In this document: positions 1-64,000 of the stretch, one piece after another
How positions within the stretch are numbered: the first letter of the stretch is position 1
How the letters are laid out: each line of letters begins with the position of its first letter
Origin: Cliona cf. orientalis
Lineage: Eukaryota; Porifera; Demospongiae; Clionaida; Clionaidae
Assembly: GCA_963930775.1 (NCBI GenBank)
Contig: OZ005693.1
Coordinates: 4,588,001 to 4,652,000 of the forward strand
DNA length: 64,000 bases
Direction of reading: 5' to 3'
Translations under genes and position numbers: made by a program
The notes under the pieces: generated by a model
What the model saw: the letters and a program-made list of their open reading frames with translations, nothing else
Databases searched by the model: none
What the model was told of the DNA's origin: nothing

Positions 1-354
1 TCACATGTGCAGACATGAGCATAGATAAATCTTTGGCCCTAAATAATCATGCAATGTTTATGCTAATGTCCAGCTTAGAAAACAGGAAATCGTCAAATTT
101 TTGTTGCAACATGGTACCATACCTTCAGTGTGAGGCACAATTAATCATTACAAGGGAAATATTTAAGTTGTACAGATATCCATAGTTGTAAGACCAAAGG
201 TTGTGGTATGTAGTCAAGACCATCATACTCCGAGGAATCTTAAGTTCAAAATTAATGATGCATATACGTACCTATACTTGTATTAGTGTCATTCTTTGGG
301 AATTACTAGATACTTACGTTAGCAGTCCCCACATTAAGATGCAAACCTTATTAT
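1..354. other. Intergenic, nothing recognised
   Basis: AT-rich sequence with no long reading frame and no repeat I could pair within the window. It may hold the 3' part of the minus-strand zinc-ribbon gene if the splice donor discussed there is used, but I could not identify a downstream exon. Confidence 0.4.
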
Positions 355-611
355 AATACGTGACCTGCTATGGGAAAAGGGACCATTAATTTTGGTTTGT
401 GTTTTTTGTTCGTAGTATGTAGCTTGTTGCATGTATGGAGTAATGTACTGTTCATGTATAGCTAATCCGTTCTGTTTGTGCCTAATACAAAGTTGGAACA
501 TAGGCTGTGTAGCTACTCACTACCAGCTATAGAAAGAAGGCTATTTGGGCATAAAATCGAACACTCTTGTCGTCCACAAATGGTCCCTTTTCTCATGGCA
601 GGTCACGTATT
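355..611. repeat. MITE-like element with ~33-bp terminal inverted repeats
   Basis: The left end (AATACGTGACCTGC, then an A/G-rich run GGGAAAAGGGACC) is repeated as its reverse complement at the right end, with two or three mismatches over about 33 bp. The internal ~190 bp has no coding potential. The size and structure fit a non-autonomous DNA transposon. A target duplication could not be fixed. Confidence 0.75.
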
Positions 612-723
612 TCACTTTCAAGAGTTGAAACAGCTGATAAGAGTGGGTAACAGGTGAGGTATGGGCTCCTAGATCACATGGCTTATTGTATTAAACACGG
701 AATTCTGGCTATGAATTGTGACA

Positions 724-1446
724 TTAACTTAATACCTGGTTACTGGAACCGGATGCTACTGAGAAATCGTTCACCCCTTCTGATGTCTGGTCTTCAGGAC
801 TGGGTCTTTCCTCTACTAAAGCTTTTCCAGCTTCATGAGTTTGCGCAGGGATAATTTTGGGCTCTGCCTCAGCCGGTACTGCATCACATTTGCCAGTCAC
901 TAACTTTTCTGCTTCCCTTGGCTGTTTCTGACTTAAGTCCTTTTCTGTTGAAAGTGTTTCATCTTTGGCAAGTTCTGCCAGAGGTGTAGAATCACCACTT
1001 TCTTCTACCTCAGTTGACTTGGATGGGCCATCAGCATCTTCAACGGCAGAAGCATGCTGTTCAATTGTAGAGTCATGCACTTCTCCCTGATCAGCATGAC
1101 TTGCATTGGGATTATCAGCTACCATAGTATTTTCATGGCCATTCGATATCACAGTACTTTCATGGCCATTCGAGGTGAACCCGTTGGTAGACGAACCATT
1201 CAAGGTCGGTTCACCGTCAGCTTGCTCCAGCTTGACTCTCGGGCAGGCGCATTTGGGACAGAAGTTGAATTCAATCCCACCTGCGAATGCTGAGAAATCG
1301 AAACCACACTTGGTGCACCGTTCGGGCAGTTGCGACTCAGACATCTCTTGAGATAGGTACGTCCGTACTATATCATCTATGGTACAGTGTATGCGATTGA
1401 TCGTTACACCGTGTGTATGTGGGTGGACTCCCAAATATTTAAACAT
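724..1446 (-). CDS. Zinc-ribbon protein with a long acidic, low-complexity tail
   Basis: The 240-aa frame has one treble-clef/zinc-ribbon-like motif near the N-terminus, C44-T-K-C47 then C63-P-K-C66 with a 15-residue spacer. It is followed by ~170 residues rich in E, S, T, A and D with two near-copies of SNGHE(S/N)T. I do not recognise the family; the tail looks disordered. The gene is divergent from GALK2, with 46 bp between the two start codons. The last codons read across AACCAG/GTATTA, a good splice-donor match, so the real transcript may leave this frame at about 736 and continue to the left in exons I could not find. The C-terminal residues are therefore uncertain. The function is unknown; binding of one zinc ion is inferred from the cysteine spacing only. 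Confidence 0.6.
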   Translation of the reverse strand: MFKYLGVHPHTHGVTINRIHCTIDDIVRTYLSQEMSESQLPERCTKCGFDFSAFAGGIEFNFCPKCACPRVKLEQADGEPTLNGSSTNGFTSNGHESTVISNGHENTMVADNPNASHADQGEVHDSTIEQHASAVEDADGPSKSTEVEESGDSTPLAELAKDETLSTEKDLSQKQPREAEKLVTGKCDAVPAEAEPKIIPAQTHEAGKALVEERPSPEDQTSEGVNDFSVASGSSNQVLS

Positions 1447-1492
1447 TAATTAACATTCAACGAGCCACACCCCCAAATTTTGCTCACGCAAG
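1447..1492. promoter_or_regulatory. Putative bidirectional promoter / shared 5' leaders
   Basis: Only 46 bp separate the start codons of the divergent zinc-ribbon and GALK2 genes, so the two must share a core promoter or have overlapping leaders. The gap contains a CACCC-type box (GCCACACCC), of the kind bound by KLF/Sp factors, and a TTAATTAA-like AT stretch. A similar CCACACCC motif lies just upstream of P450 genes A and B. The regulatory role is inferred. Confidence 0.5.
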
Positions 1493-2938
1493 ATGGCCGA
1501 CACCAATCCGCCCTCAAAAAAGTCGCGCACGGAAGAAAGCGCTTCTCCTCCCGTCTTCTCGTCCTCAGAGGAGCTGAGTCAAGGGAGCCAGGTCAACAGA
1601 GCACGCTATGACAATCTCATCTCGAGCTTCGAAGCGAAATACGGTCGGAAACCCGAGTTTCTAGCTCGGGCCCCTGGGAGGGTGAATATCATTGGAGAGC
1701 ATATCGACTACTGTGGCTATGCCGTGTTGCCAATGGCCATTGAGCAGGACGTCACGATTGCCTGCTCCACTAATGACAGGGGTGAACTCAATTTTGGAAA
1801 CGTTAATGACTCACAGTATCCTAACCACACATGCCTGGTTGAAGGCTTCACCATCGATGGGCACACTTGGTACAATTACTTGCTGTGTGGTTTCAAAGGG
1901 ATAATTGAGAGTCTCAACTTGAGCTCGCCAACTGGAATGGATATACTTGTCGATGGTAATATCCCGCCAAGTGCTGGCCTCTCAAGCTCGTCCGCCCTAG
2001 TCTGCTGTGCAGCTCTGACTGCAGCATACGCAAACAAGGTCAACCTGCCAAGCAAGAAAGATTTTGCTGAGCTGTGCGCTAAGTGTGAGAGGTACATAGG
2101 GACAGAGGGTGGTGGGATGGACCAAGCAATCAGCTTTCTTGGTGCTGAAAGCAAAGCCCTGATGATCGAATTCAACCCCATTCGTCCAACTGTGGTCAAA
2201 GTTCCCCAAGGTGTCCGATTCATCATAGCCAATTCGCTCGTCCTCGAGGACAAAGCAGCATCCTCTGCTCAATTTAATGTGCGAGTGGCTGAGTGCCGTT
2301 TGTCAGCACAGGTCATCGCCAAGATCAAAGGGAAAGACTGGAAACAAGTGCGAAAACTGCTGACTTTGCAGGAGTCCCTTGGCCTTCCCCTGAGTGAGAT
2401 GGCGAGTGTTGTTCACGATGTCCTCCACCCAGGGGAATATACACGCGATGAACTGTGTAAGATCCTGGAGATAACTGATGAAGAACTTCAGTCAGAGTGT
2501 CTTAATGAGAAGACAAAAGCGGTTGGATCATTCAAACTCCACGATCGAGCTCTGCACGTTTTCGAGGAGGCTAATCGTGTGTACGTCTTCAAGGACACTG
2601 CAAATACAGCTTGTGGTGATGCTAACATTCCCGAGACCCTTGGAAAGCTCATGGACGACAGTCACAAGAGCTGCTCACAGTTATACCAATGCAGCTGTAC
2701 AGAATTGGATGAGCTTGTGGCCGTGAGCAAATCTGCCAGTGCTCTGGGTTCTCGACTAACCGGAGCTGGGTGGGGAGGATGCACTGTATCACTGGTTGCC
2801 GAGGAGACTGTGGAAGCCTTCCTTGAAAAAGTTAGGGCAGATTTTTACGAAAAAGATTTAGCAAGGATGGGAAAAGTGGCTACTAGTCTATTTGCCACAA
2901 AGCCTGGCCCTGGAGCAGCGCTCTGCAACATAAATTAA
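1493..2938 (+). CDS. GALK2: N-acetylgalactosamine kinase / galactokinase-like (GALK2), intronless
   Basis: A cytosolic GHMP-family sugar kinase of 481 aa (human GALK2 is 458 aa). Residues 62-76 form the galactokinase signature GRVNIIGEHIDYCGY. The DYCGY ending is the form I associate with GALK2 rather than GALK1. The ATP-binding GHMP motif (PPSAGLSSSSA) is at ~158-168, the catalytic-base segment GTEGGGMDQAISFLG puts the aspartate at 210, and the glycine-rich third motif (TGAGWGG) is near 422. GALK2 phosphorylates GalNAc, and galactose at high concentration, at C1 in the salvage pathway. The first ~35 residues are a charged, low-complexity extension. The frame is continuous with no intron, unlike the P450 genes next door, so it may be an old retrocopy or have lost its introns. 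The methionine chosen is the first after the divergent promoter. Confidence 0.93.
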   Translation: MADTNPPSKKSRTEESASPPVFSSSEELSQGSQVNRARYDNLISSFEAKYGRKPEFLARAPGRVNIIGEHIDYCGYAVLPMAIEQDVTIACSTNDRGELNFGNVNDSQYPNHTCLVEGFTIDGHTWYNYLLCGFKGIIESLNLSSPTGMDILVDGNIPPSAGLSSSSALVCCAALTAAYANKVNLPSKKDFAELCAKCERYIGTEGGGMDQAISFLGAESKALMIEFNPIRPTVVKVPQGVRFIIANSLVLEDKAASSAQFNVRVAECRLSAQVIAKIKGKDWKQVRKLLTLQESLGLPLSEMASVVHDVLHPGEYTRDELCKILEITDEELQSECLNEKTKAVGSFKLHDRALHVFEEANRVYVFKDTANTACGDANIPETLGKLMDDSHKSCSQLYQCSCTELDELVAVSKSASALGSRLTGAGWGGCTVSLVAEETVEAFLEKVRADFYEKDLARMGKVATSLFATKPGPGAALCNIN

Positions 2939-3062
2939 TTAGCTTGAACAGACTGCTATTACTGGCTAGCTAGCTAACTGAATACCTGTGTTTTATTTTA
3001 ATTATGAATATTAATATTCCATAATGATTATTGTGATAATAAAAATAATATTTTTATGCATA

Positions 3063-3265
3063 GGCCATATAAAAGAACTTACTTGATTCTCATCCACCTT
3101 TTCCAAAAAATAGGGGCGGGAGGAGGCATTTTTTTTACTCATCAGGACACTAGAAAGTGGAGCATATTTTCGAGACATTTGGTAAAGGGTCGATACTGCG
3201 CATGCGCGATAGCAATAAAATTCATCGAGGCGGATGAGAATCAAGTAAGTTATTTTATATGGCCA
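3063..3265. repeat. MITE-like element with ~35-bp terminal inverted repeats
   Basis: The left end GGCCATATAAAAGAACTTAC, followed by TTGATTCTCATCC, is mirrored at the right end (GGATGAGAATCAA, then GTAAGTTATTTTATATGGCC). There is one clear mismatch and one small difference over ~35 bp. It lies between GALK2 and the 3' end of P450 gene A, and the corresponding B flank at ~13.98 kb lacks it. Confidence 0.8.
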
Positions 3266-3410
3266 TAATAATAATTATTACACCAGAACAGTATTATGAT
3301 ATGGTGACAACCACACAAAAAATAACGTATACGTACTACAGTGCATGCTAGCGTCAGCAATAATAATTATTATTATTAATGTCAGCAGTATACATGACAT
3401 ACTTAGTCTA

Positions 3411-6400
3411 TCACATTCTCTTCTCAACTATGCAGTGCATGGGGCCCTTGGGTCGTATTGTTACGCTTTGAAAGAGCTCTATTTGATAATCTTGAGGAAG
3501 CTGGACACTGTAGGCTTGCAGCAGCCGCGCCAAGATCAACTTAGCCTCCATCTATTGTAAATACCAACTTTTATTGATTATAATTTCATAGCTATAACAA
3601 GTCTTACCATTCCAAAGTTCTTTCCGATGCACGTACGAGGACCAACAGAGAACGGGAAGTATATGAATGAACTTGGCCTATACAAACAGAGCATTATCAC
3701 CACTGCAATAACACTGTAGTTGAGATTCCCACTGCCCCACTCCCCTCCCCCCCCCCCCCCCCCCCCCCCCACTGGTACCACTGTAACATGTACATTGATT
3801 AAATTTTGTCCTATAATAATATTACTATAATACCAGCGATGTCGCCAGGGGGGGGATTCATGTTGGTTCATTTGCTCCCAATCCATGCACCTGTGCACCC
3901 AACCTATGTATGTGTACTTTAGTATTGTTCACCTATAGCCTGTCACAGTATGCCACACTGTACATGTCACAGCCAATAATGTAACATGTCATGTATAATA
4001 ATAATACAGTCTACATCTACATGAAATAGCACATAATAAGCTATTACACTATTAATAGTACTACATTATACTATAGTGCACTTCTGCTAGCTTTGTGCCT
4101 GCACGAGTGAACCCCGAATATACGAGAGATAGGAAGCGATTTTATTACATTCTGAGTCTTAATAAATTCGGCCAACCTATGATGAAAGGTAATTAATGAT
4201 GAAATTGCTGTTCAAAATGTTTAGCTCGCATGACAGGGTGTTGGGACCAAGAATTCAAATCTAGCGAGCAAGGGACTAGACTATAATATTATTATTATGG
4301 TGATTCTCTCAGTTAGCTTTCTTTGGCGAGCTCACACATTTGGGGGATTTCCCTGTTCAGTCTAGCACATGGCAGATAGAGGTCATGTCTGAATCAACCG
4401 GGTAAAGCCACGCACACCCCAATATGCGCAGCTTGTCCGGTTGATAGTGGCAGTGTACGTACATGCAGTGAGTAGCGTTGCCAGTGTGTAATATTATTAT
4501 AATATACTTTCATGAGGGACGAGGGATGTAGTAAATTTTTCATAATAATTATTATGTACTTGCATATAATATTAATGATTATTATTATGTTTGTGCAGTC
4601 GTTTGTTGTTTGTGGGGTAATCATTTCTGTGAGGAGAGAGTTAAAATTAATTTTGAATGCGTAAGGTAATGGTCATCATCTGCATACAATTGCATGTGAT
4701 TGACCACCCCTTGTGATCTGAGTGCATGGAGTGCATGAGATGATCTAGATAGTGCAGGCCGAGGTGTAGGCAAAGACATGAAACTGGAAAAGGTGAGTGC
4801 TGGACCACTATGGCAAGGCTCAGGTCCACAACTAACACCACTTGTAGATGTAGCTATACACTTCACTAAAAGCTAGTATGAAGGTGCATGGAAGCTTTTC
4901 CCGACTCGCATGCAGGTACTTGGACTCATGATGGTCATAGCTAGCATGTAGACTGCACTATTACTGTACATCACTGGACTACTATAATAGCAATCTATGA
5001 TACTTTCACTCTTGCTGTAGCTTCTCTGGCCTAGCTAGGCTATTCCTCATGTAACTGACTGACATCCTATTGTACGTAGCGCATGTAGTCTGGCTATGCC
5101 TGCATGCTTTCAAAGAAATCTTTACTTTAGCGAAGGCTCGCCCCGCACAGATGATTTTGATTATCACTAGTAATATTATTGATCTGCATCAAGCACACAA
5201 CGTGATAGCTTACTTTGGTCTCTCTGGAGAAAATCGTTCAGGATCAAATACCAGAGGATCATCAAAGTTTTCTGGTAATCGATGAATTACGTAACTATTA
5301 AACTGAAAAAGAAGGAAATATAATTATTACAGTAAATCACAATAATTATTATCATTCGTCTAGTAGGCGAATCAATCAAAATTAATGGGCCGCTTAAAAA
5401 CCTGCAAACAGCCAAGTAATTGACTTGAAGACAATAAAAACGTGCTAATATTACACAAAATTTGTAAATTTTGCCCAACAATAATATCATGAGGCGATAT
5501 TGTGTAGAATCATTAGGAAAACCAGAGGAAGCCATAATGTCATGAGACCTTGAGCTTAATTTTAGACAACGCAGGCACAGGAAATTGACTGATTTATTCA
5601 GGATCATAATTAATAATTATAGTGCTTGGCTGATGCAAATAATTATTGGGTATATTATGATTAAAAAAATTACATGCTACACAATTATCGCTAAACATCC
5701 AGCCACATTTCCAGCTTTTTCAATGTTACAACTGGCTGGGAATTGGGCTGGATGAGAGGATAATATTATTACTATTAATTTTGCAACCAGCATACTCACA
5801 ACTAGTTCAGTTCCAACTGGAAGGTCGTAAATACCCACTCTACATGGTTCTTCTGTATGCCTCCGTGTGCCAGGAGCAACTGGGTAGATTCTCAGGGTTT
5901 CAAGTATGACCTATAATAATATTAGCTTTTACACTATACCATGGTAGCCATTTGTTAATTACTGTAACATAACTACCTGTTGAAGATAGGTTAACTTCTC
6001 AAGATCATCAGCAGTTAACTCAGTTCTACCACCAAGAACCTCAGAGATCTCATCCAAAACCCTAATAATAATAGACCAGTATGGTGTAAGTACAGTCTAC
6101 CTTCAATGCCTCAATTACAGAGATGAAGTGGACAGAAGATGCTCGATAGTGAGATATAATAACAAATAATACATCGATGCTTTAATCATAGAGATGAACT
6201 CAACACCTCCTGGCAGGTGCGGGAATGGTAACCATGCATGCGATAAGCAAAACACGTGCAGTTCGACCAGCCATTGCTACATTACACTTGTCAGATCGAG
6301 AAAGTACTAACTTGAAGAATTTGCTAGATACACGCATAAAATTAATTACTCTATACTGATTTTCAAGACCAGAAAGCTACTGAGATCTCACCATAGTTTC

Positions 6401-9400
6401 CACCATAACTACCGTACTAACTCAATTATCTTAATAATAATTTTGTTCGGTGTTAAATAGAAAGTAAATAAATTCGGCCAATGGCTTGAAATAGAGCGGA
6501 TCTGGTAAAAAAAATGGAGAAAGCACTAGCGACAAAGAAACAGCAGTCGATGTCCAACTATAGGTTTATCGTCGTCACCAGTAACACTGAGCGATCGCAA
6601 AATAATCGCCGTCAGTGTAAGTCCCTGTCACTTTTCTGCTCTTAGCTAGATGCTGTCCAAGATGTGGTAGCCACACTCCTTGATAAACATGGAAGAGTTA
6701 TGTCAAGCTCCTGCCATGCCATAGCACGTGGCAGTTCGGTTGATTAGAGCAGGTGAGAAAACTTGAAATTCAAGATGTTCGAGGAATTAGGAAGGAAATA
6801 AATTACTTAAACCTGCTGTTCGGGTTATTAGAATGTTCGAATAATTAGAGCAAGTATGGTATACCTCGATCACAGAAGGTCAATTACTATAAATAATATA
6901 CTGCATGGGTTATAATGTACTATAACTATATACTATGCAGGTCTAACATGCATTTACCTAGCGAGGACATTAGGATGCTTATTTAGCAGATAAATGGCAA
7001 ACGAACAAGTGTTGGATGTTGTCTCCTGACCTGTAGATGTGTACAATAATTATTACACGTTCAGATACATGCATGTCAAAATTATTATTACCTGCCACAT
7101 AAAAAGTGATAAAATCATCAACCAAGTCTTCCATATCCATCAAATCATTGATTTCTATAATTAAGAGAATTTTAACTACCACAATATTCTATTGCTGAAG
7201 GGTAACTACATCACTCACTTACTTGCTGTTTTGAGAATGCACGTCAAGATATCATGAGGAACCGTTTGGCCTTCTTCTAGAGCTTTGATCCTTTTCTGAA
7301 TACAGTCTCTGCCAATGGCCCTCAAAGCTCGCACTGCCTCACGATAGCCTTCCATTACATAGGGGTGCAGGTACTGCACGTGATAACAATGTGCACATTC
7401 ACCACTATAGTGTTAATGAAACTGAGAAGACACCAAAAGGGCGAGGCTCAATCAGAATGACTACCATATCCTTTGCACATGTGCTAACGATTAACAATAA
7501 TTATTGTCATAATGCTAGTAATTTTGCCATCAGTTCTACAATTTTTATGCTGCAAACTTTACTTTGAGGAATATTATCACAGTGGTGTATGAGTAGATGG
7601 TTTGATAAACTTTTCCCAAACAAAAATCTCAGCATAATAGTTTAACTTACTGGTAACAAAGGCTCAAAAGTAGCCCTTCCAAACCCTTCCAGTGCATGCG
7701 TCAGCAGGAATAAGAGACTTCCATTTCCCTTGGCATACTTCAGTCCAGTATACTTCTGCATATCTTTAAAATCATCCCCAAATGCAACCTAAGGTACATA
7801 CAAACACACTTGAATTGCATAATGTTTGCGTAAGGACCATTGTCATCTTTTTCAAAAGATGGCCCAATGATGTACATGTATGTAAACCTTAGCTACCGAG
7901 GTAACTTACTCTACATGTACATGTATGTAGAGCATATTATTGTTATGATACTAGTGTCATGCAATGGGCTCTTCCATTTAATAAGCATACACCCCCTATG
8001 GATGACTGCTAACGAATGTCCAGGGGGGTATTTTGAGGCTTGTCCAGGGGGGTAAAACACTGATTTTAATGAAGGGAAGGGGGGTATTTTGGTCAAATTT
8101 AATTTTGTCTAGGGGTGAAACGATCACTAATTGTGGTGTCCAGGGGGGCACTTTGCTCCTTTAGGTGATTTCCCTTCCATAAATTAATGCATTAATTTGT
8201 GTCCAGGGGGAACAAAACTTGATTTGATTAATAATCCAGGGGGAGTAGTAATGTTCTTAATTATGTCTTGGGGGAACAGTGACCTAATTAACGACTGTCT
8301 AGGGGGGATGATTGCTAGTTAATTATGTCCAGGGGTTAAATTTTCCTCACTGGTCATCCATAGGGGGTGTTGGCTATTAAATGGAATAGCCCAATGTTTG
8401 TAATGGGGTGAGGCGGAGCTCAAGTAGATCACCAAAACTTAAGCAGTGACATAGATTTAAGCTGATCATGACAGTTATAACTAGAGCTGTAGAGCACATA
8501 TCCTGCGCACATTATTACTTGACGATCCTTTCCAATGCTGAGCTTGATCGCATCGGTGTGTCCGATATACCACAGGCATGTTGAATAGAAATGCACGATT
8601 TATAGCGTTAGTAAGCCTTTTCAAACAATTCTAAGCACGTACAAGCCAGTATAATTATTATCTACCAATTGGTTACGCATATAGCATGCACAGAAGCCTA
8701 GAACGCAAATTTTCATACCAAACTAATTTCTTTACCCCTTGCGTATGCACGCGGGGTAATTAGCTCTTTAGAGCCTTGTACCAATGCAAGCTCTTAAGTA
8801 TTCCTCCTGACAGTGAGGCCACCCTCCATTTGATGTGCTGGTGAACCTACTTCCCTCAGTTCTCTCTGGTTTATACAGTATTTGATAGTCGTACCAGTAT
8901 GTGACCGTTCCGTAATATCATAGAATTGGTGGACTCTATAGGTAGGGATGGCCCGAATATGACATATGAAGGGCTGAGAGCCATAGTGGGCTAACCCACA
9001 AATGTTGAATTAGCCCCCCGAATCTTGAAAATATGTTTAAAATGTGTTTCATAAGCTACAGAAAATTCACATTTCTGAAAATTTCAGGAACTTGGTAGAG
9101 TACAATGTATGGTTTTTAGTCCATTTTTGGGCTTTTTAGACAATTCCCCACATTTAATTTGGGGTTAGCCCACTATGGTTCTCAGCCCTTCATATATATT
9201 ATAAAAACGTTAATAACTCAGAGCAATTTAAATTTCAAGACTTTTAACTATGATCTGTACCAGAATACCTATCTATCATGCCCCCCACATATCCATGGAA
9301 ACAATCACAGGTATATATGCCTGAATCAGCTGTGTAAAAAATAACCGGCCACTGTATGGTTAATGACGAACTAATGAGAAACATGGCTATAACTCTTGCA

Positions 9401-12400
9401 TGCTCACGCAACTTCGGCTCATCATTCTGGATACAATACGCCTATTGATAATGAATTTGAGAGTTAGACTAATGGGGAATCATGTCAGATGACATAATGC
9501 CATTGATGAAGTATCCTGGAATAAAAGAATAGAATCAAGCATAAAAATAATGAAATTGAAGGATGAATTAGGGATGGAAGGGTAAAAAAGTACACAAACA
9601 AGATTTATAGGGATAATCACATCCACATTATACATCCCTATGCTTGCTTTTTGAGTAAGTGCAGGAATAAACTAACCGGGCAGTAATGCGACCGTCAATA
9701 GTCAACCTACCCTACGAGTTATAACAAAAGGGAATAGCATGAATTTCTCTCACGTGCATACAAGATTCAAGTCAAGGATAGCACCAACGTATCATCGTCA
9801 ATAGGCACATGAAAATCGAGATGATAATTGAGAAAAGTAAGCATAAGGATGTACAGTGGATGTGATTATCACTACAAATCTTGTTTGTGTACTTTTTGGC
9901 CCTTCCATCCCTACTTCATCCTTCATTGTTTCTTTGGCACAGACCAGTATTCATATTATATTATATGTAGGGCCCACTCTGAGTCAGGCTTAATTGTCAA
10001 TAATTTGGGTCACTGTGGTTCACATTAATTTTAAACTTATTTTCCCCTTACTTTACTGATAACGTTGAGAGTAAGAAGGGAAAACTCATCTCGAAGAGAT
10101 ACTGGGGTCTTGGCAAGGGCAGATGATTCCAAGTTGTCCAGAAATTTATCCACACACTGGTTAATCTCTGGAACTAAATCCTTAAGATAGCTGTATAAAA
10201 AAAATCAGAATACATAAGCAATAGTATGAAAAATCATTGTAATATTGAAACCGTGGGAGTGGCCTAGGAATGAGGCTAGCCCTAAGTGCTGGAAGAGTAT
10301 TGTTATAATCCATACTTTATCTACCAAGTTGCACAACCACAGGGTAAGTTCCTATAATTATTACACCTATAGATGCAGCACACTCATGTTATGAGTACTC
10401 CTATTCTACTGTAGTAGTTAACTCCTCTTACCGTTTAGCCAAGTGCGTATAAATGATTGATTGTATACATGTAAATTAATATTATGTAAATTCTCAGCAA
10501 TATGAAATTCTGCAGATGCAGCATGCAGGGTATATGCTCTACAGAGCTCTAGTTGTAGCTGTTATCCTGACCTTTTGGTAAAAGCAGGATCATACAGTCG
10601 CCGTTTTGGACTCCATTCATCATAGTGAGTAACAGTTACCAGTCCATTACCAAGAAATCTATACACCACCATGAAATACTTCAAATTAGTTACATTTCTG
10701 TGTTATAATGTACAATTATACCTTTGTCCACTCAGAATAACAAAGTGGCCATATGAAGCTTTCGGTATCTTCGTGTTCATAAGAAGTGCCTAGAATGAGG
10801 TACAAAGATAGGTCACAAAGGCTTGAGTCATTTCAAGGCTAAGGAGCAGTATATGTAGTACACGTAATGGTATAAAGACTTGCGTGATTGTACCACAAAA
10901 CGTACTTTTGTTAAGGATGGATTGACCAGGTTTAATAAGGCACTGTATCAGCATAATTAAATGATGCTTTCTTCTGGGCAGGAAAATGGGAGATTCTGTA
11001 TACATGCTCCGCATATTGCGGCTTTGTGACATCAGGATCATGCCACTTACCCGTGCCTGCATGACCGGTTGGTATAGCACTGCACCTGCGATCGGGCGAG
11101 AGAGCTAGTGAGATCGATATTGCAAAGATACTGAGCAATGCAAAAGTGTCAGTTTGTTTCTCTTTTCGATATCTTCATTTCTTACCTTCCATCATAAGGT
11201 GCATAAGGCTCGATTGAACGACAACCGTGGGCATGGTAGGTGCCATGTGGCCAGCGATACTCCCCGCACTTGACGTACATTATGCAGTTGATTTCAAATG
11301 TTTCTGAAAATTGTAACACGCAGGCCTTATATCCTGATAAAGTTTAAGTAATTAGTGTGTCAATTGGCCACGCACAGCTACTAGCAAGTGATATCCCCTG
11401 AATGAAGCATGCCCAAGAAATCTCTAATATTAATTTGACCCTGATAATGGCTCGCAGTTCACATTGGATGAGTTCACCACTTTTATGAAGATCAACAGAA
11501 TAAAGCACATTAAGATCGAGTGCGCCGTACCACCCGGCTACAAATGGACTCGCAGAACGATTTGTACAGTCTCTGAAGCAAGCTCTTAAGACGAGTTTGA
11601 GTGGTGATAAAACACTAAGTCCGCATCATCGACTATCCAATTTCCTCCTAACCTATCGATTGTCTCCACATGCTACGACAGGAGTGACTCCTTGCTCATT
11701 GTTTCTCAAAAATCGGATTCACACTTGTTTCAATCTCCTAAAGCCTAATCAAGAGGCACGTGTAACTGAGAAGCAGTCACAGCAGAAAGCTGATCACAAC
11801 CAGAGTGCCAGGAGGCGCCAGTCCAGGTTGGCCAAAGTGTTATGGCTAGGAATCTTCGTCCTGGACCCAAGTGGGTATCTGGAGTCATTGTGCAGAGCCT
11901 TGGATCGCTATCTTTCCTCATTAAGATGAGAAATTATGGACAGACCTGGAGACGACATGTGGATCATCTTAAGAAATTCCACACTAATCCCAAAACTGAG
12001 AATAGAGATGGGAACTCTGACTCAGATACTGACAGCTGGGAGCTACCCAGTAGTACACCCTCAAATACTCCAGAAAACACAGATTCAGGAGATGCTGCAA
12101 GAAATTCTGATCCTGGCGTCGAACCTGCTCCATCAGATGAACTACCAAACACTTTTGAGAATGAGGCTGACGAAGCTGAGGCCTCTTTAGGAACTTTTTG
12201 ATGTTATCCATCCAGAGCTCACCATCCTCCTGATTATTACAGTCAGCAAATTTTTGGGAAATTTGATTGCATCATCTCTCCTTATTTGAGTTGTATACCT
12301 TATGATTTAGTGTGGGGAGTGTAGTATGGTTAATTGTTACTTTTAATTTCCTCATTCTATTCTTATGTTATCTTAGCGTGCACCGCCCATGCTTTGTATT

Positions 12401-13606
12401 GTCATTGTTTGGTTCATGCAGACCTATTGTTCTCTCTGTCCAAATATATATTAAGTTGTATGTTGTAGTGCACTTTAATGAAATGATAATAATATTATTA
12501 TCATTGTTTTGAACATTACCGGTGATCGTTAACTGCAACACTACATGCATCCATACAATATTTAATGTGATGGATAGCATCCATAATATGGTTATAGACC
12601 AACACTGTCGGACACACACCCTCTTGCAATTGGTAGATGCATGGGCCGAGGGTTAATAAAACTGGCACAAAAGTCTGACCTTAATATCTTCTGGTCTAGT
12701 AATGATCACCCATCCCTTAGCAATAACAAAGACGACATAAACGTCCCCCAGCTCTTGAGCCCTATAATACACATGACATTGTATGTGTGTTAAGCCATTA
12801 ACAACATTGCAATTTATGTGTATTATTTTATGAATTTACCACTTCATAAATAGATCTCCAGTTACTTGCTTTGAATCTGGTTGAAGGCACTTGGCTAAAG
12901 CTGGGGCATGTCCAAAGTAAAAACTGCATAACACATAGCATGAAAAGCAGTTATACCACTATAAATATCCCATTATAAATTTTGTGATGTCAGATGATTC
13001 ACATACTATACTCTTGTATAGCTAGTGCTTGGTGTATAGTGAGCAAGGAAATCGTGAAGCATTAATTTGGGATCATCGAAGCCATCAAGTCACTTAAGGC
13101 ACTTTCAGTAAGGTCATTCTTGCCTTTGTGAGATGTATGCCTATGAACTAAGCTTTAGCTATGTAGCTATCCATGGAATCTCTCCACTTTCTAGTATCCC
13201 TAGATAGGGCACAGCATTATAGTGTTCCACTGGCCTAGTTGCAATAATTGCAGAAAGCCTGCCTGTGTAGGCTCAGGTGATAAGCAAAGAAAACACGCAA
13301 CATGATTGTGATCATTGTGGACCTTCCTAAATAGCTAATTCAAAGCCAGTTTAATTAGTCGCTTAATGCTTATGATATTATTATAATTATAATTAATTTT
13401 GGAGCTATGAAAGATGATAGCTAAATTAATATGCATGGCTGACTTGAATACCTTGAAAGTTTTGGAGAGGGAATGTGGGCATACTTCCTTCTCTTCCAGA
13501 TGATATAGAGCGTCAGTGCCAGCCATGCTGAAGCCACCAACAACAGAGCAGATACCAGAAAGTATAAACCATAGCGCACCATGTTAGCCATGTCAGCCAT
13601 ATACAT
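3411..13606 (-). CDS. CYP46A1-like: CYP46-like cytochrome P450, gene A (15 exons)
   Basis: Exons in transcript order: 13452-13606, 12840-12923, 12680-12761, 10722-10789, 10572-10658, 10052-10190, 7651-7788, 7223-7373, 7092-7154, 6958-7030, 5977-6061, 5800-5910, 5214-5302, 3608-3677, 3411-3551. They total 1,536 nt, giving 511 aa; all junctions are GT/AG and in phase. Exon 1 encodes an N-terminal membrane anchor followed by KRRKYAHIPSP. Later exons carry the C-helix (WSPKRR), I-helix AGQETT, K-helix ETLR, the ERFSPERPK segment and the heme loop FPFSVGPRTCIG with the thiolate cysteine. The PKPSSF-YFPFS-G-R-CIG block, the VPHDILTCILK segment and the C-terminal layout resemble animal CYP46A1 (cholesterol 24-hydroxylase, ~500 aa, ER membrane). 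The sponge substrate is unknown. One intron holds a Ty3/gypsy remnant and others hold MITEs. The start could also be 6 bases later at a second Met. Confidence 0.88.
3748..3770. repeat. Poly-C tract in a P450 A intron
   Basis: An uninterrupted run of more than 20 C residues lies 70 bp upstream of the heme exon. Gene B lacks the long run here but has other C runs within its MITEs. Such tracts are prone to assembly and length errors. Confidence 0.7.
6070..6890. other. A-specific insertion in a P450 intron, class unknown
   Basis: The corresponding intron in gene B (18929-19080) is only ~150 bp, whereas gene A has ~900 bp here. The extra segment has no long frame. I see only weakly matching ends (CTACCTTCAATGCCTCAATTAC against TACCTCGATCACAG). 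It could be an insertion in A or a deletion in B. Confidence 0.45.
7967..8391. repeat. MITE-like element with internal GTCCAGGGGGG repeats
   Basis: Inverted ends of ~40 bp begin GGCTCTTCCATTTAATAAGC and end with the near-complement GGCTATTAAATGGAATAGCC. The direct repeat CAATG lies at 7962-7966 and 8392-8396. Gene B carries the uninterrupted target (GCAATGTCTGTAATGGGG at ~21147), which confirms insertion after the A/B duplication. The interior is a degenerate array of about nine copies of a TGTCCAGGGGGG-type motif at ~30-50 bp spacing, separated by short AT-rich pieces. Confidence 0.8.
8485..8760. repeat. Dispersed repeat, member 1
   Basis: This segment (from GAGCTGTAGAGCACAT to the CCCCTTGCG...GCGGGG end) is shared with 21220-21365 and, in fuller form, with 22470-22860. 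It includes a conserved CACGATTTATAGC block and ends in an imperfect CCCCTTGCG/CGCGGGG hairpin. It has no coding potential. The family class is unknown. Confidence 0.6.
8963..9196. repeat. MITE-like element with ~33-bp inverted ends
   Basis: TATGAAGGGCTGAGAGCCAT, continuing AGTGGGCTAACCC, at the left is mirrored by GGGTTAGCCCACTATGG and TTCTCAGCCCTTCATA at the right, with one or two mismatches. It is ~235 bp with an AT-rich interior. It is present in A but absent from the matching part of B, within a longer segment (about 8.84-9.56 kb) that B lacks. Confidence 0.8.
9559..9922. repeat. MITE with ~65-bp inverted ends (shared by A and B)
   Basis: The ends match over ~65 bp (AGGGATGGAAGGGTAAAAAA, then GTACACAAACAAGATTTATA) as inverted repeats. 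Gene B carries the same element at 21815-22163 at the same intron position, so it inserted before the A/B duplication. No coding potential. Confidence 0.85.
11443..12530 (+). pseudogene. Ty3/gypsy remnant: integrase 3' end plus putative LTR
   Basis: This segment in an A intron is absent from the matching intron of gene B (break near 23915). Two overlapping plus frames (11597-11929 and 11842-12201) together read through the C-terminal part of a Ty3/gypsy polyprotein. First comes a segment of the type LLTYR-SPHATTGVTP-LFLKNR typical of the end of the integrase core, then the chromodomain-like GPKWVSGVIV stretch and an acidic tail. One frameshift near 11.85 kb separates them. Downstream, TGTGGGGAGTGTAGTATGG at ~12312 looks like an LTR start, so this is probably a 5'-truncated copy with its 3' LTR. 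It lies antisense to the P450 transcript and is not functional as it stands. Confidence 0.75.
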
Positions 13607-13610
13607 GTAG

Positions 13611-13653
13611 CAAGCCACACCCTTCAACCTCGCGGAGATGAAGGGTGTGGCTT
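13611..13653. promoter_or_regulatory. Conserved inverted repeat just upstream of P450 A start codon
   Basis: AGCCACACCCTTCA, a ~15-nt loop and TGAAGGGTGTGGCTT form a hairpin or dimeric CACCC-box arrangement ending ~5 bp upstream of the first ATG codon. The same structure is conserved upstream of gene B at ~26567-26612, with a different loop. It could be a promoter element, a 5'-UTR hairpin, or the remnant of a MITE. Confidence 0.55.
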
Positions 13654-14124
13654 GCGAGACTAGCAACCCAAACGGAACCAGGGAATGACAGTGGCGGATT
13701 TAGGGTGGTTCCAGGATTCCATATGCATGGAACGCGTATACCCCCCCCCCCCCCCCCCCCTGGGCTGCACCTATTAGAGCTCTAGATCTAAGAAGTACTG
13801 ATGATAATCGGGCTATGAAGTATATACTGATTGATCATGATAGGCTAAGTGGAACTCCCTTGAGCAGACTGCTATTATTGGCTAGCTAATATATAATTGA
13901 ATACCTGTGTTTTACTTTTATTACGAAAATTTAATATCCCATAATAATAATTGTGACAACAAAAATATAATAATATTATTATTTTATGTATAATGATAAT
14001 TATTATTATAATAATTATTCACAGTATTATGCATGACATTGTGATAATCAAACAAAAAAAAACAATAATGTATTACTGTAACAGCGCTAGCATCAGCAAT
14101 GTCAGCAGTATGAATGCATGACTT

Positions 14125-17100
14125 TCACATTCTCTTCTCAACTATGCAGTGCATAGGACCCTTAGGTCGCATTGTTGCAGTTTGAATAAGCTCTAATTGA
14201 TAATCTTGAGGAAGCTGGACACTATAGGCTTGCAGCAGCCGCGCCAAGATCAACTTAGCCTCCATCTATTGTAAATACCATTTTTATTGATTAAAATTTC
14301 ATGGCTACAACAAGTCTTACCATTCCAAAGTTCTTTCCGATGCATGTACGAGGACCAACAGAGAACGGGAAGTATATGAATGAACTTGGCCTATACAAAC
14401 AGAGCATTATCACCACTGCAATAACACTAGTACTGTAGTCAAGATTCCCATTGCCCCCACTCACAGCCAATGTATGATAATAATACATCAGTATATAGAC
14501 AGTCTACATGGAATAGTACCTAAGCTATTAAATGGAGTTTAATGAATCATTAAAGTAGGTTAATTGAGAGGTACGCCCAGTCACCTTGTAAGGGCTCCTG
14601 GACTACAGGCAGCCCTTACAAGGCTGCGAGAAACATGTCAGCCCGTTCAAAACAGTCTGGCAGGAAGCATTTCCCTGCCAGGGCTGCAGGATGCACCTCT
14701 GCCTATATATAGCTCGCAAAGAGCCTGGGCACAGCAGAGCAGCAGAAGCAGAAGCAGCTAAGTGTTCCAGGGCTAAGAAGAGAGAAGCAATTTCACCCTC
14801 CTCGCCCACCACGTTTTAATTTTTATTGTTTTTTTTTTTTTTTTTTTTTGAAAGTTTTCTCCGTCAAGCTCGCCTTGACGTGATTAGTCCTATGGTTGGG
14901 GGAATGGCGCCAGAGGTTGTGGTAGGCACACCTCTGACGTGTTAATATGGGCCCCAAGCCTTATCTTACTCTGGTATCCGGCTAGCGGCCTGCTACCAGG
15001 GAGGAGGCTGGTGGATCCTAGGATTCTCTCCAACCTGGGACTTCCACCAAACAACTACTCTGGTCAAAGTACCAGCGGCATGCTAATGGACCTCTGTGAG
15101 CAGTTAGCTGGGGATCACCGTAGTCAATTAATAGTTCTACATTACACTATAGTACACTTCTGCTAGCTTCATGCATCCACCCATGCAGTAACTTTCGATA
15201 ATTAGCACCCAGTTAAAATTTAATAAACAACCTAAAGATGCCACTGACTGATATTATTATCATGCAGCCAGCCTAGCCCCGAAAGCAATCTGTAATTTCC
15301 AGATCAGCGCTTCTAATTCGGGGCAAGCCTTAGCGAGCCCTATATACATGAGGGACAGGAAGTGGTTTTATCACTAGACCTGAGCCTTTCCTTAGGGGCC
15401 TTGTCCAAAGTCCTTGTGGAAAAATTAATGTCATTATGACATTAACTTTTTACCCCCCTCCCCCCCCTCTCTTAATGTCACAGCATTTTAGCAAACATTC
15501 AACACTGAAACTCTGATTCTGCTCCATTTAGCTTACACATTCAGTATTCACTTGTATTCTACAGTGTTAGCTAGCTATGTCTTCAAGGATGCATACCTGT
15601 GTTTCTTTGACAGTTTCTTGCTTGTCTGTAGCTAGGTGCACACTTTTAGCTACTAGTGCTTGACACAGCTGTCACTAAAATGCAAATCTTGACACTGCAC
15701 TACTGGAGGCATGTCTAGACTTGTTCAATCACAAGAATGCATTATAACAACTAGTCTGCTCACACTACAATGCAGTTGTAGAAGGTCATGGACCTCCACT
15801 GACCAAGACCCCCTCCCCCCCTAATGTCATAATGACGTTAATTTTTCCATAAGTACTTTGGACAAGCCTCCTTAGTGGTCCAGCACTCACCTTCATGCCT
15901 TTTCTACACCTCGGCCTACACTGTCTAGATCATCTCAGTACCCCGAGTTGTCATGCACTCAGATCGCATGCACATATGTATGTGCATGGCGATAATTACC
16001 TAACATGTTCAAAATTTAATTAGTTCTCTCCTCACTGAAATTTAATGATTATCCCACAAACATAACCAAAAACAGTATTTATCGATCGTAGTTGGCTTCT
16101 TCGCTATTTATAACACTAGATCTACACGATTGATCTCCGTTTCAGTTTTGGATTTGGCCATGCATAGTTTACAAACGTAAACATTTTAGCTACATGTACC
16201 AGCTACATTTGCAAATTAAGGGGCCTTGTCCAAAGTCCTTGAGGAAAAATTAACGTCATTATGACGTTAACATTTTACCCCCCTCCCCCCCCCCCTCTCT
16301 TAACGTCACAGCATTTCAGCATAGATTCAATACTGAAACTCTGATTCTGCTCAATTTAGCCTACACATTCGGTATTCACTTGTATTCTACAGTGCTAGCT
16401 ATGTCTTCATGGATTCATTGCATACCTGTGCTTCTTTAACAGTTTCTTGCTGGCCTGTAGCTACGTAGTGCTTGATACAGCTGTCACAAAAATGCAAATT
16501 TTGACACTGCTGGAGGTGTGTTCAGACTTGTTCAACCACAAGAATGCATAATCACAACTAAAGCTAAAATCTGCTGACAATGCAGTTGTAAAACGTCATA
16601 GGCCAAGACCCCCTCCCCCCCCCCCAACGTCATAATGACATTAATTTTTCCACAACCAAGGTCATGTAACTATGGCGTAATGTGCGTCATATCCAACCTC
16701 CTCTGAGCAAGAGTGAAAGTATCATAGATCGCTACATGCTAGTTATGACCATCATGAATCCAAGTACCTGTATGTGAGTCAGGGGACGAGTTTCCATGCA
16801 GCGAGTCACCTTCATGCTAGCTTTAATATGTTATAGTGAAGTACATCTACAAGTGATGTTAGTCGTGTTGCCATTCTGAGAAATGAGTTTTCTTGAGTTG
16901 CAAGAAGTATGTGGGGTGGACGGGTGGGATATGGCGCTGGATCTTCTTTTCTTATTGTACAAAATGTAAGCCACAATCTAAAGCCTTGCAGACAGTTTTA
17001 AAATTAATGTGAAAGTAAGTTGAAATCCATGTTACATATAGGGCAACATGCCCACTTTTTGTGCGCATGTGATCGTGTCCAACCTCCTCTGACTCTTGCT

Positions 17101-20100
17101 GTAGCTTCTCTGGCCTAGACAGGCTTTACTCATGTAACTGACTGACATGCTGTTGTAGTTTGGCCATGCCTGTGTGCTTCAAAGAAATTTTGACTTTAGT
17201 GAAGGTTCGCCCCACACAGATGATTTTCATCGGGCTTATCCAAAGTCCTTGTGGCAAAATTAACGTCATTATGACATTAGAGGGGGAGGGGGTCTTGGCC
17301 CATGACATTTGCAACTGTATTGTCAGCGGATTTTAGCTTTAGTTGTGATTATGCATTCTTGTGGTTGAATAAGTCTAGACACACCTCCAGCAGTGTCAAA
17401 ATTTGCATTTTAGTGACAGCTGTGTTAAGCAAGTGCACATGTAGCTACAGGCACACAAGAAACTGTTAAAGAAGCACAAGTATGCAGTGAATCCATGAAG
17501 ACATACATGTAGCTAGCACTGTAGAATATACACAAGTGAATACCGAATGTGTATAGGCTAAATAGAGCAGAATCAGAGTTTCAGTATTGAATCTATGCTG
17601 AAATGCTGTGACGTTGGGGGGGGGGGGGGGGGGGGGGGAGGGGGGGGTGAGGGTGGTAAAATGTTAACATCGTAATGACATTTATTTAATTTTTCCACAA
17701 GGACTTTGGACAAGGCCCCTAACATTGATCAAGTACACAACATGATACCCTGATAGCTTACTTTGGTCTCTCTGGAGAAAATCGTTCAGGGTCAAATACC
17801 AGAGGATCATCAAAGTTTTCTGGTAATCGATGAATTACATAACTATTAAACTGTAAAAGAAGGAAATACGTAGTAAATCCTGAATCATATCGTTCATCTA
17901 GTAGGCGAATCGTCAAAATAATTATTATTAATGGGCCTCTCACATTAATTTTATTTAGGAAATAAAAAACTGCAAACAGCCAATTAATCGGCTTGAAAAT
18001 AATATAAACATGCTAATACCGTATTATGGTTACCAATCCAGAGCAGGGACGGCCGCGATACTTCACCTTGCATCGTTGATGCAGACGTATTAAGTGGGCG
18101 TGGCTACGATCGCTAGCCGTTTATTTGTGCTGAAATGTAGCCTCGTCCCCAGGCCACTCCTGATTTTTTAAATGTTGTGTGTGTGCGTGCAACATTGAAA
18201 AATCAGGAGTGGCCTGGGGACGAGGCCACTGAAACGTGGCATAAAGTTAGCTAGTTACGGCTGTTTAGCACGTTACTTATCAATCTTACATAGATTATTC
18301 GAAGTTCAGTACTCACAAACCAGCCATTTGAGCTGCGTTTTCGAGGGCAGCTACACATGGGCGCATATTCGAGTAAACACTAGACCTTAGCAGAAAATTG
18401 AGCCCAAAGTGGGGGTGGGCCGACATTCCATAGTGGGCCCTCTTTCGCGAGGGTACGGTAATATTATTACTGTAACAAAAATTTGTAAATTTTGCCCAAT
18501 AATATGCAATTATGGGGTGATATTGTGTAAAATCATCAGGAAAACCAGAGGAAGCCACAATTAATTTTTCAATGTTACAACCGGCTGGGAATGAGACTGG
18601 ATGAGAGGATAATATTTGCAACCAACACATATACTTACCATTAGTTTAGTTCCAGCTGGAATGTCGTAAATACCCACTCTACATGGTTCTTCCGCATGCC
18701 TCACAGTGCCAGGAGCAACTGGGTAGATTCTTAGGGTTTCAAGTATGACCTATTAATAATATTATTATTATTATGATTAGTTTTTATACAAACGAGAATT
18801 ATACCATGGTAACTATTTGCTAATTACTGTATAACATAGCTACCTGTTGAAGATAGGTTAACTTCTCAAGATCATCAGCAGTTAACTCAGTTCTACCACC
18901 AAGAACCTCAGAGATCTCATCTAAAATTCTAGTAATATTATAAAAAATTGATAAGGTCAAGCCGATAGTTTATATTGCATGGCGGTACTTTACCAAAACC
19001 CACTAGTAATGGCACATAATAAATTATTTGCATGGGTTACAATTTACTACTACCGGTATGCAGGCCTAACATGCATTTACCTAGTGAGGACATTAGGATG
19101 CTTATTTAGCAGATAAATGGTAAACGAACAAGTGTTGGATGTTGTCTCTTGACCTGTAGATGTGTACAATAATTATTATCAATGAAATATACATTAGCAC
19201 ACATGTTAAAAATGAAATTTTATTACCTGCTACATAAAAAGTTACAAAATCATCAACCAAGTCTTCCATGTCCATCAAATCATTGATTTCTATAATTAAT
19301 GAAGACAATTTTTCAACTACCATAATATTCTATTGCTGCAGGGTAACTGCATCACTTACTTGCTGTTTTGAGGATACATGTCAAAATATCATGAGGAACT
19401 GTTTGGCCTTCTTCCAGAGCTTTGATCCTTTTCTGAATACAGTCTCTGCCAATTGCCCTCAAAGCTCGCACTGCCTCACGATAGCCTTCCATCACATAGG
19501 GGTGCAGGTACTGCACGTGATAACAATGTGCACATTCACCACCATGGTGTTAATGAAACTGAGAAGACACCAAAAGGGCGAGGCTCAATCAGAATGACTA
19601 CCATATCCTTTGCACATGTGCTAACAATTAACAATAATTATTGTCATATGATACTAGTATTTTTGCCATCAGTTCTACAATTATTATGCAGCAAACTTTA
19701 CTTTGAGGAATATTATCACAGTGGTGTATGAGGTAGATGGGTTTGATAAACTTTTCCCAAACAAAAATCTCAGCATAATTGTTTAACTTACTGGTAACAA
19801 AGGCTCAAAAGTAGCCCTTCCAAACCCTTCCAGTGCATGCGTCAACAGGAATAAGAGACTTCCATTTCCCTTGGCATACTTCAGTCGAGTATACTTCTGC
19901 AATATTATCACAGTGGTGTACAAGGTATATAGATGGGTTTGGCAAACATTTCCCACACAGAAATCTCAGAAACTTACTGGTAACAAAGGCTCATAAGAAG
20001 CCCTTCCATAGCCTTCCAGTGCATGCGTCAGCAGGAATAAGAGACTTCCATTTCCCTTGGCATACTTCAGTCGAGCATACTTCTGCATATCTTCAAAATC

Positions 20101-23100
20101 ATCCCCAAATGCAACCTAAGGTACATTCAAACACATTTGAATTGCACAATGCTTGCATAAGGACCATCATTATGTATTTCAAAAGATCGCTCAATATGTA
20201 TACCTTAGATTTGCCTCATATTTCTACTGAAGTAACTTACTCTACATGTATGTAGAGCATAGTACCGTATTTCTTCCACAATTTGATCCCAAAAAGACTA
20301 TTTCTTTTGGGCTTCGCCCAATAACATTGTTTAGAGGTTAAAGTGAGTGCTCAGCGCCAGGTGGCCAAATAATTAGAAGTACCGGACAACTCACACCCCC
20401 AATCACACTAGATGTGACGATCAAGACCAGCGAAATCGAGCTTCTACTTGTGAAAGTCGAAAGGCATCGCTATATCTTCTGTTCTGCTAGTGAAAACGGC
20501 TGTACGTGGCTACCATATTTACCAGGGAGTGTGGGAACCTACTCGTGGAGATCTCTTTATTTGTCTACACGAGAGTGAGAACAGACATGATCGATACGCA
20601 ATGGCCAGCCATCTATCGTAGCTATATAGTGATGCCCCCAGCACACTTGCCCAAGGAGATCTCGAAGATGTGCTACTACTTCATCAGACACGATGGAAAA
20701 ATCAGTGGCAAGGTGACTAGATGCCGACAGTACAGTGAAGATCGAAGCTGGTGGCATGGAAGTACCGTGCGAACTCAAGTTTAGTGGAAGTGCCAGAAAA
20801 GTTAGAAAGTTAAAGCAGCTGCTCACAGATTGGATTCACCAGCTGTTGTAGTTGTGTAAAGTTTGTAGTTTATTCATCACAGGTTCCATGTAGTTTAGCT
20901 GTATAGGTAATTATTCATAATCATATTTTCATAATAAATCGATAGAATACTGAATGCGCTATAATTAGAAACTAACGAGGTGCCGAATGCGCTATAATTA
21001 GGGACTAACTGGTGAAAAAGAATGATGACATTCGGCGAAAATTAGAAACTAAATAGCGCGATTGAGTCCAGGGGTGCCGAATATAATTAGAAGGGCCGAA
21101 TTTTTAGAAGAAATACGGTTACGATTGTTATGATACTAGTGTCATGCAATGTCTGTAATGGGGTGACGCTGAGCTCAAATAGATCACAAAAACATAAGCA
21201 GTGACATAGATTTAAGCTGATCATGACAGTACATACCCTGCGCACGCTGTATATAGCCACTGTAGGGTAGTGTTGACGATCCTTTCCAATACTGAGCTTG
21301 AGCGCAGTCACATCGGTGTGGCCGATAAACCAAAGGTAAACCGATTGCTTTACCCCTTGCACATGTGCAAGGGCGTAGCCAGGATTTTAGGTAAGGGGGT
21401 GCTGAAGTACGTGCGTGAAGCGCGTGGCAAAAATTTAAGCCACGCCCACTTATTAACCGTCAAGGTCGAAGTTCAAATTGTCAAAGAGAACACGTTCTGA
21501 ATGTAGCTAGCAAGCTAGCTCAAGGTTTTCGGTCAAATCTTGGGATAAGATAAGTTTCTAACAGTCTTCTAAGCTGTTTTTTTGTAGTAGATGATAGTTT
21601 GGGGTAGCCAAGGGGTTGCTGGATGAGGCTGTTCTATAGACTATGTGAACAAGGTATGACTAGGCCAAGAGCAGAGGGGGGTGCTCGAGCCCCCTGAGAA
21701 CCCCCCCTGCCTACGCCACTGATGCGCGTGGGGTAATTAGCTCTTTAGAACCTTGTACCAATGCAAGCTCTTAAGTATTCTGCTTGATAGTGAGGCCACC
21801 CTCCATTTGATGTGTAGGGATGGAAGGGTAAAAAAATACACAAACAAGATTTATAGGGATAATCACATCCACTATTATACATCCTTATGCTTGCTTTATG
21901 AGTAGGCGCAGGAATAAACTAACCGGGCAGTAATACGACTGTCAATAGTCAACCTCCCCTACGAGTTATAACAAAAGGGAATAGCATGAATTTCTCTCAT
22001 ATGCATACAAGATTCAAGTTAAGGATAGCACCAACGTATCATCGTTAACAGGCACATGAAAATCGAGAAAAGTAAGCGTAGGGATGTACAGTGGATGTGA
22101 TTACCTCTACAAATCTTGTTCAATGTGTACTTTTTGGCCCTTTCATCCCTATTTCATCTTTTATACTTGCATATATAACATTGGCACAGACCAGTATACA
22201 TGTACATATATTTTATGTAGGGCCCACTCTGAGTCAGGCATGTCCCAATAATTTTGGGTCACTGTGGTTCACATTTAATGGTTGATCAAGTTTATTTTCC
22301 ACTTACTTTACTGATAACGTTGAGAGTAAGAAGGGAAAACTCATCTCGAAGAGATACTGGGGTCTTGGCAAGGGCAGATGATTCCAAGTTGTTCAGAAAT
22401 TTACCCACACATTGGTTAATCTCAGGAATTAAATCCTTAAGATAGCTGTATTGATTGTATACATTAAATGCTCTGTAGAGCACATACCCCGCGCGCTCTA
22501 TAGCCACTGTAGCACGAACGTAGTATCTGAGGCACAGCTGTTTCATGACTTGACAACCCTTTCCAACACTGAGCTTGAGCATGCGCAGTAGCATCAGTTA
22601 TGCTAAATGAGTGGGTGCGGTCGATAAACCACAGGCATGCTGAACACAAAATGCACGATTTATAGCACTAGTAAGCCTTTTTGAGCAATTCGAAGCGCGT
22701 ACAAACCAGTTTTTCACTGATATCTACCGATTGGCTATGCTTACAGCACACATAAATGCCTAGAACGCGAGATCTGGCGATTTTCGTGCCAACAACGACG
22801 ACGACAACAGACATACAAACCGATTGCTTTACCCCTTGCGCATGCGTGCGGGGTAAATATTATGTAACCTCTTAGCAATATGAAATTCTGCAGATGCAGC
22901 GGCATGCAGGGTATGTGCTCTACAGAGCTCTAGTTATAGCTGCTATCCTGACCTTTTGGTAAAAGCGGGATCATACAGTCGCCTTTTTGGACTCCATTCA
23001 TCATAGTGAGTAACAGTTACCAGTCCATTGCCGAGAAATCTGTACAGCACCGGTACCATGAAACACTTCAAATTAGATTAGTTTCTGTGTTAAAATGTAC

Positions 23101-26100
23101 AAATATACCTTTGTCCACTCAGAATAACAAAGTGGCCATATGAAGCTTTTGGTATCTTCGTGCTCATAAGAAGTGCCTAGAATGAGATAGGTCACAAAGG
23201 CTCGAGTCATTTCAAGGCTAAGGAGCAGTATATACATTGTATAGTACACCCAATGGTATAAAGATTTGTCACAGTGATTGTACCACAAAAAGTACTTTTG
23301 TTGAGGATGGATTGACCATGCAGGTTTAATCCCTCGGTTCCATTCCTATTTGATATGCTGGCACAATCATTAAAGGCACTGTATCAGCATAATAATTATA
23401 GCGAATAAAAAATTAAGTGATGTTTACTGTATTTTTCTGAGTAGGAAAATGGGAGATTCCGTATACGTGCTCCACGTATTGCGGTTTTGTGACATCGAGA
23501 TCACGTCACTTACCCGCGCCTGACCGGCTGGTGTAGTACTGCGTCTGCGATCGGGCGAGAGAGCTAGTGAGATTGATGTCACAAAGAGCAGTGCATGCAG
23601 AAGTGTCAATTGGTTTCTCTTTTCAATATCTTCATTTCTGTGCTTACCTTCCATCATAAGGTGTGTAAGGCTTGATTTAACGACAACTGTGGGTGTGGCC
23701 CGTAGGCACCATGTGGACAGAAATACTGCCATGTGGCCAGCAATACTGCATGCACTTGACATCACATTATGTGGTTGATTTCAAATGTTTCTGAAAGTAA
23801 CATGCGACCCATATATCCTGATACAGTTTAATTTAGTGCGCCTGTTGGCCATGCATAGCTACTAGCAAGTGATATCCCCTGAATGAAACATGCCCAAGAA
23901 AACCCTAATATTAATTCCTGTCGGTCAGTTATCAAAAACCGTACAACTTAATCTCAAGAACGCATGCATACAATATTATTCAATGTGATGGATAGCATGC
24001 AGAATATGGACACACACCCTCTTGCAATTGGTAAATGATGGGCCGAGGGTTACCGTATAGCGCCTTAATTTCGCGGAACTTAAATTTCGCGGATAGCTCT
24101 CTACAAAGCTTTCGCTGAATAAATTTCGCGGTTCCATTTGCCCTACCGGAAGTTCTTTCCAAACAGCCACATCTACAGTGTTTCATAGTATACGCATGTG
24201 CATACGCCATACTACCACGCCCACAAACTGATTTGACAGCTGGTTCGTTCGTGTGAGTCGAAATCGGAGGCTAGGTGATGGCGATGGCTACAACCACTTA
24301 CGAAATGGCCGTGGCTATATATATATATATCACGTATACGCAACTGTGTGGGATGCCCAGATTGGAGAGGAAGCTGTGAATCATGGTAGCGTGGATCAAC
24401 TCGTGAAAAGTACTTCAGTAGAGACATGGCTATATAGATAACTGCTGCTCAATACGTTCTTTTAGCACTTCTAGTCCCGTTCGTACTTTGGACGTACGTA
24501 GAAACTTTGTCATGTAACAATTTAACTTGGCGCTCGCGCTGGGCTAGGCCAGCCGGCCTGGTATGGGCGCGCGCTTGTGGGCATTGGAAATTTTCGTTGA
24601 ATAATTTTTGCGGAAGCCATTGTATCCGCGAAAACAGCGAAAATTAAGTCCCACGAAATTTAAGTGCTATACGGTAATGAAACTGGCACAAAAGCCTGAC
24701 CTTAATATCTTCTGGTCTAGTTATGTTCACCCATCCCTCAGCAATAATAAAGACGACATAAACATCTCCCAGCTCTTGAGTCCTATAATCACGTGTGCGT
24801 GTGTGTGTATGTGTGTGTGTGTTAAGCCATTAACAACATTATGTACCATATACAACGAAAAATATTTTTCAGACTATCATTTTTCTTATATAGTCCGTGT
24901 CATTATATGAGGGCATGGCTACGCATCTTGGATGCACCCGGTTGCTATGAACGCGGAGAGAAAGGCCGCACTACAAGGCCCAGGATTGGTCAGAACTGTA
25001 GGGCCGTGTGCAAAAAGAAGAGTGGCCTTAATGCCTCGGGCCATAGCTACAGCTAGAGACGCATCGTCAAACGATTGGGGCGAAAGCGCCGCACGTTCGA
25101 AAGGCACTAGCGTTAGCCACCGAGCCTCGATCGAAGCGAGAGGCGAGGTCTGTTCTTTGTCATACCTGTCAGTAGTCCGGTTGCAATGTTCAAGCAGAGC
25201 GAGATGTCGCCATATTGCACACTTATTAAGACTTATCTATTGTACACAGTATATAGCACTGTAGAAAGCTTAATAGCTTAGTTGGAGCTGCTTGCTATGA
25301 GGGGTGTGGCCTTTGCAACTGCTTCCATCTGCGCATGTGCACGGTACTAAGGGGCAATCTAGCCCAGCAGGATACTGTTTGTGCATGAACTATGTCTCTA
25401 TGTTTTGTGAGCATGTACTATTAATAGGTGATCATGCATGCTAGCCACATTATCCCATAATTGTGACATTACATGTAAACATACTTGTAAAATTTTATAA
25501 ATAATATTACCATTTCATAAATAGGTCTCCAGTTACTTGCTTTGAATCTGGTTGAAGGCACTTGGCTAAAGCTGGGGCATGTCCAAAGTAAAAACTGCAT
25601 AGCATGAAAAGCAGTTATTATTACATAAATTATGTGATGTCAGATGATGCAATTGAATATCCTCTATAATATTATAGCACATACTACTGTCGCATAGCTA
25701 GCGTTTGGTGTAGTAAAGGAAGTCGTGAAACATTGGGATCAGATTGCCATCAAGATGGGATAAGTCACTTTAGGCACTTTTAAAATAAGGCCAGGCAAAC
25801 TGAATTTGCAGTTTATCGTCATTGCCCACATGGATTTTCAGATTTTCTCAAAAAACTTCAGCTTTCAGATTGTATACAGCAACTATATGGCACTTTGGCC
25901 CGGCCCCCTCCCCTCAAGTGCTGCAATTGAAGGGCGTAACGATCGTGAGTTCGAACCTAGCATTTCTCGCACTCTTTACTAGTTTGAAATCTGAATAATG
26001 ACCGCCCGCCCGCATGCAAAATCAAAAAGTCTGTGATGATAGACTGTGAATTTAGTTTGCCTCGCCTAAAGAGAAGTCATTCTTGCCTTTGTGAGATGTA

Positions 26101-26544
26101 TGCCTAGATATGCACTAAGCTTTAGCTATGTACCCATGGAATCGATCTTTCTGGGCACAGTTATAGGTGCTCCACTGGCCTATTATTTGTATAGTTGTGC
26201 AGAAAGCCTACCTGCGTAGGCTCGGGTGATAGGCAAAAAAACACACAATTTGTGATCCTTGTGGACCTTCCCAAATACTTGATTCAAAGTCATTTTTCCG
26301 CTGATTTCAGTAAGTCGCTTAAAATGCTTATGATATAGCTAATTTGGGAGATCTGACAATTTCGTGCCATGATAATATGCATGCATGGCTGACTTGAATA
26401 CCTTGGAAGTTTTGGAGAAGGAATGTGGGCATACTTCCTTCTCTTCCAGATGATATAGAGCGTCAGTGCCAGCCATGCTGAAACCACCAACAGAGCAGGT
26501 ACCAGAAAGTATAAACCGTAGCGCACCATGTCAGCCATGTACAT
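14125..26544 (-). CDS. CYP46A1-like: CYP46-like cytochrome P450, gene B (15 exons)
   Basis: Exons in transcript order: 26402-26544, 25511-25594, 24701-24782, 23109-23176, 22953-23039, 22307-22445, 19978-20115, 19360-19510, 19227-19289, 19081-19153, 18844-18928, 18639-18749, 17762-17850, 14321-14390, 14125-14265. They sum to 1,524 nt (507 aa). All 14 exons after the first equal those of gene A in length, and no stop or frameshift is seen. The N-terminal anchor, WSPKRR, AGQETT, ETLR and FPFSVGPRTCIG motifs are all present. It differs from A at scattered residues (for example RHAEEPC for RHTEEPC, DIPAGTKLM for DLPVGTELV). Its introns carry several insertions absent from A: three related MITEs, two CCGTAT-ended elements, one PIF/Harbinger-like MITE and a truncated duplicate of exon 7. 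It probably has the same ER monooxygenase role as A. Confidence 0.87.
14535..15127. other. B-specific insertion with poly-T tract
   Basis: Genes A and B align on either side (A about 4050-4080, B about 15130), but B has ~590 extra bases. The insert contains TATATATAG followed by a purine-rich GCAGCAGAAGCAG stretch, a T22 tract at ~14828 and a 3' part rich in CCTGGGACTTCC-like text. The TATA-like start, T/A tract and lack of inverted ends suggest a retroposon or SINE-like origin, but no pol III boxes were firmly identified. Confidence 0.45.
15395..15871 (+). repeat. MITE family M, copy 1 (forward), TTA target duplication
   Basis: The ends are GGGGCCTTGTCCAAAGTCC and its complement GGACTT/TACTTTGGACAAGCCTCC, with subterminal GTCATTATGAC palindromes. 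TTA flanks both sides (15392-15394 and 15872-15874). GG-starting ends and a 3-bp TTA duplication fit a PIF/Harbinger-type MITE. The interior is non-coding with C-rich runs. Confidence 0.8.
16220..16656 (+). repeat. MITE family M, copy 2 (forward, right end truncated)
   Basis: Same left end and interior as copy 1 (GGGGCCTTGTCCAAAGTCC, GTCATTATGACGTTAAC, CTGATTCTGCTCAATTTAG). The right end stops after ATTTTTCCACAA and lacks the outer ~15 bp, so this copy is truncated at that end. Confidence 0.75.
17232..17719 (-). repeat. MITE family M, copy 3 (reverse)
   Basis: The interior reads as the reverse complement of copies 1 and 2 (CTAAATAGAGCAGAATCAGAG). The right end GGACTTTGGACAAGGCCCC is intact; the left end GGGCTTATCCAAAGTCC is slightly divergent. 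It contains a ~23-bp poly-G tract at ~17616. All three copies sit in one intron of gene B and none in gene A. Confidence 0.78.
18141..18226. repeat. Perfect 29-bp hairpin in a P450 B intron
   Basis: GCCTCGTCCCCAGGCCACTC plus CTGATTTTT is followed after ~27 bp by its exact reverse complement. It looks like a very short MITE or a collapsed foldback element. A related CCCCAGGC/GCCTGGG hairpin sits inside the array at ~55691-55725. Confidence 0.8.
19792..19900 (-). pseudogene. Truncated duplicate of P450 B exon 7
   Basis: The 3' end of the preceding intron and 109 of the 138 nt of exon 7 are repeated ~186 bp from the complete exon at 19978-20115. The copy keeps its donor site (CCA/GTAAGTT) but lacks its first 29 nt and acceptor, so it should not be spliced in. 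Its sequence (encoding GFGRATFEPLLP) is closer to gene A's exon 7 than is the complete B exon (GYGRASYEPLLP). Confidence 0.85.
20265..21118 (+). mobile_element. CCGTAT-ended DNA element carrying a HIRAN-like gene remnant
   Basis: The ends CCGTATTTCTTC and GAAGAAATACGG are inverted repeats bordered by TA on the left (TT-like on the right). The insertion is absent from the matching place in gene A (AGAGCATATTATTG at ~7930). Unlike a simple MITE it holds a broken protein-coding stretch (next entry). Another insertion with related ends lies at 24053-24674. Confidence 0.75.
20461..20851 (+). pseudogene. Frameshifted single-domain HIRAN-like coding sequence
   Basis: In three successive frames the sequence encodes TAVRGYHIYQGVWEPTRGD, then ENRHDRYAMA, then AHLPKEISKMCYYFIRHDGK with ISGKVTRCRQYSED, and finally PCELKFSGSARKVRKLKQLL ending in a stop. 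The order [V-R-G-Y-H-x-Y-x-x-x-W-x-P]...[H-D-x-Y-A]...[H-L-P-K-x-I-S] matches small proteins I associate with HIRAN-domain-like transposon-borne genes in invertebrates and fish. At least two frameshifts break it. The family call is from memory of the motif order and is tentative. It is antisense to P450 B and is carried inside the CCGTAT-ended element. Confidence 0.6.
21370..21716. repeat. B-specific element with GGCGTAG-type inverted ends
   Basis: It begins GGCGTAGCCAGGATTTTAGG and ends CCCCCCTGCCTACGCC, short imperfect inverted ends. Gene A has the uninterrupted sequence (CCCCTTGCGTATGCACGCGG at ~8738), so this inserted in B after duplication. No coding frame. Confidence 0.65.
21815..22163. 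repeat. MITE with ~65-bp inverted ends (B copy)
   Basis: This is the orthologous-position copy of the element at 9559-9922 in gene A, with the same AGGGATGGAAGGGTAAAAAA ends. Its presence in both paralogues dates the insertion before the duplication. Confidence 0.82.
22470..22860. repeat. Dispersed repeat, fullest member
   Basis: Related to 8485-8760 and 21220-21365. This copy runs from a CTCTGTAGAGCACATACCCC start through CACGATTTATAGC to GAACGCGAGATCTGGCGAT, a GACGACGAC run and a CCCCTTGCGCATGCGTGCGG hairpin end. A GAGATCTG(A/G)CGATTTT(T/C)GTGC block also recurs at 39337 and 40508. The transposon class is unknown. Confidence 0.55.
24053..24674. mobile_element. CCGTATAG-ended DNA element with precise TA target duplication
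   Basis: The ends are CCGTATAGCGCCTTAATTTC and the near-complement GAAATTTAAGTGCTATACGG. TA lies on both sides (24051-24052 and 24675-24676). Gene A retains the empty site GAGGGTTAATAAAACTGG at ~12649-12666, so a TA duplication and precise ends are supported. A plus-strand stretch at 24280-24380 encodes MAVAIY..., then in another frame YHVYATVWDAQIGEE, which matches the start of the HIRAN-like sequence at 20.5 kb. A (TA)n expansion separates the two frames. Only the N-terminal part of that coding sequence remains. Confidence 0.8.
25110..25350. repeat. Dispersed repeat shared by P450 introns B and C
   Basis: The GAGGCGAGGTCTGTTCTTTG, TCATACC block, an AGCAGAGCGA motif and a CATCTGCGCATG segment recur in the same order at ~31680-31900 in gene C, with divergence. 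It is flanked on the left by a CpG-rich ~300-bp stretch (24915-25110) of unknown nature that is probably part of the same element. Confidence 0.5.
25799..26066. repeat. PIF/Harbinger-like MITE with TAA target duplication
   Basis: The ends GGCCAGGCAAACTGAATTTG and its imperfect complement (AAATTTAG)TTTGCCTCGCC form ~30-bp inverted repeats. TAA is duplicated at 25796-25798 and 26067-26069. Gene A has the unfilled site (TTCAGTAAGGTCATTC at ~13107). A TAA duplication and GG-starting ends are characteristic of PIF/Harbinger elements. Confidence 0.8.
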
Positions 26545-26566
26545 CATGACATTGTACATGTAGCTA

Positions 26567-26612
26567 GCCACACCCTTCAACCTCGTGGATCCGGAGTGAC
26601 TGAAGGGTGTGG
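26567..26612. promoter_or_regulatory. Conserved inverted repeat upstream of P450 B start codon
   Basis: AGCCACACCCTTCA, ~17 nt, TGAAGGGTGTGGCTT: the same hairpin as at 13611-13653 in gene A, here ~25 bp upstream of the start. The arms are conserved and the loop is not, which suggests a constraint on the paired CACCC motifs, although the A/B duplication is recent. Confidence 0.55.
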
Positions 26613-26771
26613 CTTGTCAGACTAGCCTCGCCCAAGCGCCCCAGTCCATGGATCCAAACGGAACCAGGAAATGAAGAGTAAGCTTATCGGTTCCACCCAT
26701 AAAGTGATGCAAGTTATAATGAATGTCATAAGAATGCATCATGAATATGATTTCACTAATAAAAATAATTT

Positions 26772-29700
26772 TTACTGCTGTCTCTTCTCAACTATACACT
26801 GCACGGGACCCTTGGGTCGAACCGTTGCACTTTCATAGAGTATTAATTCATAATCTTGAGGAAGCTGGACACTGTAGACTTGCAGAAGTCGTGCCAAGAT
26901 CAATTTAGCCTCCATCTATTGCATAAAATTCATAGTGCTTATTATACCCTCTAAATTCCCTGGTGTATATATACATATACTGAGACCATGGACGTACCAT
27001 CCCAAAGTTCTTTCCGATGCATGAACGAGGACCAACGGAGAATGGAAAGTAAACGAATGAACTTGGCCTAATAATATTATTATGTCATACAAAGACAAGT
27101 TATAGCATCTATAATAAATAATACCACGTAACTTATCACTCTCTTATAGCTCTACTAGCTTACTTTGGTCTGTTTGGAGAAAAACGGTCAGGATCAAACA
27201 CCAGAGGATTATCAAAGTTTTCAGGCAACCGATGCATCGTGTAGCTAGAGCACTGAGAAGGAAGAAATTTATTACACAACACAATGTTACTACTGTATAT
27301 AGTGGCATTATCACAATTGGGTACAAAAGGAATTAATTAAGTAGCTACACGGTTACGATACTATGAAAAATACTATAACAACAATGGCTTATAAGCCCTT
27401 GAGAGTAATAAAGAATGATCCTATTTGGCTAAGTCACATAATATCACAAACACAAACATACTAATACTTCAGTTCCAACTGGAATATCATAGCCATCCAA
27501 ATTGCATGGTTGTTCTGTAAATCTTGCTGTACCAGGAGCAGGTGGATAAATCCTCAGACTTTCAAGTAGGACCTATAATACATAATATTAAATATTATGT
27601 ATACAGAATTCACAATAGCTATTATAGCATTAATTGCCTACCTGTTGAAGGTATGTTAACTTGTCAAGATCATCAGTAGTTAATTCTATTCTATCACCAA
27701 GCACTTCAGAGATTTCATTAAGTACCCTAAATTAAATGATACACACAATTATAATATTAATAATAACTCACAGCCCATTATAAATTGAGCTTAGAAACAC
27801 CAATTAAAAGAAATACACCATGGATTTACCTAGCAAGAATATCAGGATGCTTATTCAGCAGAAAAATGGTGAAGAAACAAGTATTTGATGTTGTTTCTTG
27901 ACCTGTATAATAATCAAAAATTGATACTAAATCAGAGACAAAGATACTGTATAGCTAATCAGGAACTATAGAAGTAATCATACTATAGCTATTTACATTA
28001 CAGTCCACAGGATAAGGGTGTATTAGGGATTATTCACGTATTTGAGAAAAACGGGGTTAAGCATATGACATCATGCATGAAGACTCACAAGACATTAAAG
28101 TGGCATCGTTGAACAGAGTAGGCCATATGCTTTCTGTTGATACCTAAAATTTGGAAATTTTACCACCTTCTTATAATTCAATTTAGTAACCTGTGCCTGC
28201 ATGTGCTTCAGCAAGTCCTATATATCACGACTACTCCTCAGTTTATTCGCTCCTTTGAACCGACTATACTATTTCTATTCCTGCTTAGGTGGTGCTGATT
28301 CTCTTTCTCAGGATCCAAATTTCAAGTTTGGACTTTGCCATAGCATGGACAGCAAAAATTGTGTTGAAGGTTACACAACTTGTATCTGTGGGGACTACCG
28401 TACAGCCGGAAAATTTTGGCGGGGAATTAAATTTGGCAGTTTGGCTGTCTATGTTATAATTATACAACTGCCAAATTAAAATTTGCCAAAATTTCCTACT
28501 TGCATATATACATATGGCGATCCCGTACCGAAACGCCAAATTGAAATCCGCCAATATTCTTGCAATAGCGATTTTGGGCTCAATCGCTAAATTTAATTCC
28601 TGCCAATATTTCCGGCTATACTGTATAATACAGTCCCCATGCCCTAGAGACTATGGAGAATGTAGAGCTGATAAGGGATAATTAGCTATTCGAGCAGTTT
28701 GACCCTTTTCCTGTTGACTTATTAATATTAAGGGATTGATAATGAGTGCACAGCATGGATATTACCTGCTACATAAAAAGTTACAAAATCATCAACCAAG
28801 TCTTCCATGTCCATCAAATCACTGATTTCTATAATCAAACATAGCAAAATAATATCTGCCTATAATAAATAATTTATATATTTTCCTAACTGCTACACAG
28901 CATTAGAGATACACATGTATGTCATGTATTATGTAACTAATGCAAGCAAGCATACCGAGATTTTAAGTTGGTATACTTGCTACCGTTTCCGTCAAACATA
29001 TTTTTGTCACTATCCAAGAAGTTGACTAACACGATACACATCATTGTACTAAGTGAAATATTATAATGCAGCTACATAATAAGAGGAGTCAAACATTTAG
29101 TAGGCTATGATAATACCAAACTCTATACCATTATTCTGAGACTGATGCTTTTCAGGGGAGTCACTCGGGGCTGATTGAAAATCTTTAGCATAGTCGTGCT
29201 AATTCCTAAAGTCTTCAACAACTGCTGCTCACTTTAATAATACGTCTGATGACAGACTTATACTGTATAATTATTGAATAATAAGGAGAGAAAGAGAGTA
29301 TATCGAATATGCTATGTACTCAGAAAGTCACACACCAGGAATTCAAAAATTGATCAATGAGAGCACTCGATTCAAATGGTAGCTACATATGGGCATGGAC
29401 TCTAGTGCAAGCTAATGCAAAAGTAGTTTTGACCGAAAACACAGTGGCGTAGGAAGCGGGGCGGCCGGGGCGGCCATGGCCGCCCCACTTTTTGGCAGAT
29501 CGAGACCACACCCACCAATTTATTGCATGCGACTGAGCATGCTCATGGCCTCATTCAACAATCTGGCTAGCTAGACCGACGACCTTTTCCTACTCTCTAC
29601 TGCAATAATTTACACTGTACCACCACCCATTGGATTGGAGCGTCTCCACTTAATCTAATTATAATTGGCCTACCCACATTCAAAATGCTTCCTACGCCCC

Positions 29701-32700
29701 TGAAATGCTAGTAGATCACAATATGTGACCGGATTTGGGAAAACCCTCTGTAAGGGATCCGCACGCGATTTGCGCAATGCGCGTTTTTAGTAGGCTCAGG
29801 TCATATTTTTGTCAAAGTCCAGATTTTGTCCTAATAGTATACATGTCGAACAACCCTTCTTCTAACTGTTGCCGTTGTCTATGGAGGCTAGTCGTGCTAT
29901 ACAAAGGCGAAATAAGCCTTCATTTTGACCCACCTAGTTGGCCCAGCTGCCATACCCGGAGCTGAGCCCGTTGCTATGGGCGCTAATTAGAATTCTCTAC
30001 CTAGATACAGCTAGATTCATCGAACTACTGTATGTTCGCTCACCTTTTTAGCTCAGTCTTGGGCATCTAAGAACAATCAGCTATCGTTGTCAACAACGAA
30101 ATTCAATTGTTGCTCAATCTTTATGTTCATTTCGAACGGCCCCGCCCAGGTCCATTTAATTGATTTCCGGGTCACGCATAGTATGCGGAAACGCCATACG
30201 CGTGCATAGCAACGCCGTTAGACCATAATTTCTCGATTATCGGGGGTGTGGTGCGATCGTAAACAAAGCACTGTATCTCCACAACGAAGCGCGCGATCGG
30301 CCTAGGACTTGAACGCAGGTTAGCTCTATGGTAGAGCTTATCAACCCTGCATCAAACAGAAAATATCCCATACGGAGGGTTTTCCCAAATCCGGTCACAT
30401 ATAAAAGAGCATTCATGAAGAATCTAGCATAAAACTCACTTTTAGGGCAGACTGTGGTATCATCAAGTCAGCTAAAAGTGTGACTGGTACTTACTTGCTG
30501 TTTTAAGGATGCATGTCAAGATATCATGAGGAACCGTTTGGCCTTCTTCCAGAGCTTTGATCCTTTTCTGAATACAGTCTCTGCCAATGGCCCGCAAAGC
30601 TCGTGCTGCCTCACGATAGCCTTCCATTACATAGGGGTGCAGGTACTGCACACAATAATAAATATTATTACAAATAGATCCAATTATAGTCACTGCATGT
30701 ATGATACGAGTCTTACTGGAAAGAAAGGTTCCATTGTTGCTCTTCCGTATCCTTTCAGTGCATGTATCAGCAGAAATAGGAGACTTCCATCACCCTTGGC
30801 ATACTTCAAACATATATGCTTATGCACACCTTCAAAATTATCCCCAAAAGCAACCTATTGTGTACATATAAGGCCACACAGAATAAATTGTTTGTTTGAA
30901 CTAACATGATCACAGTCGGTTGGTCGGGGTGGATGATAATTTAACCAAAGAATTTTAATTACAAGTGTCAGCGTTTCTATGTAAACTTGTAGTATTCCAG
31001 CTGTCTAGAGGTTTGTGCCGTGTGGTAGCTTACATGTAAAAAATACATTTTTAAGATATTCCTATTTAAAGTCCGGTATATGCCTGTAGTAAACTCAGCT
31101 ATTGGATGTTTTCAATTTTACAGTCGATCGGGTTAGTTCATTTAATTCTGAGTGGCCTAAGTATGAAAAAGCATGAGTTGTATTATGCTATGGTAGAGAC
31201 AGAAATATTCACCAGGAAAAAGATTTGAATTGCTAGTATTAGCTATACATGTAAATATCCTCCAACTTGAAGATGGAGATTAGTGTGTCTTCTGACTAAT
31301 CATAACATTCTCGGATACCCTACTCACTTTACTGATAACATTGAGAGTAAGAAGAGAAAGCTTATCTCGAAGTAATACTGGGCTCTTGGTACGGGCAGAT
31401 GATTCCAGGTCGTCCAGAAATTTATCCATACACTGGTTTATCTCAGGAACTAACTCCTTCAGGTAGCTATATGTGTGCATGCATGTATAATGTTACATTA
31501 CACCAAATATGAACATGACAGCTTGGCACAATGCCAGCATGCATCAAAATGTATATTGGAAGCATTGTTATAGGGACACCAGAACAAGTCAACATATTAA
31601 GGTGCTTGAACTAGGCATAAAAAGAAATTTTCTCTTGGCAATAATATCCACATTTACTGTATACATAGCTAGCAAGCCACTGAGCCTTCAGCAAAGCGAA
31701 AGGTGAGATCTATTCTTTGTCATGCCTTTCGACAGTCTGGTGGTAGATTCAATGTTTTGAGCAGAGCGAAAGCATCACCAATGCATTCTTCTTAGTGATG
31801 AAGTTTAAGCAGCTGCTGTTGCCATAAGCAATAATAGGTTTAAAGTTTGTTACACTGTCATCTGCGCATGCCCACTGTACTAATGCAGATGATGATAGTA
31901 TAACTGTTTGGAATCTGAGTGTATGAGCCTACTGGCACCCAGACTACATGCGTATGTATAATGTCATGATTATGACATCAAACATACTTGTACTTTTTAA
32001 TAACTCTACATCGTAACCTTTTAGTAAATGCTGGATCATACAGTCGTCTTCTTGGACTCCAGTCATCATAGTGAGTAACAGTTACCAGACCTCTCCCAAG
32101 AAATCTATAATAATATCATTGTTTTCTCACAAAGTATTTCTCAATCACATTCAGGCCTGTACCTTTGCCCACTCATACTAATCAACTGGTGATAAGTAGC
32201 TTTAGGTGTCCTTGTGTTCATCAATACAGCCTAAAATGTACAGAAACGTGATAAATGTAGCTAGTTTAAAGGTCTTTTGCTACAATCTACAGCCAATGAG
32301 GGTATTTGCACTTTTGTCAAATCCTAGCTACATGTACATATTACACACTTGGAAACTCAAGATCTGTAATTCAACAGCCAATTTTCCAATGGTTTTCACC
32401 TGAGGGAATTTGCTAACTTAAAGAGGCTTTCTTTCACAAGTTATAGGTTTTAGTCAGCTATTTTTCACTTCCCACTGTAGCTACCGAAAATTAGAATATT
32501 ATTATTGTACTACTTTGCTGTAAATACATGTAGCTATGTAGCTTTATGGCTACAGGATGTGGTACACAGTGAGGATATAGGGCAAACTTAGGAATGTTTG
32601 TAATCTGTAGCTGCAGTGTCTAATCAAACCCTCACCGAAAGCGTAGGCTGAGGGTATTACAATTGTTTGGCAATTTTTGTCCGTCTGTCCCAATCCTCTT

Positions 32701-33889
32701 ATGCTAAAATTTATGGTAAGGGTCGTCTGAGAGAAAGTACTCAATCGAGGTATAGCTACTCAGCATAAAGGATCATGCCCAGTGCATGTAATGGTGAGGG
32801 TTCTGCACTCCTGTGCATAGGAATACCGTATGCTAATGAATAACAAATTCACTACCAATGATTATTGCCCTCCCAGTGAAAAAGTCTTACCTTAATATCT
32901 TCAGGTCTAGTCAGAACCACCAGCTGCCGAGTGACAATGAAGACGACATACAGTCCTCTCATTTCCAGAGCCCTAAAAAATATTATATCAATAAAGGCTC
33001 ATATCTTATATACACCTTAAGGTGTGATTATTGATCCCATTAAGGAGCGTGAATCGGCTCACTGGTGATCAACAAGAGTACATGGAAAATGCGTATAAAT
33101 AGCTGTATATAGGCCATTTGCCGTTTGGCTATCACCACGTGTACTCAAGCCCACTTCTATCATACCACAGTAATTTGAATTATTTCTATATATTATTATA
33201 GCTACCACAACATAATTAATAGCTACATTTGAAACTGTAGCTGTGTATTGCATCTAACCATACCTCCTGATGATCATAACAATTTTAATGGGCTAAACGT
33301 TCACAGCTTAAGTAGTCTATAGCTTATGCACCCCTGGAAATATTAAACCTTTACCAGCTTAGAAACTGATCCGCTAGTATTTTCTTTGATTCTGGCTTGA
33401 AACATTTGGCCAAGGTTGGGGCATGTCCAAAGAAAAAGCTGCATAATGAAGCAACAAACAACAATACATGGAACCCACAGGTGTACAGTAAAACCATGTA
33501 TATGTAGCTAAAAACTAAGCATTCAGTACTCGACTCTTTTCCATAAAAATTGTATCCGTGGCCATGCACACATGATAGAGTGCTAGTGATGGTGGCTAAC
33601 TTATCTCACAGAATACCACTGTCATAAAAGTGTAGTGATCAGACTAGGTCATAATCCTTTTGATTATTGAGATGATTAGTGACCCAATTCAGATTCAGAT
33701 ACTGAACTGATATATTTAACATGTGATTTAATATACAAACCTTGGCACTGCTGGAGAGGGGATGTGAGCATAGCCCCTCCTGCTCCGTATGATGTAGAGT
33801 GTCAGTGCCAGACATGCTGAAACTACCACAAACAAAACAGCTCCCAGCAGATATAAACCATAACACAGTAGGTCAGCCATGCCCCACAT
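26772..33889 (-). CDS. CYP46A1-like: CYP46-like cytochrome P450, gene C (15 exons)
   Basis: Exons in transcript order: 33741-33889, 33355-33438, 32891-32972, 32163-32230, 32018-32104, 31328-31466, 30717-30854, 30495-30645, 28766-28828, 27830-27902, 27642-27726, 27462-27572, 27164-27252, 26998-27067, 26772-26915. They total 1,533 nt (510 aa). All internal exon lengths equal those of A and B, but the protein is clearly more diverged and the introns do not align, so C split off earlier. It has an N-terminal anchor, WSPRRR C-helix, AGQETT, K-helix ESLR and heme loop FPFSVGPRSCIG. The exon 1 donor is GTTTGT, and the C-terminus is extended to KRQQ. The start could instead be the Met at 33880. It probably has the same ER monooxygenase activity with a shifted substrate range (inference). 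Confidence 0.86.
28398..28623. repeat. CCGTACAG-ended MITE in a P450 C intron
   Basis: The left end CCGTACAGCCGGAAAATTTT and the right end (AAATATTGGC...complement) AATATTTCCGGCTATACTG form inverted repeats of ~40 bp including GGCGGGGAATTAAATTTGGC. TA lies at both edges. The interior repeats the GCCAAATT/AATTTGGC theme in both orientations. The CCGTA starts and TA duplication link it to the elements at 20265 and 24053. Confidence 0.72.
29443..29701. repeat. MITE with GGCGTAGGAAGC inverted ends, nested
   Basis: AGTGGCGTAGGAAGC on the left is mirrored by GCTTCCTACGCCCCT on the right (~259 bp). The interior starts with a GGGGCGGCCGGGGCGGCC tract. It interrupts the older element at 29270-30447. 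The ends are related to those at 21370. Confidence 0.75.
29725..30398. repeat. MITE with GTGACCGGATTTGGGAAAAC ends, ATAT duplication, nested
   Basis: Inverted ends of ~28 bp (GTGACCGGATTTGGGAAAAC, then CCTC). ATAT lies at 29721-29724 and 30399-30402. The uninterrupted target is visible in the related element at 57145 (ATCACAATATTATAAGACG). It is ~674 bp, with a degenerate plus-strand stretch but no intact frame. Confidence 0.82.
31670..31905. repeat. Dispersed repeat, gene C copy
   Basis: This is the more diverged relative of 25110-25350, with the same order of the GGTGAGATCTATTCTTTG, CATGCC, GAGCAGAGCGA and CATCTGCGCATGC blocks. Confidence 0.5.
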
Positions 33890-34247
33890 CCTCGACCTCA
33901 AGAACAATTAATAATCAACAACGGAATCCGGAAGTAGGATTCTTCGGCCACGCCCATTTAAAATGCATCCGCAAACGTAGGTACTCGCCCCCTCTTTGGC
34001 TAAATTTGGACTAACTACTGCGGATGGGCCTTCTACATACCCTAGCTCAACATGAGCTTTAAAAGATGTATAATATTAAGTATACTCTTGATTATACATA
34101 GCTCCTGTATAATATTATTCATTATATAAATGTAATTACTGCTAGCTAATGACGTTCTACACATAGCCTACTGTAACAAACTAGCTATAGATCTAGTTGT
34201 AGTATGTAGTCAGTAGCTAGCTATCTGTTGGCTGAAGAGAATTTATT

Positions 34248-35055
34248 TCACATTTCACAAGTCAGAGAGAATGTTGCTCCCTGACCTATAATAATAACGT
34301 CATAAATGTGATACATATGAACCGTTGCCCTGTCATAGCACTGTGCAAAAACTTCAAAAGTCTCATGGCATGAGTGATGACCAATGGGATGCACATATTC
34401 ACTGCAGCTGCTCTTGTGTAGACACAGTTGCTCTACCCAATGACTCAGGTTAGACTCGTAGGTGGTGTGTTCACAATTAACATGTTGGAAGGCAGTAAAA
34501 GACCACATCTGAATCACTAATATAAAATTTAATTAACATACATGTAATAATAAATATATTATTATTATAATTAAATTTTGGTCCAATGGATATTGACAGA
34601 ACAACTTACTAGATTGTTGATCGGCATTAATTTCATCTAGAGATATCTGAATCAAAAATTTCGTCATGAATGCAATTGTAACCTTTACCAACCAGTGACA
34701 GGATATTATATATATACACTGCATGCATGTGTAAAAGGGATTTTCGCAGCAAGCCAGGTGCAGACCCTAAGGGGTAGCTTACTACTGATTCCAAGCTATT
34801 GTATCTAGTATAATTATTTCAAGTTGCGGGTATACTATTTTGGAAGTAGCAATATACTTCGGATGCATGGTGGAATATTAGCATGTGTAACATCTACTAT
34901 CCAGTATCATAATATATAACGGCCTGCATAGGATCAACCCTGTACATTTAAAGACAAAACAGCATAATACTTACTTTCACCTCGTTGCCATGAGTCATTA
35001 GTGCTCCATTGAATAGGAGAGCAAAGCAGAGAGAGAAGCTGATAAAGGAGTCCAT
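34248..35055 (-). CDS. Small secreted six-cysteine protein (3 exons)
   Basis: Exons 34975-35055, 34610-34646 and 34248-34516 join in phase (81 + 37 + 269 = 387 nt, 128 aa). Exon 1 is a clean signal peptide, M-D-S-F-I-S-F-S-L-C-F-A-L-L-F-N-G-A, ending exactly at a GTAAGT donor. Exon 3 uses the acceptor TTTATATTAG/TGATT. The mature part has six cysteines, the number expected for three disulfides, with spacing C-x18-C-x5-C-x11-C-x10-C ahead of a final C three residues from the end, plus many histidines. No family recognised. It lies just upstream of P450 gene C on the same strand. The gene model rests on splice signals, phase agreement and the signal peptide only. Confidence 0.6.
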
Positions 35056-35099
35056 CTTCACCAGTGTAGTTAGTGTAACTTAGCAGTTTTCTGTAGGTA

Positions 35100-36190
35100 T
35101 AGCTAACAATGACTCAATAGCTACTGGACCTAAGCTTATATACATAGCTAAAGAGCTATAGCTATAATTATTATACTCATTGCAAACACTTGCCTATAAT
35201 TAAGGCAGGAAGTATCATGATAGACTAGATTTTGCAGCTTCCTTAACTTCATTATAATGTCATTATAATGCCAACATGTTAGCTACGTACGCTTTGCAGT
35301 GACTGCAAAATTGTGACGCTCATGCATACATACCACTCAGGTAGATACTTATAAGATCATTATCACTGTACAGTAAAAAATATTAAGCTAAACACCCAAT
35401 TACTAACAGTATTATAACACCGGGCCGCTTGTACAAGCTAAGCTATAATGTGGTTAGCTACTAAGCTAAGTTATAATATTGGTAGATATACATATATTAC
35501 TATGCAGTGGTGATGTGAACACCTGCTTTATCAAGGTAGGAAGCATTGTGATGGAGCTTCCTAGACTTCATTACATCAAATGCAATCTAATGTGGATCAC
35601 ATGTACAATTAAGTATAATTGCTTTAAAAAAAGCAAATTGTCCTCATGTAGAACCAGATATGCTCAGCGGAAATTGCTTGTATTATACAATGTCACATAC
35701 ATTCATGAGTAGCTATATAGGTCTATTGACCATCTCAAGGGTATGTCATTAATATTATTTATGGAGGGATACAGGCTGTTGATAATAAAGGTTGGGCCTT
35801 GAGATGAGGGATTTTTGTCCACCCAAAAATAATGATCATAAATCATCTGGCCCGGGACGAGGAGATAAGGGAGGGAGTCTATGGGCATGGACATGTTACA
35901 CCTGAGCCAAATTGCAATGAGATCCTTTAGTGACTGTGTATGGTTTGGTGTTTAGACTCTCGTAATTGGTATGACTGTAATCCACTGCTCAAGCATAAAC
36001 AATGAATGGATAATTACGTCTAAATTGAAACTGCATGTGTTAATTCACCTGAGTTAGATAAAGTGGCTATACATTGCATGCCATGCATTGCAAGCATTCC
36101 GTGATTACATTGAAAAGCATTAATTGTTATCGCATAGAGCAGATATTATTTCTTAGCAAACAAATAGCTACATCATCATACTTATCATCA
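35100..36190. other. Intergenic, no gene seen
   Basis: AT-rich sequence between the secreted-protein gene and the broken transporter. Short frames only. It should contain the promoter of the secreted-protein gene and the former 5' flank of the transporter pseudogene, but I see no distinctive motif. Confidence 0.5.
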
Positions 36191-36192
36191 GT

Positions 36193-37946
36193 ATGAATCC
36201 AGAGACTCAGCCATTGTTCTCAACGGTAAAAAAATTAATGATCACAGAAACCTGAATATTGAGGTAGACAGAATGAGATGTGGTGGTCTGTGTTCTAAAC
36301 TTAGAGAATTTACAAAGCTATCTTGCTCATTTTGGCATGGACAATGATTGTTGGTGAGTTGCTCATAAAACTTTTATTGATAACTACGTACCCACTGGGA
36401 AGAATCACTTTGTTAATTCAGTATCATCACCCTTGGCCTTTGTCTATGCTATACTAGCAGTGATTGCTATATTTTATCCACTCAGTGGTTTACTTGCTGA
36501 TATCTATTGTGGACGATTCAAGATGGTCATGATTGGTCTGAACTTTCTTTTGTTTTCTTTGGTCATAGTCATTGTGCAACTGATTGGGCAGTTACAAGAC
36601 ATGCCCACAGGCTCCTTGAATTTGACCCTCCCGAGGAGCTTGTTCCAACTTATGTCACCCTCTTCAGCGCATTCTATCTTGTAGTGGTAGGTGTTGTAGC
36701 TTTCCAGGCAAATTTTATTCAGCTTGGTTTGGACCAATTAATGGATGCCTCAAGCAAACACTGAGCATTTTTGTTCATTTGGCAATTTTGGCCGACACAG
36801 CAGGAGCAGCCATTGTTATTACCAATGTAGCTTTTGCTGCATGTCCAAAAGTAGCTACACATCATAGTTAGGATAGCATGCTGCATTGTTCCATCGTTAC
36901 CTTTCATATGTTTTCCATTTCTCAATATCCTTGCTTGCTGCAAGCATACCAAGTGGTTTTACATTGAGCCTGGTCATGTAATCCTTATACAGAAATGTGA
37001 TTAACGTGCTCAATTTTGCCAGAAAGTTTAAGTACCCACTTCAACGCAGTGCTTTCACTTACTGTGATGATGAAAGACCATCTAGAATAGATTTTGCTGA
37101 GCTAAGGTATGGAGGACCTTTCACAACTGAACATTGTCAAGTGGAAGATGTCAAGACATTTTTAAGGATGTTGAAATTGCTTCTCTGTCTTGGTATAATT
37201 TTTATAGTCGAGATTCCCATTTCATTTGTCGCATTTAACATATTTGGAGCACACATAGGTTACAAAGCAGATTTTATTAGCCGCTGCACAGTTTGGGCAA
37301 TTCTAGATCTTGAGAGTAGTTCTTTAAGGTACATAATGGTTATTGCCCATATATATATTTATAAGGTCTTATATGGAAGATGGACTTCAATGTTTATTCG
37401 TTTGTCTGCTGGCTTACTTCTTTATATCCTTGGTACTGTGTCTATACTGGCCATTGCACATACACGAGGTCCAACACTTCCCATGCTCTGACATACCCTA
37501 TTCTAAAGATGCACTGGGGAGTAGCTACTTGTTCTTCCAAACATTCTTCTTGGATTAGGTGTACCGATTGTCATGGCTACAATTCTTGAATTCATCTCAG
37601 CTCAAAGCCCTCACTCTATGAAAGGTCTGCTCATTGGTGTCTTCTTTGCCATTAAAGGCTTCTTTCAGCTGATCAGCTCCATTGCCCTTGTTCCCATTTC
37701 TTCTGACAGCATTTGGTCTAAAGGAAGCATAAGAGAGCGCCCTCCGGTTACTAACTGTTGTTTTACCTACTTTCTATTCACTGTAGTGTTCACTCTGTTT
37801 GGTCTTGCATTGTTTTCAATGGTGGTTAAGCGGTACAAGTATAGAGAGATGACAGACCATATGATCACAGTGTGATAGAATAAACATTTCATCGACGAAA
37901 TCTGATGAGATCACCAACTCCAGATTATGATGATCTTGATGCGTAA
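36193..37946 (+). pseudogene. Broken POT/SLC15-like transporter (plus strand)
   Basis: From the N-terminal MNPETQPLFS to a C-terminal LMRSPTPDYDDLDA-like remnant it parallels the intact gene at 41566-43431. The frame is lost early (stop soon after LMITET), regained at 36433 (MAFVYAILAVIAIFYPLSGL), lost again near 36680, regained at 36997-37491 (FARKFKYPLQRSAFTYCDD, YGGPFTTE) and at 37573-37875 (LEFISAQSPHSMKGLLIGVF). Several stops, frameshifts and a deletion after ALTYP are visible. It is in inverted orientation to the intact copy. Confidence 0.85.
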
Positions 37947-38590
37947 ATTAAACAGAGATTAGCATTTTAATCATGAAGATAGAGTCTCAAGCTCTGAATT
38001 ATGATAATCTAGACGTGATCGTTTGTTGACATTGTAAGCATTATTATGGCTATAATATTATTATTGTTTTGTTTTATGGATAAAAAACTTTATATTCCAG
38101 CTGTGAGTTTTCAATGTTTCATAACGAGGAAGATATAACAGTGAAACGGTCATAGTTAGTGCATAAATCTTTAGCAGTCCTCTAGTTGATCACTTAGTCT
38201 AATACTGAGTGGAGGCCTTCACATTCATTCAGATTCAAATTCTGTCATGGTTGCATGGTAACAGAAAAACTGTACTAGATCACCACAGACCCTTCCATTC
38301 ATGATTATTATTATATACAATTGCAATAAAAGGCACCATAGCATTTTCTTGTTTCCACTGTATATAAAGCTAGCTATGCCTTTTCTGGCATGTGTGCTGT
38401 ACATGTACTATCATGCTCACTGACTGTGGCTGGAATCAACTTTTGATATGATCACCTAGGTCTCTCTCAACACAGACCCTGTCCCTTTCTCGCCGCTCTG
38501 AAGCTCATGCGCAGTGCTGAGCACTTTAATATCGTACCAAGAAATTTTGCAACATTTAGATTGACTATACAAGAATATTGAGATTCTTGG
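37947..38590. other. Intergenic, nothing recognised
   Basis: 3' flank of the transporter pseudogene. AT-rich, no long frame and no paired repeat detected. Confidence 0.4.
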
Positions 38591-38603
38591 TTGAGTAAGA
38601 AAT

Positions 38604-38762
38604 CTAGTATGCATAGCAACTGCACTCATTCTTTTTACACCAACCCTGCCAGAATAAGAATGATAAAATTCTTGCCATAATTATTATGTCTTTATCATTC
38701 TTATTCTGCCAGTGTTGGTATATAAAAGAACGAGTGCATTTGCTATGTGTACTGAATTAGAT
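38604..38762. repeat. Long near-perfect hairpin (~70-bp arms)
   Basis: The left arm (GCATAGCAACTGCACTCATT, CTTTTTACACCAACCCTGCC, AGAATAAGAATGATAAA) pairs with the right arm (TTTATCATTCTTATTCTGCC through CAAATGCTATGTG) with ~8 differences and a loop of ~20 nt. It could be a short MITE. A transcript would fold into a long hairpin of the size reported for some sponge small-RNA precursors (inference). Confidence 0.7.
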
Positions 38763-38818
38763 TGAAATTCAATGAAATACAAATATCTCAAGGAGGAATA
38801 GCTAGCTATACCAGTGGG

Positions 38819-39949
38819 CAGCCACAGTGGCCTGGACGCACAGATGTCAAACACCAAATGGGACAGTATACATTAAGAGTAAACTAATTAAGTATGTAGT
38901 CTGATCCATTTTTATAGTTCCATCTCCCGAAATTAAGGTATACTATTATTACTGTATACAATGATACAGTCTTCACTTTGATCAGTAGGGTCGAATTGGA
39001 TCCAAATGTGGACACAAAATAACAGTTTCGGGGTTGTAGCCATGCATACTCAAGCAGCTCAGTATTACTCCAATCATAAACTACCAATAGCTCAGAAGCA
39101 CACACGTTTACAGCAGGTGTTAGATACCATCAAATTATGGGGAGTAGTGATGGCAGCAATAACGTCAGTCTATATAAAAGTGAAACGTAAGTTATAAATG
39201 TACTGAGTTTATCAGATAATAATCTTCTAGCTTATAGATTTTGCAATGTTTACGACACTTGCATGTTGACTTTACCAAAGGTTTAATGACTTTGATTGAT
39301 TCATTGTGCTTATGAGTCACCCAGATATGTAGATCTTGAGATCTGACGATTTTTGTGCTGACAACAACAACAGAAGACAGGCAAAACTGAAATTCCTTAA
39401 TTGCTGCATACATTTGCACAGGGTGATAAACAATAATAATGTTGAATCCAAATAATAAGAAATACTAGAGTAAACAAGAGCTGATAAAAACCTAATGATA
39501 TTGCTTATAATATTTGTATGTAGTCTTTCAAACAGCAAAAAGATCATGCACAGATTTTTTGCTTGCCCTAAAACTACTCCATGCACCGCAGTGTAATATA
39601 CGTACCTCAATAGAGACAATATATCTAACGACATGTACATATGCATAGACTTACTGTCGGGTAAATCTGATACAAGCTTCATAACAATGTTCATGCATGT
39701 ATCTATTTGATACACAGTACAAACTGAAAGTATTTGTTAGTGTTGTATACTAAATATCACCTGATGTTCTCTCAAGAGGTAGCTACATTGTATGTACACT
39801 GTATTTACTATGGCTAAAATGTGAGTGACACTGCAATTGCTCTTTGGCTATTGTCAAAATCACATTCAGCATCTTAGAGATCTGATCTATTAGCTACATC
39901 TGTCTTGGAAATGCACCAATGAAGAGAACACTGTCACACATGCACCAAG
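38819..39949. repeat. Tandem duplication, unit 1
   Basis: The segment beginning CAGCCACAGTGGCCTGGACG is repeated directly at 39950-41160 at roughly 90% identity by eye. It includes a shared GACGCACAGATGTCAAACAC start, a GGTCGAATTGGATCCAAATG block and the GAGATCTG(A/G)CGATTTTT block seen in P450 introns. No convincing ORF. Confidence 0.75.
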
Positions 39950-41160
39950 GCCATCAGTGGCTTGGACGCACAGATGTCAAACACCGAATGGGACAGTATA
40001 CATTAAGAGTAAGTTGTGGAAACTAATTGTTATAAGTATGTAGTCTGATCCATTTTTATACTAGGTTCCATCTCCTGAAATTTCAATGTTTATAAGGTAT
40101 TACTCTTTACTCTATACAATGGTACAGTGATCAGTAGGGTCGAATTGGATCCAAATGTGGACACAAAATTAATGTCACAGTTTTGGGGTTGTAACAACGC
40201 ATACACAATCAGCTCAGTAATACTCTAATCATAAACTACCAATAGTTCAAAAGTATACACACATTTGCAGCAGGTGTTAGATACTATCCTTCATTATAAT
40301 TATGGGGAGTAGTGGCAGCAATAACTTCAGTCTAAAAGTGAAACGTAAGTTAATAAATGTACTGATAATTTTGTCAGATAATAATCTTCTACGTAGCTTG
40401 TAGATTTTGCAATGTTTACAACACTTGTGAACTTTACCAAAAGAGTATAAAGTTTTTCAATGACTTTGATTGATTCATTGTGCTTATTAGTCACTCAGAT
40501 ATCTAGATCTCGAGATCTGGCGATTTTTATGCTGACAACAACAACAGAAGACAGGCAAAACTGAAACTCCTTAATTGCTGCATAGCTAGCTACATGTACA
40601 TGTGTGCAGAGAATAAACAAGAATCCAAATAATTATGGAATACTAGAGTAAACAAGAGCAGATAAAAGACTAATGATAATATAGTTTGTAATTTTTGTAT
40701 GCATGTAGCCTCTTTCAAACAGAAAAAAAGATCAAAGATTGTTTGCTTGCCCTAAAACACTTCACAGTATAATACGTAGGACAATAGAGACAATGGTACA
40801 GTACGTATCTACCAACATGTACGTACATATGCATAGACTTAATGTACAGTGGTACATCTGATACAAACTTCATAACAATGTTTATGCATGTATCTATTAG
40901 GTACACAGTACAAACTGAAAGTATTTGTTAGTGTTGTGTACTATAGCTAAATATCACCAGATGTCCACTCAAGAGCTAGATTGTATGCAAACTGAATTAA
41001 TATCATTAATTTTACTACGGGTAAAAAGTGAGTGACACTGTAATTGCTCTTTGGCTATTGTCAAAACCACATTCAGTGTCTTAGAGATCTGATTTATTAG
41101 CTATACATTGTATTTGTCTTCGAAATGCACGAATGAAGATCACACACATGCACCAAGGCC
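39950..41160. repeat. Tandem duplication, unit 2
   Basis: Direct neighbour copy of 38819-39949, with small insertions. Both units end near CATGCACCAAGGCCA, which marks the repeat boundary. It lies in the 3' flank of the intact transporter gene. Confidence 0.75.
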
Positions 41161-41565
41161 ACATCATGATAATTTGGTATAAGAATGCTCATGGATGGAC
41201 TTTACTGAAGTTGTATCCCAAAATTACATATTTTAATTATGTATAGTGCCAATATTTAATATGATATTGTATATTGTGGCTCATGCTGTATCTGGTTTGG
41301 GTATTTACATGCAATAATAATTATTATCAGGTCTGTCAAACACGAGATATGATTCTTGTCAACATGAATGCAATTAAACTACAGGATCAATAAACAATAA
41401 TCACATTCACACTATTTAATGATGAAAATTTTCAAAACAGCTAGAAAAACTAATAGTAAGTAAAATAACTGTACATATATATAATAATATATCTAGAGAC
41501 AAAGTTTAGCTATATATAATAATATAGCATAGCAGATAGTATTAATTTTGTTAATAACCTTAAAT

Positions 41566-43431
41566 TTATGAATCAAGATCTTCTGAATCATAATCTGGAG
41601 TAGGTGATCTCATCAAATTTCGTCGGTGAAATATTTCCTCTACCACACTTTGATCGTAAGGTCTGTCATCTCTCTCTCTGTATTTGTATCGCTTAGCCAT
41701 GATGGAAAACACAATGAAGCCAAACAGAGCGACAACAATTGTGAACAAAAAGTAGGTGAAACAACAATTAGTAACTGGAGGGTGCTCTCTTATGCTACCT
41801 TTAGACCAAATACTGTCCGAAGAAATGGGAACAAGGGCAATGGAGCTGATCAGCTGAAAGAAACCTTTAATGGCAAAGAAGACTCCAATGAGGAGACCTT
41901 TCATAGAGTGAGGGCTTTGAGCTGAGATGAACTCAAGAACTGTAGCCATGATAATTGGTGGACCCATAGCAAGAAGAACGTTTGGAAGAATAAGCACTCC
42001 CCAATGCATCTTAAGAATAGGGTATGTCAAAGCATGCGCATTATTCGCCCTTGTGTATGAGAACATGCAGTGGCTACCAGTGCCTAGATCATCCACGGAG
42101 TGAAGGTGACCTGCTAGGTCAATGGCCAGCATAGACACAGTGCCAAGGATATAAAGAACTAAGCCTGCATGCAAGCGTGTGGTTATTGATATCCTGTAGC
42201 TACGCAATACTATGAAAGCGTAAAAAGGTAAGAAGATGGATGCAATTGTGTACCTCAGGGCACTACTCTCAAAGATTGCCCAAATTTTACAGCGGCTGAT
42301 AAAGTCTTCCCTATTACCAGTATGAAGTCCAAACGTTTTGAATCCAATATAAGAGGTAGGAACTTCCATCACAAAAGTTGCACCAAGACTGAGAAGCAAT
42401 GTAAAGATCCGCAAAAATGCTTTAACATCTTCTACTTGTTCAGTTGTGAAAGGTCCTCCATACCTTGACTTAGCAAAGTCTATTCTAGATGGCCTTTCAT
42501 CATCACAGTAAGTGAAGGCACTGCGTTGAAGTGGGTACTTGTGCTTTCTGGCAAAGTTGAGCACCTTAAGCACATTCCGGTACGGATTACGATGACCGGG
42601 CTCAGTGTAGAACCATTGCCGCTTACAACAAGTTATGATTAATAGAAATGGAATACTAAATACAATTAGAATCGGTAAAGCACTGAAAGCAATTTTAACT
42701 GTAATTTGTGATGTTGGACACTCAAGCAGTGCACCACCAATGTCCATAAGGGCTGTTCCCAAAACATTTGCCCAAATTGCCAAGTGAATAAAGATGCTAA
42801 GACCTCTACTCGGGGTATCCATAAGTTGGTCCAGCCCCAACTGAATGAAGTTTGCCTGAAAGGCTACAACACCGAATAGTGACAGACATAATGTACCAAA
42901 GCCAATGAAGTAGACAGGAGCAACTTCTTTAAAAGGATATTCTTGAAGGAGGGGTTTTGATATATGATGGCCAAATTTTGTTATAGTACCAAGCCAAACA
43001 AGAATAACAATTAAGGTGGAAAAACAGAATACAAGAAAGCCAAGACCAATCATGACCATCTTGAATCGTCCACAATACACATCAGCTAGAAAACCACCGA
43101 GTGGATAAAACATAGCAATCACTGCTAGTATAGCATAGACAAAAGCCAAGGGAGACGATACTGAATTGGCAAAATGATAACTTTCTTTATTACTAAAAGG
43201 CACGTAGTTTGCAATAAATCCCCCAATCAGTAATTGCTCGAAAGCAAGTACCTCACCAACAATCATTGTCCACACCAGAATGAGTACAACAGCTTTGTGC
43301 TGTAGATAAACTTGTCTGCAACAAAATCTGATATCATCACAGTATTTGCGATGAGGAACCTTTGAGTTTGTGTCACTCTTGCATAATTTTGAAAGCAATG
43401 GTTGAGTTTCACGATCCACCATTATTAGCAA
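41566..43431 (-). CDS. POT/SLC15-like proton-coupled transporter, single exon
   Basis: A 621-aa MFS protein with about 12 hydrophobic segments. The PTR/POT signature is visible: FYPLGGFLADVYCGRFKMV (loop 2-3, A-D-x-x-x-G-R-F) at ~111-129, the central loop RSAFTYCDDERPSR-D and YGGPFTTEQVEDVK, and the later LEFISAQSPHSMKGLLIGVF segment. POT members carry di/tripeptides, histidine or nitrate with protons. The TM1 region reads GEVLAFEQLLIGG, so the usual E-x-x-E-R-F coupling motif is altered (Q for R), and substrate and coupling are uncertain. The N-terminus has an ETQPLL acidic dileucine-like signal, which in SLC15A3/A4-type proteins goes with endolysosomal targeting (inference). The start may be the Met at residue 4. 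It is the only intact member of three here. Confidence 0.85.
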   Translation of the reverse strand: MLIMVDRETQPLLSKLCKSDTNSKVPHRKYCDDIRFCCRQVYLQHKAVVLILVWTMIVGEVLAFEQLLIGGFIANYVPFSNKESYHFANSVSSPLAFVYAILAVIAMFYPLGGFLADVYCGRFKMVMIGLGFLVFCFSTLIVILVWLGTITKFGHHISKPLLQEYPFKEVAPVYFIGFGTLCLSLFGVVAFQANFIQLGLDQLMDTPSRGLSIFIHLAIWANVLGTALMDIGGALLECPTSQITVKIAFSALPILIVFSIPFLLIITCCKRQWFYTEPGHRNPYRNVLKVLNFARKHKYPLQRSAFTYCDDERPSRIDFAKSRYGGPFTTEQVEDVKAFLRIFTLLLSLGATFVMEVPTSYIGFKTFGLHTGNREDFISRCKIWAIFESSALRYTIASIFLPFYAFIVLRSYRISITTRLHAGLVLYILGTVSMLAIDLAGHLHSVDDLGTGSHCMFSYTRANNAHALTYPILKMHWGVLILPNVLLAMGPPIIMATVLEFISAQSPHSMKGLLIGVFFAIKGFFQLISSIALVPISSDSIWSKGSIREHPPVTNCCFTYFLFTIVVALFGFIVFSIMAKRYKYRERDDRPYDQSVVEEIFHRRNLMRSPTPDYDSEDLDS

Positions 43432-43900
43432 ACTTCAATGATAAGTGAACATGCATATGACAACTATAACCAATATTCTTAAATCTTAAAAATACTCCTG
43501 AAGTTCCATAGTGTTGATTCATTGATTTATATAGAGTATGAAAAAAATTCCAGAAAGGTGCCTGTGTGGAAATTTGGTTAGAAGCCGTGTGAATCAAAGC
43601 TGGCACCACACATGATTTATGTACACAATCCATACAAAAATGGAACTGAAAATAACTGCACGTAAAGTAGTTAGGCTACTGGTCATGAACTACGTAACTA
43701 TTAATAAGGTTCGTTCAATGAAGTCCATAAAACTTCCCAACAGGCTGTTTGTATTAGTAGTAAAGAATGAAATCTCAAATGGGAGGACTAGCTAGAGAAA
43801 TAAATTTATGGGCTCTAAATCAATTAACCTGAAGAGGATCACCAAGTTCTTATAATCACATTTGTAGTGCTCCAGGCCAAGGTGTGAGTAGAGGAGAGGT
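43432..43900. repeat. 5' flank of the transporter, duplicated at 63470-63930
   Basis: Beginning right at the start codon, this flank (AACTTCAATGA(T/C)AAGTGAAC, GTTGATTCATT(G/C)ATTTATATAGA, AACTTCCCAACAGGCTGTTTG, CTCAAATGGGAGGACTAG) recurs in the same orientation near the right end of the window. It should contain this gene's promoter. Confidence 0.7.
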
Positions 43901-44704
43901 ATATATGTATCCCATCATATTATGTGGAGTGCAAAGCTGAAGATAGCAATAATTGAGGGTAAGCATCTGATGTAGACAGGTTGTTTATTACTTATTATAA
44001 GTGAATTATTTTACTCAAAATTATAATTATGAGTCGTGCATGGTTATCTTTCTGTTTAAAAATTAATGCATTCACTCGATCATGGATCAAGGGTGGCACA
44101 GACGGTGGGGCTGGTGGGGCTATAGCCCCACCACTTCTCAGGGCATGGGGGCATAGCCCCACCACTCTGCACCACTTGTTAGTTATGATGATCGTCAAGC
44201 AATCTAAGTTTTGCACAGTCAGTGATCACCACATAATACAGAACGAAGGCACACTTGCAGTTTGCTTAAAATTTTATATGTATTGCTGCATTAAAATAAT
44301 ATTGTGTTTATACTGAACCTATAATTTTGTACCTTCAAACTCCAAAAGTGGGCGTGGCAAATCCAAAATTTTTGCCGCGCACTTACACGCACCAACTTCT
44401 TACTATACCCAAGCCCCACCACTTTACTGAATATAGCTACTTGTTCCGCCCCTGTGGATCCCAGGCGGTCAGAATACTCGCTTCCTTGGTGGTCGTAATT
44501 ATTCAGAGTTCCTTTATTATCGCTATCGACAACAAATAATACATAACTGACCTACCCTACTTTTTTGGTCACGTTATTGCAATAATTCTGTGTGGCGAAT
44601 AGCCAGTCTGAGAGATATACACCCTTATGCTTTTTTTCTTCTTTTTTGGTCGTTTAGTCCAATTTTTACCTCACAATATCAGAGCAACAACAAATTAAAT
44701 TGGT
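43901..44704. other. Intergenic with GGGGC-rich repeat fragment
   Basis: 44090-44460 contains direct GGGGCTATAGCCCCACCACT repeats and a right edge TGTTCCGCCCCTGTGGATCC related to the CAGGGGCGGATCC element nested in the transposase. The ends could not be paired convincingly. The rest has no features. Confidence 0.4.
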
Positions 44705-45075
44705 CTGGCCTAACAATAATGATCTTGAATTTCCCACACTAAACATCTGCTACGAAACCACTTCGTGGATAAAATATAGCAATAGCTGCCGGTATGGCAC
44801 TAACAAAGCCAAGAGGGGAAGATAGCTACAGCATTGACAAGATGGCTCACACCCATGGGCACATAACTACTAATGAATGTCACAATTACTACATGAACTA
44901 TAGTGTACATCTCACCAATAGCTAATCATTGTCCATACCAGAATCATGAGAATGGCCTTTGAAAGTGGACTTCGCTGACAACAGACCCGGGAACACAGGT
45001 TGGCCTGCTGATGATTATGAGATGGAATTAGGGGAGTACCTTCTTCAATGTGTCTCGATCCTGTAAAAATTGACT
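44705..45075 (-). pseudogene. N-terminal fragment of a third POT/SLC15-like gene
   Basis: The minus strand encodes, with frameshifts, SKAILMILVWTMI, then (S)SYVPMG, SPLGFVSA, AIAIFYPRSGFVADV and CGKFK, colinear with residues ~40-130 of the intact transporter. It stops at the foldback structure that begins at 45124; the duplicated 5' flank lies at 63470, on the far side of the transposon cluster. Confidence 0.75.
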
Positions 45076-45149
45076 GAATCATTCCTGAGTGAATCAAAAT
45101 CTTATGGATGTAGCTACTATCTACGGTGGCCCAGAAGGTCACTCGAGAT

Positions 45150-45530
45150 TGCACATTGGCCTTTCAATTGTGCTAAGAGATTGCACATTGGCGATTCGAA
45201 CCTCGAATCTCCAATCTCCAATCTCTTAGGACACCGTGCTAAGAGATTGCACGTTGGCGATTCGAACCTCGAATCTCCAATCTCCAATCTCTTAGGACAC
45301 CGTGCTAAGAGATTGCACGTTGGCGATTCGAACCTCGAATCTCCAATCTCCAATCTCCAATCTCTTAGGACACCGTGCTAAGAGATTGCACGTTGGCGAT
45401 TCGAACCTCGAATCTCCAATCTCCAATCTCTTAGGACACCGTGCTAAGAGATTGCACATTGGCGATTCGAACCTCGAATCTCCAATCTCTTAGGAGACCG
45501 TGCTAAGAGATTGCACATCGGTGATTCGAG
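45150..45530 (+). repeat. Tandem ~65-bp units, left arm
   Basis: About six units of AAGAGATTGCACGTTGGCGA / TTCGAACCTCGAATCTCC / AATCTCTTAGGACACCGTGCT. Units differ mainly in the number of the 7-bp AATCTCC step. Each unit is bordered by AAGAGATTG/CAATCTCTT and has an internal TTCGAACCTCGAA, so single units can fold as hairpins. Confidence 0.85.
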
Positions 45531-45702
45531 CTAGGTAGGCGCGGCTGGGGATTTCCCTCATCACACGGTCTTTAGTCGCGCATGCGCGCATATGATTCTC
45601 TGGTTGTAGTCTACCATAGCTGTACACGATCCCATCCAGAGCAGGAGAAGGAGTTTAATATATACGAGACTAGCACGTAGCCTGTGCTATTCCACCATAA
45701 GT

Positions 45703-45810
45703 TAGCAGCCATAATTCTGGCATAAGGGAACAGTCCACGCACATTCGATAATGGCCACACCCCTTGCCACAAGTGGCGCCATGGCGGATGGCACGCGCCA
45801 GCCTGCGTAT
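45703..45810 (+). repeat. ~100-bp unique segment flanking the array (left copy)
   Basis: AGCAGCCATAATTCTGGCAT through TGCCACAAGTGGCG to GCCAGCCTGCGTAT recurs directly at ~56253-56348, where it continues as GCCTGCATATTATAATAATA. The right copy therefore preserves an approximate empty site for the piggyBac array. Confidence 0.8.
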
Positions 45811-46280
45811 CCCTTTCGGTCACAAATTGTTGTAAATTTACAACAATTTTGCATGGACCGTATTTCGGCTAAATAGAGATATGAATAATTCATTGGCGGC
45901 GGTTAGGCTACCGATAAGAAAACCTGGCCCACACAATAGTCGCGGTCCCGTCGGCACTTTGAAGTGATGACGTCAAAGTGGTTTTGCTTTGAAGAAGCTT
46001 TCATCTATGCTTTGATCACTTTAAAAAAAAAAAAAAAAAAAAAAAAGCAAAAGAGTGGTGTTGTAGGCGATGTATGTGTTAGTATTGTCTCATGACTCGA
46101 TTACTTTGCTTGCATTCCCTCTCTGGGCTGCATTTGAGCTGCATCTTGAGCAACCGTTTGCAGAGATCGATAATTGGGGCGTGGCTCGTTCGGTTTCCCG
46201 GCAACAACCGCAGCCTGGTCGACCCTGTACCTAACGAAGGCCTGCTGGGTGAGCTCATGAATTTTCTGTGACCGAAAGGG
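45811..46280. repeat. Element R, copy 1
   Basis: 470 bp with 14-bp perfect inverted ends CCCTTTCGGTCACA. Just inside the left end is a perfect 26-bp palindrome (45824-45849, half-site AAATTGTTGTAAA). It contains a TGATGACGTCAAAG CRE-like site, an A24 tract and no ORF. CCC/GGG ends suit a piggyBac-type MITE. Confidence 0.85.
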
Positions 46281-46452
46281 TTAGTTGTAGATGTCTCGAG
46301 ATTTGTAAACAGCCAAAAAATGTCGGAGCTTCGTTCTAAAGACCTCGTGGACGCTTTTCAAGATAACCAAAGTGATTTAGAGAGCGGAGCGAGCTCACCA
46401 GACGAGGATTGCTTGGATTCTGACGAAGAAGTCGGACTAGGTTCTGAACCAG

Positions 46453-48361
46453 GTAAGTAGAATATTCTTACAATGGTAAAGGTTATTCCTGCTTGACAAA
46501 GCCTAAAAAGGCATATTTATACGATCTGGATCATGAAAATCTGTTGTGTGTGTGTGTGTGCATGCGCATATCGTGTGTATGTATACCATGCATGTATGTG
46601 TGTGTGGAAGTGGGCGTGCTGTGTAGGAAGTGACGTCAACTAAGTAGGGAGTGGGCACGGTCTGGGGCTAATTGATCAGTGACGTCAGCAATGGGGAGGA
46701 GCAGTGGGTGTGGTCGGGGGCCAGAACTTTCGTCAGGAAGCTTGCAATAGGCACAGAAAGTGACGTCAGCTTTAGGAGAAGTGGGCGTGGTTTGGAAGCC
46801 ACAACAGGCCTGCAATATACACAGGAAGTGACGTGAACAATGGGGAGGGGCAGTGGGCGTGGTTTTAGGGCAGGATTTCAGTCCGAAGCTTGGAATAGGC
46901 ACAGGAAGTGACGTCAGCAACGGGGAGGAGCAGTGGGCGTGGTTTGGGGCCAGGATTTCAGTTGGAAGCTTGGAATAGGCTCAGGAAGTGACTTTAGCAA
47001 TTGGGAGGAGCAGTGGGCGTGGTTTGGGGCCAGGATTTCAGTCGGAGGCTTGGAATAGGCACAGGAAGTGACGTCAGCTTTGGGAGAAGTGGGCGTGGTT
47101 TTGAGGCCACAATGGGCCTGCAGTAGGCACAGGAAGTGACGCTGATAATGGGGAGGAGCAGTGGGCGTGGTTGGGGGCCAGAATTTCAGTCGGAAGCATG
47201 GAATAGACACAGGAAGTGACGTCAGCATAGAGAGAAGTGGGTGTGGTCTGGAGGCCAGAATGGGCCTACAATAGACACAGGAAGTGACGTCAGCAATGGG
47301 GAGGGGAAGTGGGCGTGGTTTGGGGTCAGAACGGGCCTGCGATAGGCGTAGGAAGTGACGTCAGCATAGGGAGAAGTGGGCGTGGTCTGGAGGCTTGAAC
47401 GGGCATACAATAGACACAGGAAGTGACGTGAGCAATGGGGAGGGGCAGTGGGCGTGGTTTGGGTCAGAACGGACCTGCGATAGGCGTAGGAAGTGACGTC
47501 AGCATTGGGAGAAGTGGGCGTGGTCTGGAGGCTTGAACAAGCCTACAATAGGCGTAGGAAGTGACGTCAGCAATGGGGAGAAGTGGGCGTGGTCTGGAGG
47601 CTTGAACGGGCAATAGACACAGGAAGTGACGTCAGCTATGGGGAGGGGCAGTGGGCGTGGTTTGGGGTCAGAACGGGCCTGCAATAGGCGTAGGAAGTGA
47701 CGTCAGCATTGGGAGAAGTGGGCGTGGTCTGGAGGCTTGAACGGGCCTACAATAGACACAGGAAGTGACGTCAGCTATGGGGAGGGGCAGTGGGCGTGGT
47801 TTGCGGTCAGAACGGGCCTGCAATAGGCGTAGGAAGTGACGTCAGCATTGGGAGAAGTGGGCGTGGTCTGGAGGCTTGAACGGGCCTACAATAGACACAG
47901 GAAGTGACGTCAGCAATGAGAGGGGCAGTGGGCGTGGTTTGGGGCCAGGACGGGCCTGCGATAGGCGTAGGAAGTGACGTCAGCATTGGGAGAAGTGGGC
48001 GTGGCTTGGAGGCCAGAACTGGCCTGAAATAGGCTGCAGTGGGCATGGTTTAATGAGGAAGTGACATCAGCATTGGGGAGATGCAGTGGGCGTGGCCAGA
48101 ATGGGCTTACAATAAGTGATGTCAGCAGGAGCAGTGGGTGTGGCTTTGGGCCACAATCGTCTTTGGAGGCCTGTATTTGGCATGGGAAGTGACGTCAGCA
48201 GGAAGTAGGTGTGGCTTGGGCTGTCAGAAGTGGTGTAGAAGGTGATGTCATGATAAAGTGGGTGTGGTCTTGGTGTTGAATTGTGGTGCAGAACCATGTT
48301 TAAACTGGGGTTTATGTGTAACATTAATATTATAATTCATTAATATCATATTTCTCTGCAG
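46453..48361 (+). repeat. Tandem CRE/GC-box repeats filling the transposase intron, unit 1
   Basis: After a short (GT)n microsatellite, ~24 degenerate units of ~65-75 bp run from ~46620 to ~48260. The unit core is AGGAAGTGACGTCAGCA, then GGGAGAAGTGGGCGTGG, then a GGTCAGAACGGGCCTG-like spacer. Most units keep a perfect TGACGTCA (CREB/ATF site) and a GGGCGTGG (KLF/Sp/EGR-type box). Units at both ends are more decayed. Confidence 0.88.
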
Positions 48362-49203
48362 AGTGTGGTGGTGATGAATCTGATGAGGAACTTATGGCAC
48401 CTACCCGTAAGCGACGCAGATTATGTAGTGAACTTGCCCTTAAAACATCACTAGAGTCTGGGCTTTACCCTGAATTTCTTGGTGCGGAAGGGCCAGCAGA
48501 AAATCATGACCCCGAAAGTAACTCTGCCTTAGATTATCTGTTGCTGCTCTGGCCAGAATCACTCACCTCCCACATAGCTACTGAGACAAATAGGTATGCT
48601 AGGCAGAGGAATCGTGTCAATTGGGTAGATGTGACAGTGGAGGAAGTATGGACTTTCTTTGGCATTCTTGTCCTAATGGGCATTCACAGGCTTCCACGAG
48701 TTAGGAATTATTGGAGCACAGACCGTTTACTTGGTCTGGAGCCTATACAACAGTCCATGTCCCTCAATAGGTTTTGGGCAATATGGTCCAACCTCCATGT
48801 GGTAGATAATGACACAATTCCACCTGGTGGTGTTGGTCCCTCTCGCAAGATTAAGCCTATTGTAGATGTTCTGAACCAGACATTTTTAAAACAATACAGC
48901 CCTGGACAGGAGCTAGCCATTGATGAATCCATGGTTAAGTACAAAGGTCACTGTAAAGGGAAGGTGCGTATGCCCAAAAAACCTATTAAGTTAGGCTACA
49001 AGGTTTGGTGCTGCTCCTGTTCTTGCTGTGGTTACTTATGCACTTTTCAGTTCTATGATGGCAGGCCTGTGGACATAGCCACTGGTGAGAAGCTGCCTGA
49101 GAAGGGCTTAGTAAAGAGAGTGGTCACAGACCTATTGCTTCCATTTGTAGGCACAAATCATGTTGTGTACTGCGACAATTTCTACACTAGTGGACCCCTA
49201 GTT

Positions 49204-49536
49204 CAGGGGCGGATCCAGGGGGGGTCATGGGGGGCAGATGACCCCCCCTTCCAGGCCTGAATATCTTGTACCAGCTTGCTGTGCTTGGCTAAATAGCCAG
49301 CTGTACCACCCTCACTTCAACTAATGAACCTTGATCTGACACAAAATATGGCTAAAACCTGTTTGTAGGATGAAAAAGTCGAGTTCCATTGACATCTCGG
49401 GCTGTTTGTCTCGTTCGCGGCAACAATGTGGGCGTGGTCTTCACAAAAGTGGGCGTGGCCAAAAATTTCGCGCGCGCTTCGCGCGCGATTATTTACTTGA
49501 TGACCCCCCCTACCTGATGTCCTGGATCCGCCCCTG
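49204..49536. repeat. MITE nested in transposase exon 2, unit 1
   Basis: 333 bp with perfect 16-bp inverted ends CAGGGGCGGATCCAGG and a direct TAGTT at 49199-49203 and 49537-49541. The interior has a CGCGCGCGCTTCGCGCGCG palindrome and two GTGGGCGTGG motifs. The insertion adds 338 nt and so also shifts the frame. Confidence 0.9.
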
Positions 49537-50467
49537 TAGTTGACATGTTGGCTAAGGATGAAATATTTATAGTTGGAAGTATTCAAAGGAGAGCAGCAGG
49601 TTTCCCAGATAGCTTGAGGACAGTGGCACCACCAAAGGGTAGCTACGTATCAGAGAGTGTAGATGGGAAGCAGTATTTTGTATTCAATGATCGCAAGCTT
49701 GTTAGCTTTGTTACTAATGTGTTTCCAGAGACTATGAACAGTAAAGTGTTCAGGCTTCAGCCTGAGGGTGTTCTGAGGGAGCAGTCAGTTCCCCCACTCT
49801 TACCAGCCTATAATAAGTACATGGGTGCTGTTGATCTCACTGATCAGCTGATGAGGACCTATGGTTTTGATAGGAAATCCAAGCGTTGCTGGCTTCGGCC
49901 ATTCCTTTTTTGTTTTGATGTGTCAACAAATAATGCCCATATTCTCTATAAACACAACTGTAAACGATGTGGTGTCAAACCAAAGGATTTGCTTGGATTT
50001 CGTTTGGATCTAGCACGTTTGCTATTACAATTTGGCAGCAGTTCTAAGGCACAGAGTAGTGTGAATAAGGGTAAGGCCCAAGATGTTAGTGTTTGTTGTC
50101 TAAGTAGAGTTAGTGACATAGGCCTAAAGAGGGGTAGGTGCCACCAATGTATCAAGATGAAGAGGAAGAGGCACACTTCATTTGGATGTTCTGTGTGTAA
50201 AATTAGACTATGCAAGATCAGATGTTTTCAAGAATATCATAATATGTAGTTACTGTTAGTAATTATTAATATATTTTTAGCAACCAAGTGTCCATGCATT
50301 ACTATCTAATATGACTCTAATATGACTGGAAAATGTGTGATTTTATTTTATGTATGTATTTTAATCCACCTTGACATAATAAATTTAATCTATCTTGATG
50401 TAATAATAATTATGATGGTATATGAGGTATACAACACATCCACACATGTGCAGGGAGTGGAATTTAA

Positions 50468-50937
50468 CCCTTTCGGTCACAAATTGTTGTAAATTTACAA
50501 CAATTTTGCATGGACCGTATTTCGGCTAAATAGAGATATGAATAATTCATTGGCGGCGGTTAGGCTACCGATAAGAAAACCTGGCCCACACAATAGTCGC
50601 GGTCCCGTCGGCACTTTGAAGTGATGACGTCAAAGTGGTTTTGCTTTGAAGAAGCTTTCATCTATGCTTTGATCACTTTAAAAAAAAAAAAAAAAAAAAA
50701 AAAGCAAAAGAGTGGTGTTGTAGGCGATGTATGTGTTAGTATTGTCTCATGACTCGATTACTTTGCTTGCATTCCCTCTCTGGGCTGCATTTGAGCTGCA
50801 TCTTGAGCAACCGTTTGCAGAGATCGATAATTGGGGCGTGGCTCGTTCGGTTTCCCGGCAACAACCGCAGCCTGGTCGACCCTGTACCTAACGAAGGCCT
50901 GCTGGGTGAGCTCATGAATTTTCTGTGACCGAAAGGG
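50468..50937. repeat. Element R, copy 2
   Basis: No difference from copy 1 seen by eye, including the A24 homopolymer. It is preceded by TTTAA and followed by TTAGTTG. Confidence 0.85.
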
Positions 50938-51109
50938 TTAGTTGTAGATGTCTCGAGATTTGTAAACAGCCAAAAAATGTCGGAGCTTCGTTCTAAAGAC
51001 CTCGTGGACGCTTTTCAAGATAACCAAAGTGATTTAGAGAGCGGAGCGAGCTCACCAGACGAGGATTGCTTGGATTCTGACGAAGAAGTCGGACTAGGTT
51101 CTGAACCAG

Positions 51110-53018
51110 GTAAGTAGAATATTCTTACAATGGTAAAGGTTATTCCTGCTTGACAAAGCCTAAAAAGGCATATTTATACGATCTGGATCATGAAAATCTG
51201 TTGTGTGTGTGTGTGTGCATGCGCATATCGTGTGTATGTATACCATGCATGTATGTGTGTGTGGAAGTGGGCGTGCTGTGTAGGAAGTGACGTCAACTAA
51301 GTAGGGAGTGGGCACGGTCTGGGGCTAATTGATCAGTGACGTCAGCAATGGGGAGGAGCAGTGGGTGTGGTCGGGGGCCAGAACTTTCGTCAGGAAGCTT
51401 GCAATAGGCACAGAAAGTGACGTCAGCTTTAGGAGAAGTGGGCGTGGTTTGGAAGCCACAACAGGCCTGCAATATACACAGGAAGTGACGTGAACAATGG
51501 GGAGGGGCAGTGGGCGTGGTTTTAGGGCAGGATTTCAGTCCGAAGCTTGGAATAGGCACAGGAAGTGACGTCAGCAACGGGGAGGAGCAGTGGGCGTGGT
51601 TTGGGGCCAGGATTTCAGTTGGAAGCTTGGAATAGGCTCAGGAAGTGACTTTAGCAATTGGGAGGAGCAGTGGGCGTGGTTTGGGGCCAGGATTTCAGTC
51701 GGAGGCTTGGAATAGGCACAGGAAGTGACGTCAGCTTTGGGAGAAGTGGGCGTGGTTTTGAGGCCACAATGGGCCTGCAGTAGGCACAGGAAGTGACGCT
51801 GATAATGGGGAGGAGCAGTGGGCGTGGTTGGGGGCCAGAATTTCAGTCGGAAGCATGGAATAGACACAGGAAGTGACGTCAGCATAGAGAGAAGTGGGTG
51901 TGGTCTGGAGGCCAGAATGGGCCTACAATAGACACAGGAAGTGACGTCAGCAATGGGGAGGGGAAGTGGGCGTGGTTTGGGGTCAGAACGGGCCTGCGAT
52001 AGGCGTAGGAAGTGACGTCAGCATAGGGAGAAGTGGGCGTGGTCTGGAGGCTTGAACGGGCATACAATAGACACAGGAAGTGACGTGAGCAATGGGGAGG
52101 GGCAGTGGGCGTGGTTTGGGTCAGAACGGACCTGCGATAGGCGTAGGAAGTGACGTCAGCATTGGGAGAAGTGGGCGTGGTCTGGAGGCTTGAACAAGCC
52201 TACAATAGGCGTAGGAAGTGACGTCAGCAATGGGGAGAAGTGGGCGTGGTCTGGAGGCTTGAACGGGCAATAGACACAGGAAGTGACGTCAGCTATGGGG
52301 AGGGGCAGTGGGCGTGGTTTGGGGTCAGAACGGGCCTGCAATAGGCGTAGGAAGTGACGTCAGCATTGGGAGAAGTGGGCGTGGTCTGGAGGCTTGAACG
52401 GGCCTACAATAGACACAGGAAGTGACGTCAGCTATGGGGAGGGGCAGTGGGCGTGGTTTGCGGTCAGAACGGGCCTGCAATAGGCGTAGGAAGTGACGTC
52501 AGCATTGGGAGAAGTGGGCGTGGTCTGGAGGCTTGAACGGGCCTACAATAGACACAGGAAGTGACGTCAGCAATGAGAGGGGCAGTGGGCGTGGTTTGGG
52601 GCCAGGACGGGCCTGCGATAGGCGTAGGAAGTGACGTCAGCATTGGGAGAAGTGGGCGTGGCTTGGAGGCCAGAACTGGCCTGAAATAGGCTGCAGTGGG
52701 CATGGTTTAATGAGGAAGTGACATCAGCATTGGGGAGATGCAGTGGGCGTGGCCAGAATGGGCTTACAATAAGTGATGTCAGCAGGAGCAGTGGGTGTGG
52801 CTTTGGGCCACAATCGTCTTTGGAGGCCTGTATTTGGCATGGGAAGTGACGTCAGCAGGAAGTAGGTGTGGCTTGGGCTGTCAGAAGTGGTGTAGAAGGT
52901 GATGTCATGATAAAGTGGGTGTGGTCTTGGTGTTGAATTGTGGTGCAGAACCATGTTTAAACTGGGGTTTATGTGTAACATTAATATTATAATTCATTAA
53001 TATCATATTTCTCTGCAG
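51110..53018 (+). repeat. Tandem CRE/GC-box repeats, unit 2 intron
   Basis: The second copy of the intron array has the same length and, by eye, the same sequence as unit 1. Tandem arrays normally diverge fast in unit number, so the identity implies a very recent duplication or an assembly duplication. Confidence 0.85.
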
Positions 53019-53860
53019 AGTGTGGTGGTGATGAATCTGATGAGGAACTTATGGCACCTACCCGTAAGCGACGCAGATTATGTAGTGAACTTGCCCTTAA
53101 AACATCACTAGAGTCTGGGCTTTACCCTGAATTTCTTGGTGCGGAAGGGCCAGCAGAAAATCATGACCCCGAAAGTAACTCTGCCTTAGATTATCTGTTG
53201 CTGCTCTGGCCAGAATCACTCACCTCCCACATAGCTACTGAGACAAATAGGTATGCTAGGCAGAGGAATCGTGTCAATTGGGTAGATGTGACAGTGGAGG
53301 AAGTATGGACTTTCTTTGGCATTCTTGTCCTAATGGGCATTCACAGGCTTCCACGAGTTAGGAATTATTGGAGCACAGACCGTTTACTTGGTCTGGAGCC
53401 TATACAACAGTCCATGTCCCTCAATAGGTTTTGGGCAATATGGTCCAACCTCCATGTGGTAGATAATGACACAATTCCACCTGGTGGTGTTGGTCCCTCT
53501 CGCAAGATTAAGCCTATTGTAGATGTTCTGAACCAGACATTTTTAAAACAATACAGCCCTGGACAGGAGCTAGCCATTGATGAATCCATGGTTAAGTACA
53601 AAGGTCACTGTAAAGGGAAGGTGCGTATGCCCAAAAAACCTATTAAGTTAGGCTACAAGGTTTGGTGCTGCTCCTGTTCTTGCTGTGGTTACTTATGCAC
53701 TTTTCAGTTCTATGATGGCAGGCCTGTGGACATAGCCACTGGTGAGAAGCTGCCTGAGAAGGGCTTAGTAAAGAGAGTGGTCACAGACCTATTGCTTCCA
53801 TTTGTAGGCACAAATCATGTTGTGTACTGCGACAATTTCTACACTAGTGGACCCCTAGTT

Positions 53861-54193
53861 CAGGGGCGGATCCAGGGGGGGTCATGGGGGGCAGATGACC
53901 CCCCCTTCCAGGCCTGAATATCTTGTACCAGCTTGCTGTGCTTGGCTAAATAGCCAGCTGTACCACCCTCACTTCAACTAATGAACCTTGATCTGACACA
54001 AAATATGGCTAAAACCTGTTTGTAGGATGAAAAAGTCGAGTTCCATTGACATCTCGGGCTGTTTGTCTCGTTCGCGGCAACAATGTGGGCGTGGTCTTCA
54101 CAAAAGTGGGCGTGGCCAAAAATTTCGCGCGCGCTTCGCGCGCGATTATTTACTTGATGACCCCCCCTACCTGATGTCCTGGATCCGCCCCTG
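53861..54193. repeat. MITE nested in transposase exon 2, unit 2
   Basis: Same 333-bp element, ends and TAGTT duplication as in unit 1, shifted by 4,657 bp. Confidence 0.9.
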
Positions 54194-55124
54194 TAGTTGA
54201 CATGTTGGCTAAGGATGAAATATTTATAGTTGGAAGTATTCAAAGGAGAGCAGCAGGTTTCCCAGATAGCTTGAGGACAGTGGCACCACCAAAGGGTAGC
54301 TACGTATCAGAGAGTGTAGATGGGAAGCAGTATTTTGTATTCAATGATCGCAAGCTTGTTAGCTTTGTTACTAATGTGTTTCCAGAGACTATGAACAGTA
54401 AAGTGTTCAGGCTTCAGCCTGAGGGTGTTCTGAGGGAGCAGTCAGTTCCCCCACTCTTACCAGCCTATAATAAGTACATGGGTGCTGTTGATCTCACTGA
54501 TCAGCTGATGAGGACCTATGGTTTTGATAGGAAATCCAAGCGTTGCTGGCTTCGGCCATTCCTTTTTTGTTTTGATGTGTCAACAAATAATGCCCATATT
54601 CTCTATAAACACAACTGTAAACGATGTGGTGTCAAACCAAAGGATTTGCTTGGATTTCGTTTGGATCTAGCACGTTTGCTATTACAATTTGGCAGCAGTT
54701 CTAAGGCACAGAGTAGTGTGAATAAGGGTAAGGCCCAAGATGTTAGTGTTTGTTGTCTAAGTAGAGTTAGTGACATAGGCCTAAAGAGGGGTAGGTGCCA
54801 CCAATGTATCAAGATGAAGAGGAAGAGGCACACTTCATTTGGATGTTCTGTGTGTAAAATTAGACTATGCAAGATCAGATGTTTTCAAGAATATCATAAT
54901 ATGTAGTTACTGTTAGTAATTATTAATATATTTTTAGCAACCAAGTGTCCATGCATTACTATCTAATATGACTCTAATATGACTGGAAAATGTGTGATTT
55001 TATTTTATGTATGTATTTTAATCCACCTTGACATAATAAATTTAATCTATCTTGATGTAATAATAATTATGATGGTATATGAGGTATACAACACATCCAC
55101 ACATGTGCAGGGAGTGGAATTTAA

Positions 55125-55594
55125 CCCTTTCGGTCACAAATTGTTGTAAATTTACAACAATTTTGCATGGACCGTATTTCGGCTAAATAGAGATATGAAT
55201 AATTCATTGGCGGCGGTTAGGCTACCGATAAGAAAACCTGGCCCACACAATAGTCGCGGTCCCGTCGGCACTTTGAAGTGATGACGTCAAAGTGGTTTTG
55301 CTTTGAAGAAGCTTTCATCTATGCTTTGATCACTTTAAAAAAAAAAAAAAAAAAAAAAAAGCAAAAGAGTGGTGTTGTAGGCGATGTATGTGTTAGTATT
55401 GTCTCATGACTCGATTACTTTGCTTGCATTCCCTCTCTGGGCTGCATTTGAGCTGCATCTTGAGCAACCGTTTGCAGAGATCGATAATTGGGGCGTGGCT
55501 CGTTCGGTTTCCCGGCAACAACCGCAGCCTGGTCGACCCTGTACCTAACGAAGGCCTGCTGGGTGAGCTCATGAATTTTCTGTGACCGAAAGGG
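55125..55594. repeat. Element R, copy 3
   Basis: 470 bp, with the same A24 tract as copies 1 and 2. The left side joins TTTAA of transposase unit 2; the right side joins GTATAATAG, the sequence continuing the left flank GCCTGCGTAT. Confidence 0.85.
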
Positions 55595-55606
55595 GTATAA
55601 TAGTAA

Positions 55607-56630
55607 GCTAATTGCCAATGTGCAATCTCTTAGCACGGTGTCCTAAGAGATTGGAGATTCGAGGTTCGCAATATGCTAGCCTCATCTACGTAGTCCCCAG
55701 GCTCTCTCGGAGGCCTGGGAACGAGGCTTGCAATGTGTATTCTCTTAGAGAAGGTGTCCTAAGGCTAAGAGATTCGAGAGTCGAGGTTTTCTAATCGCCA
55801 ATGTGCAATCTCTTAGCATGGTGTCCTAAGAGATTGGAGATTCGAGGTTCGAATCGCCAATGTGCAATCTCTTAGCATGGTGTCCTAAGAGATTGGAGAT
55901 TCGAGATTCGAGGTTCGAATCGCCAATGTGCAATCTCTTAGCATGCTGTACATGTCCTAAGAGATTGGAGATTCGAGGTTCGAATCGCCAATGTGCAATC
56001 TCTTAGCATGATGTCCTAAGAGATTGGAGATTGGAGATTCGAGGTTCGAATCGCCAATGTGCAATCTCTTCTAATAGCACGGTGTCCTAAGAGATTGGAG
56101 ATTCGAGATTCGAGGTTCGAATCGCCAACGTGCAATCTCTTAGCACGGTGTCCTAAGAGATTGGAGATTGGAGATTCGAGGTTCGAATCGCCAACGTGCA
56201 ATCTCTTAGCACAATCGAAAGGCCAATGTGCAATCTCGAGTGACGTCAGATGAGCAGCCATAATTCTGGCATAAGCGAACGGTCCACGCGCATTCGATAA
56301 TGGCCACACCCCTTGCCACAAGTGGCGGATGGCGCGCGCCAGCCTGCATATTATAATAATAATAAGTCTCGAGCGAATCGCCAATGTGCAATCTCTTAGC
56401 ACGGTGTCCTAAGAGATTGGAGATTGGAGATTCGAGGTTCGAATCGCCAACGTGCAATCTCTTAGCACGGTGTCCTAAGAGATTGGAGATTGGAGATTCG
56501 AGGTTCGAATCGCCAACGTGCAATCTCTTAGCACGGTGTCCTAAGAGATTGGAGATTGGAGATTCGAGGTTCGAATCGCCAATGTGCAATCTCTTAGCAC
56601 AATCGAAAGGCCAATGTGCTATCTCGGGTG
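55607..56630 (-). repeat. Tandem ~65-bp units, right arm
   Basis: About ten units in reverse orientation to the left arm, with core CCTAAGAGATTGGAGATTCG / AGGTTCGAATCGCCAACGTG / CAATCTCTTAGCACGGTGT. They are interrupted at ~56240-56380 by the ~100-bp segment also found at 45703. Each unit carries GGTTCGAATCG, close to the tRNA/pol III B-box consensus. Confidence 0.82.
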
Positions 56631-56758
56631 ACCTTCTGGGCCACCGTAGCTACATGTTCCTAAAAACGTGCTCTCTGTTCGTTTAATTAGAGAGAGAAAT
56701 TTATTTTGCCGTGTCAGCAAAATGAGTAACAAAGTAGCTGTGACCGTTATCTTGTAGC

Positions 56759-57413
56759 TGTAATAACTTCTCCCTTTTATATAGGTAGCTAGCTGTCTTA
56801 AATTACACTTACTTCCCAGCCTGTTCAGTGTAGCAATCGCTTTGAGCGGTGCGACGAGTCTCTCCCAAACAATTTCATTTCACAAAAACCGAGAGTGATC
56901 ACGAGACTAACTGATGACATAATATGACGCAACAAAATTCAATTAATAATAGCAAGAGTAAATAATAAGGAGGGGAAGAGAGTATCGAACGCGCTATATA
57001 CTCCGTACAAGATGTTTTCGGAAAGTCACGCGCCAGGAATTCAAAAATTGACCAATCAGAGCGCTCGATTCAATGGTACGTTGTGGGCGTGGCCTCGAGT
57101 GCAAGCTAACGCGAGCGCGATTTTGACCGAAAGCACGAGCAGATCACAATATTATAAGACGAGCGTTTATGAAGAATCTAGCATAAAACTCATAAAAAAC
57201 GCCTCTATTCTTCTCAGTTTTAAGAAAAATCAAGTGTTTAGCCCCTTGGGCTAGTCACGTGCGCACGGCTGCAAGTCACGTTACTTGCCGAAAACATATT
57301 ACACGGGGTATATAGCGCGTTCGACACTCTCTTCCCCTCCTTATTATTTACTCTTGATAATAGTGATACAATACTCAATAAGTAGTTCAGAGTTTGATTC
57401 AAAGTTCCTCACA
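56759..57413 (-). repeat. 3' LTR, split by a MITE
   Basis: Equivalent to the 5' LTR at 62986-63229 once the 404-bp insert and its 7-bp duplication are removed (244 bp remain). The stop codon of the polyprotein lies in its first bases. Confidence 0.9.
56953..57356. repeat. MITE inside the BEL 3' LTR
   Basis: Inverted ends of ~50 bp start CAAGAGTAAATAATAAGG. ATAATAG is duplicated at 56946-56952 and 57357-57363, and the 5' LTR shows the unfilled site. An older split relative sits in P450 C intron sequence at 29270-30447. The interior has no intact frame. Confidence 0.9.
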
Positions 57414-60400
57414 CTCCCCCGGGTTGACCCAAGTCAGGGTCAACATCAGAGTCCTCGGTGAGTTCTGCAGCCCACCTCTTAAACTTTTCTTTAGCCCGGG
57501 TAGCTGCACTGCGTGTCAATCTCGTTTGAGTCGGCTCTACTGTTGGAATGGTTGTGGCCTCAGATGTCGACGTGGTCGTGATTTCAGTCTCATCTCCTTG
57601 AATGCCACGTGACCCTTCTGCGAGCTCGTTCTCAAGAGGGTGACTAATCTCCAAAGGGTATAGTGCTTGAACTGGTCTCCTTAGTGTGGTTGGTCGCCCA
57701 GTTGGAGTAGATAAACGTATCTCTGCTCCTCTGACATTGTTATCCTTGCTATCAAGTAGCTTCATTACTCGGGCCAACCTCCAGAACCCACGGGGCTTGT
57801 CTTGATCTTCGAGGAGCACCACATCTCCGACCTTAATGGGTGGTCTATCCTTAGATGCTTGACGTCTATGAGATTCTCTTAACTCCAGTAGGTACTCGCG
57901 GCTCCAGCGGCGCCAAAAGTGGTTGAGGACACTATTAAGGTACCTTACCCTTGCTTGCAGAGACTCAGTGGATATCTCAAAGTCAGGGTCGTCGTCTTCA
58001 AGGTAAGTTAGATCGTCCGGTAGACTCAGCAATCTCCTGCCAACCAGCAGATGGGAAGGTGTAAGGGGCTCCTCAATGTCAGCGCTTGATGTGTACGTGA
58101 GGGGTCTGGAGTTTAAGATCGACTCTACCTCGATGATTGCAGTATGCATCTCATCACCAGACAGTCTTGCCTGCCCAAGCATCTTACGCAAACATCTCTT
58201 GGTCGATTTAACAAGTCGCTCAAACAGGCCACCCCACCAGGGGGCCTTCTCCAAGTTAAAGTTCCATTCCACCTTTAGGTTCAGTAGATGATCCTTAACA
58301 TCAGGGTGATTCAACATGGATTCGATGGCTTTAGCGGCGGCCTTAAAGGTCTTTGCATTATCAGAAATGATCCTTCTGGGGAGACCTCTCCTGGCTGTAA
58401 ACCTCTTCAAGCAGCGGATGAACGCCGAAGTGGACAACTCATTCACCATTTCCAGATGGATGGCTCTAGTCACACAACAAGTGAATAAACAAATCCATAC
58501 CTTCCTTTCCCCCGAGCTGTTTGTTCCCCGCACATAGAGAGGTCCAGCGAAGTCGACTGCTGCATGAGTGAAGGGGGGTGCCTCGTTCACTCTAAATCCT
58601 GGGAGTGGTGGTGCTGGGGGTGCACTGTAAGGCAATCCTTCAAAACGGCGGCAGGTGACACATCTGCCAATGAGTTGTTTCACCAGGCTTCTTCCCTTGA
58701 GGATCCAAAACTTGCCACGCACTTCTGAGAGGGTTTCCTTCACTCCATTGTGCTGAACCCTCGAATGGGCACTGGCTACGATCAGCTTAGTTAAACCGTG
58801 GGTCCGGTCCAGAAGTATAGGGTGCACTGTAGAAAAGGGTAATTTCGTATTCTGAAGCCTTCCTCCACACCTCCAAATCTGGTTGCCATCCTGGAAGAGT
58901 CCAAATTGCGCCTTCCAATGGGTGAAGTTCTTATCCTTCTCCAGACCCAGCTGATTGTCCTTAATCCACAGCAGCTCAGCTTCATGTAAATCCTGAGTGG
59001 TGAGTCCAGCCTTAGACTTCTTCCGAAGAATCTTGAGAAACTTGATAATGTAAGCTGTTACCCGGTACAACTTGTGTAGGGCTTCAAAACGCTCGGCTTC
59101 AATTGCATTACTCACAGTTGGAACTTGTCCACAACTAATCAAAGTGTGAGCCTTCATTTCAGCAGTGCACGGCTCTGGCAAGTCATCCGATAGCTGGACA
59201 TTTTCAGGAATTTGTACGAGGTCAGGGCCTTCTCTCCAGAGTGTGTTCCTTGAGAGCTCCTCTGTCGTAAGACCTCTGGTTGGAAGGTCGGCAGGGTTCA
59301 GCGTACCAGGGCAGTGACTCCAGCTTGATACAGGGACACTTTCACGGATTTCGTTAACTCTGTTCTGCACAAAGGGCTTCCAATCTTTGTCCAGCCCAAC
59401 AATCCAGCACAGTGCGACCCTGCTATCTGTGAAGCACTTGGGTGGTAGTAGAGGGAGTCTGCTTCTTAGGCTTTCACTGACAGTGCTGATCAGTCGAGCT
59501 AGCAGTAGAGCGGATAACAACTCCAACCTGGGGATGGTTTGTGGCTTAATGGGTGCTACTCGTGTTTTGGCCACCACGAAACTCAGGCTCGTTCCGTGCT
59601 CACCCTCTTCACCTAAGTAGATCACTGCTGCGTATGCCATGGTCGAGGCGTCACAGAAGCCATACAATCGGTACCGCACCGAACTATTCACGGGGCCGGA
59701 GAGTGAACATCTTGGCAGAGTCAACAGAGGCCCACTTCTCAACTGGTCCACAAGCTTGCTCCACTTAGTCAAGGTATCACCACTTAGCTTCTCATCCCAG
59801 CCCAGCTTCGACTTGAATAGCTCCTGCATGTAGATCTTGAAAGATATAGTAGTAGGAGATAGATACCCCAAAGGGTCGTAGAACCTCCCGATGATGCTAA
59901 TGACATTTCTCTTCGTGGGGAGCAACTCGTCCGCGATAGCGGCAACTTCTCGGAAGTCGAATAGGAGACCATCACTTCTCACATTCCAACGTACCCCTAA
60001 AACTTTGTGTTCTCCATGTTGAAGGGTTGTGTTTCCAGGAAGGGAGGCTCCTGCATAGGTTTCGTCGAGTGGTTCTGTGCCGCCAGTATCCAGAGGGGTG
60101 CTTGGTGGCTCTTCTTGTTCAACCTTGGCTTGGAGGGAAGGCAGGTTCGACATGAACTTCCGGAGGTTGAATGATCCTGCCGCTAACATTTGCTTAGATT
60201 CCTTGTAGAACTTGTGGGCCTGCTCCGCAGTGTCAGCTCCTCCAACCACATCATCGACATAAATAGACTTGAGTAGCTTCCCCACCACTGTGGGTTGCGC
60301 TTCAGCATACTTCTTGACATGGTGTTGTAGGGTCGCATTCAACAAGAACGGGCTCGAAGAGACACCAAACACAACTCTAGAGAATCTGAGAGTGACAATC

Positions 60401-62889
60401 TCAGGCTCATCTGCGGTTATATCTTTCACCCATAAAAATCTCAGGAAATCTCGATCCTTCGGTTCAACGGAGATCATTAAGAATGCTTTCTCAATGTCAG
60501 CTACGACTGCAACAGGGTAGGTTCTGAATCGAAGGAGAATTTCAAGTATCCTCTGGTTGTACTTGGGTCCAGTGTGGAGGCAGCTGTTTAGTGAAGGGCC
60601 GGAGGAGCTTGAGGATGCGTCATACACTACACGTACTCGAGTGGTCTGCTTGTCCCGTCTGATAACTGCATGGTGTGGCAGATAGTGCACCTGTCCCGGC
60701 TCACCAACACCCCCAGATTCCACGCTCTCAACAATCCCCTTGGCTAGTTGCTCTCGGAGTATCTTGTCATACTCAGCCAGTACTTCTGGCTCTTGTCTCA
60801 ATCGGCGAAGAAGTCCGTGGAGTCGCTTGAGGCTAAGTTCGTGATTCGTTGGTAGAGTCTCGTGATACTCTCGCCAGGGCAGGGACACCTGATACCTCCC
60901 CTCCACCATCCGGACACTCTCTGTAAATCGCTCTTGTACAGGATCCTCCTTTCCCCTGATTCCAAACGACTCTAGCTCCCAGAATGATTGGAGCTCCTTC
61001 TCAAGTACATCGGTTGAGCTGTCGATCCGCAGGGTGTGACTGGAGTTAAAATTCACAGAGGTGACATCATTCCTTTGTATTGGGCCTGATAGGATCCATC
61101 CTAGTTTCGTATTGATCGCCACCGGCCCATTAGCGCCTCTAATGATCTCTCCTGTAACAATATCCCAGTATACGTCAGAGCCGATAAGCAAGTCGACTTC
61201 TACGATTTCACTCTCTGAACAATGATCCGCAAGATTGAGACCCGATAGGTGCTGATAGCCAGTGGACACTGGTCGTGCTGACAATGGATCGCAAATGTGT
61301 GGGACCACGAAGAGACTAACTTCCAGATCAGGGCCGAATCGAGTTCGGATCGTTAAATTCACAACGTCGCAAGATTTTGCCGGTGTTCTCCTTGAGCCGA
61401 ACGCGGCAATCGACAGTCGCTGTGTACTCACTGCCTCCAGTCGGAGGTCCTGCTTCACCTTGGTCGTCAAATACGATTGCTGACTTCCACTGTCCATCAC
61501 GATCCTTATGCTTCGTCTCTTAGTCTGGTCCGTAGGGTTGTAGACCTCCGCTACTGCCGTTTGCAGCAGCACTGTTCTGCTTGCTTCAAGGTAGAGTGTA
61601 GTATCTGTGGTACTTGGAATGTACTCTGGAGCGCTCGGATTGAGAGTATTGGTTGTCACCACAGGGGTGGTCTCGCTCGATGTTTCCGCCGTCCGAGTTT
61701 GTCGGGGTGTGCAAATACTGGTGTGATGGCGTCCGTTGCACTTGTGACAACGGTGCGTGGTTCGACAATTTCGGCTAAGGTGCCCCTTGCGTAAGCACGA
61801 GAAGCATCGGCCACTCTTACGAAGTATTTGTTTGCGAGCATCGACTTCAGGCACCACGTCGCAGCTAGCGGGGAAATGGTCCTTGCCACAGTAGCAACAT
61901 CCCTGTTTAACTCCCTTGGCGTCTGACACTAGTGCTGTGGCTGAAGGCAGGGGTTTGCTGTCCCTTCTGGGTTTCACGGTCTGTGTCACACTAACTCTCT
62001 CACGCGCCACGACCTCCTCTTCGATTATGCGCAGGAGCTCATCCAAATTCCAGTCCTCCTCCGAAAGCTTTCTGCTTACAATTAGTTGTAACTCCGAAGG
62101 CAGCTTAGACACTAGCACAGGGCATAACAGGCTGCCGTACGTCTCTGATCCAACATCAAGTGACTTAAGGCTGCGCACGTGGGAGCTTACTTGATCGAAT
62201 AGACGACGCAGACCCTTCACATCAGTGCAAGAGGGAACTGACACAATGTTCAGCATGGCATCCATATGCTTATTAATGATCTTTTGTTTGTTCCCGAAGC
62301 GCTTCTTCAAAGTTGTTACCGCTTGCTCGTAGTTGGCTGTCGTCAAGGACAATCCGGCGATAGCGTCCTGTGCTGTGCCTTCCACAACTGAATTGAGGTA
62401 ATTAAATTTCTCCACAGGTGTCAATTGGGCATTAGTGTGTACCGCGGCTTCGAAGGACTCCCAGAATGGGGTCCATTGTGTTAAATCTCCAGCAAATGCC
62501 TTTAGCTTCAGCCTAGGCAACTTAACAGTCGTAGACATGGATGGTGCGGTCTTGCTTGCATCGGCAGAGGCTGTAGCTCCACCAGCGGGCGGCGTGGCGG
62601 GTCTCAAGGCGGCCTCAATCCTGAGCAGGTAGGAGTGTATACTCTCCCTATACTCGTCAGCCTGTTGAATCTCAGTTGTGAGCGCCTCCTCTTCCTCAAT
62701 CAGCTCGATCACCTCAGAGTCCAGTGTTCGAATTACTTCAAGCTTCTCCTTTAGAGTAAGTTTCAGTAGTGGAAGGCCTGACAGGGTGGCTGGCTCTGCT
62801 GTCAGTGCGGCGTCAACCTTCGCCATAGTCTTCGCAACAGAGGCCTTATGACCAGCTCGTATCCGCTTCTTTCTCGCCAGGTCAGCCAT
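57409..62889 (-). CDS. BEL/Pao Gag-Pol polyprotein, 1,826 aa, intact
   Basis: Domains in order: coiled N-terminal Gag with a DUF1759-type segment (~125-290), three CCHC-like zinc knuckles (~330-400), aspartic protease (DSGS at ~466), reverse transcriptase (YVDD at ~876), RNase H-like region (~1075), H2C2 zinc finger (~1390) and integrase core (D ~1444, D ~1509, E ~1556, with WWGGLFERLV), then a DUF5641-type C-terminal domain with FWRRWSREYL (~1680). Gag, protease, RT and integrase are in one frame without stops, as is common in BEL/Pao. The start is the first Met after the primer-binding site. The stop TGA overlaps the first bases of the 3' LTR. All catalytic motifs I can check look preserved. 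This is an endogenous retroelement, not a host gene. Confidence 0.93.
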   Translation of the reverse strand: MADLARKKRIRAGHKASVAKTMAKVDAALTAEPATLSGLPLLKLTLKEKLEVIRTLDSEVIELIEEEEALTTEIQQADEYRESIHSYLLRIEAALRPATPPAGGATASADASKTAPSMSTTVKLPRLKLKAFAGDLTQWTPFWESFEAAVHTNAQLTPVEKFNYLNSVVEGTAQDAIAGLSLTTANYEQAVTTLKKRFGNKQKIINKHMDAMLNIVSVPSCTDVKGLRRLFDQVSSHVRSLKSLDVGSETYGSLLCPVLVSKLPSELQLIVSRKLSEEDWNLDELLRIIEEEVVARERVSVTQTVKPRRDSKPLPSATALVSDAKGVKQGCCYCGKDHFPASCDVVPEVDARKQILRKSGRCFSCLRKGHLSRNCRTTHRCHKCNGRHHTSICTPRQTRTAETSSETTPVVTTNTLNPSAPEYIPSTTDTTLYLEASRTVLLQTAVAEVYNPTDQTKRRSIRIVMDSGSQQSYLTTKVKQDLRLEAVSTQRLSIAAFGSRRTPAKSCDVVNLTIRTRFGPDLEVSLFVVPHICDPLSARPVSTGYQHLSGLNLADHCSESEIVEVDLLIGSDVYWDIVTGEIIRGANGPVAINTKLGWILSGPIQRNDVTSVNFNSSHTLRIDSSTDVLEKELQSFWELESFGIRGKEDPVQERFTESVRMVEGRYQVSLPWREYHETLPTNHELSLKRLHGLLRRLRQEPEVLAEYDKILREQLAKGIVESVESGGVGEPGQVHYLPHHAVIRRDKQTTRVRVVYDASSSSSGPSLNSCLHTGPKYNQRILEILLRFRTYPVAVVADIEKAFLMISVEPKDRDFLRFLWVKDITADEPEIVTLRFSRVVFGVSSSPFLLNATLQHHVKKYAEAQPTVVGKLLKSIYVDDVVGGADTAEQAHKFYKESKQMLAAGSFNLRKFMSNLPSLQAKVEQEEPPSTPLDTGGTEPLDETYAGASLPGNTTLQHGEHKVLGVRWNVRSDGLLFDFREVAAIADELLPTKRNVISIIGRFYDPLGYLSPTTISFKIYMQELFKSKLGWDEKLSGDTLTKWSKLVDQLRSGPLLTLPRCSLSGPVNSSVRYRLYGFCDASTMAYAAVIYLGEEGEHGTSLSFVVAKTRVAPIKPQTIPRLELLSALLLARLISTVSESLRSRLPLLPPKCFTDSRVALCWIVGLDKDWKPFVQNRVNEIRESVPVSSWSHCPGTLNPADLPTRGLTTEELSRNTLWREGPDLVQIPENVQLSDDLPEPCTAEMKAHTLISCGQVPTVSNAIEAERFEALHKLYRVTAYIIKFLKILRKKSKAGLTTQDLHEAELLWIKDNQLGLEKDKNFTHWKAQFGLFQDGNQIWRCGGRLQNTKLPFSTVHPILLDRTHGLTKLIVASAHSRVQHNGVKETLSEVRGKFWILKGRSLVKQLIGRCVTCRRFEGLPYSAPPAPPLPGFRVNEAPPFTHAAVDFAGPLYVRGTNSSGERKVWICLFTCCVTRAIHLEMVNELSTSAFIRCLKRFTARRGLPRRIISDNAKTFKAAAKAIESMLNHPDVKDHLLNLKVEWNFNLEKAPWWGGLFERLVKSTKRCLRKMLGQARLSGDEMHTAIIEVESILNSRPLTYTSSADIEEPLTPSHLLVGRRLLSLPDDLTYLEDDDPDFEISTESLQARVRYLNSVLNHFWRRWSREYLLELRESHRRQASKDRPPIKVGDVVLLEDQDKPRGFWRLARVMKLLDSKDNNVRGAEIRLSTPTGRPTTLRRPVQALYPLEISHPLENELAEGSRGIQGDETEITTTSTSEATTIPTVEPTQTRLTRSAATRAKEKFKRWAAELTEDSDVDPDLGQPGGV

Positions 62890-62985
62890 TCCGGGTCAAA
62901 GGTCAACACGTGCTCGTCGGTTATACCTGCAAAATTCAGCTAGTCATGAAAGTCGCCGAGATCGCGGATCCGGCTCGAAGGACCA

Positions 62986-63229
62986 TGTAATAACTTCTCC
63001 CTTTTATATAGGTAGCTAGCTGTCTTAAATTACACTTACTTCCCAGCCTGTTCAGTGTAGCAATCGCTTTGAGCGGTGCGACGAGTCTCTCCCAAACAAT
63101 TTCATTTCACAAAAACCGAGAGTGATCACGAGACTAACTGATGACATAATATGACGCAACAAAATTCAATTAATAATAGTGATACAATACTCAATAAGTA
63201 GTTCAGAGTTTGATTCAAAGTTCCTCACA
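62986..63229 (-). repeat. 5' LTR
   Basis: 244 bp, TG...CA boundaries on the minus strand. It carries a TATATA-like element (TATATAAAAGGG on the minus strand) near its 3' end and is uninterrupted. Confidence 0.9.
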
Positions 63230-63349
63230 GTAGCTAGCTACCTTCATCCAGGCTGTTAGTAGCTACATTAGAGAAGTTTTTGGCTCAAGACACCACTAAA
63301 GACTTGATGATAGGTGAGTTGCCAAACTTCTAGCAAGAACTGATACCGT

Positions 63350-63470
63350 GGCACTGAGTGTACTACATGCATACTAATATATCCATCCAGTTTGGGGGGG
63401 CAAGGCCCACTGATCTTAACTTTGGGGGGGCGACCGCCCCCCCTGCCCCCCCTGTTCCGCCGCCCCTGAC
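63350..63470. repeat. Fragment of a GGGGGGC-rich element
   Basis: TTTGGGGGGGCAAGGCCC and GGGGGGGCGACCGCCCCCCC stretches with a right edge GTTCCGCCGCCCCTGAC resemble the ends of the GGGGCGGA-type MITEs elsewhere in the window. No matching left end was found. Confidence 0.45.
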
Positions 63471-63930
63471 TATTGATAAACTTCAATGACAAGTGAACAA
63501 TGTCATGACAACTGCTACAATGGTTGAAAGAACTAAATAATGTTCCTAATACGCTGGAGGTCCCATAGCGTTGATTCATTCATTTATATAGAATATGAAG
63601 AAAAAAAAAACAGAAAGGTCCCTGTGTGGAAAGTATGTTTAGAAGCCATATAAATCAAAGCCAGCACCACACAATATCATGTGATTTTATATACACAATG
63701 CATATAACTGAAAATAACTGCACGTAGCTATAGTAGAGTAGTCACAATGCTTTACTATGCATGATCAATGTTACAAGGTTAATTTAATGAAGTCCCTAAA
63801 ACTTCCCAACAGGCTGTTTGTGTTAGTTGTAGTGGTAAAGAAGGCATTCTCAAATGGGAGGACTAGAGAGATCGATCTATGGGCTCTACATCAACCTGAA
63901 GTTGATCACCAAGTTCTGCTACCTAGCAGA
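63471..63930. repeat. Second copy of the transporter 5' flank
   Basis: It matches 43432-43870 in order and orientation (AACTTCAATGACAAGTGAAC, GTTGATTCATTCATTTATAT, AAACTTCCCAACAGGCTGTT, TCTCAAATGGGAGGACTAGA) with moderate divergence. Its left edge coincides with the place where a transporter start codon would lie, but the coding part is missing; the fragment at 44705-45075 may be the displaced remainder. Confidence 0.65.
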
Positions 63931-64000
63931 GCCATCATAATTATAAATATTTGCCGTGCTTCGATACATTAAAATTATATGTTGCCAAGGTTGCGTTGCT

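What the first reader, a model, noticed from the sequence alone, without database searches (positions are those of the whole stretch)
45811..55594. piggyBac transposase genes flanked by direct copies of a compact inverted-end element, behaving like a composite transposon
Each 470-bp R element has its own CCCTTTCGGTCACA inverted ends. R copies bracket both transposase units, so the array's outer ends are also an inverted pair. The whole 9,784 bp is bordered by GTAT on both sides, and a related segment at 56253-56348 continues through the corresponding site without the array. This suggests that the array, not single units, was the inserted object, or that an R-T-R element inserted and then expanded by unequal exchange. 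Animal piggyBac elements normally have one transposase between two ends and duplicate TTAA; here TTAA/TTAG appears only at the inner junctions.
Basis: partly seen in the sequence, partly recalled or inferred. Interest (0 to 1): 0.75.

Follow-up and report, generated by a model that had tools for sequence, protein, structure and literature searches.

The report
Composite piggyBac transposon with paired ends

Summary
Three identical 470-bp R copies bracket two identical 4,187-bp T units in an R-T-R-T-R array of 9,784 bp, with GTAT on both sides. Paralogous host repeats read through the site with a single GTAT (6 of 6 fetched pass through, 4 exactly), so GTAT is a target-site duplication.

R-T-R recurs genome-wide: 7 further loci (6 independent insertions), 4 T-R, 1 bare T, 1 damaged long-R version, 6 solo R. 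Inner junctions are constant in R-T-R (GGG|TTAG, TTTAA|CCC); outer flanks differ. Of 19 tabulated insertions, 13 have equal outer 4-mers, 8 of these TTAA. T is one intron-containing piggyBac transposase gene, 560 aa in two unbroken copies; both window copies are broken by one shared insert.

Best explanation: a eukaryotic composite transposon moved by its outermost R ends. Single R copies also excise, leaving T-R or T. The array arose by R-R recombination. KolobokP (PMC9587614) has the same architecture in another superfamily, with a homing endonuclease. This one is piggyBac, with no second protein detected. I saw no piggyBac case in the listings I searched.

The parts
45807..45810 (.). left target-site duplication GTAT
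   Evidence: sequence; empty-site paralogs carry a single GTAT
45811..46280 (+). R1, 470-bp terminal repeat with its own 14-bp inverted ends
   Evidence: 25 full-length R matches in the genome
46281..50467 (+). T1, internal transposase unit (begins TTAG, ends TTTAA)
   Evidence: 15 T copies in the genome
46320..46452 (+). T1 exon 1, ATG 40 bp right of R1, donor GTAAG
   Evidence: sequence and spliced translation; splice sites inferred, no RNA evidence
48362..50249 (+). T1 exon 2, piggyBac DDE_Tnp_1_7 domain, interrupted by an insert at 49204-49536
49204..49536 (.). 333-bp MITE-like insert (ends CAGGGGCGGATCCAGG) with TAGTT on both sides; found only in the two window T copies; breaks the transposase
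50468..50937 (+). R2, shared middle R
50938..55124 (+). T2, identical to T1, same insert at 53861-54193
55125..55594 (+). R3, right terminal R
55595..55598 (.). right target-site duplication GTAT
45118..45535 (.). left arm of the inverted-repeat host element into which the array inserted
55608..56652 (.). right arm of the host element, with an array-free relative of the insertion site at 56253-56348

Best explanation
This is a eukaryotic composite DNA transposon of the piggyBac superfamily. A piggyBac transposase gene (T) is carried between two direct copies of a complete, self-bounded 470-bp MITE-like element (R). (1) Transposase made from intact T copies acts on the outermost inverted ends and moves R-T-R as one unit into TTAA or near-TTAA targets. 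Unit insertion is shown for the window array and for L041 by empty sites, and for the other loci by constant inner junctions and mostly equal outer 4-mers. That T's own product does the work is inferred. (2) The same enzyme can take one R at a time, because each R has both ends. This yields solo R elsewhere and leaves T-R, then bare T, behind. This is inferred from scars at the exact position. (3) The two R of a composite are kept alike by recombination or conversion, and R-R unequal exchange makes multimers such as the window's R-T-R-T-R. Likeness is shown for 4 of 7 composites; the process is inferred.
For: Unit insertion: the inner junctions are the same in all 7 R-T-R loci and the window, while the outer flanks differ except in the duplicate pair L015/L016. 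Outer 4-mers are equal in 13 of 19 tabulated insertions, 5 of those not TTAA (window GTAT, L047 and L035 ATAA, L025 TTAT, L026 ATAT). The window's empty site is passed by 6 of 6 fetched paralogs, 4 exactly. The L041 composite sits in a short repeat with 429 matches (215 forward, 214 reverse, up to 3 mismatches); nearly all of the copies listed read TTAA at the site, one TTAG. Enzyme: 560-aa protein, PF13843 E 4.1e-75; piggyBat E 1.7e-34, with the aspartate-bearing segments aligned. R mobility: 6 solo R. T-R copies read ATAA (L024), TTAA (L040), ATAA (L010) and ATAAG (L029) before TTGTAG; bare T L023 has TTAG...TTAA. Excision by piggyBac is seamless and tolerant of flanking sequence (passages of PMC7351741). 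R pairing: 4 of 7 composites have identical R pairs, permutation P 0.0024; L019 has a private base in both R, L022 two shared variants. Array: both T copies carry the same insert.
Against: Six of 19 insertions have unequal outer 4-mers: L009, L014, L046, L021, L041 and L017. Studied piggyBac integrates in cells overwhelmingly at TTAA (PMC7351741 passages), so the matched GTAT, ATAA, TTAT and ATAT sites are unusual. L041 also has unlike R copies. The R-pair signal is weaker on substitutions alone (P 0.048) or A-run length alone (P 0.14 with L041). All four T-R copies keep the outer 4-mer rather than TTAG, a one-in-sixteen outcome if repair picks sides at random, and T-R outnumbers R-T 4 to 0; both could mean that T-R moves as a unit with a cryptic left end. 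No assay links T's protein to R ends, and about 110 other listed piggyBac matches (some are pieces of one copy) show that other transposases may act on R. The two identical T copies could be an assembly duplication, which I could not check against reads.
Confidence: 0.83

Rival explanations
1. R is only a MITE that happened to insert on both sides of a host or orphan piggyBac gene; the composite spread passively by segmental duplication and not by transposition.
For: L015 and L016 have identical flanks in opposite orientation, so one pair of loci is a segmental duplication.
Against: The other R-T-R loci have unrelated flanks that start exactly at R ends, mostly with equal 4-mers, and empty sites exist for the window array and L041.
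Confidence: 0.04
2. T-R, not R-T-R, is the basic mobile unit: T's left terminus TTGTAGATG is a real but divergent transposon end, and left R copies were added later.
For: Three of four T-R copies have the same 4 bp directly before TTGTAG and after the right R (ATAA, TTAA, ATAA); no R-T copy was found among 15 T copies.
Against: TTGTAGATG has no CCC-type end. L029 retains an extra G, the last base of the inner TTAG, as a possible scar. Bare T (L023) starts with TTAG. One KolobokP family shows the same internal-plus-right-repeat excess (40 to 6), which its authors attribute mainly to excision of one repeat; a second family there has 1 to 1 (section 8 of PMC9587614).
Confidence: 0.17
3. New R-T-R copies arise mainly when a circular T-R, made by R-R recombination, recombines into a solo R, so that the duplications belong to solo R insertions and R-T-R itself seldom transposes.
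For: Solo R is about as common as R-T-R (6 versus 7 loci); R pairs tend to be alike; the window multimer suggests that R-R exchange happens.
Against: A private variant in the left part of both R of L019 needs extra conversion; direct transposition needs only known piggyBac chemistry.
Confidence: 0.12

Closest known systems
KolobokP composite-like DNA transposons (Kojima and Bao 2022, PMC9587614)
   Same: Internal transposase unit between two long terminal direct repeats, each with its own short inverted ends; repeat length about 450 bp in one of two classes; solo repeats; (repeat-internal)n-repeat multimers; in one family an excess of internal-plus-right-repeat copies (40 to 6) and 3 bare internals; excision scars that lose a few bases on one side.
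   Different: KolobokP has a Kolobok transposase, 5'-RR/YY-3' termini, a His-Me homing endonuclease, duplications of 3-5 bp and no strong target preference. Here the transposase is piggyBac, the termini are CCC...GGG, the targets are mostly TTAA-like, and no second protein was detected.
Canonical piggyBac and piggyBat elements
   Same: DDE_Tnp_1_7 transposase, CCC-type ends, 4-bp targets that are mostly TTAA, apparently precise excision.
   Different: Canonical elements have one gene between one left and one right end (recalled); here the gene lies between two complete elements. Equal but non-TTAA 4-mers (GTAT, ATAA, TTAT, ATAT) make up 5 of 13 equal pairs.
CMITE-IN and tandem CMITE arrays of corals (PMC2872659)
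   Same: piggyBac-type MITEs at TTAA; a new mobile element made by a MITE insertion; tandem MITE arrays.
   Different: In CMITE-IN one MITE sits between short direct repeats; no transposase gene carried between two MITEs is described in the sections I read.
Bacterial composite transposons (Tn5, Tn10 recalled; described in PMC9587614)
   Same: Two mobile elements bracket a segment and move it by their outer ends.
   Different: There the flanking elements encode the transposase and the middle is cargo; here the middle encodes it and no ORF of 120 aa or more lies in R.

Membership tests
piggyBac superfamily | DDE_Tnp_1_7 transposase with the conserved catalytic aspartates | tested here: met
   PF13843 E 4.1e-75; piggyBat 9c0f E 1.7e-34 and 6x67 E 1e-22 with the IDE, CDN and VD..D segments aligned. 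The catalytic role of these residues is recalled.
piggyBac superfamily | C-terminal cysteine-rich domain | tested here: inconclusive
   Cysteine-rich residues 523-559 align with piggyBat 538-574, but that stretch alone is weak (i-Evalue 3.7)
piggyBac superfamily | terminal inverted repeats starting CC[C/T] | tested here: met
   CCCTTTCGGTCACA at both ends of all 25 full R
piggyBac superfamily | 4-bp TTAA target-site duplication | tested here: inconclusive
   13 of 19 have equal 4-mers, 8 of them TTAA; 5 equal but not TTAA; 6 unequal. The length is met; the sequence is relaxed.
KolobokP | repeat-internal-repeat architecture with self-bounded repeats, solo repeats and multimers | tested here: met
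   one multimer only, the window
KolobokP | Kolobok transposase | tested here: not met
   The 560-aa product matched only PF13843 in Pfam up to E 1
KolobokP | termini 5'-RR and YY-3' | tested here: not met
   termini are CCC and GGG
KolobokP | His-Me finger endonuclease in the internal region | tested here: not met
   The 10 other frames of 70 aa or more in the L040 T unit match no Pfam family up to E 1. Shorter or split genes were not tested. A genome search for PF05551 found nothing, but its controls were silent too.
bacterial-type composite transposon | flanking elements encode the transposase | tested here: not met
   No ORF of 120 aa or more in R; the gene is in T
LTR retrotransposon | reverse transcriptase and integrase between LTRs | tested here: not met
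   The spliced product matches only PF13843 and the other frames match nothing in Pfam

The most novel reading that the evidence does not exclude
The paired-end composite architecture known from KolobokP arose a second time, in piggyBac, and is self-sustaining without a homing endonuclease. Whole R-T-R units transpose, single R copies leave as MITEs, and R-R recombination homogenises the ends, makes multimers and may rebuild R-T-R from solo R. That would be an LTR-like life cycle run entirely by a cut-and-paste enzyme.
Probability: 0.4. Interest if true: 0.74.

Novelty: new variant of a known kind. Interest (0 to 1): 0.62.

Why it matters
KolobokP was introduced as 'unlike any other DNA transposons' in having long terminal direct repeats, and its authors proposed that a homing endonuclease helps make its multimers. 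A piggyBac family with similar repeat size, solo repeats, a multimer, lopsided single-repeat loss and a bare internal copy, but with no nuclease detected, makes two points testable: whether the design arises repeatedly in unrelated cut-and-paste transposons, and whether ordinary unequal exchange is enough for multimers. It also offers a natural case of a piggyBac enzyme faced with several pairs of usable ends in one element.

Tried and rejected
Rejected: GTAT as a sign of non-piggyBac targeting; other copies use TTAA and near-TTAA. Not favoured: L023 as the ancestral host locus of T. Its right flank plus 12 bp of left flank matches a repeat that is uninterrupted in L056-L059, so T seems to have arrived there as an insertion; the left side of that match is short and the empty copies differ at 3 of the 12 bases around the site (2 if the lost 4-mer was TTAA). 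Not supported: R as an internal-deletion product of a conventional autonomous copy. No T was seen between the two halves of an R, and tblastn of the transposase against nine 'long R' interiors and fragments printed no hit, though the middle of that output was cut; a very different transposase is not excluded. Inconclusive: PF05551 search, silent in its controls as well.

A flaw found on checking: one search looked for the T right end with R bases built into the pattern, so it could hardly have found a T without R. The count now rests (pattern without R bases: 15 exact, plus 1 place with 2 mismatches that was not looked at) and on reading what follows each in the fetched loci.

Dropped rows: L016 was dropped from the R-pair permutation as the same insertion as L015, and the window entered as R1 against R3; three columns at the edges of the A-run (212, 243, 244) were left out of its substitution count, and would add differences to the already discordant L041. 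The 19 insertions count L015 and L016 separately and leave out the T-R loci, L023, L033, L044/L045, the half-R pieces (L013, L018, L020, L028, L037, L038, L043 and a second one in L017), and the places that share only the 14-mer (L011, L034, L036, L039, L042).
Full report
Observation. The window holds R-T-R-T-R: three identical 470-bp R and two identical 4,187-bp T units, from 45811 to 55594. Every R carries CCCTTTCGGTCACA and its complement as perfect ends (6 matches, all exact; 0.21 expected with 2 mismatches allowed). GTAT lies on both sides. The array sits inside an inverted-repeat host element (arms about 45118-45535 and 55608-56652). Joining the flanks with one GTAT and searching the genome gave array-free paralogs. 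All 6 fetched pass through the site, and 4 of 6 read the predicted junction exactly. The GTAT is therefore a target-site duplication, and the object bounded by R ends was inserted.

What T is. T is one gene. Exon 1 starts with ATG 40 bp right of R. An intron of about 1.9 kb in the window copies is largely tandem repeats. Exon 2 carries the transposase; the splice sites are inferred. Unbroken copies give 560 aa (L024, L040) or 569 aa (L022); the other copies were not all resolved, because the script looked for exact splice motifs. The protein is piggyBac by Pfam and by alignment to solved piggyBat and piggyBac chains. Both window copies are interrupted by the same 333-bp MITE-like insert with TAGTT on both sides, seen in no other T copy. 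The insertion therefore most likely came before the doubling, and neither window T reads through to a whole transposase.

Genome census. The exact 14-mer occurs 81 times. R gave 25 full-length matches (a lower bound, 40 of 54 candidates were scored): 3 in the window, 14 in 7 R-T-R loci, 2 in T-R loci and 6 solo. T occurs 15 times: 2 in the window, 7 in R-T-R (L015, L016, L019, L021, L022, L027, L041), 4 in T-R (L024, L040, and L010 and L029 with a long R), 1 in a damaged long-R version (L033) and 1 bare (L023). The exact T right end also occurs 15 times; R follows in 14 and not in L023. L015 and L016 share flanks and count as one insertion, so there are 6 independent R-T-R insertions besides the window. 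'Long R' copies have units of about 400 bp in the middle of R. Among composites where both R can be typed, both are short, except L033, where both are long but the left one is damaged.

Junctions. Inner junctions do not vary among the R-T-R loci: R-GGG|TTAG-TTGTAG on the left and TTTAA|CCC-R on the right. Outer 4-mers are equal in 13 of 19 tabulated insertions: 8 TTAA and 5 other. Six are unequal; five of these differ at one or two positions (for example TTAA/TTAT) and L009 reads TATA/ATAA. For L041 (TTAT/TTAA) the host repeat has 429 matches, and nearly all of those listed read TTAA at the site, so its left 4-mer changed during or after insertion. piggyBac opens its hairpins to leave 4-nt donor overhangs (PMC7351741, passages). 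Carry-over of a donor 4-mer is a possible source of such mismatches; this is my inference. The same paper stresses that studied piggyBac integrates overwhelmingly at TTAA, so the matched non-TTAA sites here are a real departure.

Loss of single R copies. Three T-R copies begin with a 4-mer equal to the right-hand 4-mer, directly joined to TTGTAG: ATAA (L024), TTAA (L040), ATAA (L010). L029 reads ATAAG against ATAA, keeping one base that could come from the inner TTAG. L023 has no R and shows TTAG on the left and TTAA on the right. This is what precise or near-precise excision of R from R-T-R would leave, and piggyBac excision is known not to need a particular flank. Against it, all four T-R copies kept the outer 4-mer and no R-T copy was found; a T-R unit with a cryptic left end is the main rival.

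Ends evolve in pairs. Across 25 full R copies, 8 columns carry substitutions outside the A-run and its edges. Four of 7 composites have identical R pairs; permutation gives P 0.0024 for that, 0.048 for substitutions and 0.14 for A-run length. Without L041 these are 0.0056, 0.033 and 0.033. L041 is discordant both in its R copies and in its flanking 4-mers. The pairing resembles that of LTRs, but conversion between near-identical neighbours is enough to explain it.

Comparison. The closest system is KolobokP (PMC9587614: abstract, sections 5, 7, 8, 14, 15 and searched passages): long terminal direct repeats with their own inverted ends, solo repeats and multimers; in one family 40 internal-plus-right copies against 6 of the reverse, and 3 bare internals (a second family has 1 and 1, and none). 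It is a Kolobok lineage with a homing endonuclease and no strong target preference, introduced as unlike any other DNA transposon. The present element works like KolobokP but fails its membership test on transposase, termini and nuclease. Coral CMITEs (PMC2872659: abstract and sections 12-14) are piggyBac-type MITEs that form tandem arrays and new elements; no transposase carried between two MITEs is described there. Searches of the held open-access library for composite transposon, macrotransposon, non-canonical targets, terminal direct repeats, long terminal direct repeats or composite elements with piggyBac, and for KolobokP, listed no piggyBac composite of this kind. Three of these listings were capped (20 of 114, 15 of 2,928 and 15 of 21 papers shown), and I judged them by title and the start of the abstract. 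Subscription papers and Repbase were not searched.

Limits. No reads, RNA or other individuals were available. DNA-search counts are lower bounds. Nothing links the T protein to R ends experimentally, and other piggyBac matches are abundant in this genome. On re-checking I lowered confidence in the best explanation from 0.84 to 0.83, because the stricter TTAA habit of studied piggyBac counts against a simple reading of the non-TTAA sites.

Noticed in passing
G000 contig C1, about 17.6-37.5 Mb: By hand count, 108 of 122 listed piggyBac (PF13843) matches lie on contig C1, about 103 of them right of 17.6 Mb; only 1 of 15 T copies is on C1 (only 116 of 414 candidates were scored). One contig half seems to be a piggyBac reservoir.
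   Followed up: no
window 49204-49536 and 53861-54193: 333-bp MITE-like insert with CAGGGGCGGATCCAGG ends and TAGTT on both sides, interrupting both transposase copies.
   Followed up: partly
G000 genome-wide; hosts L041: A short repeat with GCGCTTAATAAACAATAG-like sequence, 429 matches at up to 3 mismatches, has taken a composite at its TTAA; L040 has a similar left flank by eye. It may be a repeated landing site.
   Followed up: partly
L029 and L047: By eye, a T-R copy and a solo R sit at the same ATAA position in two copies of one repeat, which has about 40 near-full-length matches listed in the genome.
   Followed up: partly
L017, L025, L026, L031, L035, L010, L029/L030, L033: 'Long R' elements carry about one (L025, L031) to several units of a roughly 400-bp repeat between the R halves: MITEs that contain a satellite-like array. 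Unit numbers were not counted.
   Followed up: partly
L015 and L016 (contig C2): Same R-T-R insertion with identical flanks in opposite orientation about 2.8 Mb apart: an inverted segmental duplication.
   Followed up: no
window 57409-62889 (-) and 41566-43422 (-): Long ORFs that look like a BEL/Pao-type polyprotein (1,826 aa) and a peptide-transporter-like membrane protein (618 aa); names by eye from the translation, no search run.
   Followed up: no
L011, L034, L036, L039, L042: Places that share the 14-bp end but not the adjoining R sequence; L042 has TTAA next to it. Possibly other non-autonomous families using the same transposase.
   Followed up: no
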